This document shows, piece after piece, positions 1-64,000 of a stretch of 64,000 nucleotides of DNA. Position numbers and translations under genes: made by a program. The stretch lies in assembly GCF_008831285.2 (NCBI RefSeq), contig NC_045138.2, forward strand, positions 4,196,143 to 4,260,142, written 5' to 3'. The stretch's first letter is position 1. Each line of letters begins with the position of its first letter. The notes under the pieces were generated by a model. That model was not told the DNA's origin, ran no database searches, and saw only the letters and a program-made list of their open reading frames with translations. Source of the stretch: Nymphaea colorata. Its lineage: Eukaryota > Streptophyta > Magnoliopsida > Nymphaeales > Nymphaeaceae.

Positions 1-2916
1 CATATGCACACACAAACAGACATACATATATGGCACGCATGATTCATGTATGCATGCGCTCAAACACGCCAACCCTCCTGAAAAAATCTGTTTCTCCAGG
101 TAAGGAGGTTTGAGACTTCTCACACTTTAAAGCTATGGACACAATAGTTGTATCTCATGAATATCTAAACTTTATAAAGCTGCTGGATATTGCCTGATAT
201 GACTAAATATTTAAAAACAATTACTAAATACAACATGCAATATAAGCATTAAATGGCACAGTGATGGCTAATGGTTTTTTGGGGTCCTTTGGCAGTAACA
301 ACATCATGTGAGTGTTTCATAAATCTACTTCAGAATTGGAGTAAATTCATAAGACACTTAGACACTTATTTGAGTATTCCATGTATTTATCCTAATTTTG
401 GTGTGGCTTGCGACACACTTACACCATGTTGTTAATACCAAACAGCTCCTTTAAGACCCTGAAATGGAGCAGCGACAATGTTTCTTATGTCTTTACGTGT
501 TTGAGAAGGGGTTATAAGACAATTTGTTCCTTTAAGTAGCGATCGGATCCTCGTACTTCTTTTTGTACGAGTTTTCATCATCTAGTACCAAAAAGGAAAA
601 GATAACGTACCAAGATGCGAGGAGAGAGAAAAAAGAAGGGATGTGGCTTTTGGTGCCAGTTTAACTAATCAGAACTATCTTAAGATCTTTGAGAGACATT
701 GATTGAAGCACGTTACGATGTGCACGAGTTACAGATAGAAACATCACATGCATTTGTTTTCTTTTCTTAATCCAATATGCAAGTTTGTATTGCAATTACC
801 ATTGAATTTCATCACTATGTGAGTGGAGAAAGATGAGATGCTTCTTAGAAGATGAAAGTCATAACACGTTTTTCAGCACAAGACAGTGACATGCTGAGTT
901 ACTTGCAGCTCAAGGAGATTCTTCTCACTACAACATTTTTTATATTTCCCATTAGCCCCAGCCATCGCCGGAGACCTTTAAAGCCATTGGGAAAAAGAGC
1001 TCCACAGTGGCAGAGCCAATGTAGGTTCTCCATGAGCCCTGGCTCCACCTCAAATTTTTTTTAAAAAATTCACATGTATATTTTATAAAATTTCACTGTA
1101 TTCTATATAGAAATTTTAAAAAATGATATTTCAGCCCTAATCAAAATTTTAAAACTTTAATTTGGCCCTCCTCATGAAAAATTTTTAGCTCTGCGCCTCT
1201 ATCTCAATGAATGGGCCAAAATCTACATACCCATAAACCACACATATGAGAGAAATAGATCTCCCAGATGCGAAAATGATATAAAGATCAAACACGTTGG
1301 GAGAGCGGATTCTTGGTTGATGTCTGGCTACTTTTGGCCATACAAGACATTGTGTGAATGTTAGAACATGAAGACTTTTGATAGAAAATTCTGTAGAAAA
1401 TACGAGCTTTGGGACTTTTGAAGGAAGCTTCTTTCCTCCACATAATCTTCTCAGTGTAAATAAAAGTAGATCTGCATCCCCTTCAAAAAAAAAAGGCGAA
1501 AAAAAGAGGGTGGGAGGACCGTCTCCTTCCATATTTCCCTAATGTTGTAGAAATGGGAAGTGAGATTCAAATTCTTTTTAATTAGAATGATTCTATTAAT
1601 TTTATCTTTGGCAGTCCAGAATACCAGTATATATCTGTAGGCATGAATCGGCTGAGACACATTGTATCAGTTTCACAGATCGGTCTGAATCCTAGAGGAA
1701 CTCAGAAGTCAGACAACCCATGTCCTGAAAAAAAAACACCAACCTTCCTTCACCGTGTTTGAATGGGAGAGTACTGGAGAGATGATTTATCCACTCCTCT
1801 ATGCACAACGACACAATCGGGACGCGTCCAGATTCACTAGAGAGAGAGAGGGGTGTGTGAACACATGGAAAATATGCAATCACGAGGGTGGAAAAGGGAA
1901 ATCGAGGTAAAGCCAAACTTTGCTTTCCTGTAAAGCTTCTTCTTTTATATGTGCAGTTGATATTATTATTATTATTGTGCCTTCCAAAGCTTTTAAGCCT
2001 CAAAATTTCTATGCGGACCAAACACAGTTGTTTGCAAATATGTTTTGAGAACTAGGATGTCAAGAAATTCAATTTAGATCCAATATCAAATCGAGCCGTA
2101 TAAACAAAATAAGATATGTGATAAATTTTGACATTCGGTTAATAATTCGGATAGGATTCTATTATAAGAAATCACATTTGATCAGTTCAGAATTTGGATT
2201 CGGATTTAAGTACATTTTGGTCAGATTTAGATTCCGATTCAGATATATTTTTAAATAAATGTCCTATATTTAATGTTTATAATATGGTTTTAAAATCAGA
2301 TTTAGACTCGTATGGATATAATTTTAAATAAATACCATATGCTCAATGTCCATAATAGGGTTTCAATTTGGTTTAAAAATCATACTCGGATTCACATGTT
2401 AATCTAAAAATTGGACACAGATTCAGTTCAGATTATAAATTCAGATTTCAGATTCGGATATAGTATACATTTTTTTCATCCGAATTCAAATATGAGTCTG
2501 AACCCAAATATATAGATATCTGAAAAGGCAGATGTGGTAAAGTATATATCAAATTCAAATCCAGTCTATTAACATCCAGGTTGAGAACACACTATTTTTT
2601 ATCCAAGAAGCACGATATAATTATATCAACACCCATAACTACATTGTATTTTCTAGCTAAAATAACAACATGGTGTTTCCAAAAGATACATGTGTGTACA
2701 CATTAATGTTTCTTATCAAATGGCACCTTCTGTTCACCAGTTTCCACCCAAGAAAGAAAGAAAATCTTATCTCTGGGCCCCAATCTATATATAGGGTCCA
2801 CACGTCTTCAATCGCACCGCCTACCGCCGTGTTTGTAGATTATAAATTCAGTTTCCACTCAAGTGTACGCTTCACTGCCTGCATTCCAACATTAATTCTG
2901 ATAAACGTTCAGCTTA

Positions 2917-2957
<41 letters not shown>

Positions 2958-4056
2958 AGAGAAGTTTGCAGCAGACGAAAACAAGAAGTGCAGATTGAAG
3001 GGAGAAATAAAAAGTGCCTTGAGAAGTATAGAGTAACTGGTAGCGCTGGCAGCTATATGTTGTCTGAATGAACTAAAGATATACTATCTCTACAACCAAA
3101 CGCAGAGACAACCCTGGTCCCTGGACTTTAGAGGCAGGAGAAAGGTGATGAGAGAGAGATAGGGGCATGCATTCGCCCACATGCATAACATGTACACATG
3201 AATCTATCCTTCACAATAAATGAAGTTTTTATTTATTAATGTCACGGTTGACATTGGCCGATACTAAGGGCTGGCTTCACCTCTTAATTATTCTTGTGGT
3301 TTTGATAACCAACAAACATCAGGCCCATGCAGACAAGCATACGTCTCATCTCGTCTATGGAAATGAATAACTTTAGTCTCGTTTTGTGGATTTATTTTTC
3401 TGATTCTCTTCTCTTTTAAAAATCTACCAATTCCAAGTTTAATAAAAGAGAGACAAAAAACTTGGCAAGAGGGATAAGAAAAAAAAAAGTCCTAGTCGGC
3501 TGTTTGGCAAACATGAGTCTTAGTGGGCTGTTTGGCAAACATGACAAATTATAACTGTCCAAATTTGTCTCAAAAGTTAGGAGAGATTCATGAAACACAA
3601 TAATAGAGTATTATATGAACGATTCATGTTAATGTTGCTAAACGGTTCTTAAAAATGCATTTGAACACAATAATTTATGAGCATGCCCTAATTTTTAGAA
3701 TAGATTCACAAAACATAAACATCAGCAGGGGCATAGATGGGTGGAGCTTGGTAAAAATCTAAAACTTTGAATTTACATGTTGGACCTCAATGAATTTAGG
3801 TCCAGTTATACAGGACAGCTCTACGAGCCTCAATACTAATTGAAATTTTGTTAATTATATATTTAGTGCTCCATAGAAAAAAAAAATTAGTTAATTGAAA
3901 ATTTGTAATTATATATTTAGTGCCCCTGAACAACAGTATCCATGTTGCTAAATGGACCAATTTTTCAGTTCTCTGAAAATAAGTCTTGCAAATTTCTATA
4001 ATAATGTAACAAATTAAAGCAACAGAACACAAGAGGTCCTTTTGTTCAATCCTGAT
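1..4056. other. Non-coding, AT-rich stretch
   Basis: I see no gene here. The open frames are short, lack recognisable domains and are often built on simple repeats. The stretch holds an (AT)n microsatellite at 2920-2955 and a run of degenerate dispersed repeat at about 2080-2580, rich in short direct repeats around the words GATTCGGATT and CAGATTTGGATT; a related copy lies at about 25400-25880. A twofold direct duplication of an 18-bp word (GCTGTTTGGCAAACATGA) sits at about 3499 and 3527. A remnant at about 1040-1200 resembles the gene-poor dispersed repeats with GGCTCC/GCGCC ends found elsewhere in the window. Confidence 0.6.
2920..2955. repeat. (AT)n microsatellite
   Basis: This is an uninterrupted AT dinucleotide tract of about 36 bp. 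Comparable tracts occur at 5064-5098, 6308-6331, 24767-24787, 25009-25050, 45989-46014, 46435-46457 and 54881-54922. They generate spurious Tyr-Ile reading frames. Confidence 0.95.
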
Positions 4057-4100
4057 TTAGGCTATGAGAAACAAGAAAATGTGGGGTTCAAAGCACGCAC

Positions 4101-4200
4101 CTGAACGTGAGCAGCACTGGAAGAAGCGACGGATGCTGTCGAAAATTTTTTCCAGAGCCTGCTGCTTGATCTTATTCTTTGACTTCCTGTGTGCTGCCAT
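4101..4200 (-). CDS. Possible first exon of an unrecognised small gene
   Basis: On the minus strand an ATG at 4200 opens 33 codons, ending at a GT donor (CAG|GTGCGT) at 4101/4100 in phase 1. The peptide is short and strongly basic (starts MAAHRKSKNKIKQQALEK), with a likely amphipathic helix and a Cys-Cys pair near the end. A TATA-like word (CATATATAG) lies at 4291-4297, about 90 bp upstream, the right distance for a core promoter plus short leader. I do not recognise the peptide and found no following exon toward lower coordinates. It may be a gene start, a gene fragment or chance. Confidence 0.22.
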
Positions 4201-4297
4201 TTTTTTTCGGTCCAGATAGAAGAGCAAGAGGAAAAGAAGAAGAAGAAGAAGAAGGATGAACTCCTCAACTGGTGAGCGGCTTCTGAGTACTATATAT

Positions 4298-5063
4298 GGA
4301 ATTCTAAGGTGCATCTCCAATGTCGTCAAACTCATATTTTTCGTAGAAATTTCCCTGGGATCAGAATCTTTCGGCCGTCTTTGCCTCCGGGGGGAATTTT
4401 TCGAAGCATCTCCCATTAATTTTAGCACGCAAGGGGCAATTTCTTTTTAGTTAAACTGCATTTTTTTTTTGTTTTGTTTATGGGTATTTTTCATCCAAAA
4501 GTAACTTCCTTTCTCCGTTCTTTTCCTTGGACATTTATTTTTATCTCCAGTAACAATAAAAGTGGATTAACTTCAGTGCATCTTCACCTTCAACTTGATG
4601 TCACACTTTATCCTTAGCGCAAATATATAATTTTGGCTAATAATGGTCGGGCGCCTACCTCATTGCTGATTGGAAGAACGGTAGGACTCGAGGCGCAGTC
4701 CCACTCTGTAACCAAGTTCAAAGAAAGATCATGGAAAATTCCAATGGCATATTGATGCAAGCGTAGGTTCACGAATCTAAACTTGCAACTTACGACACTA
4801 ACTAAGCTACAAATGATTGAAGTACGAGTGAAAGACTCAAAAGAGAGAGCGATTGTTTGAAACATAGTATAAAACATTATTTGGTGCAAAGAACATGTCC
4901 TTGAAACGTACATCCATAAAATGCATATTCCGAAACGGCCATATTCTTGTTGTAGAAAAAAAAAATTATACTTATATTTTGCATTTAAAAATATATATAG
5001 TTACATCCTAATTTTTAAAATAAAAACATGATTGCATTAAAAAACATGTATTTCAAAAACAGA

Positions 5064-5098
<35 letters not shown>

Positions 5099-6471
5099 AA
5101 CTGACTAAAACCAGCCAATATCCATTGCTGGCTAAATTTAAATTTGTGAAGTTAAAATGGGTGGCAGAAGGCCATTTCTTAACGGTAAATCATTAGCCTC
5201 GGTTTCACCACACAATGCACCATTCACGAGAAATTTAGCATCACAAAATTAAAAAAAAAAAAAAAGAACCATCTGATGTTGACTGATTTCAAAAGAGGGA
5301 GAGATTGAGAGAATTTTATATTCGATAAAGCAAAGAACAACAACAAAAAAGAGGCTAATCCTGCGTGCCTTCTTGAACGAGTGGAAAGTCAGGAACTAAA
5401 TCTGTGAGGCTAGCTTCTTGCAAGGAGGCCCACTTGCGGAGAGAGTCCATAGCTGCGAAGAGTATATTGTTCACGAACGCGTGCCTCCTTCAGATTCAGT
5501 AAGATTTGGCAATCTAGCAAGATCTTTGATTTTGTTTTTTGGCATCTCAATTTTCAGCGGAAAAGAAATTGAAAACTCATTGGCATGTATTTACAAGCAT
5601 TCGTTTTTCTTTCATGTATCTAATGATGTTGACATTTCCGGAAAATTATCTTTGTTGTGCTAAAATTGTGTTTTATCTGAATATGCTTGAATCTAGTGTT
5701 ACTAATAAATGTAATTAAATAGATATTTACTTGCTAATTTAAAGTGTTCCATGACAAATATTTTGAAATCATTCTTTGTTAAGTTTCCGATAATTTGTAT
5801 GTCATGATAATTTAAAGTGCTTAGAATCAATATTGTCCATGCATAATTTTTGGATTTGACTACACGAAAAAAGTTCCATGAAAGCTAAACAAAAACTATC
5901 CGGGTGAGTAGGAGTGCCCACTGTGAAGGCCCTTCACTTCTCTCTACATTTAGGGTTTAAGGCAGCTTCGAAACCTAGTGGACCTACGATCTAAACACCC
6001 TTCAACTTGGGTGTCTAGCGCACTTCCCACTATTTGCAATCCAGAAAATATAAATATAGCTTAGAATTCAAACTGGTGATGCCCCTTAGGGCATTAAACA
6101 AAAACTTCTTTGCAGTAGGACCCAAGTTCTTGAGACACTAGGTTTAATCACCGTGGACCCCGTCCCAACTCAGCTTGCACACAGCTCTACCTATTTGATT
6201 TATATCCAGGTTAGTTTTCAGGCTTCCTTGGCGAAGGACCGCCCCCCATGCCTACATGGAACTTGGACCTCTCATGTACAATTATTTTATTTTATTTTTG
6301 AATGAAAATATTATATATATATATATATATATGTATTATATATAAACATCCTAATATGTTTATGAATAGTAATTTAATATAAAATATTATTTAGTTCAGG
6401 TAGTTTTTGTGAAAATAAATGTGAAAAAATTACAAACAAGTGCTCGACAAAAATGTAAATAACAAGAAGCT
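4298..6471. other. Non-coding stretch with one exon-like fragment
   Basis: This is mostly AT-rich DNA with microsatellites at 5064-5098 and 6308-6331. On the minus strand, 5355-5487 reads as 43 well-composed codons ending in TAG (tail PLVQEGTQD), preceded by a usable AG acceptor (CTGAAG|G). This could be a terminal exon of an unrecognised gene, but another frame is also open across its start and I found no partner exon. The part from about 5900 to 6260 has non-AT-rich text of unknown origin with no open frame. Confidence 0.4.
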
Positions 6472-6690
6472 CACTACAAGAAAAAAAAAAAGCATTTACT
6501 AATGCAGCTACTGTGTTAGTAAAGTTATCATCTAACACACTTATTGTGTTACAAAATCTGTTACTAAAGGCTACAAAACTGTCGTGCGTCAAGTATAATT
6601 GTTAGTAACGAAATTTTGTAGTCAAATACTCACTAGCAACAGCTGCCATTCGTTAGTGATGATCTATTACAAAGACAAAATGTGCCTTAC
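6472..6690 (+). mobile_element. Probable CACTA (En/Spm-like) transposon terminus
   Basis: The word CACTACAAG followed by an A run starts at 6472 and matches the usual terminal inverted repeat start of plant CACTA elements. The next 200 bp contain several short subterminal words of the kind GTTAGTAA / GTTACTAA / GTTAGTGA in both orientations, as expected of subterminal transposase-binding repeats. I could not find the matching CTTGTAGTG end in the window. The other terminus is therefore lost, too diverged to see, or outside the window. The LINE to the right may have inserted into this element. Confidence 0.5.
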
Positions 6691-6840
6691 CAATTACTTA
6701 AGATTTTTTTACTCCAGCTTCTGAAATGAGTTTCTTGTTTTTCAATACCTCGGGAAAGCCACATTTAACGAAGACAAATAATAATAAATATAATGTGTGT
6801 GTGTGTGTATATATATATATCATGATTTACAGTGTTTGGG

Positions 6841-9538
6841 TTAAAAGAGACAAAATATCATGAGTAGGTTGTTGTTGCAGAGGCGACGCCCTTCGAACGT
6901 GGCCCGAAGTCTTCTAAGACAATGCTTGTTGTTAGAAATCAACAATATGTTCTGAAATCCGTCCAAACCACCAACCATTAAGAGCTGACAGAGGATGGCA
7001 TCTTCAGGAATGACATTGCTGTCCTCCCACCACTGTACTCCCTGGTCAAGGGGCAGTCCTCTCGAGTCAGTAAGCAGAAAGGCGACCAGCTTTCTACCAC
7101 TAGAAGTTATAGAGGCAACTTGAAGACGAGGCAACTTGAAGACAAGCTTGATCTGTCAATATAGGGGGGCACTTGTCACGAACAATCCCCATAGACAGCC
7201 AAACCTATAGGTTTTTCCTGTCATCAACAGAATTCCTTAAGATAGTATAGAAGCCATCGACACAGACCTGCCAGATGCCATGAGAGTCTTGTTGAGGAGT
7301 CATGGTTTCTTTATTATGGATTGTGGAATTGCGTCTACACTAAATTCTTCATAGTATAATGTGAAAACAGATTTTCCAGCACTTCATAAGCCAACCTCTT
7401 TTGAAACTACAAGAGAACTAATGTTTTAATTCCATGACAATGGTGCGTTTGGGGAATACACTTCTTTTGAATTTAGAAGCAACGAACTCCCAATTTTTTG
7501 AAGAATGCGGACAGGAAAGTAGAACGTGGTGAGCAGACTCTTCATCTTTAAGGCAAAGAACACATCTGTTAGCTAAAGAAATGCCACTTTTCTTTTGTCT
7601 ATCGAAGGTAAGGAGGCGATCACTGCAAGCCAGTCAAACATACCACTGCGCTCTAGGATGAGCTTGGGGGAACTAAATCAACCTCCTCCAAGGCTCTTCA
7701 TCATATTTCTTTCTCACCACCTCCCACACGTCAAATGTTTTGATGTTGGATGCAGAGAGTTTTGCCAGAGAAGGAGGTCTTGCTGTGGTTCTAATTTAGG
7801 TCTCTCCATACCCAATCGGGATAGAAAATCCTTGAAGTTGTCAAGAATAGGCAGGTCAGAGTCAAGGACCTGCTTAATGAAAAATTTCAACAAAAATTCA
7901 AAAGCATATTTTCCAACAGCTTCAACAGAGAAATGAGGGGAGAACCACCCCAGTTGTCCGTCCAAAACCGAATGGAGCCAATACCAATAGACCACCTGAC
8001 TTGATCTTGAATATGAATCCAGCTCTTTCTAATACCTTTGAAAAACTAAGACTCCTTTTTGGAGCACTTTAAGGTCAGAGGCTTTGGAAAGAGAAATATT
8101 TCTTCTTGATAAAATTCGCCCAAGGAGCCTCATCCTGGCAGATGTGCAGCGTGATGCAACCAATACAAGCTTTGTTCCAGTCATCTAGATGCTTTAACCC
8201 AACCCCCCCCCTCCAGCACCGAGCGGCATAGAGTCTTCCATGCAACCAAGTGCACACCTTTCCTAGCTTCTAGGCTGCCCCAAAGGAAGTTAGTCATAGT
8301 AGCTTCAAGTTTATGCTTAATATTCTTAGGGAGCATAAAGATAGAGTACCAGTAGCTAACGAGGCTACAGAGGACATACCTTATCAAACAAAGACGCGAT
8401 GCATAAGAGAGGAGCTTAGATGACCAAAGCGAAGCTTTCTTTCCATCTTCAAGTCTAGAGAGTCGCATAAGTTATCCTGCATATTACCCGCAAAGAGGGA
8501 AATACCCAATTAAGGAAGAGGCAGAGAACCTTGGCGCCAATCAGAGTTGTTAATGAAGGAGAGAGGAGTTCTAAGTTCCCCCAAGGAGATTGCATGAGAT
8601 TTTTATGGGTTAACACATAACTCATAAAAAAGCTTAAGGGTCTCAAGAGCTTGCATAACCTCATTGTAAGAGTGATGATCCCCTCTAGAAAAAATGATAA
8701 GATCATCAACAAATGTGAGAAGAGAATGACAGGCCCCTACCCGAGGGATGTAGGGAGGGGTCAGGGACCCATTCTAGCGTCTGTACTCTAAATTTCTAGA
8801 GAGTTCTTCCATAACAACAAGGAATATATACGGAGACATGGGGTCTCCCTGCCTCAGACCTCTTCACATAGGGTGAAATTCACTTGGAATCTCATCAATG
8901 AGAACAACAAAAGAAGGAGAAGAAATACACATCATAACTCTCAACCCAAGCCATGCTGAAACACAAGTCGATAAGAGCATTCTTGAGAAAGACCCAGCTA
9001 ACCCTATCATATGCTTTGGAGAAGTCAATTTTAAAACAGATATTACTCTGATGCAGACCCTCAAGCGAGTGAATACATTCATGAGTGAAGATAATATTCT
9101 CTTTGATTGATCACCATGGAAGGAACGCACATTGGTCCTTGCCGATGACTTTCTGCAGACATCTTTTCATGCAGTAGGAGAGGAATTTAAATATAATCTT
9201 ATACAACACGTTGCACAAAGCAATAAGTCGAAGATCATCAACTCTGCAGAGACCCTACTTTTTGGGGATGAGGGCAATATAGTTACGATTAATTTTCTTA
9301 ACCAATCTCCCCGTGGATAGGAAGCTATTTGATAACCTGCAGTAAATCATGACCAACAACACTCCAATGATGCTGATAGAAAGAAGTTGGGAAGTCATTC
9401 GGACCCGGTGCACTATTCTCATCCATGGAGAAAACAACACGTTTCACCTCGTCGAGGGTGGCCAGGAGAAGCAAGGTGGCATTATCTTCTTCCAGCAGTC
9501 GTGGTCCATCAGCCTTCTTATTCAGACAATAGCCTGAG
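6841..9538 (-). pseudogene. LINE ORF2, 3' part (reverse transcriptase, zf-RVT, possible RNase H)
   Basis: This is the downstream half of LINE ORF2, spread over all three minus frames. Just below the copia insertion the frame reads through a block with FSMDENSAPGPND, the conserved N-terminal finger of plant LINE reverse transcriptase. NYIALIPKK follows at about 9260, an FSKAYD-type catalytic block (degenerate) at about 9000, and the thumb region with SKLLSYASRLCLIRYVL and MTNFLWG at 8270-8420. A zinc-binding motif RCVLCLKDEESAHHVLLSC lies at about 7510-7570 (zf-RVT family). A GIVRDK block at about 7170 may begin an RNase H domain, which is less certain. Multiple frameshifts and stops make it a pseudogene. 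Confidence 0.8.
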
Positions 9539-9543
9539 CCCTC

Positions 9544-9923
9544 TGTCCGTTACAAAGAGATAAGGAGGCGATCCACCATATTTGGGAATGAGATATCTAC
9601 GATTTGGGCGTTTCCTCAATCAGCACAGATTTGGGCGTTTTCCCATATCGACGTCATCTTCTCCATGATCGTTGGAATCAATACCAACAATATCGGCTGG
9701 AGGATTTTTCGTAACTCCCTCATAAAGATGTTTCCATCTAAAGGTGTTTGTAACTCTATATAAATAGTGAATAACTCCTGTAAATGTGTGTGAAATAATA
9801 TGAAGAAGTAAGCCCTTTTTTCTCTCGTGGATGTAGGCTACAAGCCGAACCACGTAATATGTTGCTTTCCTCTACTTCTTTCTCATCCGCACTCTCTGTT
9901 TCTTCATTATATTTGTTTTAACA
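9544..9923 (+). repeat. 5' LTR of nested copia element
   Basis: This 380-bp LTR starts TGTCCG and ends TTAACA. It is the same length as its partner at 14677-15056, with no indels between them. A TATA-like word (CTATATAAATAG) at about 9757 is the likely promoter for the element transcript. Confidence 0.93.
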
Positions 9924-9935
9924 TGGTATCAGAGC
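9924..9935 (+). other. Primer-binding site (initiator tRNA-Met)
   Basis: TGGTATCAGAGC directly abuts the CA end of the 5' LTR. It is the standard priming word of plant copia elements, complementary to the 3' end of initiator tRNA-Met. Confidence 0.92.
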
Positions 9936-10426
9936 ATGGCTTTCCTGAGCATCTGGAGTTGATTCGTGTGATTATTCTTGTTCTTTCACAAATCAAAAGC
10001 AGAAAGGCGATTTTTTTGGAGTCTGACTACTTTCGGTGTTAAATACATCTGATTCGGAGATCAAAACGTGTTTTTGATCATTTGAGGAGACAGCTGACGA
10101 GATTCTAAACATTTTGAGCTCTTACTCGCCAAAAACCGTTGAGAAATAAGGGAGAAATCGTTTTTTTGAGGTCCGCTTTCTGTTTTTTCCAGTGTGAAAG
10201 AGGGATTCCGGCGAAACCCGAAGAACCCGGTGTCGTGTTCTTCGTTCTCCAGCGAGTCGGGTGTGTCCTGACAATTCAACCTTCACCGTGTCAGTGCCGG
10301 CTCTTTCAATCTGCCGGCAATACGTTAAACACGCGGTCCCTTCGCCTTCGACTTGGCCTTCGATCCTTCATCGATTTCTTTCATTGGTCTTCATCGATTT
10401 CATTGGCTGTCCTACTCTTATTTACT

Positions 10427-13400
10427 ATGACTGACAGCAATCAATCCAACAGCTCCAACAGTATGAAAGAGGCAGGCGATCAAGGTCATGGAACGCTGAA
10501 AATCACCTCCATTCTCCTCAACAACACCAACTATCTTAGCTGGGCTAAAGCTGCTCGTCTTTTCCTGAGTGGACGATCCAAAGTGGGATACATCAATGGT
10601 CGAATCTCGCCTCCTCCCAAGACCAATCCTAACTATGAGGATTGAATCTGAAAGAGATATGGTAATGGCCTGGCCTACGAATTCCATGGAACCTCACATT
10701 TCGAGTCTATTTCTGTATAAAGAAACTGCGAAAGAAATATGGGATACATTGAAGGAGATGTACAGTGAGCAAAACAACCTTGCTCGTGTGTACCAACTTC
10801 AACTTGATATTGCCAATCTCACCAAAGCCGGCAAGCAGACCGGTCTTTATTTAAACAAGCTCCGCAGCTTGTATGATGAGTTTGCACAATACAGACCGGC
10901 CACTGCTGATGCCGACGTTTATCAAAAAAGGTTTGAGGATGACAAAATTTTCAAAATTCTTGCTGGTCTTGGACCTGATTATGAGAATCTTCGCAGCCAG
11001 ATTCTCATGACTAATCCCTTGCCAAGCTTTAATCAAGTTTGTCAAGCAATTCAAAGAGAAGACACTAGAAAAAAGGTTATGAGCCCGATACCCAAATCAG
11101 AGTTATATGAAGAGGGTCCGGAAAAGATGGCGTGCATAGCTCGGTCTGAACAAAATACGTGGAAAGCTGATTCAAAAAATCAAAGCGGTAGAAACAATCT
11201 CCAATGGAATCGCAGCAACCTCAAATGTACTTATTGCAAAAAAACCGGACACTTTCGAGAAAGATGTTGGGAGCTCGTCGGCAGACCTGTAAGAGAAAAA
11301 CCGGCTGCCCCTTCTCATTCTCCTCAAGTTGATCTTGTTACAAAAGATGATTTAGAGAAATTGTTTCAAAAATTCTCTAAAACAAATCTAGTATCTACTC
11401 ATCCAGTTGGCAATACCAAGGAAGGTAACAATCTTGTTCTCTGTACTCATTCTAATAATTCTATATGGGTTGTTGATATGGGTGCAACTGATCATATGAC
11501 GAATGATGCATCAAGGTTAACTGCGATTGATTGCATGAACAAAAAGCATTCACAGTCGACGGATCACATATTGCTGTTGATGGAACTGGAAAATTTTCAT
11601 TCTTTGAAAACACATCATCTTCAGTCCTTTATGTTCCTAATCTCTCCACTAGTTTGATGTCAGTTAGTAAGTTGACAAAGACTTATAATTGTCTGGCCGT
11701 TTTTTCTCCCAAGAATGTGATATTTTAGGATCTAGAAACGAAAAAGGAGATTGGTAGAGGACGAGAACAAAATGGGTTGTATCTGATGGAAACTCCCGGT
11801 GCTAGCTTTCTCATACATACTAATATGGAAAAGAATAGGCAAGAATACCAAATGTGGCATGCACGACTTGGGCACATTTCGGACAGAAGCTTGAAGATGC
11901 GCATTCCTAATATCGCCACTGACAAACAATCTTGTGATGCTTGCGAATATTCCAAATCTACTAGACTGTCGTTTCAATCATCTATTGAACGATCCACAAA
12001 TTTTTTCGATTTAGTGCATTCTGACGTGTGGGGACCAGCTCCTATGGAATCCTATATGGGATACAGGTACTATGTGTCTTTCATTGAAGATAAATCTCGC
12101 ATGTCATGGATATTCTTTCTTAGAAATAAAAGTGAAGTTTTTAAGACTTTTCAAGACTATTACAATCTTGTTTACACTCAATATGGTGCAAAAATTAAGA
12201 AACGTCGATCTGATAATGGGGGGAATATGTGAATCAACAGTTTGATGAATTCATCAACAAAAAGGGGATTCAACCACAACTTACTTGTTCTGGAACTCCT
12301 CAACAAAACGGGGTGTCAGAAAGGAAAAATAGACAGCTTCTTACTATCGCTCGTGCTCTCATGATTCACATGAATGTACCTCAAACGTTTTGAGCAGAAG
12401 CGATTGGTACTGCTTGTTATCTTGCCAATATAGTTCCAAGTTCTAGCATTGAAAATCAAGTTCCCCTTGAAGTTTTACTTCAAAGGTCGATTTTTGTTAA
12501 GCATTTAAGAATTTTTTGGTGCAAATGCTTTGTGCATATACAAGAAAAATTCCGAAATAAACTTGAGAAACGAGCCTTCAAATGTATTTTTCTTGGGTAC
12601 TCTAGCAAGAAGAAAAGTTATAGCTGTTTTGAACCAAGATCAAGAAAGTTTTTTGTGACTCGGGATGTGAAATTTTTTGAAAGTGAACCTTTCTATGAGG
12701 CACCGAGTCAGGGGGAGACTCACAGGCAAGATCAAGGAACCACTCTGACAGCCCCCACTTCCTCTATTGCATCCACCGATCCTGCTGTTTCCCTTCCCCT
12801 TCCTCTTGTTGATGTTTTTCAAGTTCCAGTTGTTCAAACCCAGAACCAAAACCAGCAATCTAGTAAACTTAGTGAACCTATCATCTTAGAAAACCCAAAT
12901 CAAGATAGTAATCCAAACCAAGATAGCAATTCCCAACCACCGGTGTCACACCATAACCAAACTCTTGAACCGACACTTAGAAGATCAACTCGTCCCTCTA
13001 GACCACCGCCAAAACTAAAAGAGTTCTATACATATCTATCAACCCAACACGTTCATTCCATAGACAACTACACTACCTTTGATACCTTATCCAAACCATA
13101 CCAGTCATATATTCTCAATACCTACTCTCATCATGAACCAAAAAACTACGATAAAACAAGCGCGAATCAAAATTGGCAGATTGCTATGGAAGAAGAGTTG
13201 TCCGCATTAAAGAAGAACAAAACTTGGGAGCTAGTACCGTTGCCCGAAGGGAAGCGAGTCGTTGGATGTAAGTGGGTTTACAAGATAAAATATCATAGTG
13301 ATGGTTCTACAGAACGATACAAAGCTCGTCTCGTTACTAAAGGTTTTACTCAAACCAAATGAGTGGACTACAATGAGACCTTCGCTCTTGTCGCTAAGAT

Positions 13401-14664
13401 GAATACAGTAAGGATTCTCCTATCAGTAGCATCAATCAAGCGGTGGAAACTAGAACAACTTGATGTCAAGAATGCATTTCTTCATGGAGAGCTCAATGAA
13501 GAAGTTTACATGCAAGTTCCTCAAGGCATACAACATAAGAAAGGGTATGTGTGCAAACTAAAAAAGGCACTTTATGGCCTTAAGCAGTGCCCCCGAGCTT
13601 GGTTTTCACGCCTAAGTGAAGCATTGGTTAAAATTGGGTTCAAGCGTAGTAGTGCTGATTATACCATGTTTGTTACTATTAGATCTTCAAAAGTAACCAT
13701 TTTGCTTGTTTATGTAGATGACATCATATTGACAGGTAATGACAAAGATTTCATAGCTCAAGTCAAAATCTATCTAAATCAGCAATTTGAAATCAAAGAT
13801 CTCGAGATCCTACGATACTTCTTGGGTATAGAAGTGACGCATTCCGAAAATGGAATCTTTATATGCCAAAGAAAATACACTTTCGACCTCTTGAAGGAAA
13901 CCGGTTGCCTGGGTGCCAAGGTTGCAGACACGCCCCTTGAAATGAACTGCAAATTGAAGAAAGAAGTAGGGGAAAACATAAAAAACATTCAGAGTTTTCA
14001 AAAGTTGGTTGGAAAGCTTATATACTTGACTGTCACTCGACCGGATATCACATATGCTGTCAGCCTAGTAAATCAATTTATGCACAACCCGAGGTCAAGA
14101 CGTGTCGAAGCTGTTCACAGGATCTCAAGATATTTAAAAGGAACTCCAGAGCAAGGAAACTTGATGAAACGAGATCAGAAAATAGATGTAACTCGATATT
14201 GCGATGCTGACTGGGCAGGGGATCCAAACTGCCGAAAGTCTACATCAGGATATTGTACGTTTGTCGGAAGAAACTTGGTAACTTGGTAAAGCAAAAAATA
14301 GTCAGTGGTGGCTTGATCGAACGCAGAGGCTGAATACAGGGCCATGGCGTCATGTACATGTGAGTTGATATGGATAAAAGCATTGTTCAAAGATATGAAG
14401 ATTGAAATAAGGGAGTCTATGAAGCTTATGTGTGACAACATTGCTGCAATCTACATTGGAGCTAATCATGTTTTTCATGAACTCACTAAGCACATCGAAG
14501 TTGATTGTCACTTTATTAGAGAAAAAATACAAGATGGAACTATTAACACACCACATGTCAAAAGTGAATTTCAACTTGTTGATATCCTTACAAAATCTCT
14601 TGGTAGGGATCGCCATATATATATTATACGCAAGTTGGGGCAGATTGACATCTGCTCACCAACT
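10427..14664 (+). pseudogene. Copia gag-pol remnant
   Basis: The likely gag start is the ATG at 10427 (MTDSNQSNSS). Gag then shifts frame near 10635 and continues to a CCHC knuckle at 11226-11267. The protease site reads DMGATDH at about 11475 instead of the usual D-S/T-G, a loss of the motif serine. Integrase follows (WHARLGH at about 11854, SDVWGPAP at about 12020). It is cut where one extra G in a G run near 12224 shifts the frame before the conserved GGEYVN block. Reverse transcriptase has a TGA at 13360-13362 and then YVDD at 13711-13722. RNase H (CDADWAGDP at about 14200) runs into in-frame stops from 14287. The element cannot make its own proteins. Confidence 0.9.
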
Positions 14665-14676
14665 TGAGGGGGAGAC
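14661..14676 (+). other. Polypurine tract of nested copia element
   Basis: AACTTGAGGGGGAGAC immediately precedes the 3' LTR and serves as the plus-strand priming site. The same AACTTGAGGG core precedes the 3' LTR of the second copia element in this window. Confidence 0.8.
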
Positions 14677-15056
14677 TGTCCGTTACAAAGAGATAAGGAG
14701 GCAATCCACCATATTTGGGAAGGAGATATCTACGATTTGGGTGTTTCCTCAATCAGCACAAATTTGGGCATTTTCCCATATCGACGCCACCTTCTCCATG
14801 ATCGTTGGAATCAATACCAACAAAATCGGCTGGAGGATTTTTCGTAACTCCCTCATAAAGATGTTTCCATCTAAAGGTGTTTGTAACTCTATATAAAGAG
14901 TGAATAACTCCTTTTAATGTGTGTGAAATAATATGAAGAAGTAAGCCCCTTTTTCTCTCGTGGATGTAGGCTACAAGCCGAATCACGTAATATGTTGCCT
15001 TCCTCTGCTTCTTTCTCATCCATACTCTCTATTTCTTCAGTATATTCGTTTTAACA
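14677..15056 (+). repeat. 3' LTR of nested copia element
   Basis: This 380-bp LTR is the partner of 9544-9923, with about 20 mismatches and no gaps by eye. It is followed by the target duplication CCCTC at 15057-15061, after which LINE sequence resumes. Confidence 0.93.
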
Positions 15057-16253
15057 CCCTCTTCAGAACCAATAAGGCCACAGAAAAATTCATCACAGAT
15101 AGATCTAATGTGATTCACATCGTTGATTCTAGTCCCCTCATGTTCCAAGGCAGATGAGGAATTTTTCATTCTACGACCTTTGAGTATTGCTTGGTAGTAA
15201 GCCGTATTACGGTCTCCTTCAACCATCCACTTGACACGAGCTCTTTGCTTCCATAAGTTGTCTTCATCTTCAAGGGAAGCTTGCAATTTTTTTCTAATTA
15301 GAATCTCGTGATTTCTGCCACTGTCTGTAGAAGTCAATTCAAGAGATTGAACTTTGTCAAATTCATCCCTTATCCACACAATTCCTAGCCCAACTAGAGA
15401 GATTAGAGCGAGTGAACTCCAGTTTCTTAATCATCATCATAAGGGGGCATCCAAAAACTCGCAAACTCCAAGCCTCTTGTACAAGATAATTGCATTGTGG
15501 TCTACTGGCCCAGAAATGGAAGTATCTGAACTGAACAAAACGTTTAGGAGGGTTAAGAATGAACCGAGTGGACACTTTGAGAGTGGAGTGGTCAGAAGTC
15601 GTTCTGGGAAGAATACGCAAATTAGTAAAACTGCCCCATTGAGCCTTCCAGACATTATTAATAAATGCCCAGTCTAGCCTGCACAAAATTTCACTCGCAC
15701 CATATCTGTTGTTGCTCCAAGTGAACCTGCGATTAGGGTTAGACAATGGGAACAAGTGGCAATTCGAAGCAAACCTATTAAAAGAAGAACAAGAATTAAG
15801 ATTAGGTTGATGGCCGGTTTTGTCTAATCTGTCAAGCATAGCATTGAAATCCCCTACTAATAACATCGGACCTTGGAAATCAGATAATATGTTCTGCAGG
15901 TACATGAGTGCCCAAACTCTTTCAGTATAACGCAGAGGAAGATAAATACCTCCAACTAGAAAGTTGACATGAGACTGTTTATCAGTGACATCCAAAAGAA
16001 TCCAATACCTATGCATATTAAGGACCAACACAGAGTATCTTTGTGGTTTCCACCCACAAAGGATACGTACCACACCATCGCACATATCAGCATTAGACAT
16101 AGTAGCATATGAGCCAAGCAAACCAAAATTAATGTGGAGCCATTCAACATGAATAAGGGTGTCAAAATGAAAAAGCTATCAATGGCCTCTTGCTGCACAG
16201 TAAGAAGCAAGTCATGCTAGCAGAATATCTAGCTAAGCCATGAATATTTCATG
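15057..16253 (-). pseudogene. LINE ORF2, 5' part (EEP endonuclease and linker to reverse transcriptase)
   Basis: An EEP endonuclease domain runs from about 16253 (degenerate KYSWLS start, usually KxxSWN-RGL) to about 15450. It includes the catalytic GDFNAML block at about 15840-15860, the NRRFTWSN block at about 15725 and the TSDHSTL block at about 15585. The linker between endonuclease and reverse transcriptase follows with RARVKWMVEGDRNTAYY at about 15200, typical of plant L1 ORF2. The copia target site cuts this frame. With the copia element and one copy of CCCTC removed, the minus-strand frame runs on without a break. A stop near 16230 and frameshifts show decay. Confidence 0.85.
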
Positions 16254-16617
16254 CTAAACACTTCATTGAAGGGGATGAGAAACTGTTACCTGGTCAGAAA
16301 CATTACCTTCTCCAACACCAGTAGGAAGGTCACTGATCTAGGATGGTCGGGAGGTGTCTGCAGGACTGCAAGGGCCTCTACCCTGCCATGGCTCACGTGC
16401 TTACGCTTTCCCGCTGGCCCCGTTGGTTCCGAATCGGCAAAACTGTGATTTGTGATATCCTATTAAATTTCCTATGACCAGACAATCTGCTGCCCCTACC
16501 ACGGCTTTGAGTGATTCCCCCTGTTGAGAAAACTTTAAAGTTACCGGCTTGTGGATCAGCGGTATGAACCTCCTCTTGGACATCATGGGGAGCTTTAGTT
16601 AGAGGCTGAGGTTTGTG

Positions 16618-17888
16618 CTAAGAGGGCGATTTGAATGAAAAGCCAGGGGGTATATCAGTAAGCAAACTTCCAATCCGATAGAAGGGGTTAGCCATGTTAG
16701 TCTGGTTCTCTGTCGCGTCCCAAATGATGTCTTTGCCTTTAGCTCTCCTTGTGGTAATGTCATTTCTAGAATCATGGTGAAACATATTCACACGAACTTT
16801 ATTAGTTTTATCCTCAAGAGGCTTGACGTCGTTGATGGTTAAAGGACTTCTCGTTGGTTCTTCATGAGTATCATCTAAGTCCATTAGAGCAGAGAATTGA
16901 TTCTTGGATGTAGATAAACCCTTTTGTTCTACCATAGGCCCTTTGCTTGAGCTGGATGCCTTTAACGAGTTTTTACATTTTGCCGCCTCATGCTGGTAAT
17001 TCCCTTGTCCATGAGAGTCATGCTTGGGCCATTTGTCGGGTGGGTGAGAGTTGACACCGCAAATCCTGTAAAACCGTAATCTCCCTTCATAGAATAAAGG
17101 TTGGGCGAGGGTGTGGCTATCCTTTAGCACAAACTGAAATTCAGGGGGAAGTGGGGCACTCAGAGGAAGCTCAACTCTAATGCGGGCAAAACCTCCTCTA
17201 TTAATATCTCAGGTTTGAGTATCTGTTTCCAAAAGTTTACCCTGAAGACCCTTGGCGATGCTGTTAAAAATCTGCGTTGTCCACATGTTCAGAGGCGAAT
17301 CCGTAGTGGGGCAGAGAGCGCATGCGGCATGTTGAGAGGTTGCCCTGGCTGCCAACGGCAAGTAACAAGAGTCCTGCCTCCAACCCTCCAAGCTCGCTTC
17401 TGAGTGATGCAATTTAGTTGTTGTTCATCCTCAACCCGAATGAGGAAGGTGCCACCAGTGAGGATGGTGAACTTTGGGTTGGCTTTCCCTGTCCATTGCC
17501 TGGTGAGTTCCTGAAAGACAAAGGAGAAATTGGTGCGCCCATTTGGGGAAGAGCCTTGTAACCGAGCCAAAGCTGCCCATTGGAATGGGTGATTCATCTC
17601 ATCATAGGCTTCTTTAGGAATGAAAATTTTGAATCTGCCATCCTGAATCTCCACCTCCAAAAGATGCTCTGGTTGGCTGCCAGCAGAAATCCCTTCAGTA
17701 ATCAATGAAGCCCATGAACGAATACCATGCCCCTGATCCATTTGAATACCAGACGGTGTGGGGGAGCCTCGAACTGGTATTTTTCCTTTTTCAGAAGGAA
17801 AAGAAACTGATCCTTGCAAAGGGAGGAAGTCCTCATCAGATGCCATAGGCATCTCCATGGCCCACGGTCCCCACGGTCCCTCCCCCAC
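16618..17888 (-). pseudogene. LINE ORF1 (DUF4283-like, degenerate zinc knuckle)
   Basis: The ATG-initiated frame at 17888 runs 199 codons and contains a block ending in TCRWQPGQPLNMPH, resembling DUF4283, the RNA-binding-like region of plant LINE ORF1. A second open piece (17130-16618) holds FYRICGVNSHPPDKW, a CCHC-like knuckle missing its last cysteine, then a low-complexity Ser/Lys-rich tail. The pieces are in different frames with stops between them, so the product is not made intact. ORF1 proteins of this type bind the LINE RNA in the ribonucleoprotein. Confidence 0.7.
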
Positions 17889-17956
17889 CCAACGCTAGGG
17901 GAAAGGAACGCTCAGCCTGCCTAATCCCTGGGACCAGCCAAACCCTAGCAGAGACT

Positions 17957-19849
17957 CAAAAAAATAAATAAAATAAAATAAAAAATATCAGTTGTACACC
18001 AAACTCTAGAAGATATATGTGATAGTGGGAGTCCACAAAATACCCATGTGGAGCCTTTCATTCTTTGATTTATGTGATAGAGGGAGTCCACAAAATGGAA
18101 TGATCCATCAAAGCAAAAAACTGATGCCAGCGTGGTAGAAAACACAAATACAAAGATTAAAGAAGGAAGAGAGAGAGAGAGAGAGGACTTGATCTTTCTG
18201 CTTTTGATCATGGATAATGCTCCTACATCCAAGACGGTAGTTCTTCCAGTTTTGCTTTTCAACTCTAGAGGCCCAATTTCTGATCTTCTCAACCCATACT
18301 CCTGGATGTCACCAACCATTCTTTGATCATTTGAAACTCGCCACTGCTAGAGAAAGTTGTACACCAAACTAATTCTCTAATGCACCTTTCGGTTTCGTTG
18401 CTAAATGATGCGTTCTCCAAGCTTTCCCTTGTGCACTCCAAGTTCGAGTGTGAATATTCATCTCAGTTGCACTCTGATCAACTCGACTACATAAAACGGG
18501 TTTGTCACGGTTGAATTAGTTAAACAGAGTTAACAAGTTCAATGAGTCGACAGGTTAAACGAGTTAACGAAAACTACATATGGTCGAGTCGAGTCGAACT
18601 CAAGCCTGTATTATAGAGCTTGACTCGAGTTTTTTAAGTTGAATCAAACTCGACTCAGCTTGTGTGCAGCCCTCACTTACTGGCCCGACCCTCACTGCCA
18701 CCCTTTTTTCCTTCGTTCTCTTCGGTCATGTTCACCCAAGCAAGGGTGGAGCCAAGGGGGCCGGTAGGGGTCTTGCTTCCTTTCAAAATTTTCTCTTTAA
18801 ATTTTACATATAAATTAAAAAAAAAACATTAAATTTGGCTTCACCCATGCATTCAAATCACAGGAGAATGTATGGATAGACATTGCTCTGTCTCTTTTCT
18901 CGGATTTTGAAAAAGTTATTTCGGTCATTCACTTCCGTATCCTCCTTAACATTTTCTGTCAAGGAGTGGTCATTTGAGAATTAAGTAAGAAACTTGAGCG
19001 CCTCTTTGTTACATCTCAAATGTCGGGCGCCTTCTTGTTATTCGCCCAATTGTTGGGCGCTGTCTTGTAATTATTTATGAATGGCTTTTTACTAATGTTA
19101 CAAGAGTCACTAAATTTGTGATTATTGAAAGACACATTCAATTAGATCAGGAACAAAGACGAGATGACTTGAATATGGTAATTAAAGTATTTCTCTTACA
19201 AGCTAACCTTATTGATATAATCTTAAGAATGGGTTGATAGAAACCATTTATTAAGTTTTCCTTTTTTGGAGTTTAATGGTGCTTTCATAATAAGCAAAAA
19301 TCAACGCCTCCTATAACATCAACATTTTGATAGCAAAAAACTCCACATTTTTCAAGAAAACGACTTCAATCAAAGCATGCTTTATAATAAATAGTTTTTA
19401 TAAATATATTAAAATGTATATATTTTGTTTAAAATATCTTTTCAATAAAAATTTGAAGGGTCTGGTTTTTATTTAATAGTTTAAGACCTACCAATTACTA
19501 TATATGTATATGTATGTGTATGCAATTTTTCCAATCTGACATGCCAACCAGAGGCATTATAGATAGAAACATGTGCTTCATTCAGAAAATCAACTGCTAG
19601 GGTACAGAGACAAGAATGGTAACAATGAATTTGCAGGAAGACAGTTCTTTTTGCAGCATCCTTTTTTTTCCAAATTACAAAGTAGGACCAACACTCAAGA
19701 ACCAAAGTTTCTTTTACTCAAGATTTCTGAGCATGTTGAGATCAATGGCAATCAGATTTGCAGGTACCACCACCTCACAAATCTAATGGAGATTTTAGAA
19801 AAAAAGAAAAAAAAAAAGAATTGATCACATAATTAATGATACAGTTCCC
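17957..19849. other. Intergenic stretch between LINE and SGRL
   Basis: I see no gene. It starts with an A-rich tract (17957-17987). A 16-bp direct repeat (AGTTGTACACCAAACT) occurs at 17990-18005 and 18355-18370. Inside that interval a short word (GGGAGTCCACAAAAT) is also duplicated about 54 bp apart. A degenerate repeat rich in GTCGAG/AACGAG words lies at about 18470-18690 and resembles the repeats at 44.1 and 47.5 kb. A (GA)n run is at about 18168-18186. The end of this stretch is the 3' flank of the SGRL gene. Confidence 0.5.
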
Positions 19850-22631
19850 TCAAGTGGGTTGGGCCATGGCAGCATCTTTGAGAGGACCCCAGCACTCTAT
19901 TCTGTTGAACTCTTTGGAGTTGGAGTGGAAATAGACCCACACCAAGGAATCCACCAACTCTGGGTGCTTAGAAAAGAGGGTTGAATCTCCATGGATCACT
20001 GCTTGCAGAACCTATGCTTGGCAATTTCAAAATATTTTGGGGCATACATGTTAGTATTTCACAGTAAAAAAAATCGTAATAATTCATAAGCAATATTATT
20101 CATCATTATTTTTCTTCTAAATACATCGAAGATGGTACATCTCCATGTTTTTGGACACAGAGAAGTTACTCTTATGGGTTGTGTGGCATCAGGAGAGGCA
20201 GATTCATGAAACAATTCATGAAACAATAACAAGTTGTTTCAATAGTCAAACAGCCCTCTTTATAGTGGGAAACCTGATCACAGTGATCTAAAACTACAAT
20301 ATATGATCATAATCAAAACTATTAGGTGAACTCCCTTTTTAGTTCCAAGAAAACTTCTCCTAGCAAGTATGGTGAGTCTCTGCTTCACAAAAGATCACAA
20401 TTACGTACCATCGAAATGGATTCTCATATCTAAATACCAATCTCATTTAATTGTATTTGTGTGTGCACGCATGCATAGAATTCTCACCAGGGGAAGCTCT
20501 TTCCTGAAGATGTGGTATCTGAGCTCGGCGGCCAAGTCAAGGAGAAGGTGGCCGCCGCTAACATGGCAGTGGACGTGCAGGCTCATCTCATCCCTAAACT
20601 TCTTCCACTCCGCCACCACGTCGTCCCTCTGCAATTTCTTGTACCATCCCCTCAGCTGCACCACCCAAATTCCATTTTTGCATCTTCAAACGTAAAACAC
20701 ACACACACACACACACAGACACATATATATATATATATAAGATATTTAAATTTTTGGATGGAGAAATCATCTGGCCTCTAACAGTACGATACGTGATACA
20801 TGATACACCTATACCATACATCATGTGGTATATTTAATCACACTTGTTAGATGAATGCATTGGGTGACTGTAATTGGATGAAAATCCGGGTGAAGGATTA
20901 ATTCACCTCTATATATATATATAATGGAGCTCAAATTGAAAAATTGGAAGATGATTGTATATATATATATATATATAAAGAAAAGAACTAAGAGCTTTTT
21001 CGATGACATAGCAAAACCAGGTTTTGAAGCCAAACTTCCTTTTCCCTTCAAAACCAAGATCTTTGAGTGTTTAGTGACATCAAAACTATGTTTTTGAAAA
21101 ACTCAATTTTAACAAAAACCAGGTTTTGTAAAACGAACTGAAAAACCAGATTCTCCAGTTCATTCATAAAAAAATAGATTTTGGGTGTGTCGCTCAAACA
21201 AACCAAACTTCAAATCCCATAAAAAATTTTAGAAACTTTAAAACCCATGAAAAATTTGGTTTTCATGAAACCAAGTTTTTTACAAAACTGAATTGAATAA
21301 ATAGAAGTCATCAAATGCGGTTTGAAGAAATGACCTGCTTTCTGTTGACTGTGCGCGAGACGGAGAGGGTGAGGTTGGCGGTCAAGTCGCAGTGGGTGAG
21401 GGTGTAGGTTCGAGGGGCGAACTCTGGGTGCACGGCCTTCTCCTTTCCCAGACCTCCCAAGAAGAACACCTTCAATTTTGATGCTTCGAACCCCGTGTTT
21501 GCTCCCAACAGCCTTGCAGCCTGTTACAAATGGAACAGAAAAAATAATTAATCATAACATATTTTAATTAACCTGTGAAACGCTGATCAACTTGATGGCA
21601 AACCAATTCAGCTGCCAACTTATTTTATTCAATTGAATAAAAATAAACATTACCATATTAATTTTTTAAAAGTAAATTAAAATTATATAAGGAAACTCTC
21701 TAAATTGTTTTTGAAATAAAATAATGAACCGCTTTTGAAGTGTGGATCCCTGAGAACCAGACTGTGAAATGATTCAAATGAATAGATTGTGGACCCATTG
21801 AAAAGTATTCACAGGCTCTGGAAGAATGGAGGGCCCATAAGCAGCAATTCCTTAGAAAAACATCCAATTCTTTGGGTTTTCCAATGGAAGCCAAACAGTA
21901 ACATCGGGAAATGTCTCCACCTTTTCAAAGGAACATTATCCTGCCTTCCGGGATTTCCAGATCCAAGGAAACAAAGTCAGAAGGAGAAACATTTTCTAAG
22001 CAAGGGATTAAGAACCCTGGCCAGTTAGGAGGCAAAAAGAGCAGGAGCCAAAGATCTGCCTCAACCTAGGCAGCAATATCAAGATAAATCTTCCTGGTAT
22101 TGAGCTGATCCAAACAGCGCAGAACCACATAAAGGAAGTTGAACAGACAGAAGCAAATGCAATTTTGTCATCTCAAAATCATACTGCATCAATCTGCAAA
22201 CACATTTTGATCTGCCTTTTTGTTACAGTAGAAACAAGGTTGTGGAGTCCTCGACAGAACATTCTGGCTTTACCTGTCCTCAGATGCATCTACTTGTCTG
22301 GATAAATGGGATAATATGGGATATTGCATTATAAACCACAATGCAATATTTTCCCAGCTTATCCCACTTTCCTGGATAAGTGGGTACTTCCCAAACTTGT
22401 CATACTCGATGAAAATCTGCTCTTTGAGAGCTGCATTCTGTTCCTACATCTACATGTAATTGCAGAAAGCAAGAACCCGAGTCAAAGAAACGTAGAGAGA
22501 GAGAGAGAGAGCGAGATGAAGCGACTGACCTTGAGAAATAAGGACCCATCTGAGGGCTTCCTTTCAGAGGGGAGGAGGAGGCAAGAAGGCTTCACTGTTA
22601 TAGCGCTCCACGGTCTTGAAGAAACAGCCAT
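19850..22631 (-). CDS. SGRL: STAY-GREEN-LIKE protein (magnesium dechelatase family), 4 coding exons
   Basis: The predicted exons on the minus strand are 22631-22530, 21520-21335, 20655-20488 and 20011-19850 (stop TGA). All have GT-AG introns in phase 0, giving 205 residues. The protein matches the STAY-GREEN family: KLKVFFLGG and RTYTLTHCDLTANLTL in exon 2 (residues 35-96), GWYKKLQRDDVVAEW and SLHVHCHVSGGHLLLDL in exon 3 (97-152), and KHPELVDSLVWVYFHSNS in exon 4 (153-205). It ends soon after ECWGPLKDA and lacks the C-terminal cysteine-rich motif of SGR1/NYE1, which places it with SGRL. Family knowledge: SGR enzymes remove Mg from chlorophyll a, and SGRL prefers chlorophyllide a, in the chloroplast. 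The first 34 residues (Ser-rich, basic, MAVSSRPWSA) look like a short transit peptide. The ATG at 22631 is the first in-frame start after an upstream TGA. Confidence 0.9.
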
Positions 22632-23020
22632 GGGAGCAGCAATGGCTTCCCGGGATCTCCCTTTTCTTGCTCGCCACCGCCTACAGCAATGGTGAGAAGG
22701 AAATCCATGGTCCTCCTTGACTCCCCAGATCGACCTTCATCTTCAATCTCAAGATTTCATGTGAAGTGTGTGCGTCCTCTTCTTCTCTCTCTGTTCTTTG
22801 AGAAGTAGATGGATAAGGAAATTCAGCGGGAAGACAAAGGGGAAGATTGAGGTGTTGGATTCTTATTGGTGGTCAAGGTTTCTCCTTCGGAGGTGGAGAG
22901 CAGAGCATGATCTTTGGTTTTTTCCTTCAACGGCGAAATGTCCAAAGCCTACCATCGAGTTAGCTAAAATCACCTAATTGGCCTCCTTGGATTATTCATG
23001 ATTCAGCTCTCTTTGTGCTT

Positions 23021-23220
23021 GTGTCCTTCGCCGCTGGCTCAGTCAATGGTGATAGGTCTGGACCAACTTTGTGTCCTTCGCCGCTGGCTCAGTCAATGGT
23101 GATAGGTCTGGACCAACTTTGTGTCCTTCGCCGCTGGCTAAGTCAATGGTGATAGGTCTGGACCAACTTTGTGTCCTTCGCCGCTGGCTCAGTCAATGGT
23201 GATAGGTCTGGACCAACTTG
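23021..23220. repeat. Minisatellite, four copies of a 50-bp unit
   Basis: Units begin at 23021, 23071, 23121 and 23171 with the word GTGTCCTTCGCCGCTGGCT. The copies are identical by eye except for one C-to-A change in copy 3 (GGCTC to GGCTA). Each unit contains AGTCAATGG, which on the minus strand reads TTGACT, a W-box core. The array lies about 390-590 bp upstream of the SGRL start codon. Confidence 0.95.
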
Positions 23221-23975
23221 CCTATGGATCAAGCCGCCGGCACCCAAGCCGGTTCACATATGCATCGACTGGCAAAATGCCGATATTTTGTCGAGTGAGT
23301 AAGAGGTTAACAACCCACTATCCGAATAAGCGCCAGATCAACTCCCCCCCTCCCTCTACCCTTGTAGTCCTAAATTGCATCTGGACCTAGTTGGCATTAC
23401 TTTGTGTATCTTATTCTCAAACTTAATGGAGTGTTTGGCAGTAGGTTCACTAGAATACTATTTTGTGAATTATTATGAAAAATTCATGAAACACTAGAGC
23501 ATAGTATTTTATGAATGCACTTCAATCTTTGAAATAGATTCATGAAACATGATGTTATGTGCTTGAGTCTTCGATAAGAACACATCGACCTTAATAGAAA
23601 TGTTGTTTGTATGTTTGAAAGTAAGTCAGGCGAGCAAAGATGAGGGTTGGGGATCAAGCTGCACCGAGCTGACCAGGGTAGGCATCATGCTATCCGAACC
23701 AATTTACGTCGCGAGGCTAAACCTGGCTTGACCCAGTGTAACCAAAGTTGGCTCACTTGTTGACTGAGCCAAGTGGGTCAAGTCCATGGCCGGTCCTATT
23801 ATATATGACACCGAATTAAATGGCAGGGGTTGCCCTTTGATTTGGGATTTGTGGTTGGAATTGCTGGTCCGACTGTGTGGCTAAGATGAGGTCGAGCCGT
23901 ATGAGAAGAGGACGCGGGCCACGTCCTCCTGCTTCTATGGTGGCTGGACAGCGACCCACTAGAGCTGGACTGAGG

Positions 23976-24150
23976 GAGGCTTTTTATAATCAGTTATAAT
24001 GCCGTGGGCTCCATGCTCATATAGTAGAGGTGAGGTAGAGCTAAGGGCACTGAGTCTGCGAGGAGGCTTTTTGTAATGAGTTATGATGCCGTGAGCGCCG
24101 TGCTCATATAATAGAGGTGAGGTAAAAGTAGGATCACTGGGTTTGGGAGG
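23976..24150. repeat. Tandem duplication, 87-bp unit
   Basis: Two diverged copies start at 23976 and 24063 with GAGGCTTTTTRTAATSAGTTA and end in AGAGGTGAGGTA followed by a short tail. Several mismatches show that the duplication is not recent. Nothing coding is seen in it. Confidence 0.8.
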
Positions 24151-25005
24151 AAAAATCTCGGGGCAGAAACCAATTATTGCAACAGCTTACTCAGCATACA
24201 TTCCTTTGATTTTTTTTTTTTAAATTTTATAAGATGTGTAAAATACGGCTGATGTGAGGTGAAAAAGGTTACTATATCATTTTTTATACTTATAAAAATT
24301 TAATATCTCATGTGCGCAACATATATGTGTTAAATTATTTTTCCTCATATGTGTCTCCTGTGTTTGTTTCCTAGTGTTTTGTACTGATTTCCATAAATCC
24401 GAACCATATAAATATATACAAAATATAAGAAAATATAAAAAGTAGAAAAAAAAACTGGACAATTCAATGTTTAAATTGGATTTAACGGCTCAAAAAAAAG
24501 TTAAAACTGTAGACTTTTTATGTTTTTATGATTTAATTTCTATTTCCATCTGATTTACATGATTTTTTAAAGTCTATAAATCCTAACATTTTTGTATTCA
24601 TCTATGTCGTTACCTTGGAAGAAAAAGTTCATAATAAATAAAAAAAATGATACATATTTTTGTTATTTAGTATCAATTCTCATATTTTCTCCATGATTTT
24701 CTCTCAACCATTCATATGCTTCAAATCAACTGCTACAAGAGATAGTCTAAGTCATCGTTCACTTATATATATATATATATATATATTGAGAAAATTAGAT
24801 GGTAAAATAAGTAGAAAAATGAAACCAAACTGTATTTTGAGAAGACCAAAAATCCTTTAAAGAAAGAAAGTTTTTTCATTCTAAACCTCATGCCTTTTCA
24901 GGGGTATTTTGTTTTTTTTAAAAAAAAACAACTTGGCTTCTATTTTTTTTCAACTTAACCTTCACTGATTTTCATAAAATCGATGGCCCAAATTATTATC
25001 ATCTA

Positions 25006-25053
<48 letters not shown>

Positions 25054-25960
25054 TTGACATAGTACATGTACTTTTCTAATGCATGAAATAATTTTTATAA
25101 AAACCTAAAAACTAATGATCTATAGATTTTTGGCTATCACAATCAGCTTTAGGCAGCAAAATCTCATATGTGGGCCAAGAAAATACCGCCAATATTAGTT
25201 TTTCATTTCACAGAAAAGATGCCCCATATTTTGCGACTCCTCCTGCTTGTGGCTCCTCAAAATTTGGACCGCCATCTTAGTTGATGACGTGGGTTGCATC
25301 TCTTTCACTCAAACAGCCTCATTCTTATACCAAAATCAGCAACTTTCCTATGATGCTGAAAGAAACACGTTTTATGTTGGTATGTCTTCTCTTCGGTTTG
25401 AACTCGGGTCGGATATGAAGCCGAACTGTTTCAAGAAAATCTGATATGAAAAAAAAAATTAAATCCCATTAAGAAAGCGGATCAGATTTGGATTGAAGAA
25501 ATAGCGTCGATTCACATTCAGATTTGGATTCAGTTTTAAGCAAATATCTAATTAGGTTTAGAGTTGGATTCGATTTAATTTTAGATAAATATCTCATATC
25601 CAATGTGCATACAGGTTCAAAGTCAGTTGATTAATGTATCATAATGCATGTGGTTTTAATTTGGTTGTATATTCAAAGTCAGATCCGGATTAGAATGTAA
25701 ATTTGAAAGTAGGATTTGGATCAGATTGGGATCGAAAAATTAGAAGCGTATTCAAATATGATACGAACATCTTTTTTCATTTGTGTTTGAACATGAATTT
25801 GAATCTAAATATGTGAAATTTTGAGAAATCAAATAAGGCAAAGGGGCCACCAGATTCTAGTCCGATCTGTTCACATTCGGTTCATAGGTGCAGGTACGTC
25901 AATTTTTCTCATGAAATGGCCCTTTTCTTTTCGTGCAGGAAAGTGCTTCCTCCACCATAA

Positions 25961-26253
25961 GGTAGCGTTTGGATGACCCACTCAAAAATTTTGGTTTCTA
26001 TGAAAACAAGATTTATAAAAAAATCAGTTTTTTAATCAGTTTTAGGAAAACTGATTTGTGTGTTTGAGTAATAGGACTAGAACACCCCTTTTTTTTTTTT
26101 TGAAATAATCTAGGGGATGTCAAGTTATCACTCCCCAGATTTTGTCAAAAATCTTTTTTTATGTCATCCAAATACGCCTGAAATAACATTTTTGTAAGCA
26201 AAACCATTCTTTACCTCAAAAAATTGATTTTTGAGTGCCATCCAAACGCCTCC
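25961..26253. mobile_element. MITE-like element with GCGTTTGGATG inverted ends
   Basis: The left end reads AGCGTTTGGATGACCCACTC and the right end, reversed, reads GGCGTTTGGATGGCACTC, both followed by AAAAAT-rich text. The inverted ends are long, about 25 bp with few mismatches. The inside is AT-rich and non-coding, as in non-autonomous DNA transposons. I could not define a target duplication. A similar element is at 53091-53292. Confidence 0.65.
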
Positions 26254-27950
26254 GAAGTGATTTCACATTTACCATTAACAAAACCTAAGTAAAAAAATCT
26301 TTTTAAAATCTAAGTGCAAAATCGACTAACGCAATAATACATCATTATTATGGGGAAAAAAACACCTTAACCTAATGACTTTTGTATTCTCTTTGCAGTA
26401 ATTTTAGATACTGTTATATGTTATGTCTTGCACAAGGAATACGGGTACTGGTACGGAAATTTTTTAAATTACAGACATGGAGACACGGCAATGTTGTGTT
26501 TGTGTGTGTGCAAAATTCATTTAAAAATATGCAAATTTCTAGAATAAAATGGAAAACGTCACAAAAATACAATAAAATTACAAAAATTCCACAAAAAAAT
26601 ATGCAAAAGTTTACATAAAACCTGCAAAAATCAACACTGCCATGTCACCATACTCATGTTGGCATATCGGGCATGCCAACAAGGATACTGCAGTTTTCAA
26701 CTATGCCCAGCAGCGGAGTCACATATGGGTAGCTGCCCACACCAGCCCCTCAACATTTTTTTTATTTTCAATTAATATTTTTTAATGTTTGGTTTGTTAT
26801 ATATATGAATGTTCTTTCGAATACGAAAATCTGTGAAAGGTGCTCTTTCCCAAAAAAAAAAAAATCTAGCTTCGTTCCCCAGTGGCTATGTCTGTGTTAC
26901 TTCTTCAACAGTGTATCAGCCAACGGGTCGAATCAGTTGGGCACGACTTCAATTCGAATCAGCCACTTCAGACAAGACTGGTGTTAATGGAAAACCAGAC
27001 TTGGAACCAAATCAGTACCACCCATGAAAAGGTAAGTCCAAAGCCAAAATCATATTCACAGCTGCACATCGAAACCCCGTTCAGGTGGCTTCCATCTCCA
27101 ATTAGAAACACTTGCAGATCCCCATTGCTTTCCTGCAATGCTGAAAGTCGATCACCGTCAACTTAATAACCATTCAGCAACTCCAACCGCTACTGTTCTC
27201 CTGGAAAACTACTTGAACATATTAAAAACGAAAAAATCCATCCCTCCTTTCAGTAGTTCCCAGTTGTCGCTTTCTGAATAAGTGATTTAATGAATATTGA
27301 AAACACCATTACTTGGAATTATGTGATCCCTCATAAGGACGCTTGGTAACAGGAACACTACTGCATTGGTGTTTCATGAAACCACCATAATATCATGAAC
27401 TTGAACCGTGTTCCTGCCACAACTTTTCCATTTCTCACCTGCCCAATTAGCTCTGAGCTGATTGAAAAAACAACACTGCATTACAGCAGCAAACATAACA
27501 TTTGCCTACCGAAGACGATCTCCGGGCCAACGCCATTTTTTCACCTGCCAATAACTCGATTCAGATGTAGCTTCCACTTTGCAGTACCTCTACATTGAGA
27601 TACTCAACAAACCACTAACAAACTCACCCCATCAAGAAAGAAAACCTCGCCCCCTTCCGTTTCGGTGCCCTTTCACAATCGGAAAATGACAGGAAAAATG
27701 AAGAATTACAAGAAAGTGTCACGGCTATCAGCAGCAGCCAGCATAAAGCAGCGAGGTTCTCGTCGTTGTTGCTCATGTATCTTTTTTAATCAATTAATTG
27801 TCTAAATTAGTTGTCTAAAATTAACATTCAAATTACTTAATGTAATAAACAAAAAAGCAAATGAATTCACCCCAGTGCAACAGCAGAGTTCAATCTCTCT
27901 CTCTCTCTCTCTCTGTGCGTGCTTGTGTGCGTGTGTGAAAGAGGGAGAGG

Positions 27951-28250
27951 GAGAGAGATTTGTCTTTTTATATCTATCAGTGATAAAACCACTAATATGC
28001 AAGAATCGTTTTTAAGCTCCCAAAACACCTGCACACACAGAGAGAGAAACAGAGAGAGAGAGAGAGAGATTTGTCTTTTTATATCTATCAGTGATAAAAC
28101 CACTAATATGCAAGAATCGTTTTTAAGCTCCCAAAACACCTGCACACACAGAGAGAGAAACAGAGAGAGAGAGAGAGAGAGAGATTTGTCTTTTTATATC
28201 TATCAGTGATGTAACCACTAATATGCAAGAATCGTTTTTAAGCTCCCAAA
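27951..28250. repeat. Compound tandem repeat, three units of about 111-115 bp
   Basis: A block beginning TTTGTCTTTTTATATCTATC occurs at 27959, 28070 and 28185. The copies are separated by (GA)n runs of different length and the word CACCTGCACACACAG. Copy 3 differs by two bases in GTGATAAAACC (GTGATGTAACC). The unit copies are otherwise nearly identical, so the array is recent or homogenised. It lies 250-550 bp beyond the PMT stop codon, so it may be in the 3' UTR. Confidence 0.92.
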
Positions 28251-28499
28251 CTGATAGGGAATGACAACATTTAGAGACTTGCTAACTTTTACAGTCAGAA
28301 ACCCTAAAATTTCCCTCCTGCTGACCAACAAAACATTACCATATAGAAAATAAGAAAAGCACAAAATTAAATGCAGAACACAATATTACATTTCGTAGGG
28401 GAGGAGACAAAACCTTCGTGAAAAGAACCAAGAAATAGTGAAGAACAAAATGGACCAACCCCTTCTTTTCCCTTTGGGTGGAGTCTGCAAAAAAGAAGA

Positions 28500-29784
28500 T
28501 TACATTGAAGACCGGTCTTCTGGCCTCCACATTGATTTCTTGACGCAGAGAAGGCCCTCTTTATCCTGGGAATAAGCCATGCGGACCTCCCATTTCATCG
28601 ATTTAATCAACTCCTTAATCTGATTGATGATCTCAACATTGTCACGAACAATGAACGTGCCCTCTGGCCTCAATATGCGGTCAACCTCAGCAACAACAGA
28701 AGTGACACTGCACCTGCATTAAATATTTCAGATCTGTATGAGAAAGCCCGCAGGGCCGCAAGGCCACGGCTTTGGAACTATGCTAGGAAATGGTCCTATT
28801 GTAGATTCCACAATCGAGGATCTTTATGCTCATACCAACATGCATTAGCCAAAGGACTAACATGTGTCCTTGGACTACCACGTTCATAGACATCGACACA
28901 AAAGAAAGAAAAATAATTCATACGAAATTTTTTGTACACCAAAAAGGAAGTACAAATACGAAATAAAATGGTCAATCTACCTAAAGAAAATCCGCAACTG
29001 TAAAAGAACGAGAACAGTTAATGCGAGAAAGAAAATGGGAATTTCAAAAGTGAGGTAAACTAGTAAAGAATGTAGTTGAAGTCTTTAAGACAGTCTAAAT
29101 GCATTTTCCAAAAGAAATAATCACTGATAAAAAAGACAAAAATATCACTGTAAAGTACACCTAACAAAACATGAAGACCACTGACACCAGGATAGCGAGA
29201 GGTAATATCAAAGATTATAAAGAGAGCTTAATCAGAACAAATACAGGAGAGCACCGGATAAGTTTTGACAAAAACAAGAATATTGATATGGCAACCATAA
29301 AGATGAGAAAATCAAGATTGATTGTTCAAAATTACATCAAAAGGCAAAAATGAAAAACTAAGGTGCCACAATAACACCATTTTGGAAAAACCGATGGAGA
29401 TTAAACCTTGAGAGGTGTACTTGTTAAAATATAAATCCTTCACCAGCACGTTGAAGAGGAGTCTCTTAGGATTCCACCTCCTTGTAGAATGTGTTAAAAT
29501 ATTTAATGTCCTTGTAACATGTGAAGAGTCTCCTAGGATTCTATGTTATAGTTAATATCCTTGTTATATGGGAAGTCTCCTAGGATTCTATGTTGTAGTT
29601 AATATCCTTGTAATATGTGAAGTCTCTTAGGTTTCTATGATGTAATTAATGTCCTTGAAGCTTGTGAAATCTCCTAGGATTCTACGATTGGAGACTCTTA
29701 GAATTCTGAAAATGAGATTATAAATAGAGGCCGTGCAAACCATTTTGGCTACGGCTTCTTCTCCTCAGTTTCTTCTTGTTTTCA

Positions 29785-29835
<51 letters not shown>

Positions 29836-32800
29836 CCTGCTTGAGTGCTGTTTTCGGGTTACAGATATTGGTGCTACATTTCTATCATGGTATCAGAGCG
29901 CCAGGTTACGTTATCTCTACCAAACGAAATGCCCAAACAGGTCTGATCTGGTTAGAACTCTTTTCTCATCTTGTCTCTATCCTGAATTTACTTTTCTCTT
30001 GCGCAATTCTTGTTCCTTTTTTCTTCTTGCTTACCAAGGACACATCTTGTTATATCGTGTCTTCTTTCCCTCTCATCTTCTACCTATATACCATTCTTTT
30101 CTGCTGTCATGGAAAACCTTTCGCATTCTGGCATGTCCTCAAGTTTTCTTCCTCACCTTATTACCGAAAAACTCAACCATGAGAATTATCTGGAAAAGGC
30201 AAATCATGCCTTTCATAAGAAGTCAAGGCCTCTTTGGACATCTCGATGGTTCAACAAAGGCTCCACCAATATCCGTCTTACAGGAAATAAAAAATGAGGC
30301 AGGAGAAGTTATTGCTGTTCATGAAGACAACAATCCTGAACATGCTATGTGGATGAGACGTGATCAAAGTCTGGTTGCGTATATTTTGTCCACTTTATCT
30401 CAACAAGTGTTACTTTCAGTTTCTGATGATTGTACTGCAGAAGAATTATGGGAAACCCTTGCTGATACCTTTTCCCAAATATCAGAAGCTCGAATTATGT
30501 ACTTAAAGAAAGAATTTCAGAATTTGAGCAAAGGTTCAACGTCTATCATGGATTATTTGGGGCGTATTAAGGCCGTCGCAGACCAACTTGCTGCCTCAGG
30601 GAATAACATTTCTGATAAGGAAAAGGTGCAGCAAACCTTGAATGGACTTGGGCATGATTATCATGCTTTTATTACAGCTCTTGAGGTCCTTCCTGTTCTG
30701 CCTTCCTTCAACGAACTACAAGGTAAACTTCTCCAACATGAAATGAATATGAAAAGAGTCATTGAAAGGACTGATCAAGGGAACTCCCAAAATGTGTTGG
30801 CTATGAATGTAAAGTTTGGTAAGAGCCATGGGAACTCCAACCATGGTGGTCGTGGCATTCTACCAACACCACATAACCAAGGTATGTCTCCTTTGGATAC
30901 TTCAAGAAAAATACCAATTTGTTTTCAGTGCAACAAGAAAGGACACATGAAGGCACAATGTTGGTTTAATCCTCAAAATAAAAACAAAGGAGTAAGACAT
31001 GATTATAAACAAGGAGGACAAAGTTCTAAATCCACCGCTGAAGATATGCAACAGCTATTGATGGCCGCATTCTCAAAGATGACTATAAAGCAAAATGAGC
31101 AGGGAGAATGGTTCTTGGATTCAGGTGCAGCTACCCATGTGACAGGAAATGCAGGTAAATTGACTAACTTATCCCCTCATTACGGTAGAAGTTGCATTAT
31201 AACAGGTGATGGAAAATCTCATCCTATTACACATATTGGAAATGCACATATTCCATTGTCATCCTCGTCTCTATCACTGTCTAATGTTGTTCTTGCTCCC
31301 AATATCAAAAAGAACATCATATCCATTTCTAAACTCATTGATGATACAAGCTCTTCTGTTGAATTCACACCTTCTTCTGTCTATGTCAAGGACCTCCAAA
31401 CGAAGAAAATGTTCGCTAGAGGGGAGCGTCAAGGGAATATGTACGTCCTCAAGGAATGTCTACCCAAGGATTCATCCACTTTTGATATAGGATTGAAGAC
31501 ATTTTCTCTTTCTCATAATGCGTCATCAGTGCCAAGTTCTTGCCATTTTCAATCAAAAGTAAGGGGCCCTAACCAATTTTTGGAGTCTGATTTGTGGCAT
31601 AGTCGGCTAGGACACTGTGGTCGACATTTCATTGAAAAACTTGTCACAGATAGTCTCATTCCAAGATCAAGTTTACCTCTTACTTCAAGTGTCAAAAAAT
31701 GTTCAAGTTGTGGACTTTGTAAGAGTCATGTTTTACCTTTCCATAATATAAATCAAAGGGCTTCCAAACCTTTTGAAACTATTTTTTCTGATGTATGGGG
31801 GCCAGCCCCTATTGATTCCATGTCTGGGTCAAGATATTATGTCTTATTCATTGACTCTTACTCACGTTTCACCTGGATTTACTTCATGAAACACAAATCA
31901 GAAGTACCTCACATATTTCGAAACTTCTATGCCATGATTCAAACTAAATTTTCATCCAATGTGGTGCATTTTCAATGTGATGGAGGGGGAGAATATTCCT
32001 CGCTTGATTTTATTGAATTTCTACGTGAAAAAGGGATAACTAGACAAATTTCCTGCCCTTACACACCACAACAAAATGGTGTAGTTGAGCGGAAACATCG
32101 ACATATAGTTGAAAGCGCCATGAGCATGATGCATGATACTAATGTGCCCATTTCCTTGTGGACTGAAGCCTTCCATACTGCTGTATACATAATAAATTGT
32201 TTGCCTATGACACTCTTGATGTCTAAATCGCCATATTTTACACTCTTAGGCAAACAACCTGATTACAAGAACTTGAAGGTTTTTGGTTGTGTATGCTATG
32301 TTCACGTTGATGCTGCCTTGAGGAACAAGTTTCAAGACAAAGCTATTCAATGTAGATTCGTTGGATATGCTGATGAATATAAAGGTTTTCGATGCTATGA
32401 TCCAACAACTAAACGTATCAAAACTTCAAGAAATGTCATTTTTGATGAACATAGTTTTGATAATACAAATGAAATGCCTATGACCATTGAATCTTATGAT
32501 CCCTGGACCAGTACACAGTTATTCAATGCAGATCCTGTTATAGAAAATGATGTGCCTCAAAGTGAAGATTCAGAGAGAGCAATACAACCGTCGGATATGG
32601 CTCAAAGTGAAAATCAAGAAGATCCAACACAGTCATTAAGTCATCACGAAAACAATAATGAACAGAGCAACGATGCACATCGGTATTCGGGTCTTATCTA
32701 CAGTCGACGACTAAGGGACAGAGATGCTCACAGTGAAGAAGACAACATGCCCCACCTTAGAAGATCCCAACGCATTCGTCATCCCATTCACAGGTGGGTT

Positions 32801-34777
32801 AGCTATGATTCTTTATCACTTGATTTTCAGTTATTCATGGCAAAAGTTGGCAAGGAGGAAGAACCTACTTCATTTGATGAAGCATCAAAATCACATCATT
32901 GGAGAAAGGCTATGAAAGAAGAAATGGATGCCTTGCATGAATGTGGAACATGGGAGATCGTTCCGAGGCCACACGAAAAGAACGTAGTGGGCTCCAAATG
33001 GGTATACAAAATTAAATACAAACCTGACGGCAGCATAGAAAGACACAAAGCAAGGTTAGTAGCAAAAGGGTTTACACAACAATATGGAGAAGATTATGAT
33101 GAGACATTCAGCCCTGTGATCAAAATGGGAACAATTCGCGTGATTATATCATTGGCAGTTGAATATGGATGGAGACTACATCAAATGGACGTGAAGAATG
33201 CTTTTCTTCATGGTGATTTAAGGGAGGAAGTATATATGGAACAACCTCCAGGATACACGAAAGGAGACTCTCATGCATGGGTTTGCAAACTAAGAAAATC
33301 TATTTATGGACTTAAACAGGCCTCACGTTCGTGGTTTGACAGTTTCTCTTGCAAGATTCAAGAATGTGGTTTTCGGAGATGTCCTCTAGATCACTCTCTT
33401 TTCATTTATCGAAAGGAAAACATATTTACTTTACTTCTTATATATGTTGATGATATTGTTATCACAGGCAATTCAGAAAAACACATAGAAGAAGCTAAAG
33501 TTTTGATGATGCAAAACTTCAAAATGAAAGAGCTTGGTGATTTACGATTCTTTCTTGGAGTGGAGATTGATAGGCACAATAATCGCCTCACATTGACACA
33601 ACAGAAATACACGTTGGATTTGTTGAAAAAGTCAGGTATGTCTGATTGTAAGCCTGTTGGAACTCCTAGTGTTCTAAATCAAAGACTAAGTGCTCAAGAT
33701 GGGGAGTTATATGAAGATCCTACGCAATATCGAAGTATTGTTGGGGCACTTCAATATCTTACATTTACTAGACCAGATATTATATATGCTGTGAATCAAG
33801 TATCCCAATTTATGCATGCACCTAGAGATACTCACATGGATGCTGTCAAAAGAATATTAAGATATCTTAAAGGGACAGCAGGAGATGGCTTAGTTTATGG
33901 TAAGAGTGAAAATATAACTACTGGACATCAACTTATGACATTCACAGATGCAGATTGGGCTGGAGATCCCGATCAAAGAAAGTCCATTTCTGGTTTTTGT
34001 ATTTTCATTGGACGTAATCTTGTGTCTTGGAGTTGTCGAAAGCAAAAGGCAGTAGCAAGATCCAGCACTGAAGCTGAATACAGATGCATGGCTGCAGGTA
34101 CTGCTGAAGTTACATGGGTTAGACATTTGCTAGAAGACATTGGAGAAAAGATTAAAACATCAATGTTAATGTGCGATAATCAAAGCGCTATTAACATTGC
34201 CTTTAATCCCGTACAACATGGTCGAACAAAGCACATTGAGATTGATCAACACTTTGTTAGACAAAAGGTGGAAGACAAGGAAATTCAGCCTATTTATGTT
34301 CGTACAGATGAACAAGTTGCAGACTTATTTACAAAAGGATTAACAAAGGAACGATTCTGGTTTCTAAAAGGCAAGTTGTACATGGTGCAAAACCATGCAC
34401 AACTTGAGGGAGGGTGTTAAAATATAAATCCTTCACCAGCACGTTGAAGAGGAGTCTCTTAGGATTCCACCTCCTTGTAGAATGTGTTAAAATATTTAAT
34501 GTCCTTGTAACATGTGAAGAGTCTCCTAGGATTCTATGTTATAGTTAATATCCTTGTTATATGGGAAGTCTCCTAGGATTCTATGTTGTAGTTAATATCC
34601 TTGTAATATGTGAAGTCTCTTAGGTTTCTATGATGTAATTAATGTCCTTGAAGCTTGTGAAATCTCCTAGGATTCTACGATTGGAGACTCTTAGAATTCT
34701 GAAAATGAGATTATAAATAGAGGCCGTGCAAACCATTTTGGCTACGGCTTCTTCTCCTCAGTTTCTTCTTGTTTTCA

Positions 34778-34816
<39 letters not shown>

Positions 34817-37800
34817 CCTGCTTGAGTGCTGTTTTCGGGTTACAGATATTGGTGCTACATTTCTATCAGTACTGGGGCGTCTGATAACACCGGATCTTAG
34901 AACGGGGGGTCTAATTTAACAAGAGGTCACCTCATATCCATAGTTCTAAGTTTCTAACAAACTACAGATTTGTGAACCATGGCCTTAAGATCACCATTTT
35001 GTCTCAAATCCATGCATTTCAAAGAGGGGAGATGGGTCTGACTTGAGATACATGGATTTCAAGATGCACAATTTACAAATCCATGGTGTAATCCTTGGAT
35101 CGTTCAAGCATAGGATTTTAGATCCTCGTTAGAAACCAAGGATTTAAAATCTTAGAATATAAGATCCTAAGATCTTAGATCTCCTTGAACACCCCAAAAG
35201 TTGTTTCCCCTAATTGAATATTTACTTCATCTAAGTGTTCAAGTTTATTGAAGAAGCACACTAATTAAAATACAGAACACGGTTAAACAAATCAAACTCA
35301 ACAAGATTCTCAGTGCATGGGAGTGTGTATATTGAAATGTGTGAAAAGGAAGATGGATCCAGTCACTTACTTCTTCAATTTAGAGAAGAGATGATCTGCA
35401 TGAAGGAGGTCGTAGCTTCTGGGATAGGTGTTGAAAGATTCACACCAGTCATGATATATGCCAAAAAGACCACGCTCATAAATGATAGGAAGTGTGTCTG
35501 CTGAGTTAACTGGCACCACATTCATAACCCACAAGTTTACATCTTTCAGGGCAGCAGCAAAGCTGCAAGAAAAATTCCAAATTGTGGTTAGCAAATCAAA
35601 ATTTTACAACTTAAAGAGGTCAGGGAACCTAAAAACAAATGACCAGACGCACGTGCACACCATTTATACTACATCTTATGACTTATAATTACTGATGATC
35701 AAAATGTATAAAGGGGGGAAAAGTTCTCATCCAGATATGGCAACATAATCTCTGTCTGTCAAAATTTAAACACAGTGACAAAACTTCTGAATGACAATCT
35801 CTGAGATCCAGTACTCAATATGCTTCAGTATGGGGTGAAATTTGTGTAAACTAATTAGTACTCAAGATGCTGCTAAACATGTCATTTGACCATCATTCTT
35901 AATATATCAGGATCTAATGTAGGCATATTAACTATGAAGCCCATCAGCCAGGGGCGGCACTAAAAATTTTTCATTAGGGGGCCAAACCATAGTTTCAAAA
36001 TTTTAACAGGGGCCGAAATCTAAGTTCTCAAAATTTCTGTATGGGCTAAATGAAAATTTTGAAAAAGTACGTGTTTTTTTTTTTTAAATTTGAGGAAGGG
36101 CCATTCCCCCTCAACCCTCTGGCTCCGCCCCTGCCAACAGGCATGACAAACAGAACAAACATCAAACTCAGAACATTTTCACATAACATAACATTTCAGA
36201 AAAGAGGCAAAAAAGTTACCAGTGGCAACTGGCAAACAATAAGCAACTGCTAGGTTTGCCATTTTACAGAGCAGTTTACAGGGTTAATCTGTTTTTCCGT
36301 TTCTTTTTCCTTTTTGAAGGAGCAGTGAAAGCATTTTATTCTGTGTATCTAATTGAATGGAGTGCAGTTGCTATTTAAAGTAGAAATGCAACCATACCAA
36401 TAATGAGACCAAGATTATTCTCTTAACGTTACTTGAACATTAGATGTGTCGGGTGTACACAGGGGGCAGAGAGAGAGAGAAAGAGAGAGAGCATTCACTT
36501 ACCCTCCATACACAGCTCTCATGTCCATGACATTCCTGATTCTTGACCAGTTGATTCCCAGACCCTTCAAGTACGATTTGGACACAACCCGTTTCCAGTG
36601 TTCATAATCTGAAGTGAAATCCTCAGGTGCAGCCTTGCCATAAACCCCAGTTTGAGTAGACAGCCAATAAGGTGGATTCTCCAATCTAAGGGGCCATTCT
36701 TCAGGCCACTTTGACCCTCGCTCTGTTGAGGCCACTGGCACCTTGTGCATGCATGCTTGCAATGGAACATACCTATGCATGCCAAATTACAAATTAACAT
36801 CAAAAGCTAAATCTTCAATTCAAATAATAAATAAAAGCAAAGAACTGTCAATGACAATACCATGCTGCATTTGGCTCATCTGATTCCTTGCACATTGGAG
36901 GTTCACTCACAGGTCTGTTCTCATAGCAATCATTAGAAGTAGGCTTCTTAAAAATTGCAGCACCAACTTGGTTCACTCTGTCATACTCAACTTTCTTAAG
37001 ATCCCAGCACATGTCCTTTGTTAGCTTCTTCATGGCTATCAAGTAGTGCAGAACAGATTTATCAGGTATGCATAACATAAAGAGACATTTTTCCTATTAT
37101 CAATAATAGAGGATCTCCTAATAGTTACAGATAATCAAACCCTGTATTCCTGAACTACAATAAAACCATCAGCGAACTATATGCCCCAGATTTCAAAAGG
37201 TGATTTTATGCAGTCACAGAAAAGCAAAGCCTCTAATCAGTTGATCAGCATGCAGTGTTTGAGAACCAAACATGTATTCTGTAAAGATATGCACAGAGAG
37301 AAGCATGAACAAGCATACCCTTCCATATCCCAGCATCTTCTTCATTCTTCTTGTTTTGGTAAACTGGGGTAGCAGACCATACAAAATAACCACCCGGACG
37401 TAACACCCGATTCAACTCAAGCAAAAGCATTCCACCTGTAAGGCACACATAATCAGGTCCTTTTTCTTTTATAGTCGAAGGGAAGGCAGGTAATATTTTT
37501 GGCAATCTCATAAAAATGATATTATGAAAATCTTTCTAGAAAAGAATAGAACAAGGAGAGACAACAGAAAGAAAACTTTAAATAGACAGAAAGGAACCAC
37601 CTTCAATGTGCCAAGGAACCCTACAACGTGCACAGTGGACAACATCAAATACCCTGCTTGGGAATGGCAACCTCTGGGTGCCCATAACCGCTGATATTGC
37701 TGGAATTCCCCGCTCAAGAGCAAACTGCACCTGAGCTTCATGCTCATCCTTGGGAGCAAATGACATTGCAAGCACATCATTGTCAAAAAGATAGCCCCCA

Positions 37801-39611
37801 AAACTGGCAACTCCACACCCTACATCCAATATCACACGAGTCCTTTTTCCCCATGCAATATCAGGCTTAATCTGCAAGTAAAACCATATCATCAGCATGC
37901 TCTACTTATCTGGCATCCCTAGTACAAAGGGGAATAGGTAAAAACACTAAGAGTTCTGCAGGTCGACTAGCTGGGATAAAGGAAAAAGAAGTGCAGAAAA
38001 ATAAAAAAATTAAAAAAGAAAAGTTAACCACCTGAAAGTATGTCTCTAGTAAGCACATCGATAAAACCAAACAAACATATGATATGCACTAACAAATGCA
38101 GTACATTTTTTTATTTAACTAAAAATGCAGCAATTGTAGCTTCGGAAAGTCATCAATGAGGGGTTGATTAAGATAGTTCCTATCCTAATATAAAAAAGAA
38201 AAACAAAATTCGAAAAAAAAAATTATATCATTGTGGATAACAAATGGCGAAAGGGCATAATTGGCCAGGACTAATGGCTGAAATAGATTACCTCCTGTAT
38301 AAAGTCAATATAATGCTGGGCCCCATTCTTGAATTGAGTTCCACCACCAGGGAAGATGAGATGATCTCCGCTAACTTTTACCCAATTTTGATGGCCTTTT
38401 ACTTGAGCAAGCTTGGTGTGTGGAACGTTAGAATACCATATCTGCAACAAGCAAATAAAACTCAACTTTTGTATCACTTCAAATCACTGGATTAGTTAAT
38501 ACACTGACAGGTACTGTCCTCTTTTCTTGGTGGTGAACAGGAAAAGACTTGATAATAAAGCATGGAACTATTTCTATAACAAAAACCGAAGCTAATGCTT
38601 GAACGAGCATACCTTGTCCCTGCTTGTAGGCCACTCAATTGGCCTTCTGTATCCTTCAGGGAGAGGAACAAGGCAAGTGGGGGCTGGATCAGGACAATGC
38701 CTCTCCCTATGTTCATAGTGTTTTGTTGATGGAAGACGCTTAATTGCTTGCTCATTGTCAAGACAGGGAATGTAATCAGGACCAGCAGTTACATTACAAA
38801 GTTTCCATTTGTATCCATCGGACCCTCCTTGTGCATCATTCTCATTCTTTGACTCTGTAGCCTGTGTCTTCCACGTCCCAGTTTGTATGTTTGTCTCGTT
38901 CAAGATTTCAGATTGTGCAGCATCTGGGAGAACCTCACCTGGACTCTTTTCTTTAACCTTGTCCTCAGATGGAGATTCTTGATTTTCGTCCTTAGGAGTT
39001 TCATCAGGACTATCTTGCCCACCAGCACCATCACTTTCAGACTGCTTCTTGGAATCATCACTCTGATCAGGTGCTTTCTCTTCATTATGCTCATCCACTT
39101 TGTCCTTTAATTCAACTTTTTCCTCCTCTGTGACTGGCTCATTAGATTTTTCTTCAAGTTTCTCCTCTGTCTGAGGTAGTTGTTGGTCACCACCTTCAAC
39201 CTCTTGCTCTTGAATCTTCTCCCGGTCATCTCCTTTATCTGTGCTCTCATCAGACTCTTGTATCTCTTTCTTGCTCTCCTTTTCTTGAGTCTCCTGCACT
39301 GGATCCTCTTGAACTTTTTCTTCTACTTCTGGGGCCTTCTCTTCTTGAGATGGATTGCCATTGTCTCCTTGAATTGCATCTGAAGGAAGATCCCCAGGAG
39401 TATCTTCAAAAGCTTGTGAGGTATCTGGAACGCGTTCTTTTAGCTCTGATTTCGTTTCAGTTGACACACTAGTAGTTGGGACTGGAATAATAGACGAGGA
39501 TGTCATCATCCAAACACCAACTAGACATAGAGCCACAAAGACAACCAGTGTCACTGTCGAACAATAGGATGTCGACTTTCTATCTGTTCGAGGGTTCTTC
39601 CCAAAAGCCAT
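28500..39611 (-). CDS. PMT26: Probable S-adenosylmethionine-dependent methyltransferase, PMT26 type (QUASIMODO/DUF248 family), 8 coding exons
   Basis: The coding exons on the minus strand are 39611-38613, 38441-38292, 37871-37601, 37435-37319, 37035-36861, 36772-36503, 35562-35371 and 28713-28500 (stop TAA). All introns are GT-AG and the phases join without error, giving 795 residues, a normal length for this group. The order is: a short basic cytosolic tail with the YCSTVT motif, one membrane anchor (residues about 19-36, [14 protein letters not shown]), a long Glu/Lys-rich stem (about 45-235), then the DUF248 methyltransferase region from [12 protein letters not shown]. The SAM-binding block is [15 protein letters not shown] (about 396-410), with a second half-block [13 protein letters not shown] across exons 6 and 7. 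Family knowledge: type II Golgi proteins tied to pectin methylation and cell adhesion. The symbol rests on the N-terminus, which resembles PMT26 more than PMT24/25 or PMT27. Intron 7 (28714-35370) is 6.7 kb because it holds a copia element. Confidence 0.93.
29422..29887 (+). repeat. 5' LTR of young copia element
   Basis: It starts TGTTAAAATATAAATCC and ends TTTCTATCA. The U3 part contains about five degenerate tandem units beginning GTCTCYTAGGATTC at 29461, 29528, 29575, 29622 and about 29669, with a main period of 47-48 bp. TATAAATA at 29719-29726 is the likely TATA box. A CT microsatellite of about 42 nt follows at 29789-29830 in the probable R/U5 part. Confidence 0.96.
29719..29726 (+). 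promoter_or_regulatory. TATA box in the 5' LTR
   Basis: TATAAATA sits about 300 bp into the 466-bp LTR, after the repeated U3 units and before the CT tract. This position fits the start of the element's genomic RNA. The same word recurs in the 3' LTR, from which it could drive outward plus-strand transcription, antisense to the PMT gene. Confidence 0.7.
29888..29899 (+). other. Primer-binding site (initiator tRNA-Met)
   Basis: TGGTATCAGAGC starts directly after the last base of the 5' LTR. It is the usual copia priming word. Confidence 0.93.
30110..34420 (+). CDS. Copia gag-pol polyprotein, one frame apart from a split gag N-terminus
   Basis: The uninterrupted frame reaches the TAA at 34418-34420, which is made by the first bases of the 3' LTR. 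Domains by position: gag to about 30900, CCHC knuckle 30920-30961, protease DSG at 31118-31126, integrase (WHSRLGH at about 31595, acidic triad at 31790-31792, 31979-31981 and 32087-32089), reverse transcriptase with YVDD at 33443-33454, and RNase H (DADWAGDP at about 33950) to the end. All catalytic residues I can check are present. The normal gag start appears to be the ATG at 30110, but it is in another frame. That frame carries about 28 gag-like codons to about 30194, and the pol-joined frame takes over near 30179-30195 at WKRQ. The frame is technically open from 29999, but its first 60 codons do not look like gag. Confidence 0.88.
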   Translation, partial: WKTFRILACPQVFFLTLLPKNSTMRIIWKRQIMPFIRSQGLFGHLDGSTKAPPISVLQEIKNEAGEVIAVHEDNNPEHAMWMRRDQSLVAYILSTLSQQVLLSVSDDCTAEELWETLADTFSQISEARIMYLKKEFQNLSKGSTSIMDYLGRIKAVADQLAASGNNISDKEKVQQTLNGLGHDYHAFITALEVLPVLPSFNELQGKLLQHEMNMKRVIERTDQGNSQNVLAMNVKFGKSHGNSNHGGRGILPTPHNQGMSPLDTSRKIPICFQCNKKGHMKAQCWFNPQNKNKGVRHDYKQGGQSSKSTAEDMQQLLMAAFSKMTIKQNEQGEWFLDSGAATHVTGNAGKLTNLSPHYGRSCIITGDGKSHPITHIGNAHIPLSSSSLSLSNVVLAPNIKKNIISISKLIDDTSSSVEFTPSSVYVKDLQTKKMFARGERQGNMYVLKECLPKDSSTFDIGLKTFSLSHNASSVPSSCHFQSKVRGPNQFLESDLWHSRLGHCGRHFIEKLVTDSLIPRSSLPLTSSVKKCSSCGLCKSHVLPFHNINQRASKPFETIFSDVWGPAPIDSMSGSRYYVLFIDSYSRFTWIYFMKHKSEVPHIFRNFYAMIQTKFSSNVVHFQCDGGGEYSSLDFIEFLREKGITRQISCPYTPQQNGVVERKHRHIVESAMSMMHDTNVPISLWTEAFHTAVYIINCLPMTLLMSKSPYFTLLGKQPDYKNLKVFGCVCYVHVDAALRNKFQDKAIQCRFVGYADEYKGFRCYDPTTKRIKTSRNVIFDEHSFDNTNEMPMTIESYDPWTSTQLFNADPVIENDVPQSEDSERAIQPSDMAQSENQEDPTQSLSHHENNNEQSNDAHRYSGLIYSRRLRDRDAHSEEDNMPHLRRSQRIRHPIHRWVSYDSLSLDFQLFMAKVGKEEEPTSFDEASKSHHWRKAMKEEMDALHECGTWEIVPRPHEKNVVGSKWVYKIKYKPDGSIERHKARLVAKGFTQQYGEDYDETFSPVIKMGTIRVIISLAVEYGWRLHQMDVKNAFLHGDLREEVYMEQPPGYTKGDSHAWVCKLRKSIYGLKQASRSWFDSFSCKIQECGFRRCPLDHSLFIYRKENIFTLLLIYVDDIVITGNSEKHIEEAKVLMMQNFKMKELGDLRFFLGVEIDRHNNRLTLTQQKYTLDLLKKSGMSDCKPVGTPSVLNQRLSAQDGELYEDPTQYRSIVGALQYLTFTRPDIIYAVNQVSQFMHAPRDTHMDAVKRILRYLKGTAGDGLVYGKSENITTGHQLMTFTDADWAGDPDQRKSISGFCIFIGRNLVSWSCRKQKAVARSSTEAEYRCMAAGTAEVTWVRHLLEDIGEKIKTSMLMCDNQSAINIAFNPVQHGRTKHIEIDQHFVRQKVEDKEIQPIYVRTDEQVADLFTKGLTKERFWFLKGKLYMVQNHAQLEGGC
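34401..34414 (+). other. Polypurine tract of young copia element
   Basis: AACTTGAGGGAGGG directly precedes the TG of the 3' LTR. It overlaps the last codons of pol. Confidence 0.8.
34415..34868 (+). repeat. 3' LTR of young copia element
   Basis: It is identical by eye to the 5' LTR except for a CT tract of about 30 instead of 42 nt. It is followed by the target duplication GTACT at 34869-34873. The pol stop codon uses its bases 4-6. Confidence 0.96.
35949..36133. mobile_element. MITE (hAT-like, CAGGGGCGG ends) in intron 6 of the PMT gene
   Basis: The left end reads CAGGGGCGGCAC and the right end GGCTCCGCCCCTG, an imperfect inverted pair. The 8-bp flanks CCATCAGC and CCAACAGG agree at 6 of 8 positions, which fits an old 8-bp hAT-type target duplication. 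The inside is AT-rich and non-coding, 185 bp in all. It belongs to the same family as the element at 42771-42964. Confidence 0.72.
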
Positions 39612-41470
39612 TTTTGCATCAACAAAGTTTAGAGACTCATAAAATTACCCAAAGCTACCTTGCCAAGCCTGCGGAGAAAAGCACAAAATAGCACTTTACA
39701 AATTTTATACCAGAAAGAGCAGAGAAAAGATACAAGAAGCTATTGTCTATGGAAAAACCACTTCAAAAATCACCGACTATAAATTTTACACCAGCAAGAG
39801 CAGAAACAGCAGAAGATACCCGCAATATTATGGAAGCAAAAAGTTCAAAAACCACTGAAAAAAACCAAATAATAGCTCCACACAGTTAGACTTGAACAAC
39901 TGCACAAGGTTGCCTGAACATTCATGGTACTCAACAACAATACTCGAGCAAGTATGTGCAAATAACAAAATTATTCTCAAGGCCCACTTACAAAGAAGGA
40001 CTCGCAATCATTCTACATATGAAACAAGACAAACAATAGAGATTTACTTAAGCAAACAAACACGAGCAATTTTTCTACATATAAAACAAGACAAACAGAT
40101 GATATAGGGATTTACTTGAAGTCTTGAACACATAAACTGCAGCAATTTTTTTTTCTCTTTCTCGAAAGACCTAACCAACAAAACTTACTCCTTATCAGCT
40201 CCAAGAATCTATTTAATAGCTTATCAGAAAGTTTTAAAATTAGACACCTCAAGAGAACTAAACACAAGAAGAAATTTCCAGAATCTACTTATATGAAATG
40301 CTGAACAAAGATTTGAACGGAAAATATAAGCCTTCAAATCCAATTATTAGTCACAAGAATTGGTATTGCAGAAGTAAATAAAACCAAAAATATTCACAAG
40401 AAAGGAATCAACCACAGCGTCAATAATGTCCACAACAACAAGGAATTGAGGTTGGGCGAGACAGCTGGAATAATCTTAAGCCGTGACAATCGGTTTTTTA
40501 TCCCATGGTAGTTAACCAGGGTTAGGCTATCGAAGAAAAATTCAGAGAATTAACGACAACTTTGGGGAGGAAGACTCAGATGACCAGATCTGTACTTGTG
40601 CTGCAGAAATCAGTCAAAAAGTTAGCAGTAACAGCATATACTATCATAGTAGCCACTAGCCAGATCCAAGAAACTTCTATAGAGGATTTTAAGGACCGAC
40701 TCTATCATCGACTAAAATGCATCTAGCAGTATTTTGCATCTAATCTGAACTGAATTGAACATCAGAAACTACTCTCGTTCAGCTCAAACTACACTTGCGA
40801 AAGCGGTTCAGATCTGGTTACAAATGACATTTTCAATCCACATGACCGCAACCAGAAGACGTTGCATTGCTGTCCAACGCAAAAACGAACCTTCTGGATA
40901 ACTAAATCCAGCAAAATCAACTTCACTGCACCTCATAAATTCACAGCCAGAATCAATAGGACCAAGAATGAACTGACATCCCCCAAAGCTCTCAGCTTAC
41001 ACGATCTACAAGCATGGACTGCACCATTTCGCAAGTAAAAACAAGAAAAAGCTAAAAACACACATCCAGGCAAGTTACGCTCGCTAGTAGTCAAAGAATC
41101 TCGGATCCCGGAACACACGAACAAGTCAAGCTCAAGTCTATCGAAAGCCGGAATAAGTAGACGGATCTCCACATAAGAACCCCACTAAACCTCAAGAAAC
41201 GACTCCGCACACATACGACACAGCTGAAATCGCGAAATTGCCAGCTCCCGCCCAAAAGACGGCGACCTGGCGCGTAAAGAACTCAAGAGACCCATGATTA
41301 CAAGAACGACTTGACGGAAAACCTCCGAACCTTCAGATCCAGGAACCGGAAATCTTGCAGACAGGCGGAAAGTTAGGGTTGTTCTGAATCTTACCCTCCG
41401 GGTGGCGGAGCTCCGACGTGTTAGATCTCGAGAGCCGACGCGGACAAAGAGGACGAGAAAAACAGAACCC
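39612..41470 (-). promoter_or_regulatory. Spliced 5' leader and core promoter of the PMT gene
   Basis: Upstream of the ATG at 39611 a good acceptor (TTTTCTCCGCAG|G) lies at 39669/39668. Further up, GGAGG|GTAAG at 41395/41394 is a strong donor, giving a leader intron of about 1.7 kb. The GC-rich leader exon would be about 41470-41395. The minus-strand word TATATAAATAG at 41495-41505 lies about 25-35 bp before that start and is a convincing TATA box. The intron and leader ends are inferred from signals, not from transcript data. Confidence 0.65.
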
Positions 41471-41494
41471 CCCTCGCTCCTTATTCGGCAATCG

Positions 41495-41505
41495 CTATTT
41501 ATATA
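41495..41505 (-). promoter_or_regulatory. TATA box of the PMT gene
   Basis: TATATAAATAG on the minus strand lies in a short GC-rich island (about 41200-41480) that otherwise contrasts with the AT-rich surroundings. Its spacing to the inferred leader exon fits plant core promoters. Confidence 0.65.
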
Positions 41506-42770
41506 GATGGTGGGAGGAAGTGATGAGGTCACCCGGTTTTCCCCCGTAAGAAATTTTGTTTTTCGTCCCACTATTTACTTATAATTACGTGAAAAATATT
41601 TTTTTAGTAAGATTATCCTTTCAGAAAAGCTAAGTTATATTCTTATCCCTTTTAGTTAATATTTCTGTTATCTCGGCAGAAATTTACGCCATGGTTTTAT
41701 TTGAGAATTTATTAACAAAATTAAGCTTTTATATAAAATCAAAGTTTTGTCTTGATGCATTTACGAACCAAATATATAACTAAATCTGGATATTTTTCTC
41801 GTTCTTACTATTTTTCTTGAACTTAAATATGTCTTTTTTTTCCACCATAATTTTTATCTTCATGCATTTATAAACAAAATTCTTTTTCTTAACTATTTTT
41901 CTTTAATTTAAATATGAGTTTCTTTTATACCTGAATTTTTGAACGCGATGGATTCGATCCGACCGAAAAGAACGGGACAGGTCACCGGAGCCAAAAGTCA
42001 AATTACTAATACGCCCTTCACGTCGCTGCTTTCCCGAACGCGGTCTCCGCCAGCCGGTTCCGGGAGAAGTTTCCTTTTCAGAAAATTTCAATTTGGTGCC
42101 TATATTTTGATATAATTTGGGAATCCGACAGTGGTAATATGAACAAAAGTAGGCCGTTTGCTCAGCACCGTGGACCTCTCATTTTGAAAAAACCGTTGGA
42201 TGGTTTTTGTTTTCTTTTATTCTTTTCTATCTTCAGCAAAGACTCCTGACTTTCAAGTCCTACTAAATATTGTTGCGTAGAAATAAAATGGCGTTAATTT
42301 ATAGACTACCGATTAGTAAGGTTCTCTTTGGTATAATTGTTAATAGATTTATAAAATGTTTTTTAAGTTGTTTTATGAATATGCTTTAATTTTTTATCAT
42401 ATTTATAAAACAGTTAAATAATCATTCTGTTTATCTTAAAGGTCTCATATCTGAAAATTTCAAAGCCTAAGGCCTTTTCCTGTAATTATAACTGAAATTT
42501 TCGGCTGCATTGAAAATGTTTCCTTTTCGTATTGCCATCCCGAGCCTTTAGATATGCGGTTAACATTCCATGAAGCCATATGCAAGAGACTGTGAGTAAA
42601 TGCGCCATAGTTTCAATCTTTTATGTTGTTTTAAGTAAGTTTGACACCAACAATGTGATCCGCACATTTATTTAACAATAAATCCATTTTTAATAACAAT
42701 TGCCAAAAATTAGTCACTTAAATGTATTAATTTTTTCGCGACAAAGAAGTTGACTAAGTGTGTGTATATA

Positions 42771-42964
42771 CAGGGGCGGAGGGAGAGGGTGGCCGCTTAG
42801 GCCATGGCCCCATCCTGACTAATGAAGAAAAAAATTATATTGAAAAAAATAAATTTCTTTAATTGCACTATGTATTTTTTGGATTTAAATTCAATTTGAC
42901 GCTATCCAGATCCAGAGGTTGGACTGTCGACCCGCCCCTAAAGAAAATCATGGCTCCGCCCTTA
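42771..42964. mobile_element. MITE (hAT-like) with perfect 8-bp target duplication
   Basis: The element is 194 bp and starts CAGGGGCGGA and ends TCCGCCCTTA, an imperfect inverted pair. It is flanked on both sides by TGTATATA (42763-42770 and 42965-42972). The length of the duplication and the end sequence fit a non-autonomous hAT element. The inside is AT-rich and non-coding. The flank is a TA-rich microsatellite, so part of the match could be chance. Confidence 0.75.
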
Positions 42965-44088
42965 TGTATATACATATATATTATTTATTTATTGTTGTTA
43001 TTCATGAATTGATTGTGTTAGGAGCAATTATTGAATTGAGTGACCCTACATGCTTAACTACAGCCACAAAAATGTCAAACATTTCCTCAAATACTGGGCA
43101 TTGGTTGCATACTAAGGAACTCAAATTCTTGCTTGACACTTTAGTGAAATTCACCATTTTGTTACCTTTGTAAACATCAACACAAAAAGGATTTTTACTT
43201 CGGCCTCAGATCTCGGATCTCATATTTGAGGCTATCAAACACACCCTTAGGATGTCCAAACCCCCTTCTCTTCAAACTCCGGATATGAAAAGTGCTAAAG
43301 TCCACCGTCAAACTTCGGATCTTGATGATCTCAAATCACTTTGGATCTCCATCTTAGGGTAAATAAACATAGATTTAGAGTATTTATTTGATATGTTTCA
43401 AAAAATTATATTGCTATCTAATAATGCCTTTTTTATATTATAAAAGTTACCTTGCATCAATACTTGTGATCATGTATAATTAATGGTGATAATTTGGTGA
43501 CTTGTTTCATGCTCTTGCATAGAAAAGGAATTAGGTTAGAAAAACTTGCCTTGGGGCTTGGTGGATTTGAAATTTTTGCATGAGATGTACTTTTGTTTAG
43601 TTTTTCATTAGGAAGATTTTAATTACTCTTAAAGGACATGCTTTCTTCCACAATCTTAAATCAAAAGCTTCTCAGGTGAGTGAGAGTAATATTATTCTAC
43701 TGAGCTGCGGCCGCTAATTCAGGTAAGTTGATAGCCATTTTATTTAATCAATTGCCTACCAGTCACTAGCCCGAGCTGATGCACCAAAATCCCTGAGGAC
43801 AAAATTTAGAGACTAGATTCTACCAATTAGGGTTTTTGAGTGTGGATCTTAGTTTGATGACCTATGAATTTCACACTGAATCTCTTGTTTTGATTAAAAA
43901 ACAACATAATGCATAGTATCATTGAAATATTAAAATCGAACATGCCCTTAACAAGTGGCATATATAAAATGTTTTTGCAGGCAATAGCGGGGCTATGTGG
44001 GAGTTGGCGCGGGCCACTGCCTACCCCAAACCTTCTAGATCTCATTGAAAATGAGGCTGGACGTTTAGCTACATGCAGTGCCGACACG

Positions 44089-44480
44089 TAGGGGTGAACA
44101 ACGCTCAAGCTCGGCTCGTGAACGAGTCGAGCTCGAGTTCATGAGTAGACTCGTTCAAATAATTGAGTTGAGTTCGAGCTCAACACATAACTGCCGAGTC
44201 GAGCTCGAGCCTTAATCAAGTTGATATTTTCAAACGAGTTTACGAGTTTGTCGAGCCTTAATCGAGTTAAGTTCAAGATCAACACATAACGATGAATATC
44301 AATTTTATTCAAACAAGTTTGTCGAACTCGAACTTAATACGTAATGATGAATATCAATTTTATTCAAACGAGTTTGTCGAGCCTTAATCGAGTCAAACTT
44401 GAACTCAACACGTAACTGCCGAGTCAAACTTGAGGTTTCATTAGTTGAGCTAAGCTGGAGTTGACTGAACTTGGGCTCGA
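44089..44480 (+). repeat. TCGAG-rich dispersed repeat, copy 1
   Basis: It begins TAGGGGTGAACAAC and continues with many GAGTCGAGCTCGAG-type words, then TTCATTAGTTGAGC and TTGACTGAACT near its end. It contains an internal tandem duplication of about 55 bp (ATGATGAATATCAATTTTATT at about 44290 and 44345). It is homologous over its length to 47525-47884 in the opposite orientation. It is likely a non-autonomous element, class unknown. Confidence 0.75.
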
Positions 44481-45983
44481 CGTGTTCTCCTCTGCCGATA
44501 CGAGAACCGAGCATGTAAAGCACTTCAGCCAAAAAAATCCTAACTCCCCATTGTTTACAGGACGAGAATCTCGAAATATATTTGAAATTTTAATATGAGA
44601 TTCACATTTTCGATTTTACACTAACTACTACTTCTAAATTTTTTTTTTCCCCTTTCTTTTCAAGGGATAAGGGAAAGAAGTGGATTTGATTTGAGCAAAA
44701 GCTTAGGGATGTCAAACAAGACATGGTTAGGTATGGTATCGCCAAATGCGCTCTTAAAAGTTTGGTGTTTATAACTTTATTAGACACTTCGACAGGGACG
44801 CCTTCATCGTTTACTTGATCAAGTTGCATCTGAAATTCACCCATTTCATACTCAACGTCATTAAAGGACATAGCAAGATTTTGGATTGGCAGAATGATTT
44901 TAGTCACGAAGACTTCCCAATATCTTAGTTCTGGCAAGTTTGTCTTGTATGGGACTCATCTTAAATCCATTGTTATAAAAAATTATAGAGTTGCAAGTAA
45001 GATAAGTGGGCAATTTGTGAATTACAAATCAGTAAAACGGGGAGGGATTAGATTTTAAACTTTAAGGGGCACCCACATGTAAATAAGTGAAAACTTAAGC
45101 AGATACAGATGTAAATATCCCAACTTGTGTAGGCTTGTGTGGGCAATTGTATACACCATCACCGGCTCCCGCTCTCTTCACACACTCACACATATATATT
45201 AAGATAGAGAGAGAGAAAATTGTAGGAGGTAGATAGCTAAAGAACAAACTCAGTTTTTGATATTTGTCATATAGGCGTTCGAGAGAAAAATGAGAATAAA
45301 AAGGTGATGGAGCATTTTTATCACATAGTATTAGTTGACATTATTGTTATTTTTTCTCTCTCAACCACCAATGTGAAAAAGATTAAAAAGCTGAAAATTA
45401 TATATATTGTGTGTGTGTGTGTGTAAGTGATTGGTAATTACCATACCAGTTGGGTAAAAGACAAAAATTAAGGCATCTTAAATTTGCGTTAAGAAGTATT
45501 TAAAAAGAAATGTGAACCTCCTAGTGTATTATTTATAAACACTGATTTAATGTAAATGATGTTTAGTTCAAGCTATTTTTTTTATATTATGAGAGCTGTT
45601 TATTTTCAATTTATCAAAAAAAAAAAGCATTACTAAAGTAAAAAAAATGAGTAACTTAATTGTATTTCTCGCCAAAATGACTCTTAAGTTCATATCTATA
45701 AGGTTTAGAATGTAAAATAAATGCTTTAATATTTAATTTTAATAGGACTAGCTTTTTCTTTTACGCAAGTGAGCTGGTATTTAGCAATTTTCATGTGTTA
45801 TATATACAGTCTCTTTCACTGTCCAACTCCATGGGGTCACAATTGGTGATAGAGGACTTGGCTTCTCTTGTCTTATCATGTGTCAATTATTGCCAAATCG
45901 GTGGAAGCTCATGCATCTGGCAGTATTTCATGTGATCATTGTAGCTGCTTCCACAACATGCCCATCAAGCAATATAAGATGCA

Positions 45984-46014
<31 letters not shown>

Positions 46015-47524
46015 GTATCATATTTGCACTTTGGGAAATGGCAGTCTGATTTGGCCTAGTTGCTTTTATCTTTTTCTTTTATTTTCCGTTTCCTTTTTAG
46101 CGGCGCTTTCCATTTTCTATAAACTATTTCTGCTTATATTAGCATACCTTTATTTGTAAAGCATGCTAATGTTGGTTAGTTTCGTAGAAAGACATCTAAC
46201 GATATGGCAACGATAAAAACGGAAATTAGGCACACCTAACCTTTCTCACGGTTAATGAAAATGTTTACTGTATTTTTTCTGTAAAATTAATTGTTAAATC
46301 AGTAGCAATAAAATTTTGTTGTAATTATTAGTCTTTTCAATAATATAAACAGTTAAATGTGCCCTTTTTTATTGACAATTCTTAAAGTGTGTATTTCAAT
46401 ATTTTCCCCAAGTCACGATATCACATTCATCTTTATATATATATATATATATATATACTTTGGGTTGGAACTCAACGGCTGTGCACCAGGCCAGGTCAGG
46501 CTGGTGCTCATGCCTGAAACCTGGACTCAACCGCAGTTTGGGCCTAGGCTCTGCTTGACCTGATTAAAATAAAATATATAAGAAATATATAATTTTAATT
46601 TATAAATATATCTAATTATAATAAAAATTTTCAAATAAAATAACATTTTAAATAAACTCGGGTTAAGAGAGGTTCGGTAAGTAAGACGGAGTGATGGATG
46701 CGTGATTGTGAAGTTCAAACATAGCATCAGTCGTTACCTATTTAATAAAAATGATCAAGAACTTTATTCTTTTATATACATGCTTTTCTTTTATTGATTT
46801 CACTTATTTCAAACAAGTTTTTGTTTCTAAAAGTATTTTTTACGTTTCTTTATTAAGTAGAAATATTTAAAAATTGTAAAAATGCAACAAAATGCTGAAA
46901 TATGAAGAATATTTTGAATAATGCCACGAGTCATCCGGATCCAAATAAAGTCCAGATGCTCCTCCACGGGGAATCGGTGGATGGGTATTTATGTCATTTT
47001 CTCTTCGGGAGCCAGCGACTTATTGTTTGTCGATGGGCACCGTCGGTGGCGAAAACTCCGATGGGCGGGCGGCCCACCTTCTTCTGTGGGACCCGCCCAT
47101 GCGCGTGACCGACGGCGGAAAGAAAATTAAAATATCGGAAAATGTTCACGATAATTTGAACATCCGATTTCGGAAAATATCGGCCCGTGTTCCTCGACCC
47201 GTTGCTTTCATTTTACAAACAAACAAATCGATATTTACAATTTAGTTCGTGAAGAATTTATTATTTTCGCCGACACCGGCTATCTCTCTCTCTCTCTCCT
47301 CCTGATTAAGATAAATAATTGATTTAGCGAGGTATATATGAAAAGTCGACCAACATGAAGGAATATTTTTTGCCACATTTATTTATGACATAAGCAAAAA
47401 AGCAAAGTGGGGACACTCTTTTATCAAATTTGGAGTTCTATATTGGCAAGTTATAGAGTGACGTGCCTACAACATGAATGATCTCGATATCACTCATATA
47501 TTATTGTTACAAAATTTATATAAA

Positions 47525-47884
47525 TAAGGGTGAGTTCAGTCAATTCCAGCTCGGCTCAACTAATGAAATCTGATGTTTGATTAAACTCCATCTTGAGAAT
47601 AGCATGATGGAAGCAACTCGAGCTCGACTCGATTAAGGCTCAACAAACTGGTTTGAATAGAATTGATATCCATCGTTATGTGTTGAGCTCGAAGTCGACT
47701 CACTTAAGACTCGAGAAACTCAAATAAGACTCAAGCTTAACTCGACAGTTACATGTTAAACTCGAATTCATTCAAACGAGTCTACTCATGAACCCGAGCT
47801 CGACTCGTTAAGCAAATGACTCAGCTTGAATTCGTCCATGAGCCGAGCTTTAACGAGTCAAGCTCGAGTAGTTGTTCACCCCTA
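47525..47884 (-). repeat. TCGAG-rich dispersed repeat, copy 2 (inverted)
   Basis: Read on the minus strand it starts TAGGGGTGAACAAC, matching copy 1, and ends GAATTGACTGAACTCACCC. Its two ends form a weak inverted pair (TAGGGGTGAAC / TAAGGGTGAGT). No target duplication is clear. A shorter, more diverged relative is at about 18470-18690. Confidence 0.75.
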
Positions 47885-50800
47885 AATTAACTATTGACAA
47901 ATACATATTTTGCATTGTTGGCAATCAATATAGGAGATTAATATAATGACATATATTTAAAACATGATATTGCTCAGTCATTGGATTTTATGATTTATCA
48001 ATAAGTTTTAATTGTTTTATTTTAGATAAAATCATCTTGAGAGTCCAACCGAATATCAATTAATCAACAACCGCTCTCTTAATCTCTCATTCGTATATTA
48101 GAATAGTCTTAGTATCATTTTTTTCAAAAGAAAACAAGGAGGGCCTGTGCACCTCCCTTCTTTTTCTCTCCGCGTTAGGTAAGATTATTGAATCCGGTCC
48201 ATTTTCAAGTCTGCCCACAAGTGCTGCTCGATCTAATATGAGCAGTATCGGGTCATACCCAAGTCATTGACTGGCCTAACTAAAGCAACATATGGATTTG
48301 ATATAGATTGCATAAATAACCGAACCGCCTTAAATCAGTTGACTATGGAATAATTAATTAGAATATATTCGCGATTGAAAAGAGCTAATCCAATCGGATT
48401 CAGATCTGAATCCAGTTTTACTTGAATACCCAATGAATAATTTGGATCTTAGCTTCATTTATTAATATGGACCTCCGAATTTCAATATTCAAATCTATAT
48501 GTGTCGTTGGAATTCCATTCCAAATGTACAAAAATTGCAATGCCAAGTCCATTAAGAAGGTGTAACAGCAGTTATGTCATTCCATCATTTGCAGGTGGAA
48601 TGAGCAAAAAAGTTACTTTGCTGCATTTCATCTGCGATGTTAAAATACAACCTGCTCTTAATACTCAAATTGAATATCTTGCAGTTTTAAGAGGATCGAG
48701 TAAAATATAGTGACACATTTCATATATTTAAAATTAAAATTGAAATTTAAATAAGCTTGGGCATTGCGTCAGATAAATCTAGTTGTTAATATTTAGGTAC
48801 TTGCGCGGCCAGTCTGCCTTTAACGCTTTGTTTGGATGGAGGGAAAAAAAATGAAAGGGACATGTAAAAAAAAAATGAAAAGAAATAAGTGATTATAAAA
48901 CTTGTTTGGATAGAAATGAAAGTTGAAAAAATCATATTTGGAAAGAAAATGATAAATATTATATTACTTTACAATAATGCCACTAATATTCAATTATAGA
49001 AGTGTACATGGAACACAATGAACAACGACAACCCACTGTCCAATGGTGGCGATGGGGACTTGGGCGATGGTCGATATGGCCTGAACGAAAAATATTACCA
49101 TCAAAGTCTTGAACAGTGGTGGAAAGAGAGAGAAAGATAGAGTCGGTGCTTATGGGAGTCTTAACCGGGGAGAGAGAGCCATGCAATGTCAAGGATATAC
49201 ACGGTACGAATAGCTTTTTTTTTCTTCTCAATCTTTTCAATTTTAGAGAATTAGATTCATATTAAAGCATTATTTTCATTCCCTTCTTTTACAACCAAAC
49301 AACATTTTTATTTATTTTTAATTAATTAACCAAACAAGGATTGATTGTTCAATATTTCCCAAGGCCCAGCCCAGATGCCTGATTTTTGGTGCCCAGTATG
49401 GTAAACCACTAAAATACAATTAATTTACATTAAAAAAGAAAACTTGTCGTAAAAACAAAATTGAAAATGAAAAAACCTAAAAAAAAACTATACGAGAAGT
49501 TTTTTAGTAAATTACCAAAATGTTATTCTTCCTTTAATATACAACAATGTAACTTTCCCTCTTGCCTAACAAATCTCAAATCTTGTCAAGCCACGTGTCT
49601 CAAGAGTGACATGTGACAACCATGCTCGAGATTCAGACCTGTCTCTCGGGGCACGTGATGGTTTCGTTCGTCCTTTTTTTTTATATAATGCCACATAAAA
49701 ACATACGTCAATAAGATTTTTTTTTTTTTTTAAATTAGAAAATGAGATCATTGTTGGGTACTTCACGAGTAGCCTTCAAACCTTAAAGCTTAAACAAATC
49801 TCTCTTTCCGTTTTATATATTCACTTGGAAGGCAAGAACATGCAGAGCAGGTAATGGAGAAGATCTATCAGGTACATGTTTGACTTGAAACGGAAACCTT
49901 TGTTCCTTCCAACGCGCACAACAGCGGCACCAAACGCGTCTCCGCATGTGCAGCAATAGCATTCAAACGGCGATCGGATGGTACATATCTCTTGTGTGCA
50001 TGTGTATTTTATTTCAAAGAAACTTGTATAAGGAAACCCATAATAAGGCCACCTTGCGTGATGATGTGATTGACAGAATTTTTGTCCTCTTAAAATAATA
50101 TATATGAAAAGTTCTTCGATCATCCTTACAGGGCCACGGAAAGGGAGGCTTCAGGCTATTGTTTCTTTTTGATGTTCGAAAAAAAAAAATACACTTATAT
50201 TATTGAAAAATTTTAATTTGGTATATGTAAACATTTTGAAAAGTATAATTTTGGAAATACTATTTAACCTGTCTAGCTTCGCCCTTAGCAATAAGTGGAG
50301 ATACTAGCAAAGGCGGAGTTATGATTTTTTTAAGGGCGGGCTAAACGGTTCGTGAGTCAGGCCAAAAAGAACGACAGGTCGGGACAAACTAAAAAAATTT
50401 AATTTTTTCAATATAATTTTTTTTTGTTGATGAAGGCCATCTGATTCAATAATTAATTGAAAAGTTGAAGTCAGTCAGGGTCCTATACTCACTCTCTCAT
50501 TGAACATGCCGTGCATGTGGTGGACTTTATGCAGCTTACTGATGGGCCGGACAGAGTGTTTGCGGGTTTAATCACTCTGAGACATTTCAATTTCAGCAGC
50601 TACTTTGATACATGGGAAGAGATCACGCTGTGGCTTTCAGTCACTGGAGATCCCACATTAAACGCATGCCTGTTAACCCTCGCGAAGCTAAAGAATTAAA
50701 CTAAAACTAAAACTAGTAGAGCAATTCCTTGTTTATTTGCTCTTTCATCCTCTCTCTCTCTCCCTAAAACTCTGGCTCCATCTAGTTTTCTCTGCTGTCG

Positions 50801-53090
50801 ATTTAGATCGAGAGAAAGAGATTGTGAGTGTGTGTGTGTGGGGGAGGGGGAGAGAGAGATAGAGAGAGAGCCGATAAAATGAGCATTCATAGCAAAATTT
50901 TGAGACAATAAGCCATTTAAGTATATGAACAAACCGCAAAAACAAGAATAAAAGACAAATATACAAGACAATCGCACAGTGAAACGAAAATAAAAAGAGA
51001 TGGAAAGAGAGTGGCTAGATGGCATAGCACAGTCACCCCACTGCAAACGAAAGACGACACCGTATCCAAAAATCAAAATGCACATCCTCCTTTACCAGAG
51101 AGAGAGATGAAAGAAAACAACAGACCGACAATCACAATAGCCGCAAGAAGCATTAACGTTGACATTGATTTATTGGAGTCGGTGTTCAAATTCTCTCTCT
51201 CCCACTCTCTACATCTATTGTTTATTTATATTTTTGATTCCATATATTGATCATTTTGAACTAAAATAGAACTATTTCTGGAATATTCACAGTGTATAAT
51301 ATCATACACTATGTATAATATCATAACTCTTAATAGTCACACATACGTCTACATGATTGGAGTTGTCAAAACATTTAATAATTTAATAAGGAGAAAAATA
51401 AAGAGAGTGTGAAACCATAATTCTCAAGTTTAGCTAACTTCCAACGCCAACCAAGTGGATATGAAAGTGAAGGGCCCACCTGCATGGATGGCCACCTAAC
51501 TTAGGTGGTTGGATATGCATGAAATCCCGAACCCAAGTTTGGGTAGGGTGCAATTGTCTCAAGTCTGGTCAAGCCCAACAAATCCGTAGTTCTTAGTTCA
51601 GCGAACTTGACTACCCAACGACTTTTTTTTTTTTTTCTCTTTACAAGTCTTTGTAATTTGTACGTTGAGAGATAAGGGGTTGGGTGGAGGCTTCGGCCTT
51701 TTATCAAGTAAATTGGATTTAACATTTGGGGATCTTTGCCCTTTGTGTCTAATTTAGATCTAAATTTCATGAATGCAAAATTTTAAAATATTTGCTTCAA
51801 GTTCACCAAGCGACTAGGGTTTACTCGAGCAAGTTATAGTGCAGTCTTTCATTGTTAATCCAATTGCAAAATCAGCAAGTTTGAGTGCATTATAAGAATT
51901 TTTAGTGCACATTTAACATAAAAAAATTAAGATAAAATGCTTGTTTGGGACCGGGTAAAGATCAAATATAAGATATAATATAATGTTTAATACAACAAAA
52001 AAACCCTAACTGTGCCAACCTAGAAAGAACCATTATATTTACTCGTATTATTTCTATGTGATTAAATACCAATGAAGTCCAGTGTTTGACTAAAGTTGAC
52101 ATGATTAAGCAGCAACATAAGGCTGTCGAACTCTAGAATTGAGGGAGTGAGAGAAAGAAAAAAAAAAACTTCATTTACATAGATCTAAGAGGTCATTTGA
52201 ACACAAAAAACCAAGTCATCATCATCATTGAGATGGTGTTTGATGGTTTAGAATTTTGATTAAAGAATTAAAATTTCAGGAACATAGTTCATCCTCAAAC
52301 TGAGATAGAATCAAAATTCCAAGGTTCAGTTTTCAAATTCTGGAAAAAAAATAACTTATTTTGTTTAATAATCTAATTTATTAGAATTTGAGCATTTGTA
52401 ATTGTAACATTTTATGATCCTTAGGTATATCAAAAACCCTCTAGGTGTCTTGACACCTGATTGAAGACCTAGTTGAGTGTCAAACCGATTTTTTTGTCTG
52501 CCGCACAGGAAAAATCATGTGCATCGATTGAAAATCGTACGGGGAAGGGAAGTTTAACGCGCCGTATGGTGAGTGCATCAAATGCCAAAATATTTCCCTC
52601 GCAAAATTTGTACGAACACGGAGAATTTAACTCGCAAAGAAGTCCAACGTCTAAGAGGTCGGACTTTTTACTGCAGAGAATTTAACCAATTCGCTGCCTC
52701 TCCTCTGTCACTCTCTCCTTCCTCTTCTCTCACTCTCTCCTTCCTCTCCTCTCTCGCTCTCTCTTTCCTCTTCTCTCTCGCTACCTCTCCTCTCTCGCTC
52801 TCTCCCGCTGCCTCTCCTCTCTCGCTCTGTCGTTCCCCTCCTTTATCACTGCCTCTCTTTTCTCACTCTTTTGTTCCTCTCCTCTCTCGCTCTCTCGTTA
52901 CCATGCAAAAAACTACTATATGCACTAAACACAGTTAATTTTACATTGTAAAAAACTTCCCTCAATCAAACAAGGCCTCAAATTGAGAGAAGGTAAAATT
53001 TCATCATGTATTTTTTTCAGCATTCTTTTTCATGATAATTTTGCCACGTTAAATTATTCATTGCCCAAACAGGGCCTTAAAGAAAAAATT

Positions 53091-53292
53091 GTGTTTGGGT
53101 GACACCAAAACTAGGTTTGTGAGAGATTAAATGTCCCTAAAACATGGATATGACAAAACCTGGTTTTGTATAAAGGAGTAAAAAACTTGAACACTCCACC
53201 AAGTAAATTTTTAAAATTCATTAAAAAACTTGGTTTTCATAAAACTATGTTTTTAAAAATTTGGATTATAAAAGGGTGTCATCCAAACGCCC
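53091..53292. mobile_element. MITE-like element with GTTTGGRTGACACC inverted ends
   Basis: The left end is GTGTTTGGGTGACACC and the right end, reversed, is GCGTTTGGATGACACC, one mismatch in the 14-bp core. It is about 200 bp, AT-rich and non-coding inside, and related to 25961-26253 by its end sequence. No target duplication was identified. Confidence 0.65.
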
Positions 53293-54877
53293 CCCCTTTC
53301 TTTTTTTTTTTTTAATTAAAAGAAAAGCGGGTTTTAGAAGGTCATTTTTTTATCATTTGTGTATTTTGTACTGGCTTAACAGAATGTTACCAGTAGCTAG
53401 TAAGGTCATTTTTCTTCCCAAAATGATGAGAAAAGAAAAAGGAAAGGATTTTTTTTCCCATTTTGTTATTATATTTTTAAAAATATTATAAAAAGGTGTG
53501 TAACATTTGAGCAGATAACAAATCATTTCCCTTATTCTAAAAGTTATTAACAAACATGCACTCAACTTTTGAAGATTTTTTTTTTTAAAAACTGCATTCC
53601 TTGTTCAAAGAATGTTAATATAAAACAACAAAAATGCCTTCCCTAAAGAAAAAAAATATTATGTTGTTCAAGAGAATGGCCCTTTAAAAGATGTATTTTG
53701 ACATGTTAGATCAAAAGGTAATGTTCTTACTGGTAAGTGGCGCTTTGAGAAATTTTGTCTTATGATTTATGATTTATTATTTTATATATATTATGTTTGG
53801 CCATAGCAAGAAGCTGAAGATAATTTGCACAAACAAATTGTTGACGTTTTGTATTTTTTTTACTATGGGTAACAATTTAATTAGTTTAAATCATTCACAT
53901 ATATCGCTAACGGGTTTTAAACAGCGGGCATTTCCTGAGGTACTTTCGGGCAAAGCTGAAAATCTTGGAAAAAATTGGCAATAAACAAATCCAAAATATG
54001 ATGAAAAAAAAATGAAAAAAATACAAAAATAACATGAAAAAAAATGATAAAAAAACGATTGTTTAGTAATGATATACATGAAGACAATAATAAAACTTAA
54101 GTTTTAAACTTTAAAGCAAAAACTAGGCAGACAAAACGTGATAAAGTTGCAGAAATTTCTTTTGGAGTTTTTTTTTTTGTTTGGTTGTAATAAACGAGAA
54201 AAAGACGAGCTTCATTTTATGTTTTCATCGAGCCTTTTTCAAAAAAGTTGGATTTTATGTGATAATGGCTTGAACAAGACCTCAAGTGATGCAAATACTT
54301 GTTGTTGTCTATTTTCTTGTCATGCTTAATACTTGGCAAATTTACTATCATAATCTTATTTTCGAATATTTGTTTTATAGATACAAATAAAAATCACAAC
54401 ATAATGTTTTTTTGAATCAATTACTCTTTCAGATTGGACTAACAATTATCTGTTCTAATCATTTTTGCAATTTGATTTTTTTTTTCAGTCTATCTACAAG
54501 AGATCGAAAGAGAGATGCGAAACCGGAAAAAAATGTAGTTTGTGGAATTTATTTTTTGAAATTAAGAAATTATTGTTTGTACAAGCCATCAATACCGATT
54601 TTTAAAAGTGGATTATAACCATCCAATTATTTTGTTAGCTAATTTTATTTCGTGGTAATTATTTATTAGGAAATAAAAAATATACCTGGCTTTATTTCAT
54701 GTACCCCATAAAATAAGTAGCCAAAGAATGAAAACATTCAAAATTATGAAGACCTGCAATTTACCTTGACCATCATAAAAAGCATGACTACACACATATA
54801 TTATTTAATATTAATATTCAAAGGAATAAAACAATTAATTGTTAATTAAATGAGACATAAATTTACATATTAGTTTG

Positions 54878-54880
<3 letters not shown>

Positions 54881-54965
<85 letters not shown>
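54881..54965. repeat. Compound (TA)n-(GA)n microsatellite
   Basis: (TA)n runs to 54922, then (GA)n to 54965. It lies about 75 bp before the E2F-like sites of the MET1 gene and may sit within its promoter. Confidence 0.95.
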
Positions 54966-54967
<2 letters not shown>

Positions 54968-55040
54968 AACCAAAATTCAAAAAGGCGCGGCACTTCGTTA
55001 GCGGGGAAGAGGCGGAGTTTTTAAATCCGGAAATTTCGGC

Positions 55041-55056
55041 TCCCGCTGGCGGGAAA
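55041..55056. promoter_or_regulatory. Paired E2F-type sites upstream of MET1
   Basis: TCCCGC and GCGGGA face each other with a 2-bp gap (55041-55054). The right half reads GGCGGGAAA, which on the minus strand is TTTCCCGCC, the classic E2F/DP site. Family knowledge: plant MET1 is under RBR/E2F control. The site lies about 200 bp before the start codon. It is an inference until binding is shown. Confidence 0.65.
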
Positions 55057-55061
55057 CGCGA

Positions 55062-55072
55062 CCCAACGGTCA
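55062..55072 (+). promoter_or_regulatory. MSA element (M-phase specific activator) upstream of MET1
   Basis: CCCAACGGTCA fits the MSA consensus YCYAACGGYYA at all positions. MSA elements bind MYB3R factors and give G2/M expression. It lies 6 bp after the E2F-type pair. Confidence 0.55.
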
Positions 55073-55098
55073 CACACAGAAAGAGAGAGAGCTCTGTC

Positions 55099-55182
55099 AT
55101 GAACTCGATCGTCTCTCTTTACTGTTCTTCCTTTCCGTGCTTCTTCCCGTTCTCGATTTCTTCCGTCCGATCTCGAGTCTAG
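55099..55182 (+). CDS. Possible upstream ORF in the MET1 leader (27 codons)
   Basis: An ATG at 55099 opens 27 codons (MNSIVSLYCSSFPCFF...) that end at TAG 55180-55182, 73 bp before the main start. It is out of frame with the main frame (offset 157 bp). If transcription starts before 55099, it would be translated first and lower output of the main frame. The transcript start is not known. Confidence 0.35.
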   Translation: MNSIVSLYCSSFPCFFPFSISSVRSRV

Positions 55183-55255
55183 GGCTTCCGACGGAGCCCT
55201 AGTTCGGATTTATCCCCAAATCCGTTCTGGGGAGGTTGAATCGATCGACGGAAAG

Positions 55256-58200
55256 ATGGGATCGGCGACGGCGATCGATTTGAGCCTCACGAAAGTGGAT
55301 AAAACTACCAAATCCGGCAGCTGCGGTCGCCAGAGTTCTACGCGTTCAGGTAAAGCCCTTACTCAGTTTCTTTGCTCGCAGCAGCCTCGCTTCTTCCTTT
55401 GGATTTTGTTTCATCGTTCGTGCGTGTTTTGTTAGTCGCTTTCTTAGGGTTTTTTGTGCGTTTTGCTTTTATTGTTTATGCAATGGGGCGGAGAACAGGA
55501 GGGAAGAAGAAGTCCTCGAAGACGTCGCGGATTTCTGGCAGTAAGCGGACGTCTGAGGCGGCTTCGTTGGAGACGGTTCTTCCCCGGAAGACGCCTAGCC
55601 GGGCCGCGGCCATCGCTTCGCTGCAGAACCTCAAGGAGAAATCCATCCGGTTGCCGGAGAAGCCCGACCTTATCGTCGCCAAGACGGACCGGGTAGTTGA
55701 GGATGAAGTTACTGCCTTAAGGTTGACGGTTGATGGACCTGAGGATGATTCCGGCCTTCCCCAGAGGGGCCTATTTGATTTCATCATCCATGACGAGGAT
55801 GGAGTTGCTCAGCCATTGGAGATGCTCGAAGTGCAGGATCTCTTCGTTTCTAGTCTCGTCCTCCCACAAGGCAAGGGGTCTGCCGATCGATCTTTGGGGG
55901 TCATGTGCGAGGGTTTTGGGCGGATAGAGATGTGGTCAATATCTGGATTTGAGACGGGATCACCAACCGTCTGGGTCGGCACCGAGGTTGCTGAGTACTC
56001 ATGCCTCAAGCCGGCAGGCCTTTACAAGAGGAATTTCGACTTGTTCTTTGACAAGGCCTTGCTGTGTGTTGAAGTGTTCAAGAAGCTCTCGAAGTCATTT
56101 GGAGGAGATCCAAGTATAGGGTTGGAGGAATTGATTGCCGGCACCATCCGGTCGTTGACGGTGAACAAGAGTTTCTCTGGTGGGAACCCAACAAGGGAGT
56201 TCATCGTTTCCCAGGGGGAGTTTGTGTTCAATCAATTAGCGGGACTCGACGAAGATGAGTCTATGATTATGGCAACTATCCAAAATGGCCGTTTCTCAGA
56301 GATGCCTGCATTGATTGCATTGCGAGACGAGTGCAGGCAACTTGGATTTTCGTCATTTAGACCTGCAGGGAGCATAAAAATTAGTGAAAATTCCACTGGT
56401 GGTTCAGTTGATGAGGAGATGGACGAGAGTGAGAAAATGGCTAGGTTACTGCATGAAGAGGAGCTATGGAAGGCGATGAGGCACAAAAATGTGAAATGTC
56501 GTGGTCGTTCTAGAAAGAACGAGTACTATATAAAGATCAACGAATCTGAGATAGCTGCGGATTATCCACTGCCTGCATTTTACAAAGCGTCCGCGGACGA
56601 GACTGATGAGTATCTGTTCTTTGAGGATGATGTTTACATGTTCACTCCTGATATGCTCCCTCGGCGGACTTTACATGATTGGGCTCTTTACAATTCCGAC
56701 TCAAGATTGGTTCCACTGGAGGTTTTGCCCATGCAGCAAGGAACTGAATCTGATGTGCTTATTTTTGGCTCTGGTTACATGCTAGATGATGATGGAAATG
56801 GGTTCTGTGACTATGAAGGAAGTGGTACTGGAGGATCAGATGCAGGTAGCGTGAAGGGGATTCCCGTTTATCTCAGTGCTATCAAGGAATGGATGATTGA
56901 ATTTGGTGGGTCAATGCTATTTGTATCAATCAGGACCGATGGTGCATGGTATCGACTAGGGAAGCCATCAAAGCAGTACGCTCCATGGTTCCAACCTGTT
57001 GTCAAGATTGCCAGGGTTGCCATCTCCATTATCAAAATGCTAAAGAATGAAAGCCGGGTATCCCGCCTTTCCTTTTCTGATGTTGTCAAGAAAGTTGCTG
57101 AGTTGGACAAGTCTGATCCTGCTTTCGTTTTAAGCAGTCCACAAGCAGTCGAGAGATTCGTGGTTGTGCATGGACAAGTAATCCTTCAACAATTTGCTGA
57201 ATTTCCTGATGAGACGATTAGAAAAAGTGCATTCATCAATGGTCTCTTGACAAAGATGGAGCAGATGCGCCACACCAAGCTGGCGATGAAGAAGGTGACA
57301 TTGAAGAGGGAAGCTAATCAGAATCCTGTTGCTGGGTTGAAGCTGGACAGCGTCAGACGGAAGACAATGCAGGCAACTACGACAAAGTTGATCAATCGGA
57401 TTTGGGGTGAATATTATTCAAATTACATGCCTGAGGAGGACGCCCAGAAAGGTGCAGCAGTGGATGAAGCGAAGCCAGGGGAGGAGGAGGAAATGGAAGA
57501 AAACGAGGATGATGAGGATGAAGAGGAGATAGCTGATCTGGCGCCAAAAGCATGTCTGAAGCCTTCTCCTTCATTAAAGTCATCAAGAACCAAGTCCAGA
57601 GCTAGTTTGGCCGAGTGGAAGGGAGTCTCAGTTGGAAATCTGAAATCCGGCGAATCACTTTATCGTGAGGCAATCGTTCGTGGGATTGCCATTGCTGCTG
57701 GTGGTGCTCTGCTGGGGGGAATTGATGACAGGTTGCTTATAGTGTTTATTGAGTACATGTTTGAGAAAGCCAATGGCTTGAAGATGATACATGGCAGGCT
57801 TCTGCAGAGAGGCTCTGAAACTGTGCTTGGTAATGCAGCAAATGGAAGAGAGCTGTTCTTGACAAATGAATGTGTAGACATAGAACTTGAAGATGTGAAG
57901 GAGACAGTAGTGGTGGAACTTCGACGAAGACCTTGGGGGCATGAACACCGAAGGGAGAATGCTGATGCAGATAGACTTGACAGGTTGAGAGCAGAAGAGA
58001 GAGAAAAGAAGGGCTTGCCTACAGAATATTACTGCAGGAGCCTCTATGCACCAGATAGAGGTGCTTTCTTCTGTGTGCCTTATGATACAATGGGATTAGG
58101 GAATGGTTCTTGCTATGCTTGCAGTTTCAGAGAGGCTTGTGTTGAAGACTTCAGCATACTTGCTGGAAAGTCAGGTTTTCTTCACAAGGGAGTGCGATAC

Positions 58201-59039
58201 TCAGTCAATGATTTTCTGTATGTAAATCCACAAGAATTTTCAGCAGAGGCAGAGTTGGACCAGGAGAAGTTTAAGGCAGGTAGGAATGTTGGTCTGAGAG
58301 CATATGTGGTTTGCCAGTTCTTGGGGATAGAAGTCTGCAGTGGGTCGAAGCATGCCGATGCAAAGTCTACAAAGATCAAAGTTCGGAGATTTTTCAGGCC
58401 AGAAGATGTTGGGCAGGAGAAAGCATATGTTGCAGATATCAGAGAAGTATGATCTATGGACTATACTTTCTTATTTGGCTTGTGACTTACATGAGAGTGT
58501 TCTTGGTTGTCAAAACCACCGATGTCTGTGCAACTGGTCAATTTGTAGGAGACTGGGCTTGGGCCTGAAAGATGCCTGGGCCTAGTTGGGCAACTATTTC
58601 ACCCACTAGATCCCAACTGGTCATTGACGGATAGTTGATTGTTTGGGCCCACCACAATTTACATTTGATTATTTTTTTTTTGCAAATTTTTATTTGCCAT
58701 TTCATTGGGTAGAATAACTTTTAGTAAGACTTGCCATACTTTTTTTTGTCTTGTTTTTTGGAATGGATTCTCTCTCTCTCTCCCTTTCTCCATATGTATG
58801 TATGTATGCTGTGTGTATGCATATTATCCAAAGCCAGCCAGCTCACATGAGGACCATGCGATCCATTGTGATGGACATTTAAAAAAAATGAGAAAAAGGT
58901 GATGCCTAATGGATATTTTCAACACCTTTTTTCAATCTTGTTTTTTCTTCTAGTCCATCCTAATAGTTTGGATGACCCTTATGAGGAGCTGGGTGACCTT
59001 GGTTAGTTGAGTCACCATTCACTCTCTCTCCCCCTCTCT

Positions 59040-59071
<32 letters not shown>

Positions 59072-61853
59072 CATTGTAAATATATTTTAGGTCTCCTAAT
59101 CACGATTAGTCTTTTAGAGCCTTGACTGTGGCTTTCAGTTTTGACAATTTATGTTAGCTCATTTGTTTGGTTTTTCCTAATGATCGGTATAGACCATGGC
59201 CATAGCTTGCATTTTTTGACATGCATGATTGTGTATTAGATGAGAGAAATTTTGCTTTTTAAGGTTTAAAATTCATTTCAATGTGAGGGGATGAGTTTTA
59301 CTTGTTGCATTGCATTTATCTGCATAAAACCAAGAAATATATCTTCTTTATTGTTGGATGGATAACCAGAAATGAGTTTCTTGTGATTTTATTAATATTA
59401 GCATGCTTTGATGTCTTGAACTTTTGGAAAAGCTTTGGAATTTGATGTCTTTGTAGTTAGTACTCACAATGTGCTTTATTTACAAATCAAAACTGAACTT
59501 TCTCTGTTGCTCTTTAAGGTTTACTATAGCAATGAGACACGAACCATCCCAGCAGAGAGTGTTGAGGGGAAATGTGAGGTCAGAAAGCAGCATAGTCTCC
59601 CTGATACGCATGCTCCTGCCATCTTTGACCATGTATTCTTTTGCCACTGTATCTATGATCGTGCCAATGGCTCGCTCAAGCAGGTAAAATTTTTGCTCAG
59701 CATATTTACTGACTCTAATTGAACTTCACCCTTGGCTAATGTGCTTTATCTACTAATGTTTAAGCTTGGTCCAGATACTGGGCTTTTCCCTTCTGATTAG
59801 GTGGTTTTGTTTCAATAATGTCATAGTTGCTGCTTGCCTTTTTGCAGTTGCCTGCCTCTGTGCGGTTTGAGTCCTCTAAGGCCAAGGCGAAAGACAAAGG
59901 AAAAGGCATTCAGGGAGAAGAAGAAAGACAGGCAAGTGGCAAAGATGTAGAGGGAGATATTGAAACATCAGAAAGGTTGGCTACCCTTGATATTTTTGCT
60001 GGCTGTGGTGGTCTGTCTGAGGGGTTGCAGCAGTCAGGTAATTCTTTGAGGAAGAAACCTATGACATTGTTCAGTTGTCTTTTGTGAGTTGCAGAATAAT
60101 TTTTCTGTTGTGAATCAGGGGTTTCATTAACTAAGTGGGCTATTGAGTATGATGATGCTGCTGCTGAAGCATTCAAGCTTAACCACAGAGAAGCACAAGT
60201 TTTCAACAAAAACTGCAATGGGATACTGAGGTGACTTAACTCCCCTGTGCTTTTTTTGATTTTTCTTTCTTTCTTTCTTTATTAGAGGTTGCTGGAAAAA
60301 GGAAGGTAATGCACACTGCTAAGTTAACTGTTACATGTTCTTTATTTCTGTTTGGTAAATACTGTGCTACCATTTATTGAAAGGGAGATTTGAGATTTTA
60401 CATATGTGCTCAGCTGTCTTTGAATTTTCCTGATCCTCAGCTGGATCTGTGTATGTTGTTCGATATACCTACATTTCAAATTTTGTACTGCTATCCATGT
60501 ATTAGATTATATTAACTTATAAGTGCATCAAAACGAGCACACTCGAAAAATCCTATTTTTGTTCCACAGTCATTTCAAAGTCTTTTGGCAGGGCAATAAT
60601 GGAAAGGTGTGGTGATAAAGATGACTGCGTTTCTACTCCTGACGCAGCTGACCTTGCAGCCAAACTGAGTGAGGAACAGAAGGAAAACCTGCCTCTTCCT
60701 GGTCAAGTGGGCTTCATTAATGGTGGCCCTCCTTGTCAGGTTTCTATTTTTGTTTTTCTTAAGTCATTTGTTGATCTTGTTCTCCATATACTTATGGGAA
60801 ATGGAGCGAGTGCTGATATGTTTTTTTCCAGGGCTTCTCTGGAATGAATCGTTTCAATCAAAGCACCTGGAGTAAGGTCCAATGTGAAATGATCTTGGCA
60901 TTCCTCTCCTTTGCTGATTACTTCCGGCCAAGGTTCTTTTTGCTGGAGAATGTAAGAAACTTCGTTTCTTTCAACAAGGGGCAGACGTTCAGATTAACAT
61001 TAGCCTCACTTTTGGAGATGGGCTATCAGGTGAAAATTATATTTGTTACTAAATGTTAACATAGGATTTCAGCAGGGAGTCAGATAGCGCTTAGGGCAAG
61101 ACTTCAACTATGCGGTACACACCAACTAGTGAATTACAATTGGTTCCAGCTTCCTAGTCAGCATAAGTTTGTAGCCGCTTATAATAAGCAGTTGGATCTC
61201 CAGCAGTAGACAAATATGCTCTAAATTATGTTGCACCAGCCAGTCTGATGTGTGCTGGTCCGGTGGCCCTACAAATATGCAGGACTGCTATGGATAAAGT
61301 TCTTGCTAAAATATAACACAAGTCTTGGGGAACCAAAATACCTTGTGAATATGTTAGTGGTCAATTCTACAAGTTCTTATCAACAACAGCTTGAACATAT
61401 CTCTAGATGCATTATACTTCTCCCTCATACATCTTTAGGCATGCATTATCTTACGGACATCTATTCTTCAAGAAAATTTCAGTGGTCATCCCGAGATTTA
61501 ACTTCATCTTGGATGCTTTCTCTTAAATGATTCAATCAAGCTTTTGACTTTGGAAATGTTTTCTCTTCCTTCAGGTAAGATTTGGTATCCTGGAGGCTGG
61601 TACGTATGGTGTTGCTCAGTCTCGTAAACGTGCATTCATTTGGGCAGCTTCTCCAAAAGAGACATTACCAGAATGGCCTGAACCTATGCATGTATTTTCA
61701 AGTGCTCAACTGAAAATAACACTTACTGAAGGCTCGTACTATGCTGCTGTGAAAAGTACAGCAGGTGGGGCACCTTTAAGATCCATAACTGTAAAGGACA
61801 CAATTGGAGATCTACCTCCTGTTTCAAATGGAGCAAGCGATCAGAAGATTATG
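55256..61853 (+). CDS. MET1: DNA (cytosine-5)-methyltransferase, MET1/DNMT1 type, first 8 exons (3' end beyond the window)
   Basis: Exons: 55256-55349, 55499-58446, 59519-59683, 59848-60037, 60119-60230, 60592-60739, 60832-61029, 61575-61853. All have GT-AG introns and matching phases, giving 1378 codons so far. In order: two RFTS replication-foci domains (residues about 100-280 and 380-610), an acidic stretch (about 690-712), BAH1 (about 745-855), BAH2 (about 870-1050), a short Lys-Gly linker, then the C5 methylase with motif I DIFAGCGG (about 1117), motif IV GGPPCQGFS with the catalytic Cys at about 1218, motif [10 protein letters not shown] (about 1256) and motif [13 protein letters not shown] (about 1300). 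The target recognition region and motifs IX-X must follow beyond 64000. Family role: copies CG methylation onto new DNA with VIM/UHRF partners in the nucleus. An alternative start at 55482, inside intron 1, is also in frame. Confidence 0.95.
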
Positions 61854-62300
61854 GTAAGTGCATTCTGGACAATATTTTTCTTTTTCATTCTTCAAAAGGA
61901 GCATTACACCTCATTTTGTGTTTGATTTTCAGTTATAAGTTTTCACTTCTAAATAGCTTTTGCTAAATTGACTAGCTTTCATCTACTCCATGCATTTATT
62001 TTGTGCACACTGTTCTCTTTTGTTTTGTCTGTTTGCACTTTGCACGTATATTCATGTGTGATGCTGCATGTGTCTGGTGATGAAATGCTAAATAAGTTCT
62101 ACAAATCAAAATTAATGACATTCTAATTCCTTCTTTTAGTACCTCAATAGTCAAAAGCATGCTTAGGCAGGTGCTGGGCACCATGCCTGATAACCAGTCA
62201 ATTTACCAAGGCACCATTGTAGCTGTGGATTCAAATTTTAAAATTTTGTAAAGTGTAAAATTGGGGAAAAAAATATAAAGAGAAATCAAGCCCTCCCTCC

Positions 62301-62336
<36 letters not shown>

Positions 62337-64000
62337 GCTATTGCTGCCACTGCCCTTCCATCCATTGTTGCCATTGCACTACTGTATTCAGTTTCCTTTC
62401 TGTTGTCTCCCTTCTTCCTTCGCTTCTTCAATTGTTTTTCCTTGTTATATATGTGAGAACTTGAGTCAATACGGATTGATGATCCTACAAATATCACTAT
62501 GGAAGTGTAGTGGTCCATAATGACTCCCAAGATCACAACCTAGCTTTGATACAATGTGAGATATCTCCAGAATCTGTTCACAACAGGTCAGAAGGAAGAG
62601 AAAAAGACTGAAAGCCACACCTTCCAATGTTGGAATTGGTGACTGCTATATCATTGTAGAGGACAATACCTTAATATGAAAGTATCAAATATACAACTGG
62701 ACAAGTTTGCCCTATAAAAGATGAATATCTACAGGATACCAAACCAAACATATTTAATATTGATTGGACTGAGTTCAGATCCATATCCAATTATAACAAC
62801 AAACATAAGACATAATGATATACGTGTTCATGACATGTTCCTATGTATTTTGGTTGGCCTCTTCCTATTTCAATGTCGATAGCCTAGGGCTGCTTACTGC
62901 TTTTGACTACTAGTCATATTACTCATGATATTAGCCATATGACTGCAGATATGTTCCGTAAACAGTTAAATGATACTGGTCATGGATTGTATGTATTTTA
63001 CATGGAACTTGACAAGACCAGCATTTTTAAATAGCTTGGTTATGGTTAATGTTTTTGAGGATGGGTACTTTTGATTGCACTATTGTTCACATACTGCAAA
63101 AACCCTTAAAGCATCACGTCACTAGTTTGAAAGAGCACACCATAGTGAATACACGAAGGTATGTTTTGAAATGCTTATAGGAAAGGTGAATCAGTAGGAT
63201 ATGTATAAATGGACACAAGCATGAGAACGTATTTGATTATTGGATCAAACTACTTCTGGTGGTACTATAAGATTATGTGTCCCTGTGGATATCAATATGT
63301 CAGGTACTCTTTGGATTGTTTTCTTAATTCTTCCCAAGATAAAAATCCAAAGGTTAGCAACTAACATGGGTTCGACTCTCTTAAATGTCTAATGGATGTG
63401 GATATGGCTTTTGCACTCAGATCCCTATGTGTCAGATTTGTTGAAAAAAGTGAGTGCGATATTTCAGATGCACTCCAAGCCCAATTGTTAGTATTGACTA
63501 CATTTGTATTCTACCAAATCCAATTAAATGTAGACCATTGATCTGGATTCCAACTGTTAACTACACATATCCGAAGGCTTTCTATAAGACTTCAGGGTCA
63601 TTTACAACTTGTAGACTAACCATGTCCATCAATAGGTAAAGCTTTTGAACTATTGCAATTCATCCTCCTAGGCTCACATTTGAATGTTTCTGAAAAAGTA
63701 TGCTGTAAGTGTAAGAGTACAGGATGTTTATTTATCTACTTGTTAAAGTGAACCAAAGCATGTTACTTACTGCGAGTTGAGGCCTGTTTCCAGAATCATT
63801 AGGACGCTGAATTATATTCTGAACTTAGTTAGACAATTTATCTCAATCTACAGTGGTTACTTTAGTTTCTTATTTGATTTAAAAATGAACCGGAGTAATA
63901 TTCTCTATCTACTTGTTTAAGTGAACTAGATCATGCCACTCATTGTGAGTTGAAGTCGTCTGTTTTTAGAGTCACTGAGAAGTAAAAGTCTATTCTTCAC
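61854..64000 (+). other. Partial intron of MET1 (over 2.1 kb)
   Basis: After the strong donor ATG|GTAAGTG at 61853/61854 I find no exon with the expected conserved text (for example the SWFQK-type block that follows motif VIII in MET1). The rest of the window is therefore read as intron. It contains a (CT)n tract at about 62304-62334 and AT-rich text, with no repeat ends that I could recognise. The intron is longer than the seven upstream ones (81 to 1072 bp), so it may hold an undetected insertion. Confidence 0.6.

Follow-up and report, generated by a model that had tools for sequence, protein, structure and literature searches.

A recent antisense copia insertion in the last intron of a Methyltransf_29 gene of Nymphaea colorata and its cohort of near-identical copies

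A 64-kb stretch of the Nymphaea colorata genome (hereafter the window; C1:4196143-4260142 of a 407.8-Mb genome in 783 contigs) was examined, and relatives of the retrotransposon it carries were sought in the same genome. The results lead us, with considerable confidence, to an account in which a copia family with about 200 5' LTR-primer binding site junctions recently sent a copy, in antisense orientation, into the final intron of a Methyltransf_29 gene; this copy is most likely a non-autonomous member of a cohort of close relatives, and the gene is most likely spliced to full length.

The inserted sequence is a 5,447-bp Ty1/copia element with exact edges, located where it was originally predicted to be, and it has an internal region of 4,527 bp (Table 1). 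Its two LTRs align over 424 bp without a single substitution or gap; the aligned bases form two stretches outside a CT tract that counts 21 units in the 5' LTR and 15 in the 3' LTR. The original prediction had described LTRs identical apart from the length of this tract, a perfect GTACT duplication and, on that basis, a very young insertion that an LTR alignment with many differences would call into question; the alignment shows no difference outside the tract, the duplication is exact at both edges, and the claim of youth stands. Because the 424 identical bases, in two stretches, flank a unit that encodes gag, integrase and RVT_2 in copia order, chance is excluded as their source. Direct LTRs bounded by TG and CA, a 5-bp target-site duplication (TSD) and an integrase ahead of reverse transcriptase (RT) all place the element in copia, and Pfam finds the same order along the open frame (gag PF14223 at 204-352, integrase PF00665 at 688-789, RT PF07727, or RVT_2, at 1083-1323). 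The Pfam output contains no separate RNase H match, and the C-terminal residues are RNase H-like by eye only. The primer binding site is presumably a match to initiator tRNA-Met, and the 47-bp tandem units that both LTRs contain in their upstream part are perhaps enhancer-like.

Table 1. Positions in the window of the element, its parts and the surrounding gene and repeat.
Feature	Position	Strand	Basis
Exon 8 (last) of host gene, Methyltransf_29 profile 443-505, acceptor TGCAG	28503..28713	-	Pfam
Last intron of host gene, 6,657 bp with element	28714..35370	-	splice-site mapping
Left target-site duplication GTACT	29417..29421	.	sequence
5' LTR, 466 bp, TG...CA	29422..29887	+	LTR comparison
47-bp x 3.9 tandem repeat (about four units), upstream part of each LTR	29499-29684 and 34492-34677		tandem-repeat scan
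Long open frame, most of gag and pol (PF14223, PF13976, PF00665, PF25597, PF07727)	29702..34420	+	ORF list, Pfam
TATAAA in 5' LTR	29719	+	sequence
(CT)21 tract in 5' LTR	29789-29830	+	sequence
Primer binding site TGGTATCAGAGC	29888..29899	+	sequence adjoining 5' LTR
gag start codon and its frame, 62 residues, frameshifted	30109..30297	+	ORF reading
Site of private 5-bp gag deletion, microhomology at junction	30188..30193	+	sibling comparison
Polypurine tract GAGGGAGGG, directly 5' of 3' LTR	34406..34414	+	sequence
3' LTR, 454 bp, as 5' LTR except (CT)15	34415..34868	+	LTR comparison
Right target-site duplication GTACT	34869..34873	.	sequence
MITE-like dispersed repeat, older, starting at TSD edge	34874..35190 (end approximate)	.	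genome matches
Exon 7 region, Methyltransf_29 profile 377-442, 3' end exact at donor GTAAGT, 5' end approximate	35371..35603	-	Pfam

A similarity search with the window LTR, in which 40 of 497 candidates were scored, gave the 30 best loci for comparison, assigned by neighboring sequence as 16 5' LTRs and 14 3' LTRs; since these loci were picked for their similarity to the window LTR, they do not represent the older part of the family or its overall age. Twenty-two of the 30 pair into 11 elements (8 loci are unpaired), none of which has a substitution between its two LTRs. Outside the CT tract the 20 LTRs of ten of these elements, the window copy among them, are identical, and both LTRs of the eleventh lie 3 substitutions from the shared sequence. 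The target-site duplication is a perfect 5 bp in 10 of the 11 and 4 bp in the C12 copy, and the flanks are unrelated, with a top ungapped identity over 60 bp of 40% among the 16 5' flanks and 37% among the 14 3' flanks. These separate duplications and unrelated flanks indicate separate insertions rather than segmental copies.

The uniformity extends into the internal region, which was compared between the window copy and ten siblings in three overlapping pieces, each kept separate. Five siblings (C12, C1:8.99M, C9, C2:11.5M and C4:3.59M) have 0 substitutions relative to the window copy, and the others have 1 (two siblings), 2 (two siblings) or 7 (one sibling). The window copy has no substitution of its own, since at every position at least one sibling agrees with it; the sibling with 7 is one of the ten copies with identical LTRs, and the source of the cohort was thus not wholly uniform. 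The search for identical family members therefore succeeded, with at least nine near-identical sister copies, and the window copy is most likely one of a cohort of ten or more that would descend from one nearly uniform source sequence. More broadly, a pattern spanning the LTR-primer binding site junction occurs at 207 places in the genome with at most 2 mismatches (88 of them exact; 0 for a reversed control), a number that counts 5' ends and is neither a full-length nor a solo-LTR count.

The sibling at C4:3585947-3591394 has 0 internal substitutions relative to the window copy, yet its LTRs share 3 substitutions against those of the other pairs, a mismatch that template switching during reverse transcription might explain. 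Three of the 16 5' loci (L018, L023 and L028) differ within the 14 bases that make up and adjoin the primer binding site (29888-29901 in the window), the region where tRNA-primed copying ends.

The absence of LTR substitutions, the perfect duplication and the internal identity with five of ten siblings support a very recent insertion. With 0 changes in 5,375 sites, the 95% upper bound on the age of the window copy is about 80,000 generations, assuming 7e-9 mutations per site per generation, or about 43,000 years, assuming 1.3e-8 per site per year. From its two LTRs by themselves, again under an assumed rate, the bound would rise to about 505,000 generations. The insertion may be far younger than these bounds. 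The CT tract is no sign of age, because its counts can be altered by reverse-transcription slippage, later microsatellite mutation or assembly error, and in 6 of the 11 substitution-free pairs the two LTRs have unequal counts. If reads confirm the tract, this hypervariable part of the LTR could date insertions that are too young for substitution counts.

The window copy differs from its relatives in gag. The original prediction had described an open pol frame, and pol is indeed open (29702-34420), but the intact copy that this implied was not found, since a 5-bp deletion that the prediction missed shifts the gag frame. The start codon at 30109 and the remainder of gag-pol lie in different frames, and gag-pol open from its start codon, the mark of an autonomous copy, is not what the window copy has, as the frame stops after 62 residues. 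Among the 16 5' loci compared the gap is found in the window copy alone, and each of the other 15 has an open frame of at least 426 residues, counted from the gag start codon to the end of the stretch compared. The 30-base sequence spanning the deletion junction occurs once in the 407.8-Mb genome, at the window locus, so no other copy in the assembly bears the broken version of gag. In agreement, the internal region of the window copy is 5 bp shorter than that of nine of its ten paired siblings (4,532 bp); that of the tenth measures 4,530 bp, owing to its own 2-bp change at the primer binding site. Since what follows the private deletion is no longer in frame with the gag start codon, the window copy is probably non-autonomous, although an in-frame ATG further downstream in the long open frame makes a shortened gag-pol product possible.

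Both the apparent youth of the insertion and its broken gag depend on the assembly of near-identical repeats, which are prone to consensus errors, and the differences in CT count, seen in more than half of the pairs, as well as the 5-bp gap could be errors of this kind. One alternative is thus that the insertion is older, and that gene conversion or the assembly itself made LTRs and siblings look identical. This we regard as highly improbable: each copy has flanks and a duplication of its own, and the uniformity spans 4.5 kb of internal sequence while the private deletion and the substitutions of five of the ten siblings persist within it, when a homogenizing assembly would tend to erase such differences. 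A second concern, that the gap is itself an assembly error and the window copy as open as its siblings, draws on the gap being the sole internal difference from five of the ten siblings, and is improbable to a lesser degree. The gap is absent from every other 5' locus compared, and a loss of 5 bp exceeds the usual consensus error of one base.

On the reading we prefer, that of a young copy with a real deletion, one nearly uniform copia sequence would have made the cohort of at least ten copies very recently, and the window copy would have been reverse-transcribed and integrated with the proteins of intact siblings. The deletion may date from slippage while this copy was being reverse-transcribed, in which case the copy was 'dead on arrival', or it may have arisen after insertion. 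The host gene would then splice across the element to give a full-length mRNA, aided by the antisense orientation, and silencing of the element might help the gene tolerate it.

The gene in question lies on the minus strand, antisense to the element on the plus strand. Eight exon pieces of the gene were found, and all four of the exon translations submitted to Pfam matched Methyltransf_29 (PF03141); we take the gene to be a PMT-type putative methyltransferase. Without the element and one copy of the duplication the last intron measures 1,205 bp, to which the insertion adds 5,452 bp, close to the predicted expansion from 1.2 to 6.7 kb. The splice sites, also predicted to be intact on both sides, are so: the donor GTAAGT has its G at 35370, and the acceptor AG (within TGCAG) ends at 28714. 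In the Pfam profile, exon 7 ends at position 442 and exon 8 takes over at 443, and the reading frames of the two meet correctly. No such insertion separates the matching exons in three paralogs of the gene within this genome, where the gaps between matched pieces measure about 1.55, 0.09 and 0.6 kb; being paralogs, these genes do not date the event. A 111-bp x 2.8 tandem array (27939-28250; tandem-repeat scan) lies just past the 3' end of the gene.

These intact sites also bear on whether the insertion damages the gene, such that transcripts end or splice wrongly within the element and the allele is a partial knock-out. The strand of the element that reads in gene sense contains AATAAA twice and ATTAAA four times, and, according to PMC6668482, all four genic ATCOPIA93 insertions studied in the Arabidopsis line epiRIL 394 were accompanied by lower transcript levels at F8, in the active phase of the element. 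The same paper reports that two of these insertions were intronic and truncated transcripts at F8, and that neither truncation was still seen at F16, a generation in which the copies were methylated. In the window, moreover, donor and acceptor are undisturbed, the frame joins correctly, and the antisense orientation should keep the polyadenylation signals of the LTRs outside the sense transcript. Damage to the gene is accordingly an unlikely outcome in our judgement, and splicing to full length is the reading we retain.

Traces of an unoccupied site were sought within the assembly. The left flank (28719-29421) matched only itself in the genome, and the right flank (34874-35700) was full length only at its own locus among the 44 matches listed. 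The joined flanks, compared with four loci (L042-L045), matched two of them in the right flank only, one starting at most 2 bases from the insertion edge (L044) and the other further in (L045), and neither is a related empty site. The absence from the assembly of an empty-site haplotype, for which both flanks were searched, bears neither for nor against polymorphism of the insertion. The right flank opens with an older MITE-like repeat that has at least 40 other pieces in the genome at 67-85% identity (40 of 68 candidates scored, its own locus and three exon matches excluded). As the immediate right flank is a dispersed repeat, single copy holds for the locus as a whole only. Two distinct loci (L049 and L050) start at most 2 bases from the edge of this repeat at the copia duplication, and no target duplication of the repeat's own was found.

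Other members of the cohort also lie in genes. Flank proteins were chosen by eye in two sets, with Pfam matches for 6 of 10 in one and 7 of 10 in the other, the latter including four exons of the window gene and one MET1-type ORF. A sibling at C2:11.52M (L062, L063) is antisense inside a gene with COG2_N on one side and COG2_C on the other, and another at C4:20.7M (L068, L069) is antisense in a DAO-family gene whose Pfam profile continues across the element; both sites appear to be introns. The target-site duplication of the COG2 sibling is GTACT, as in the window copy. All three genic copies with Pfam support are therefore antisense, and the C12 sibling is possibly a fourth case, in sense orientation in what we take to be a tetraspanin-like gene, without a Pfam match. 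Three siblings are apparently nested in other copia elements: those at C4:6.78M and C1:8.99M have RVT_2 on one side, with the other side judged by eye, and the one at C1:33.95M has RVT_2 on one side and SH3_retrovirus on the other. Eleven sites are too few for a claim of enrichment in genes. The prediction that the family may still be mobile gains plausibility from the near-identical cohort. We offer only as a tentative suggestion, somewhat less likely than its opposite, that the family is transposing now in this plant lineage, mainly from one dominant source, with broken copies carried in trans and genic copies mostly antisense.

Events of this kind are well known and in that sense ordinary; the freshness of the insertion and its cohort are above average, and the window copy is broken in gag. 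The behavior, though not a lineage placement, recalls ATCOPIA93/Evade, an Arabidopsis Ty1/copia element that likewise inserts in or near genes; in its bursts, as in those of VANDAL21, 99% of insertions match one source copy each, according to PMC6668482. In that source, exons are favored and activity was observed directly, whereas the activity of the window family is deduced from sequence. COPIA-R7, in intron 1 of Arabidopsis RPP7, is also a copia element inside an intron of a working gene, and PMC7529245 describes a dependence of full-length RPP7 mRNA on H3K9me2 and EDM2, with a read-through model. There, in contrast to the antisense element of the window, transcripts of the gene receive a polyadenylation site from the 5' LTR (PMC7529245). 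An Arabidopsis survey of intragenic transposable elements (TEs; PMC4417168) likewise found intronic TEs in genes, with heterochromatic marks kept within transcribed genes; most of those TEs were shorter than intergenic ones, whereas the window element is full length and very recent. A recent Copia-rich burst reported for N. minuta, in that species (PMC13254204), would fit the recent cohort found here. Among the paper titles listed in a literature search, none concerns this insertion or its copia family. The ten or more copies with identical LTRs provide a handle for following a copia family with recent activity in a plant that is not one of the usual models. The methyltransferase gene, whose intron has only recently taken up 5.4 kb of antisense element, offers a clean natural experiment on the tolerance of a gene to such an insertion.

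Elsewhere in the window, about 20 kb from the element, lies a gene of the MET1/DNMT1 type (55354-58452 and about 60500-61925), identified by PF12047 and BAH matches in Pfam, with its catalytic exons recognized by eye; enzymes of this type maintain TE silencing. A second, decayed copia element on the plus strand, with several breaks (10118-14667), is followed by LINE-like ORFs on the minus strand (15029-17894), both recognized by eye.
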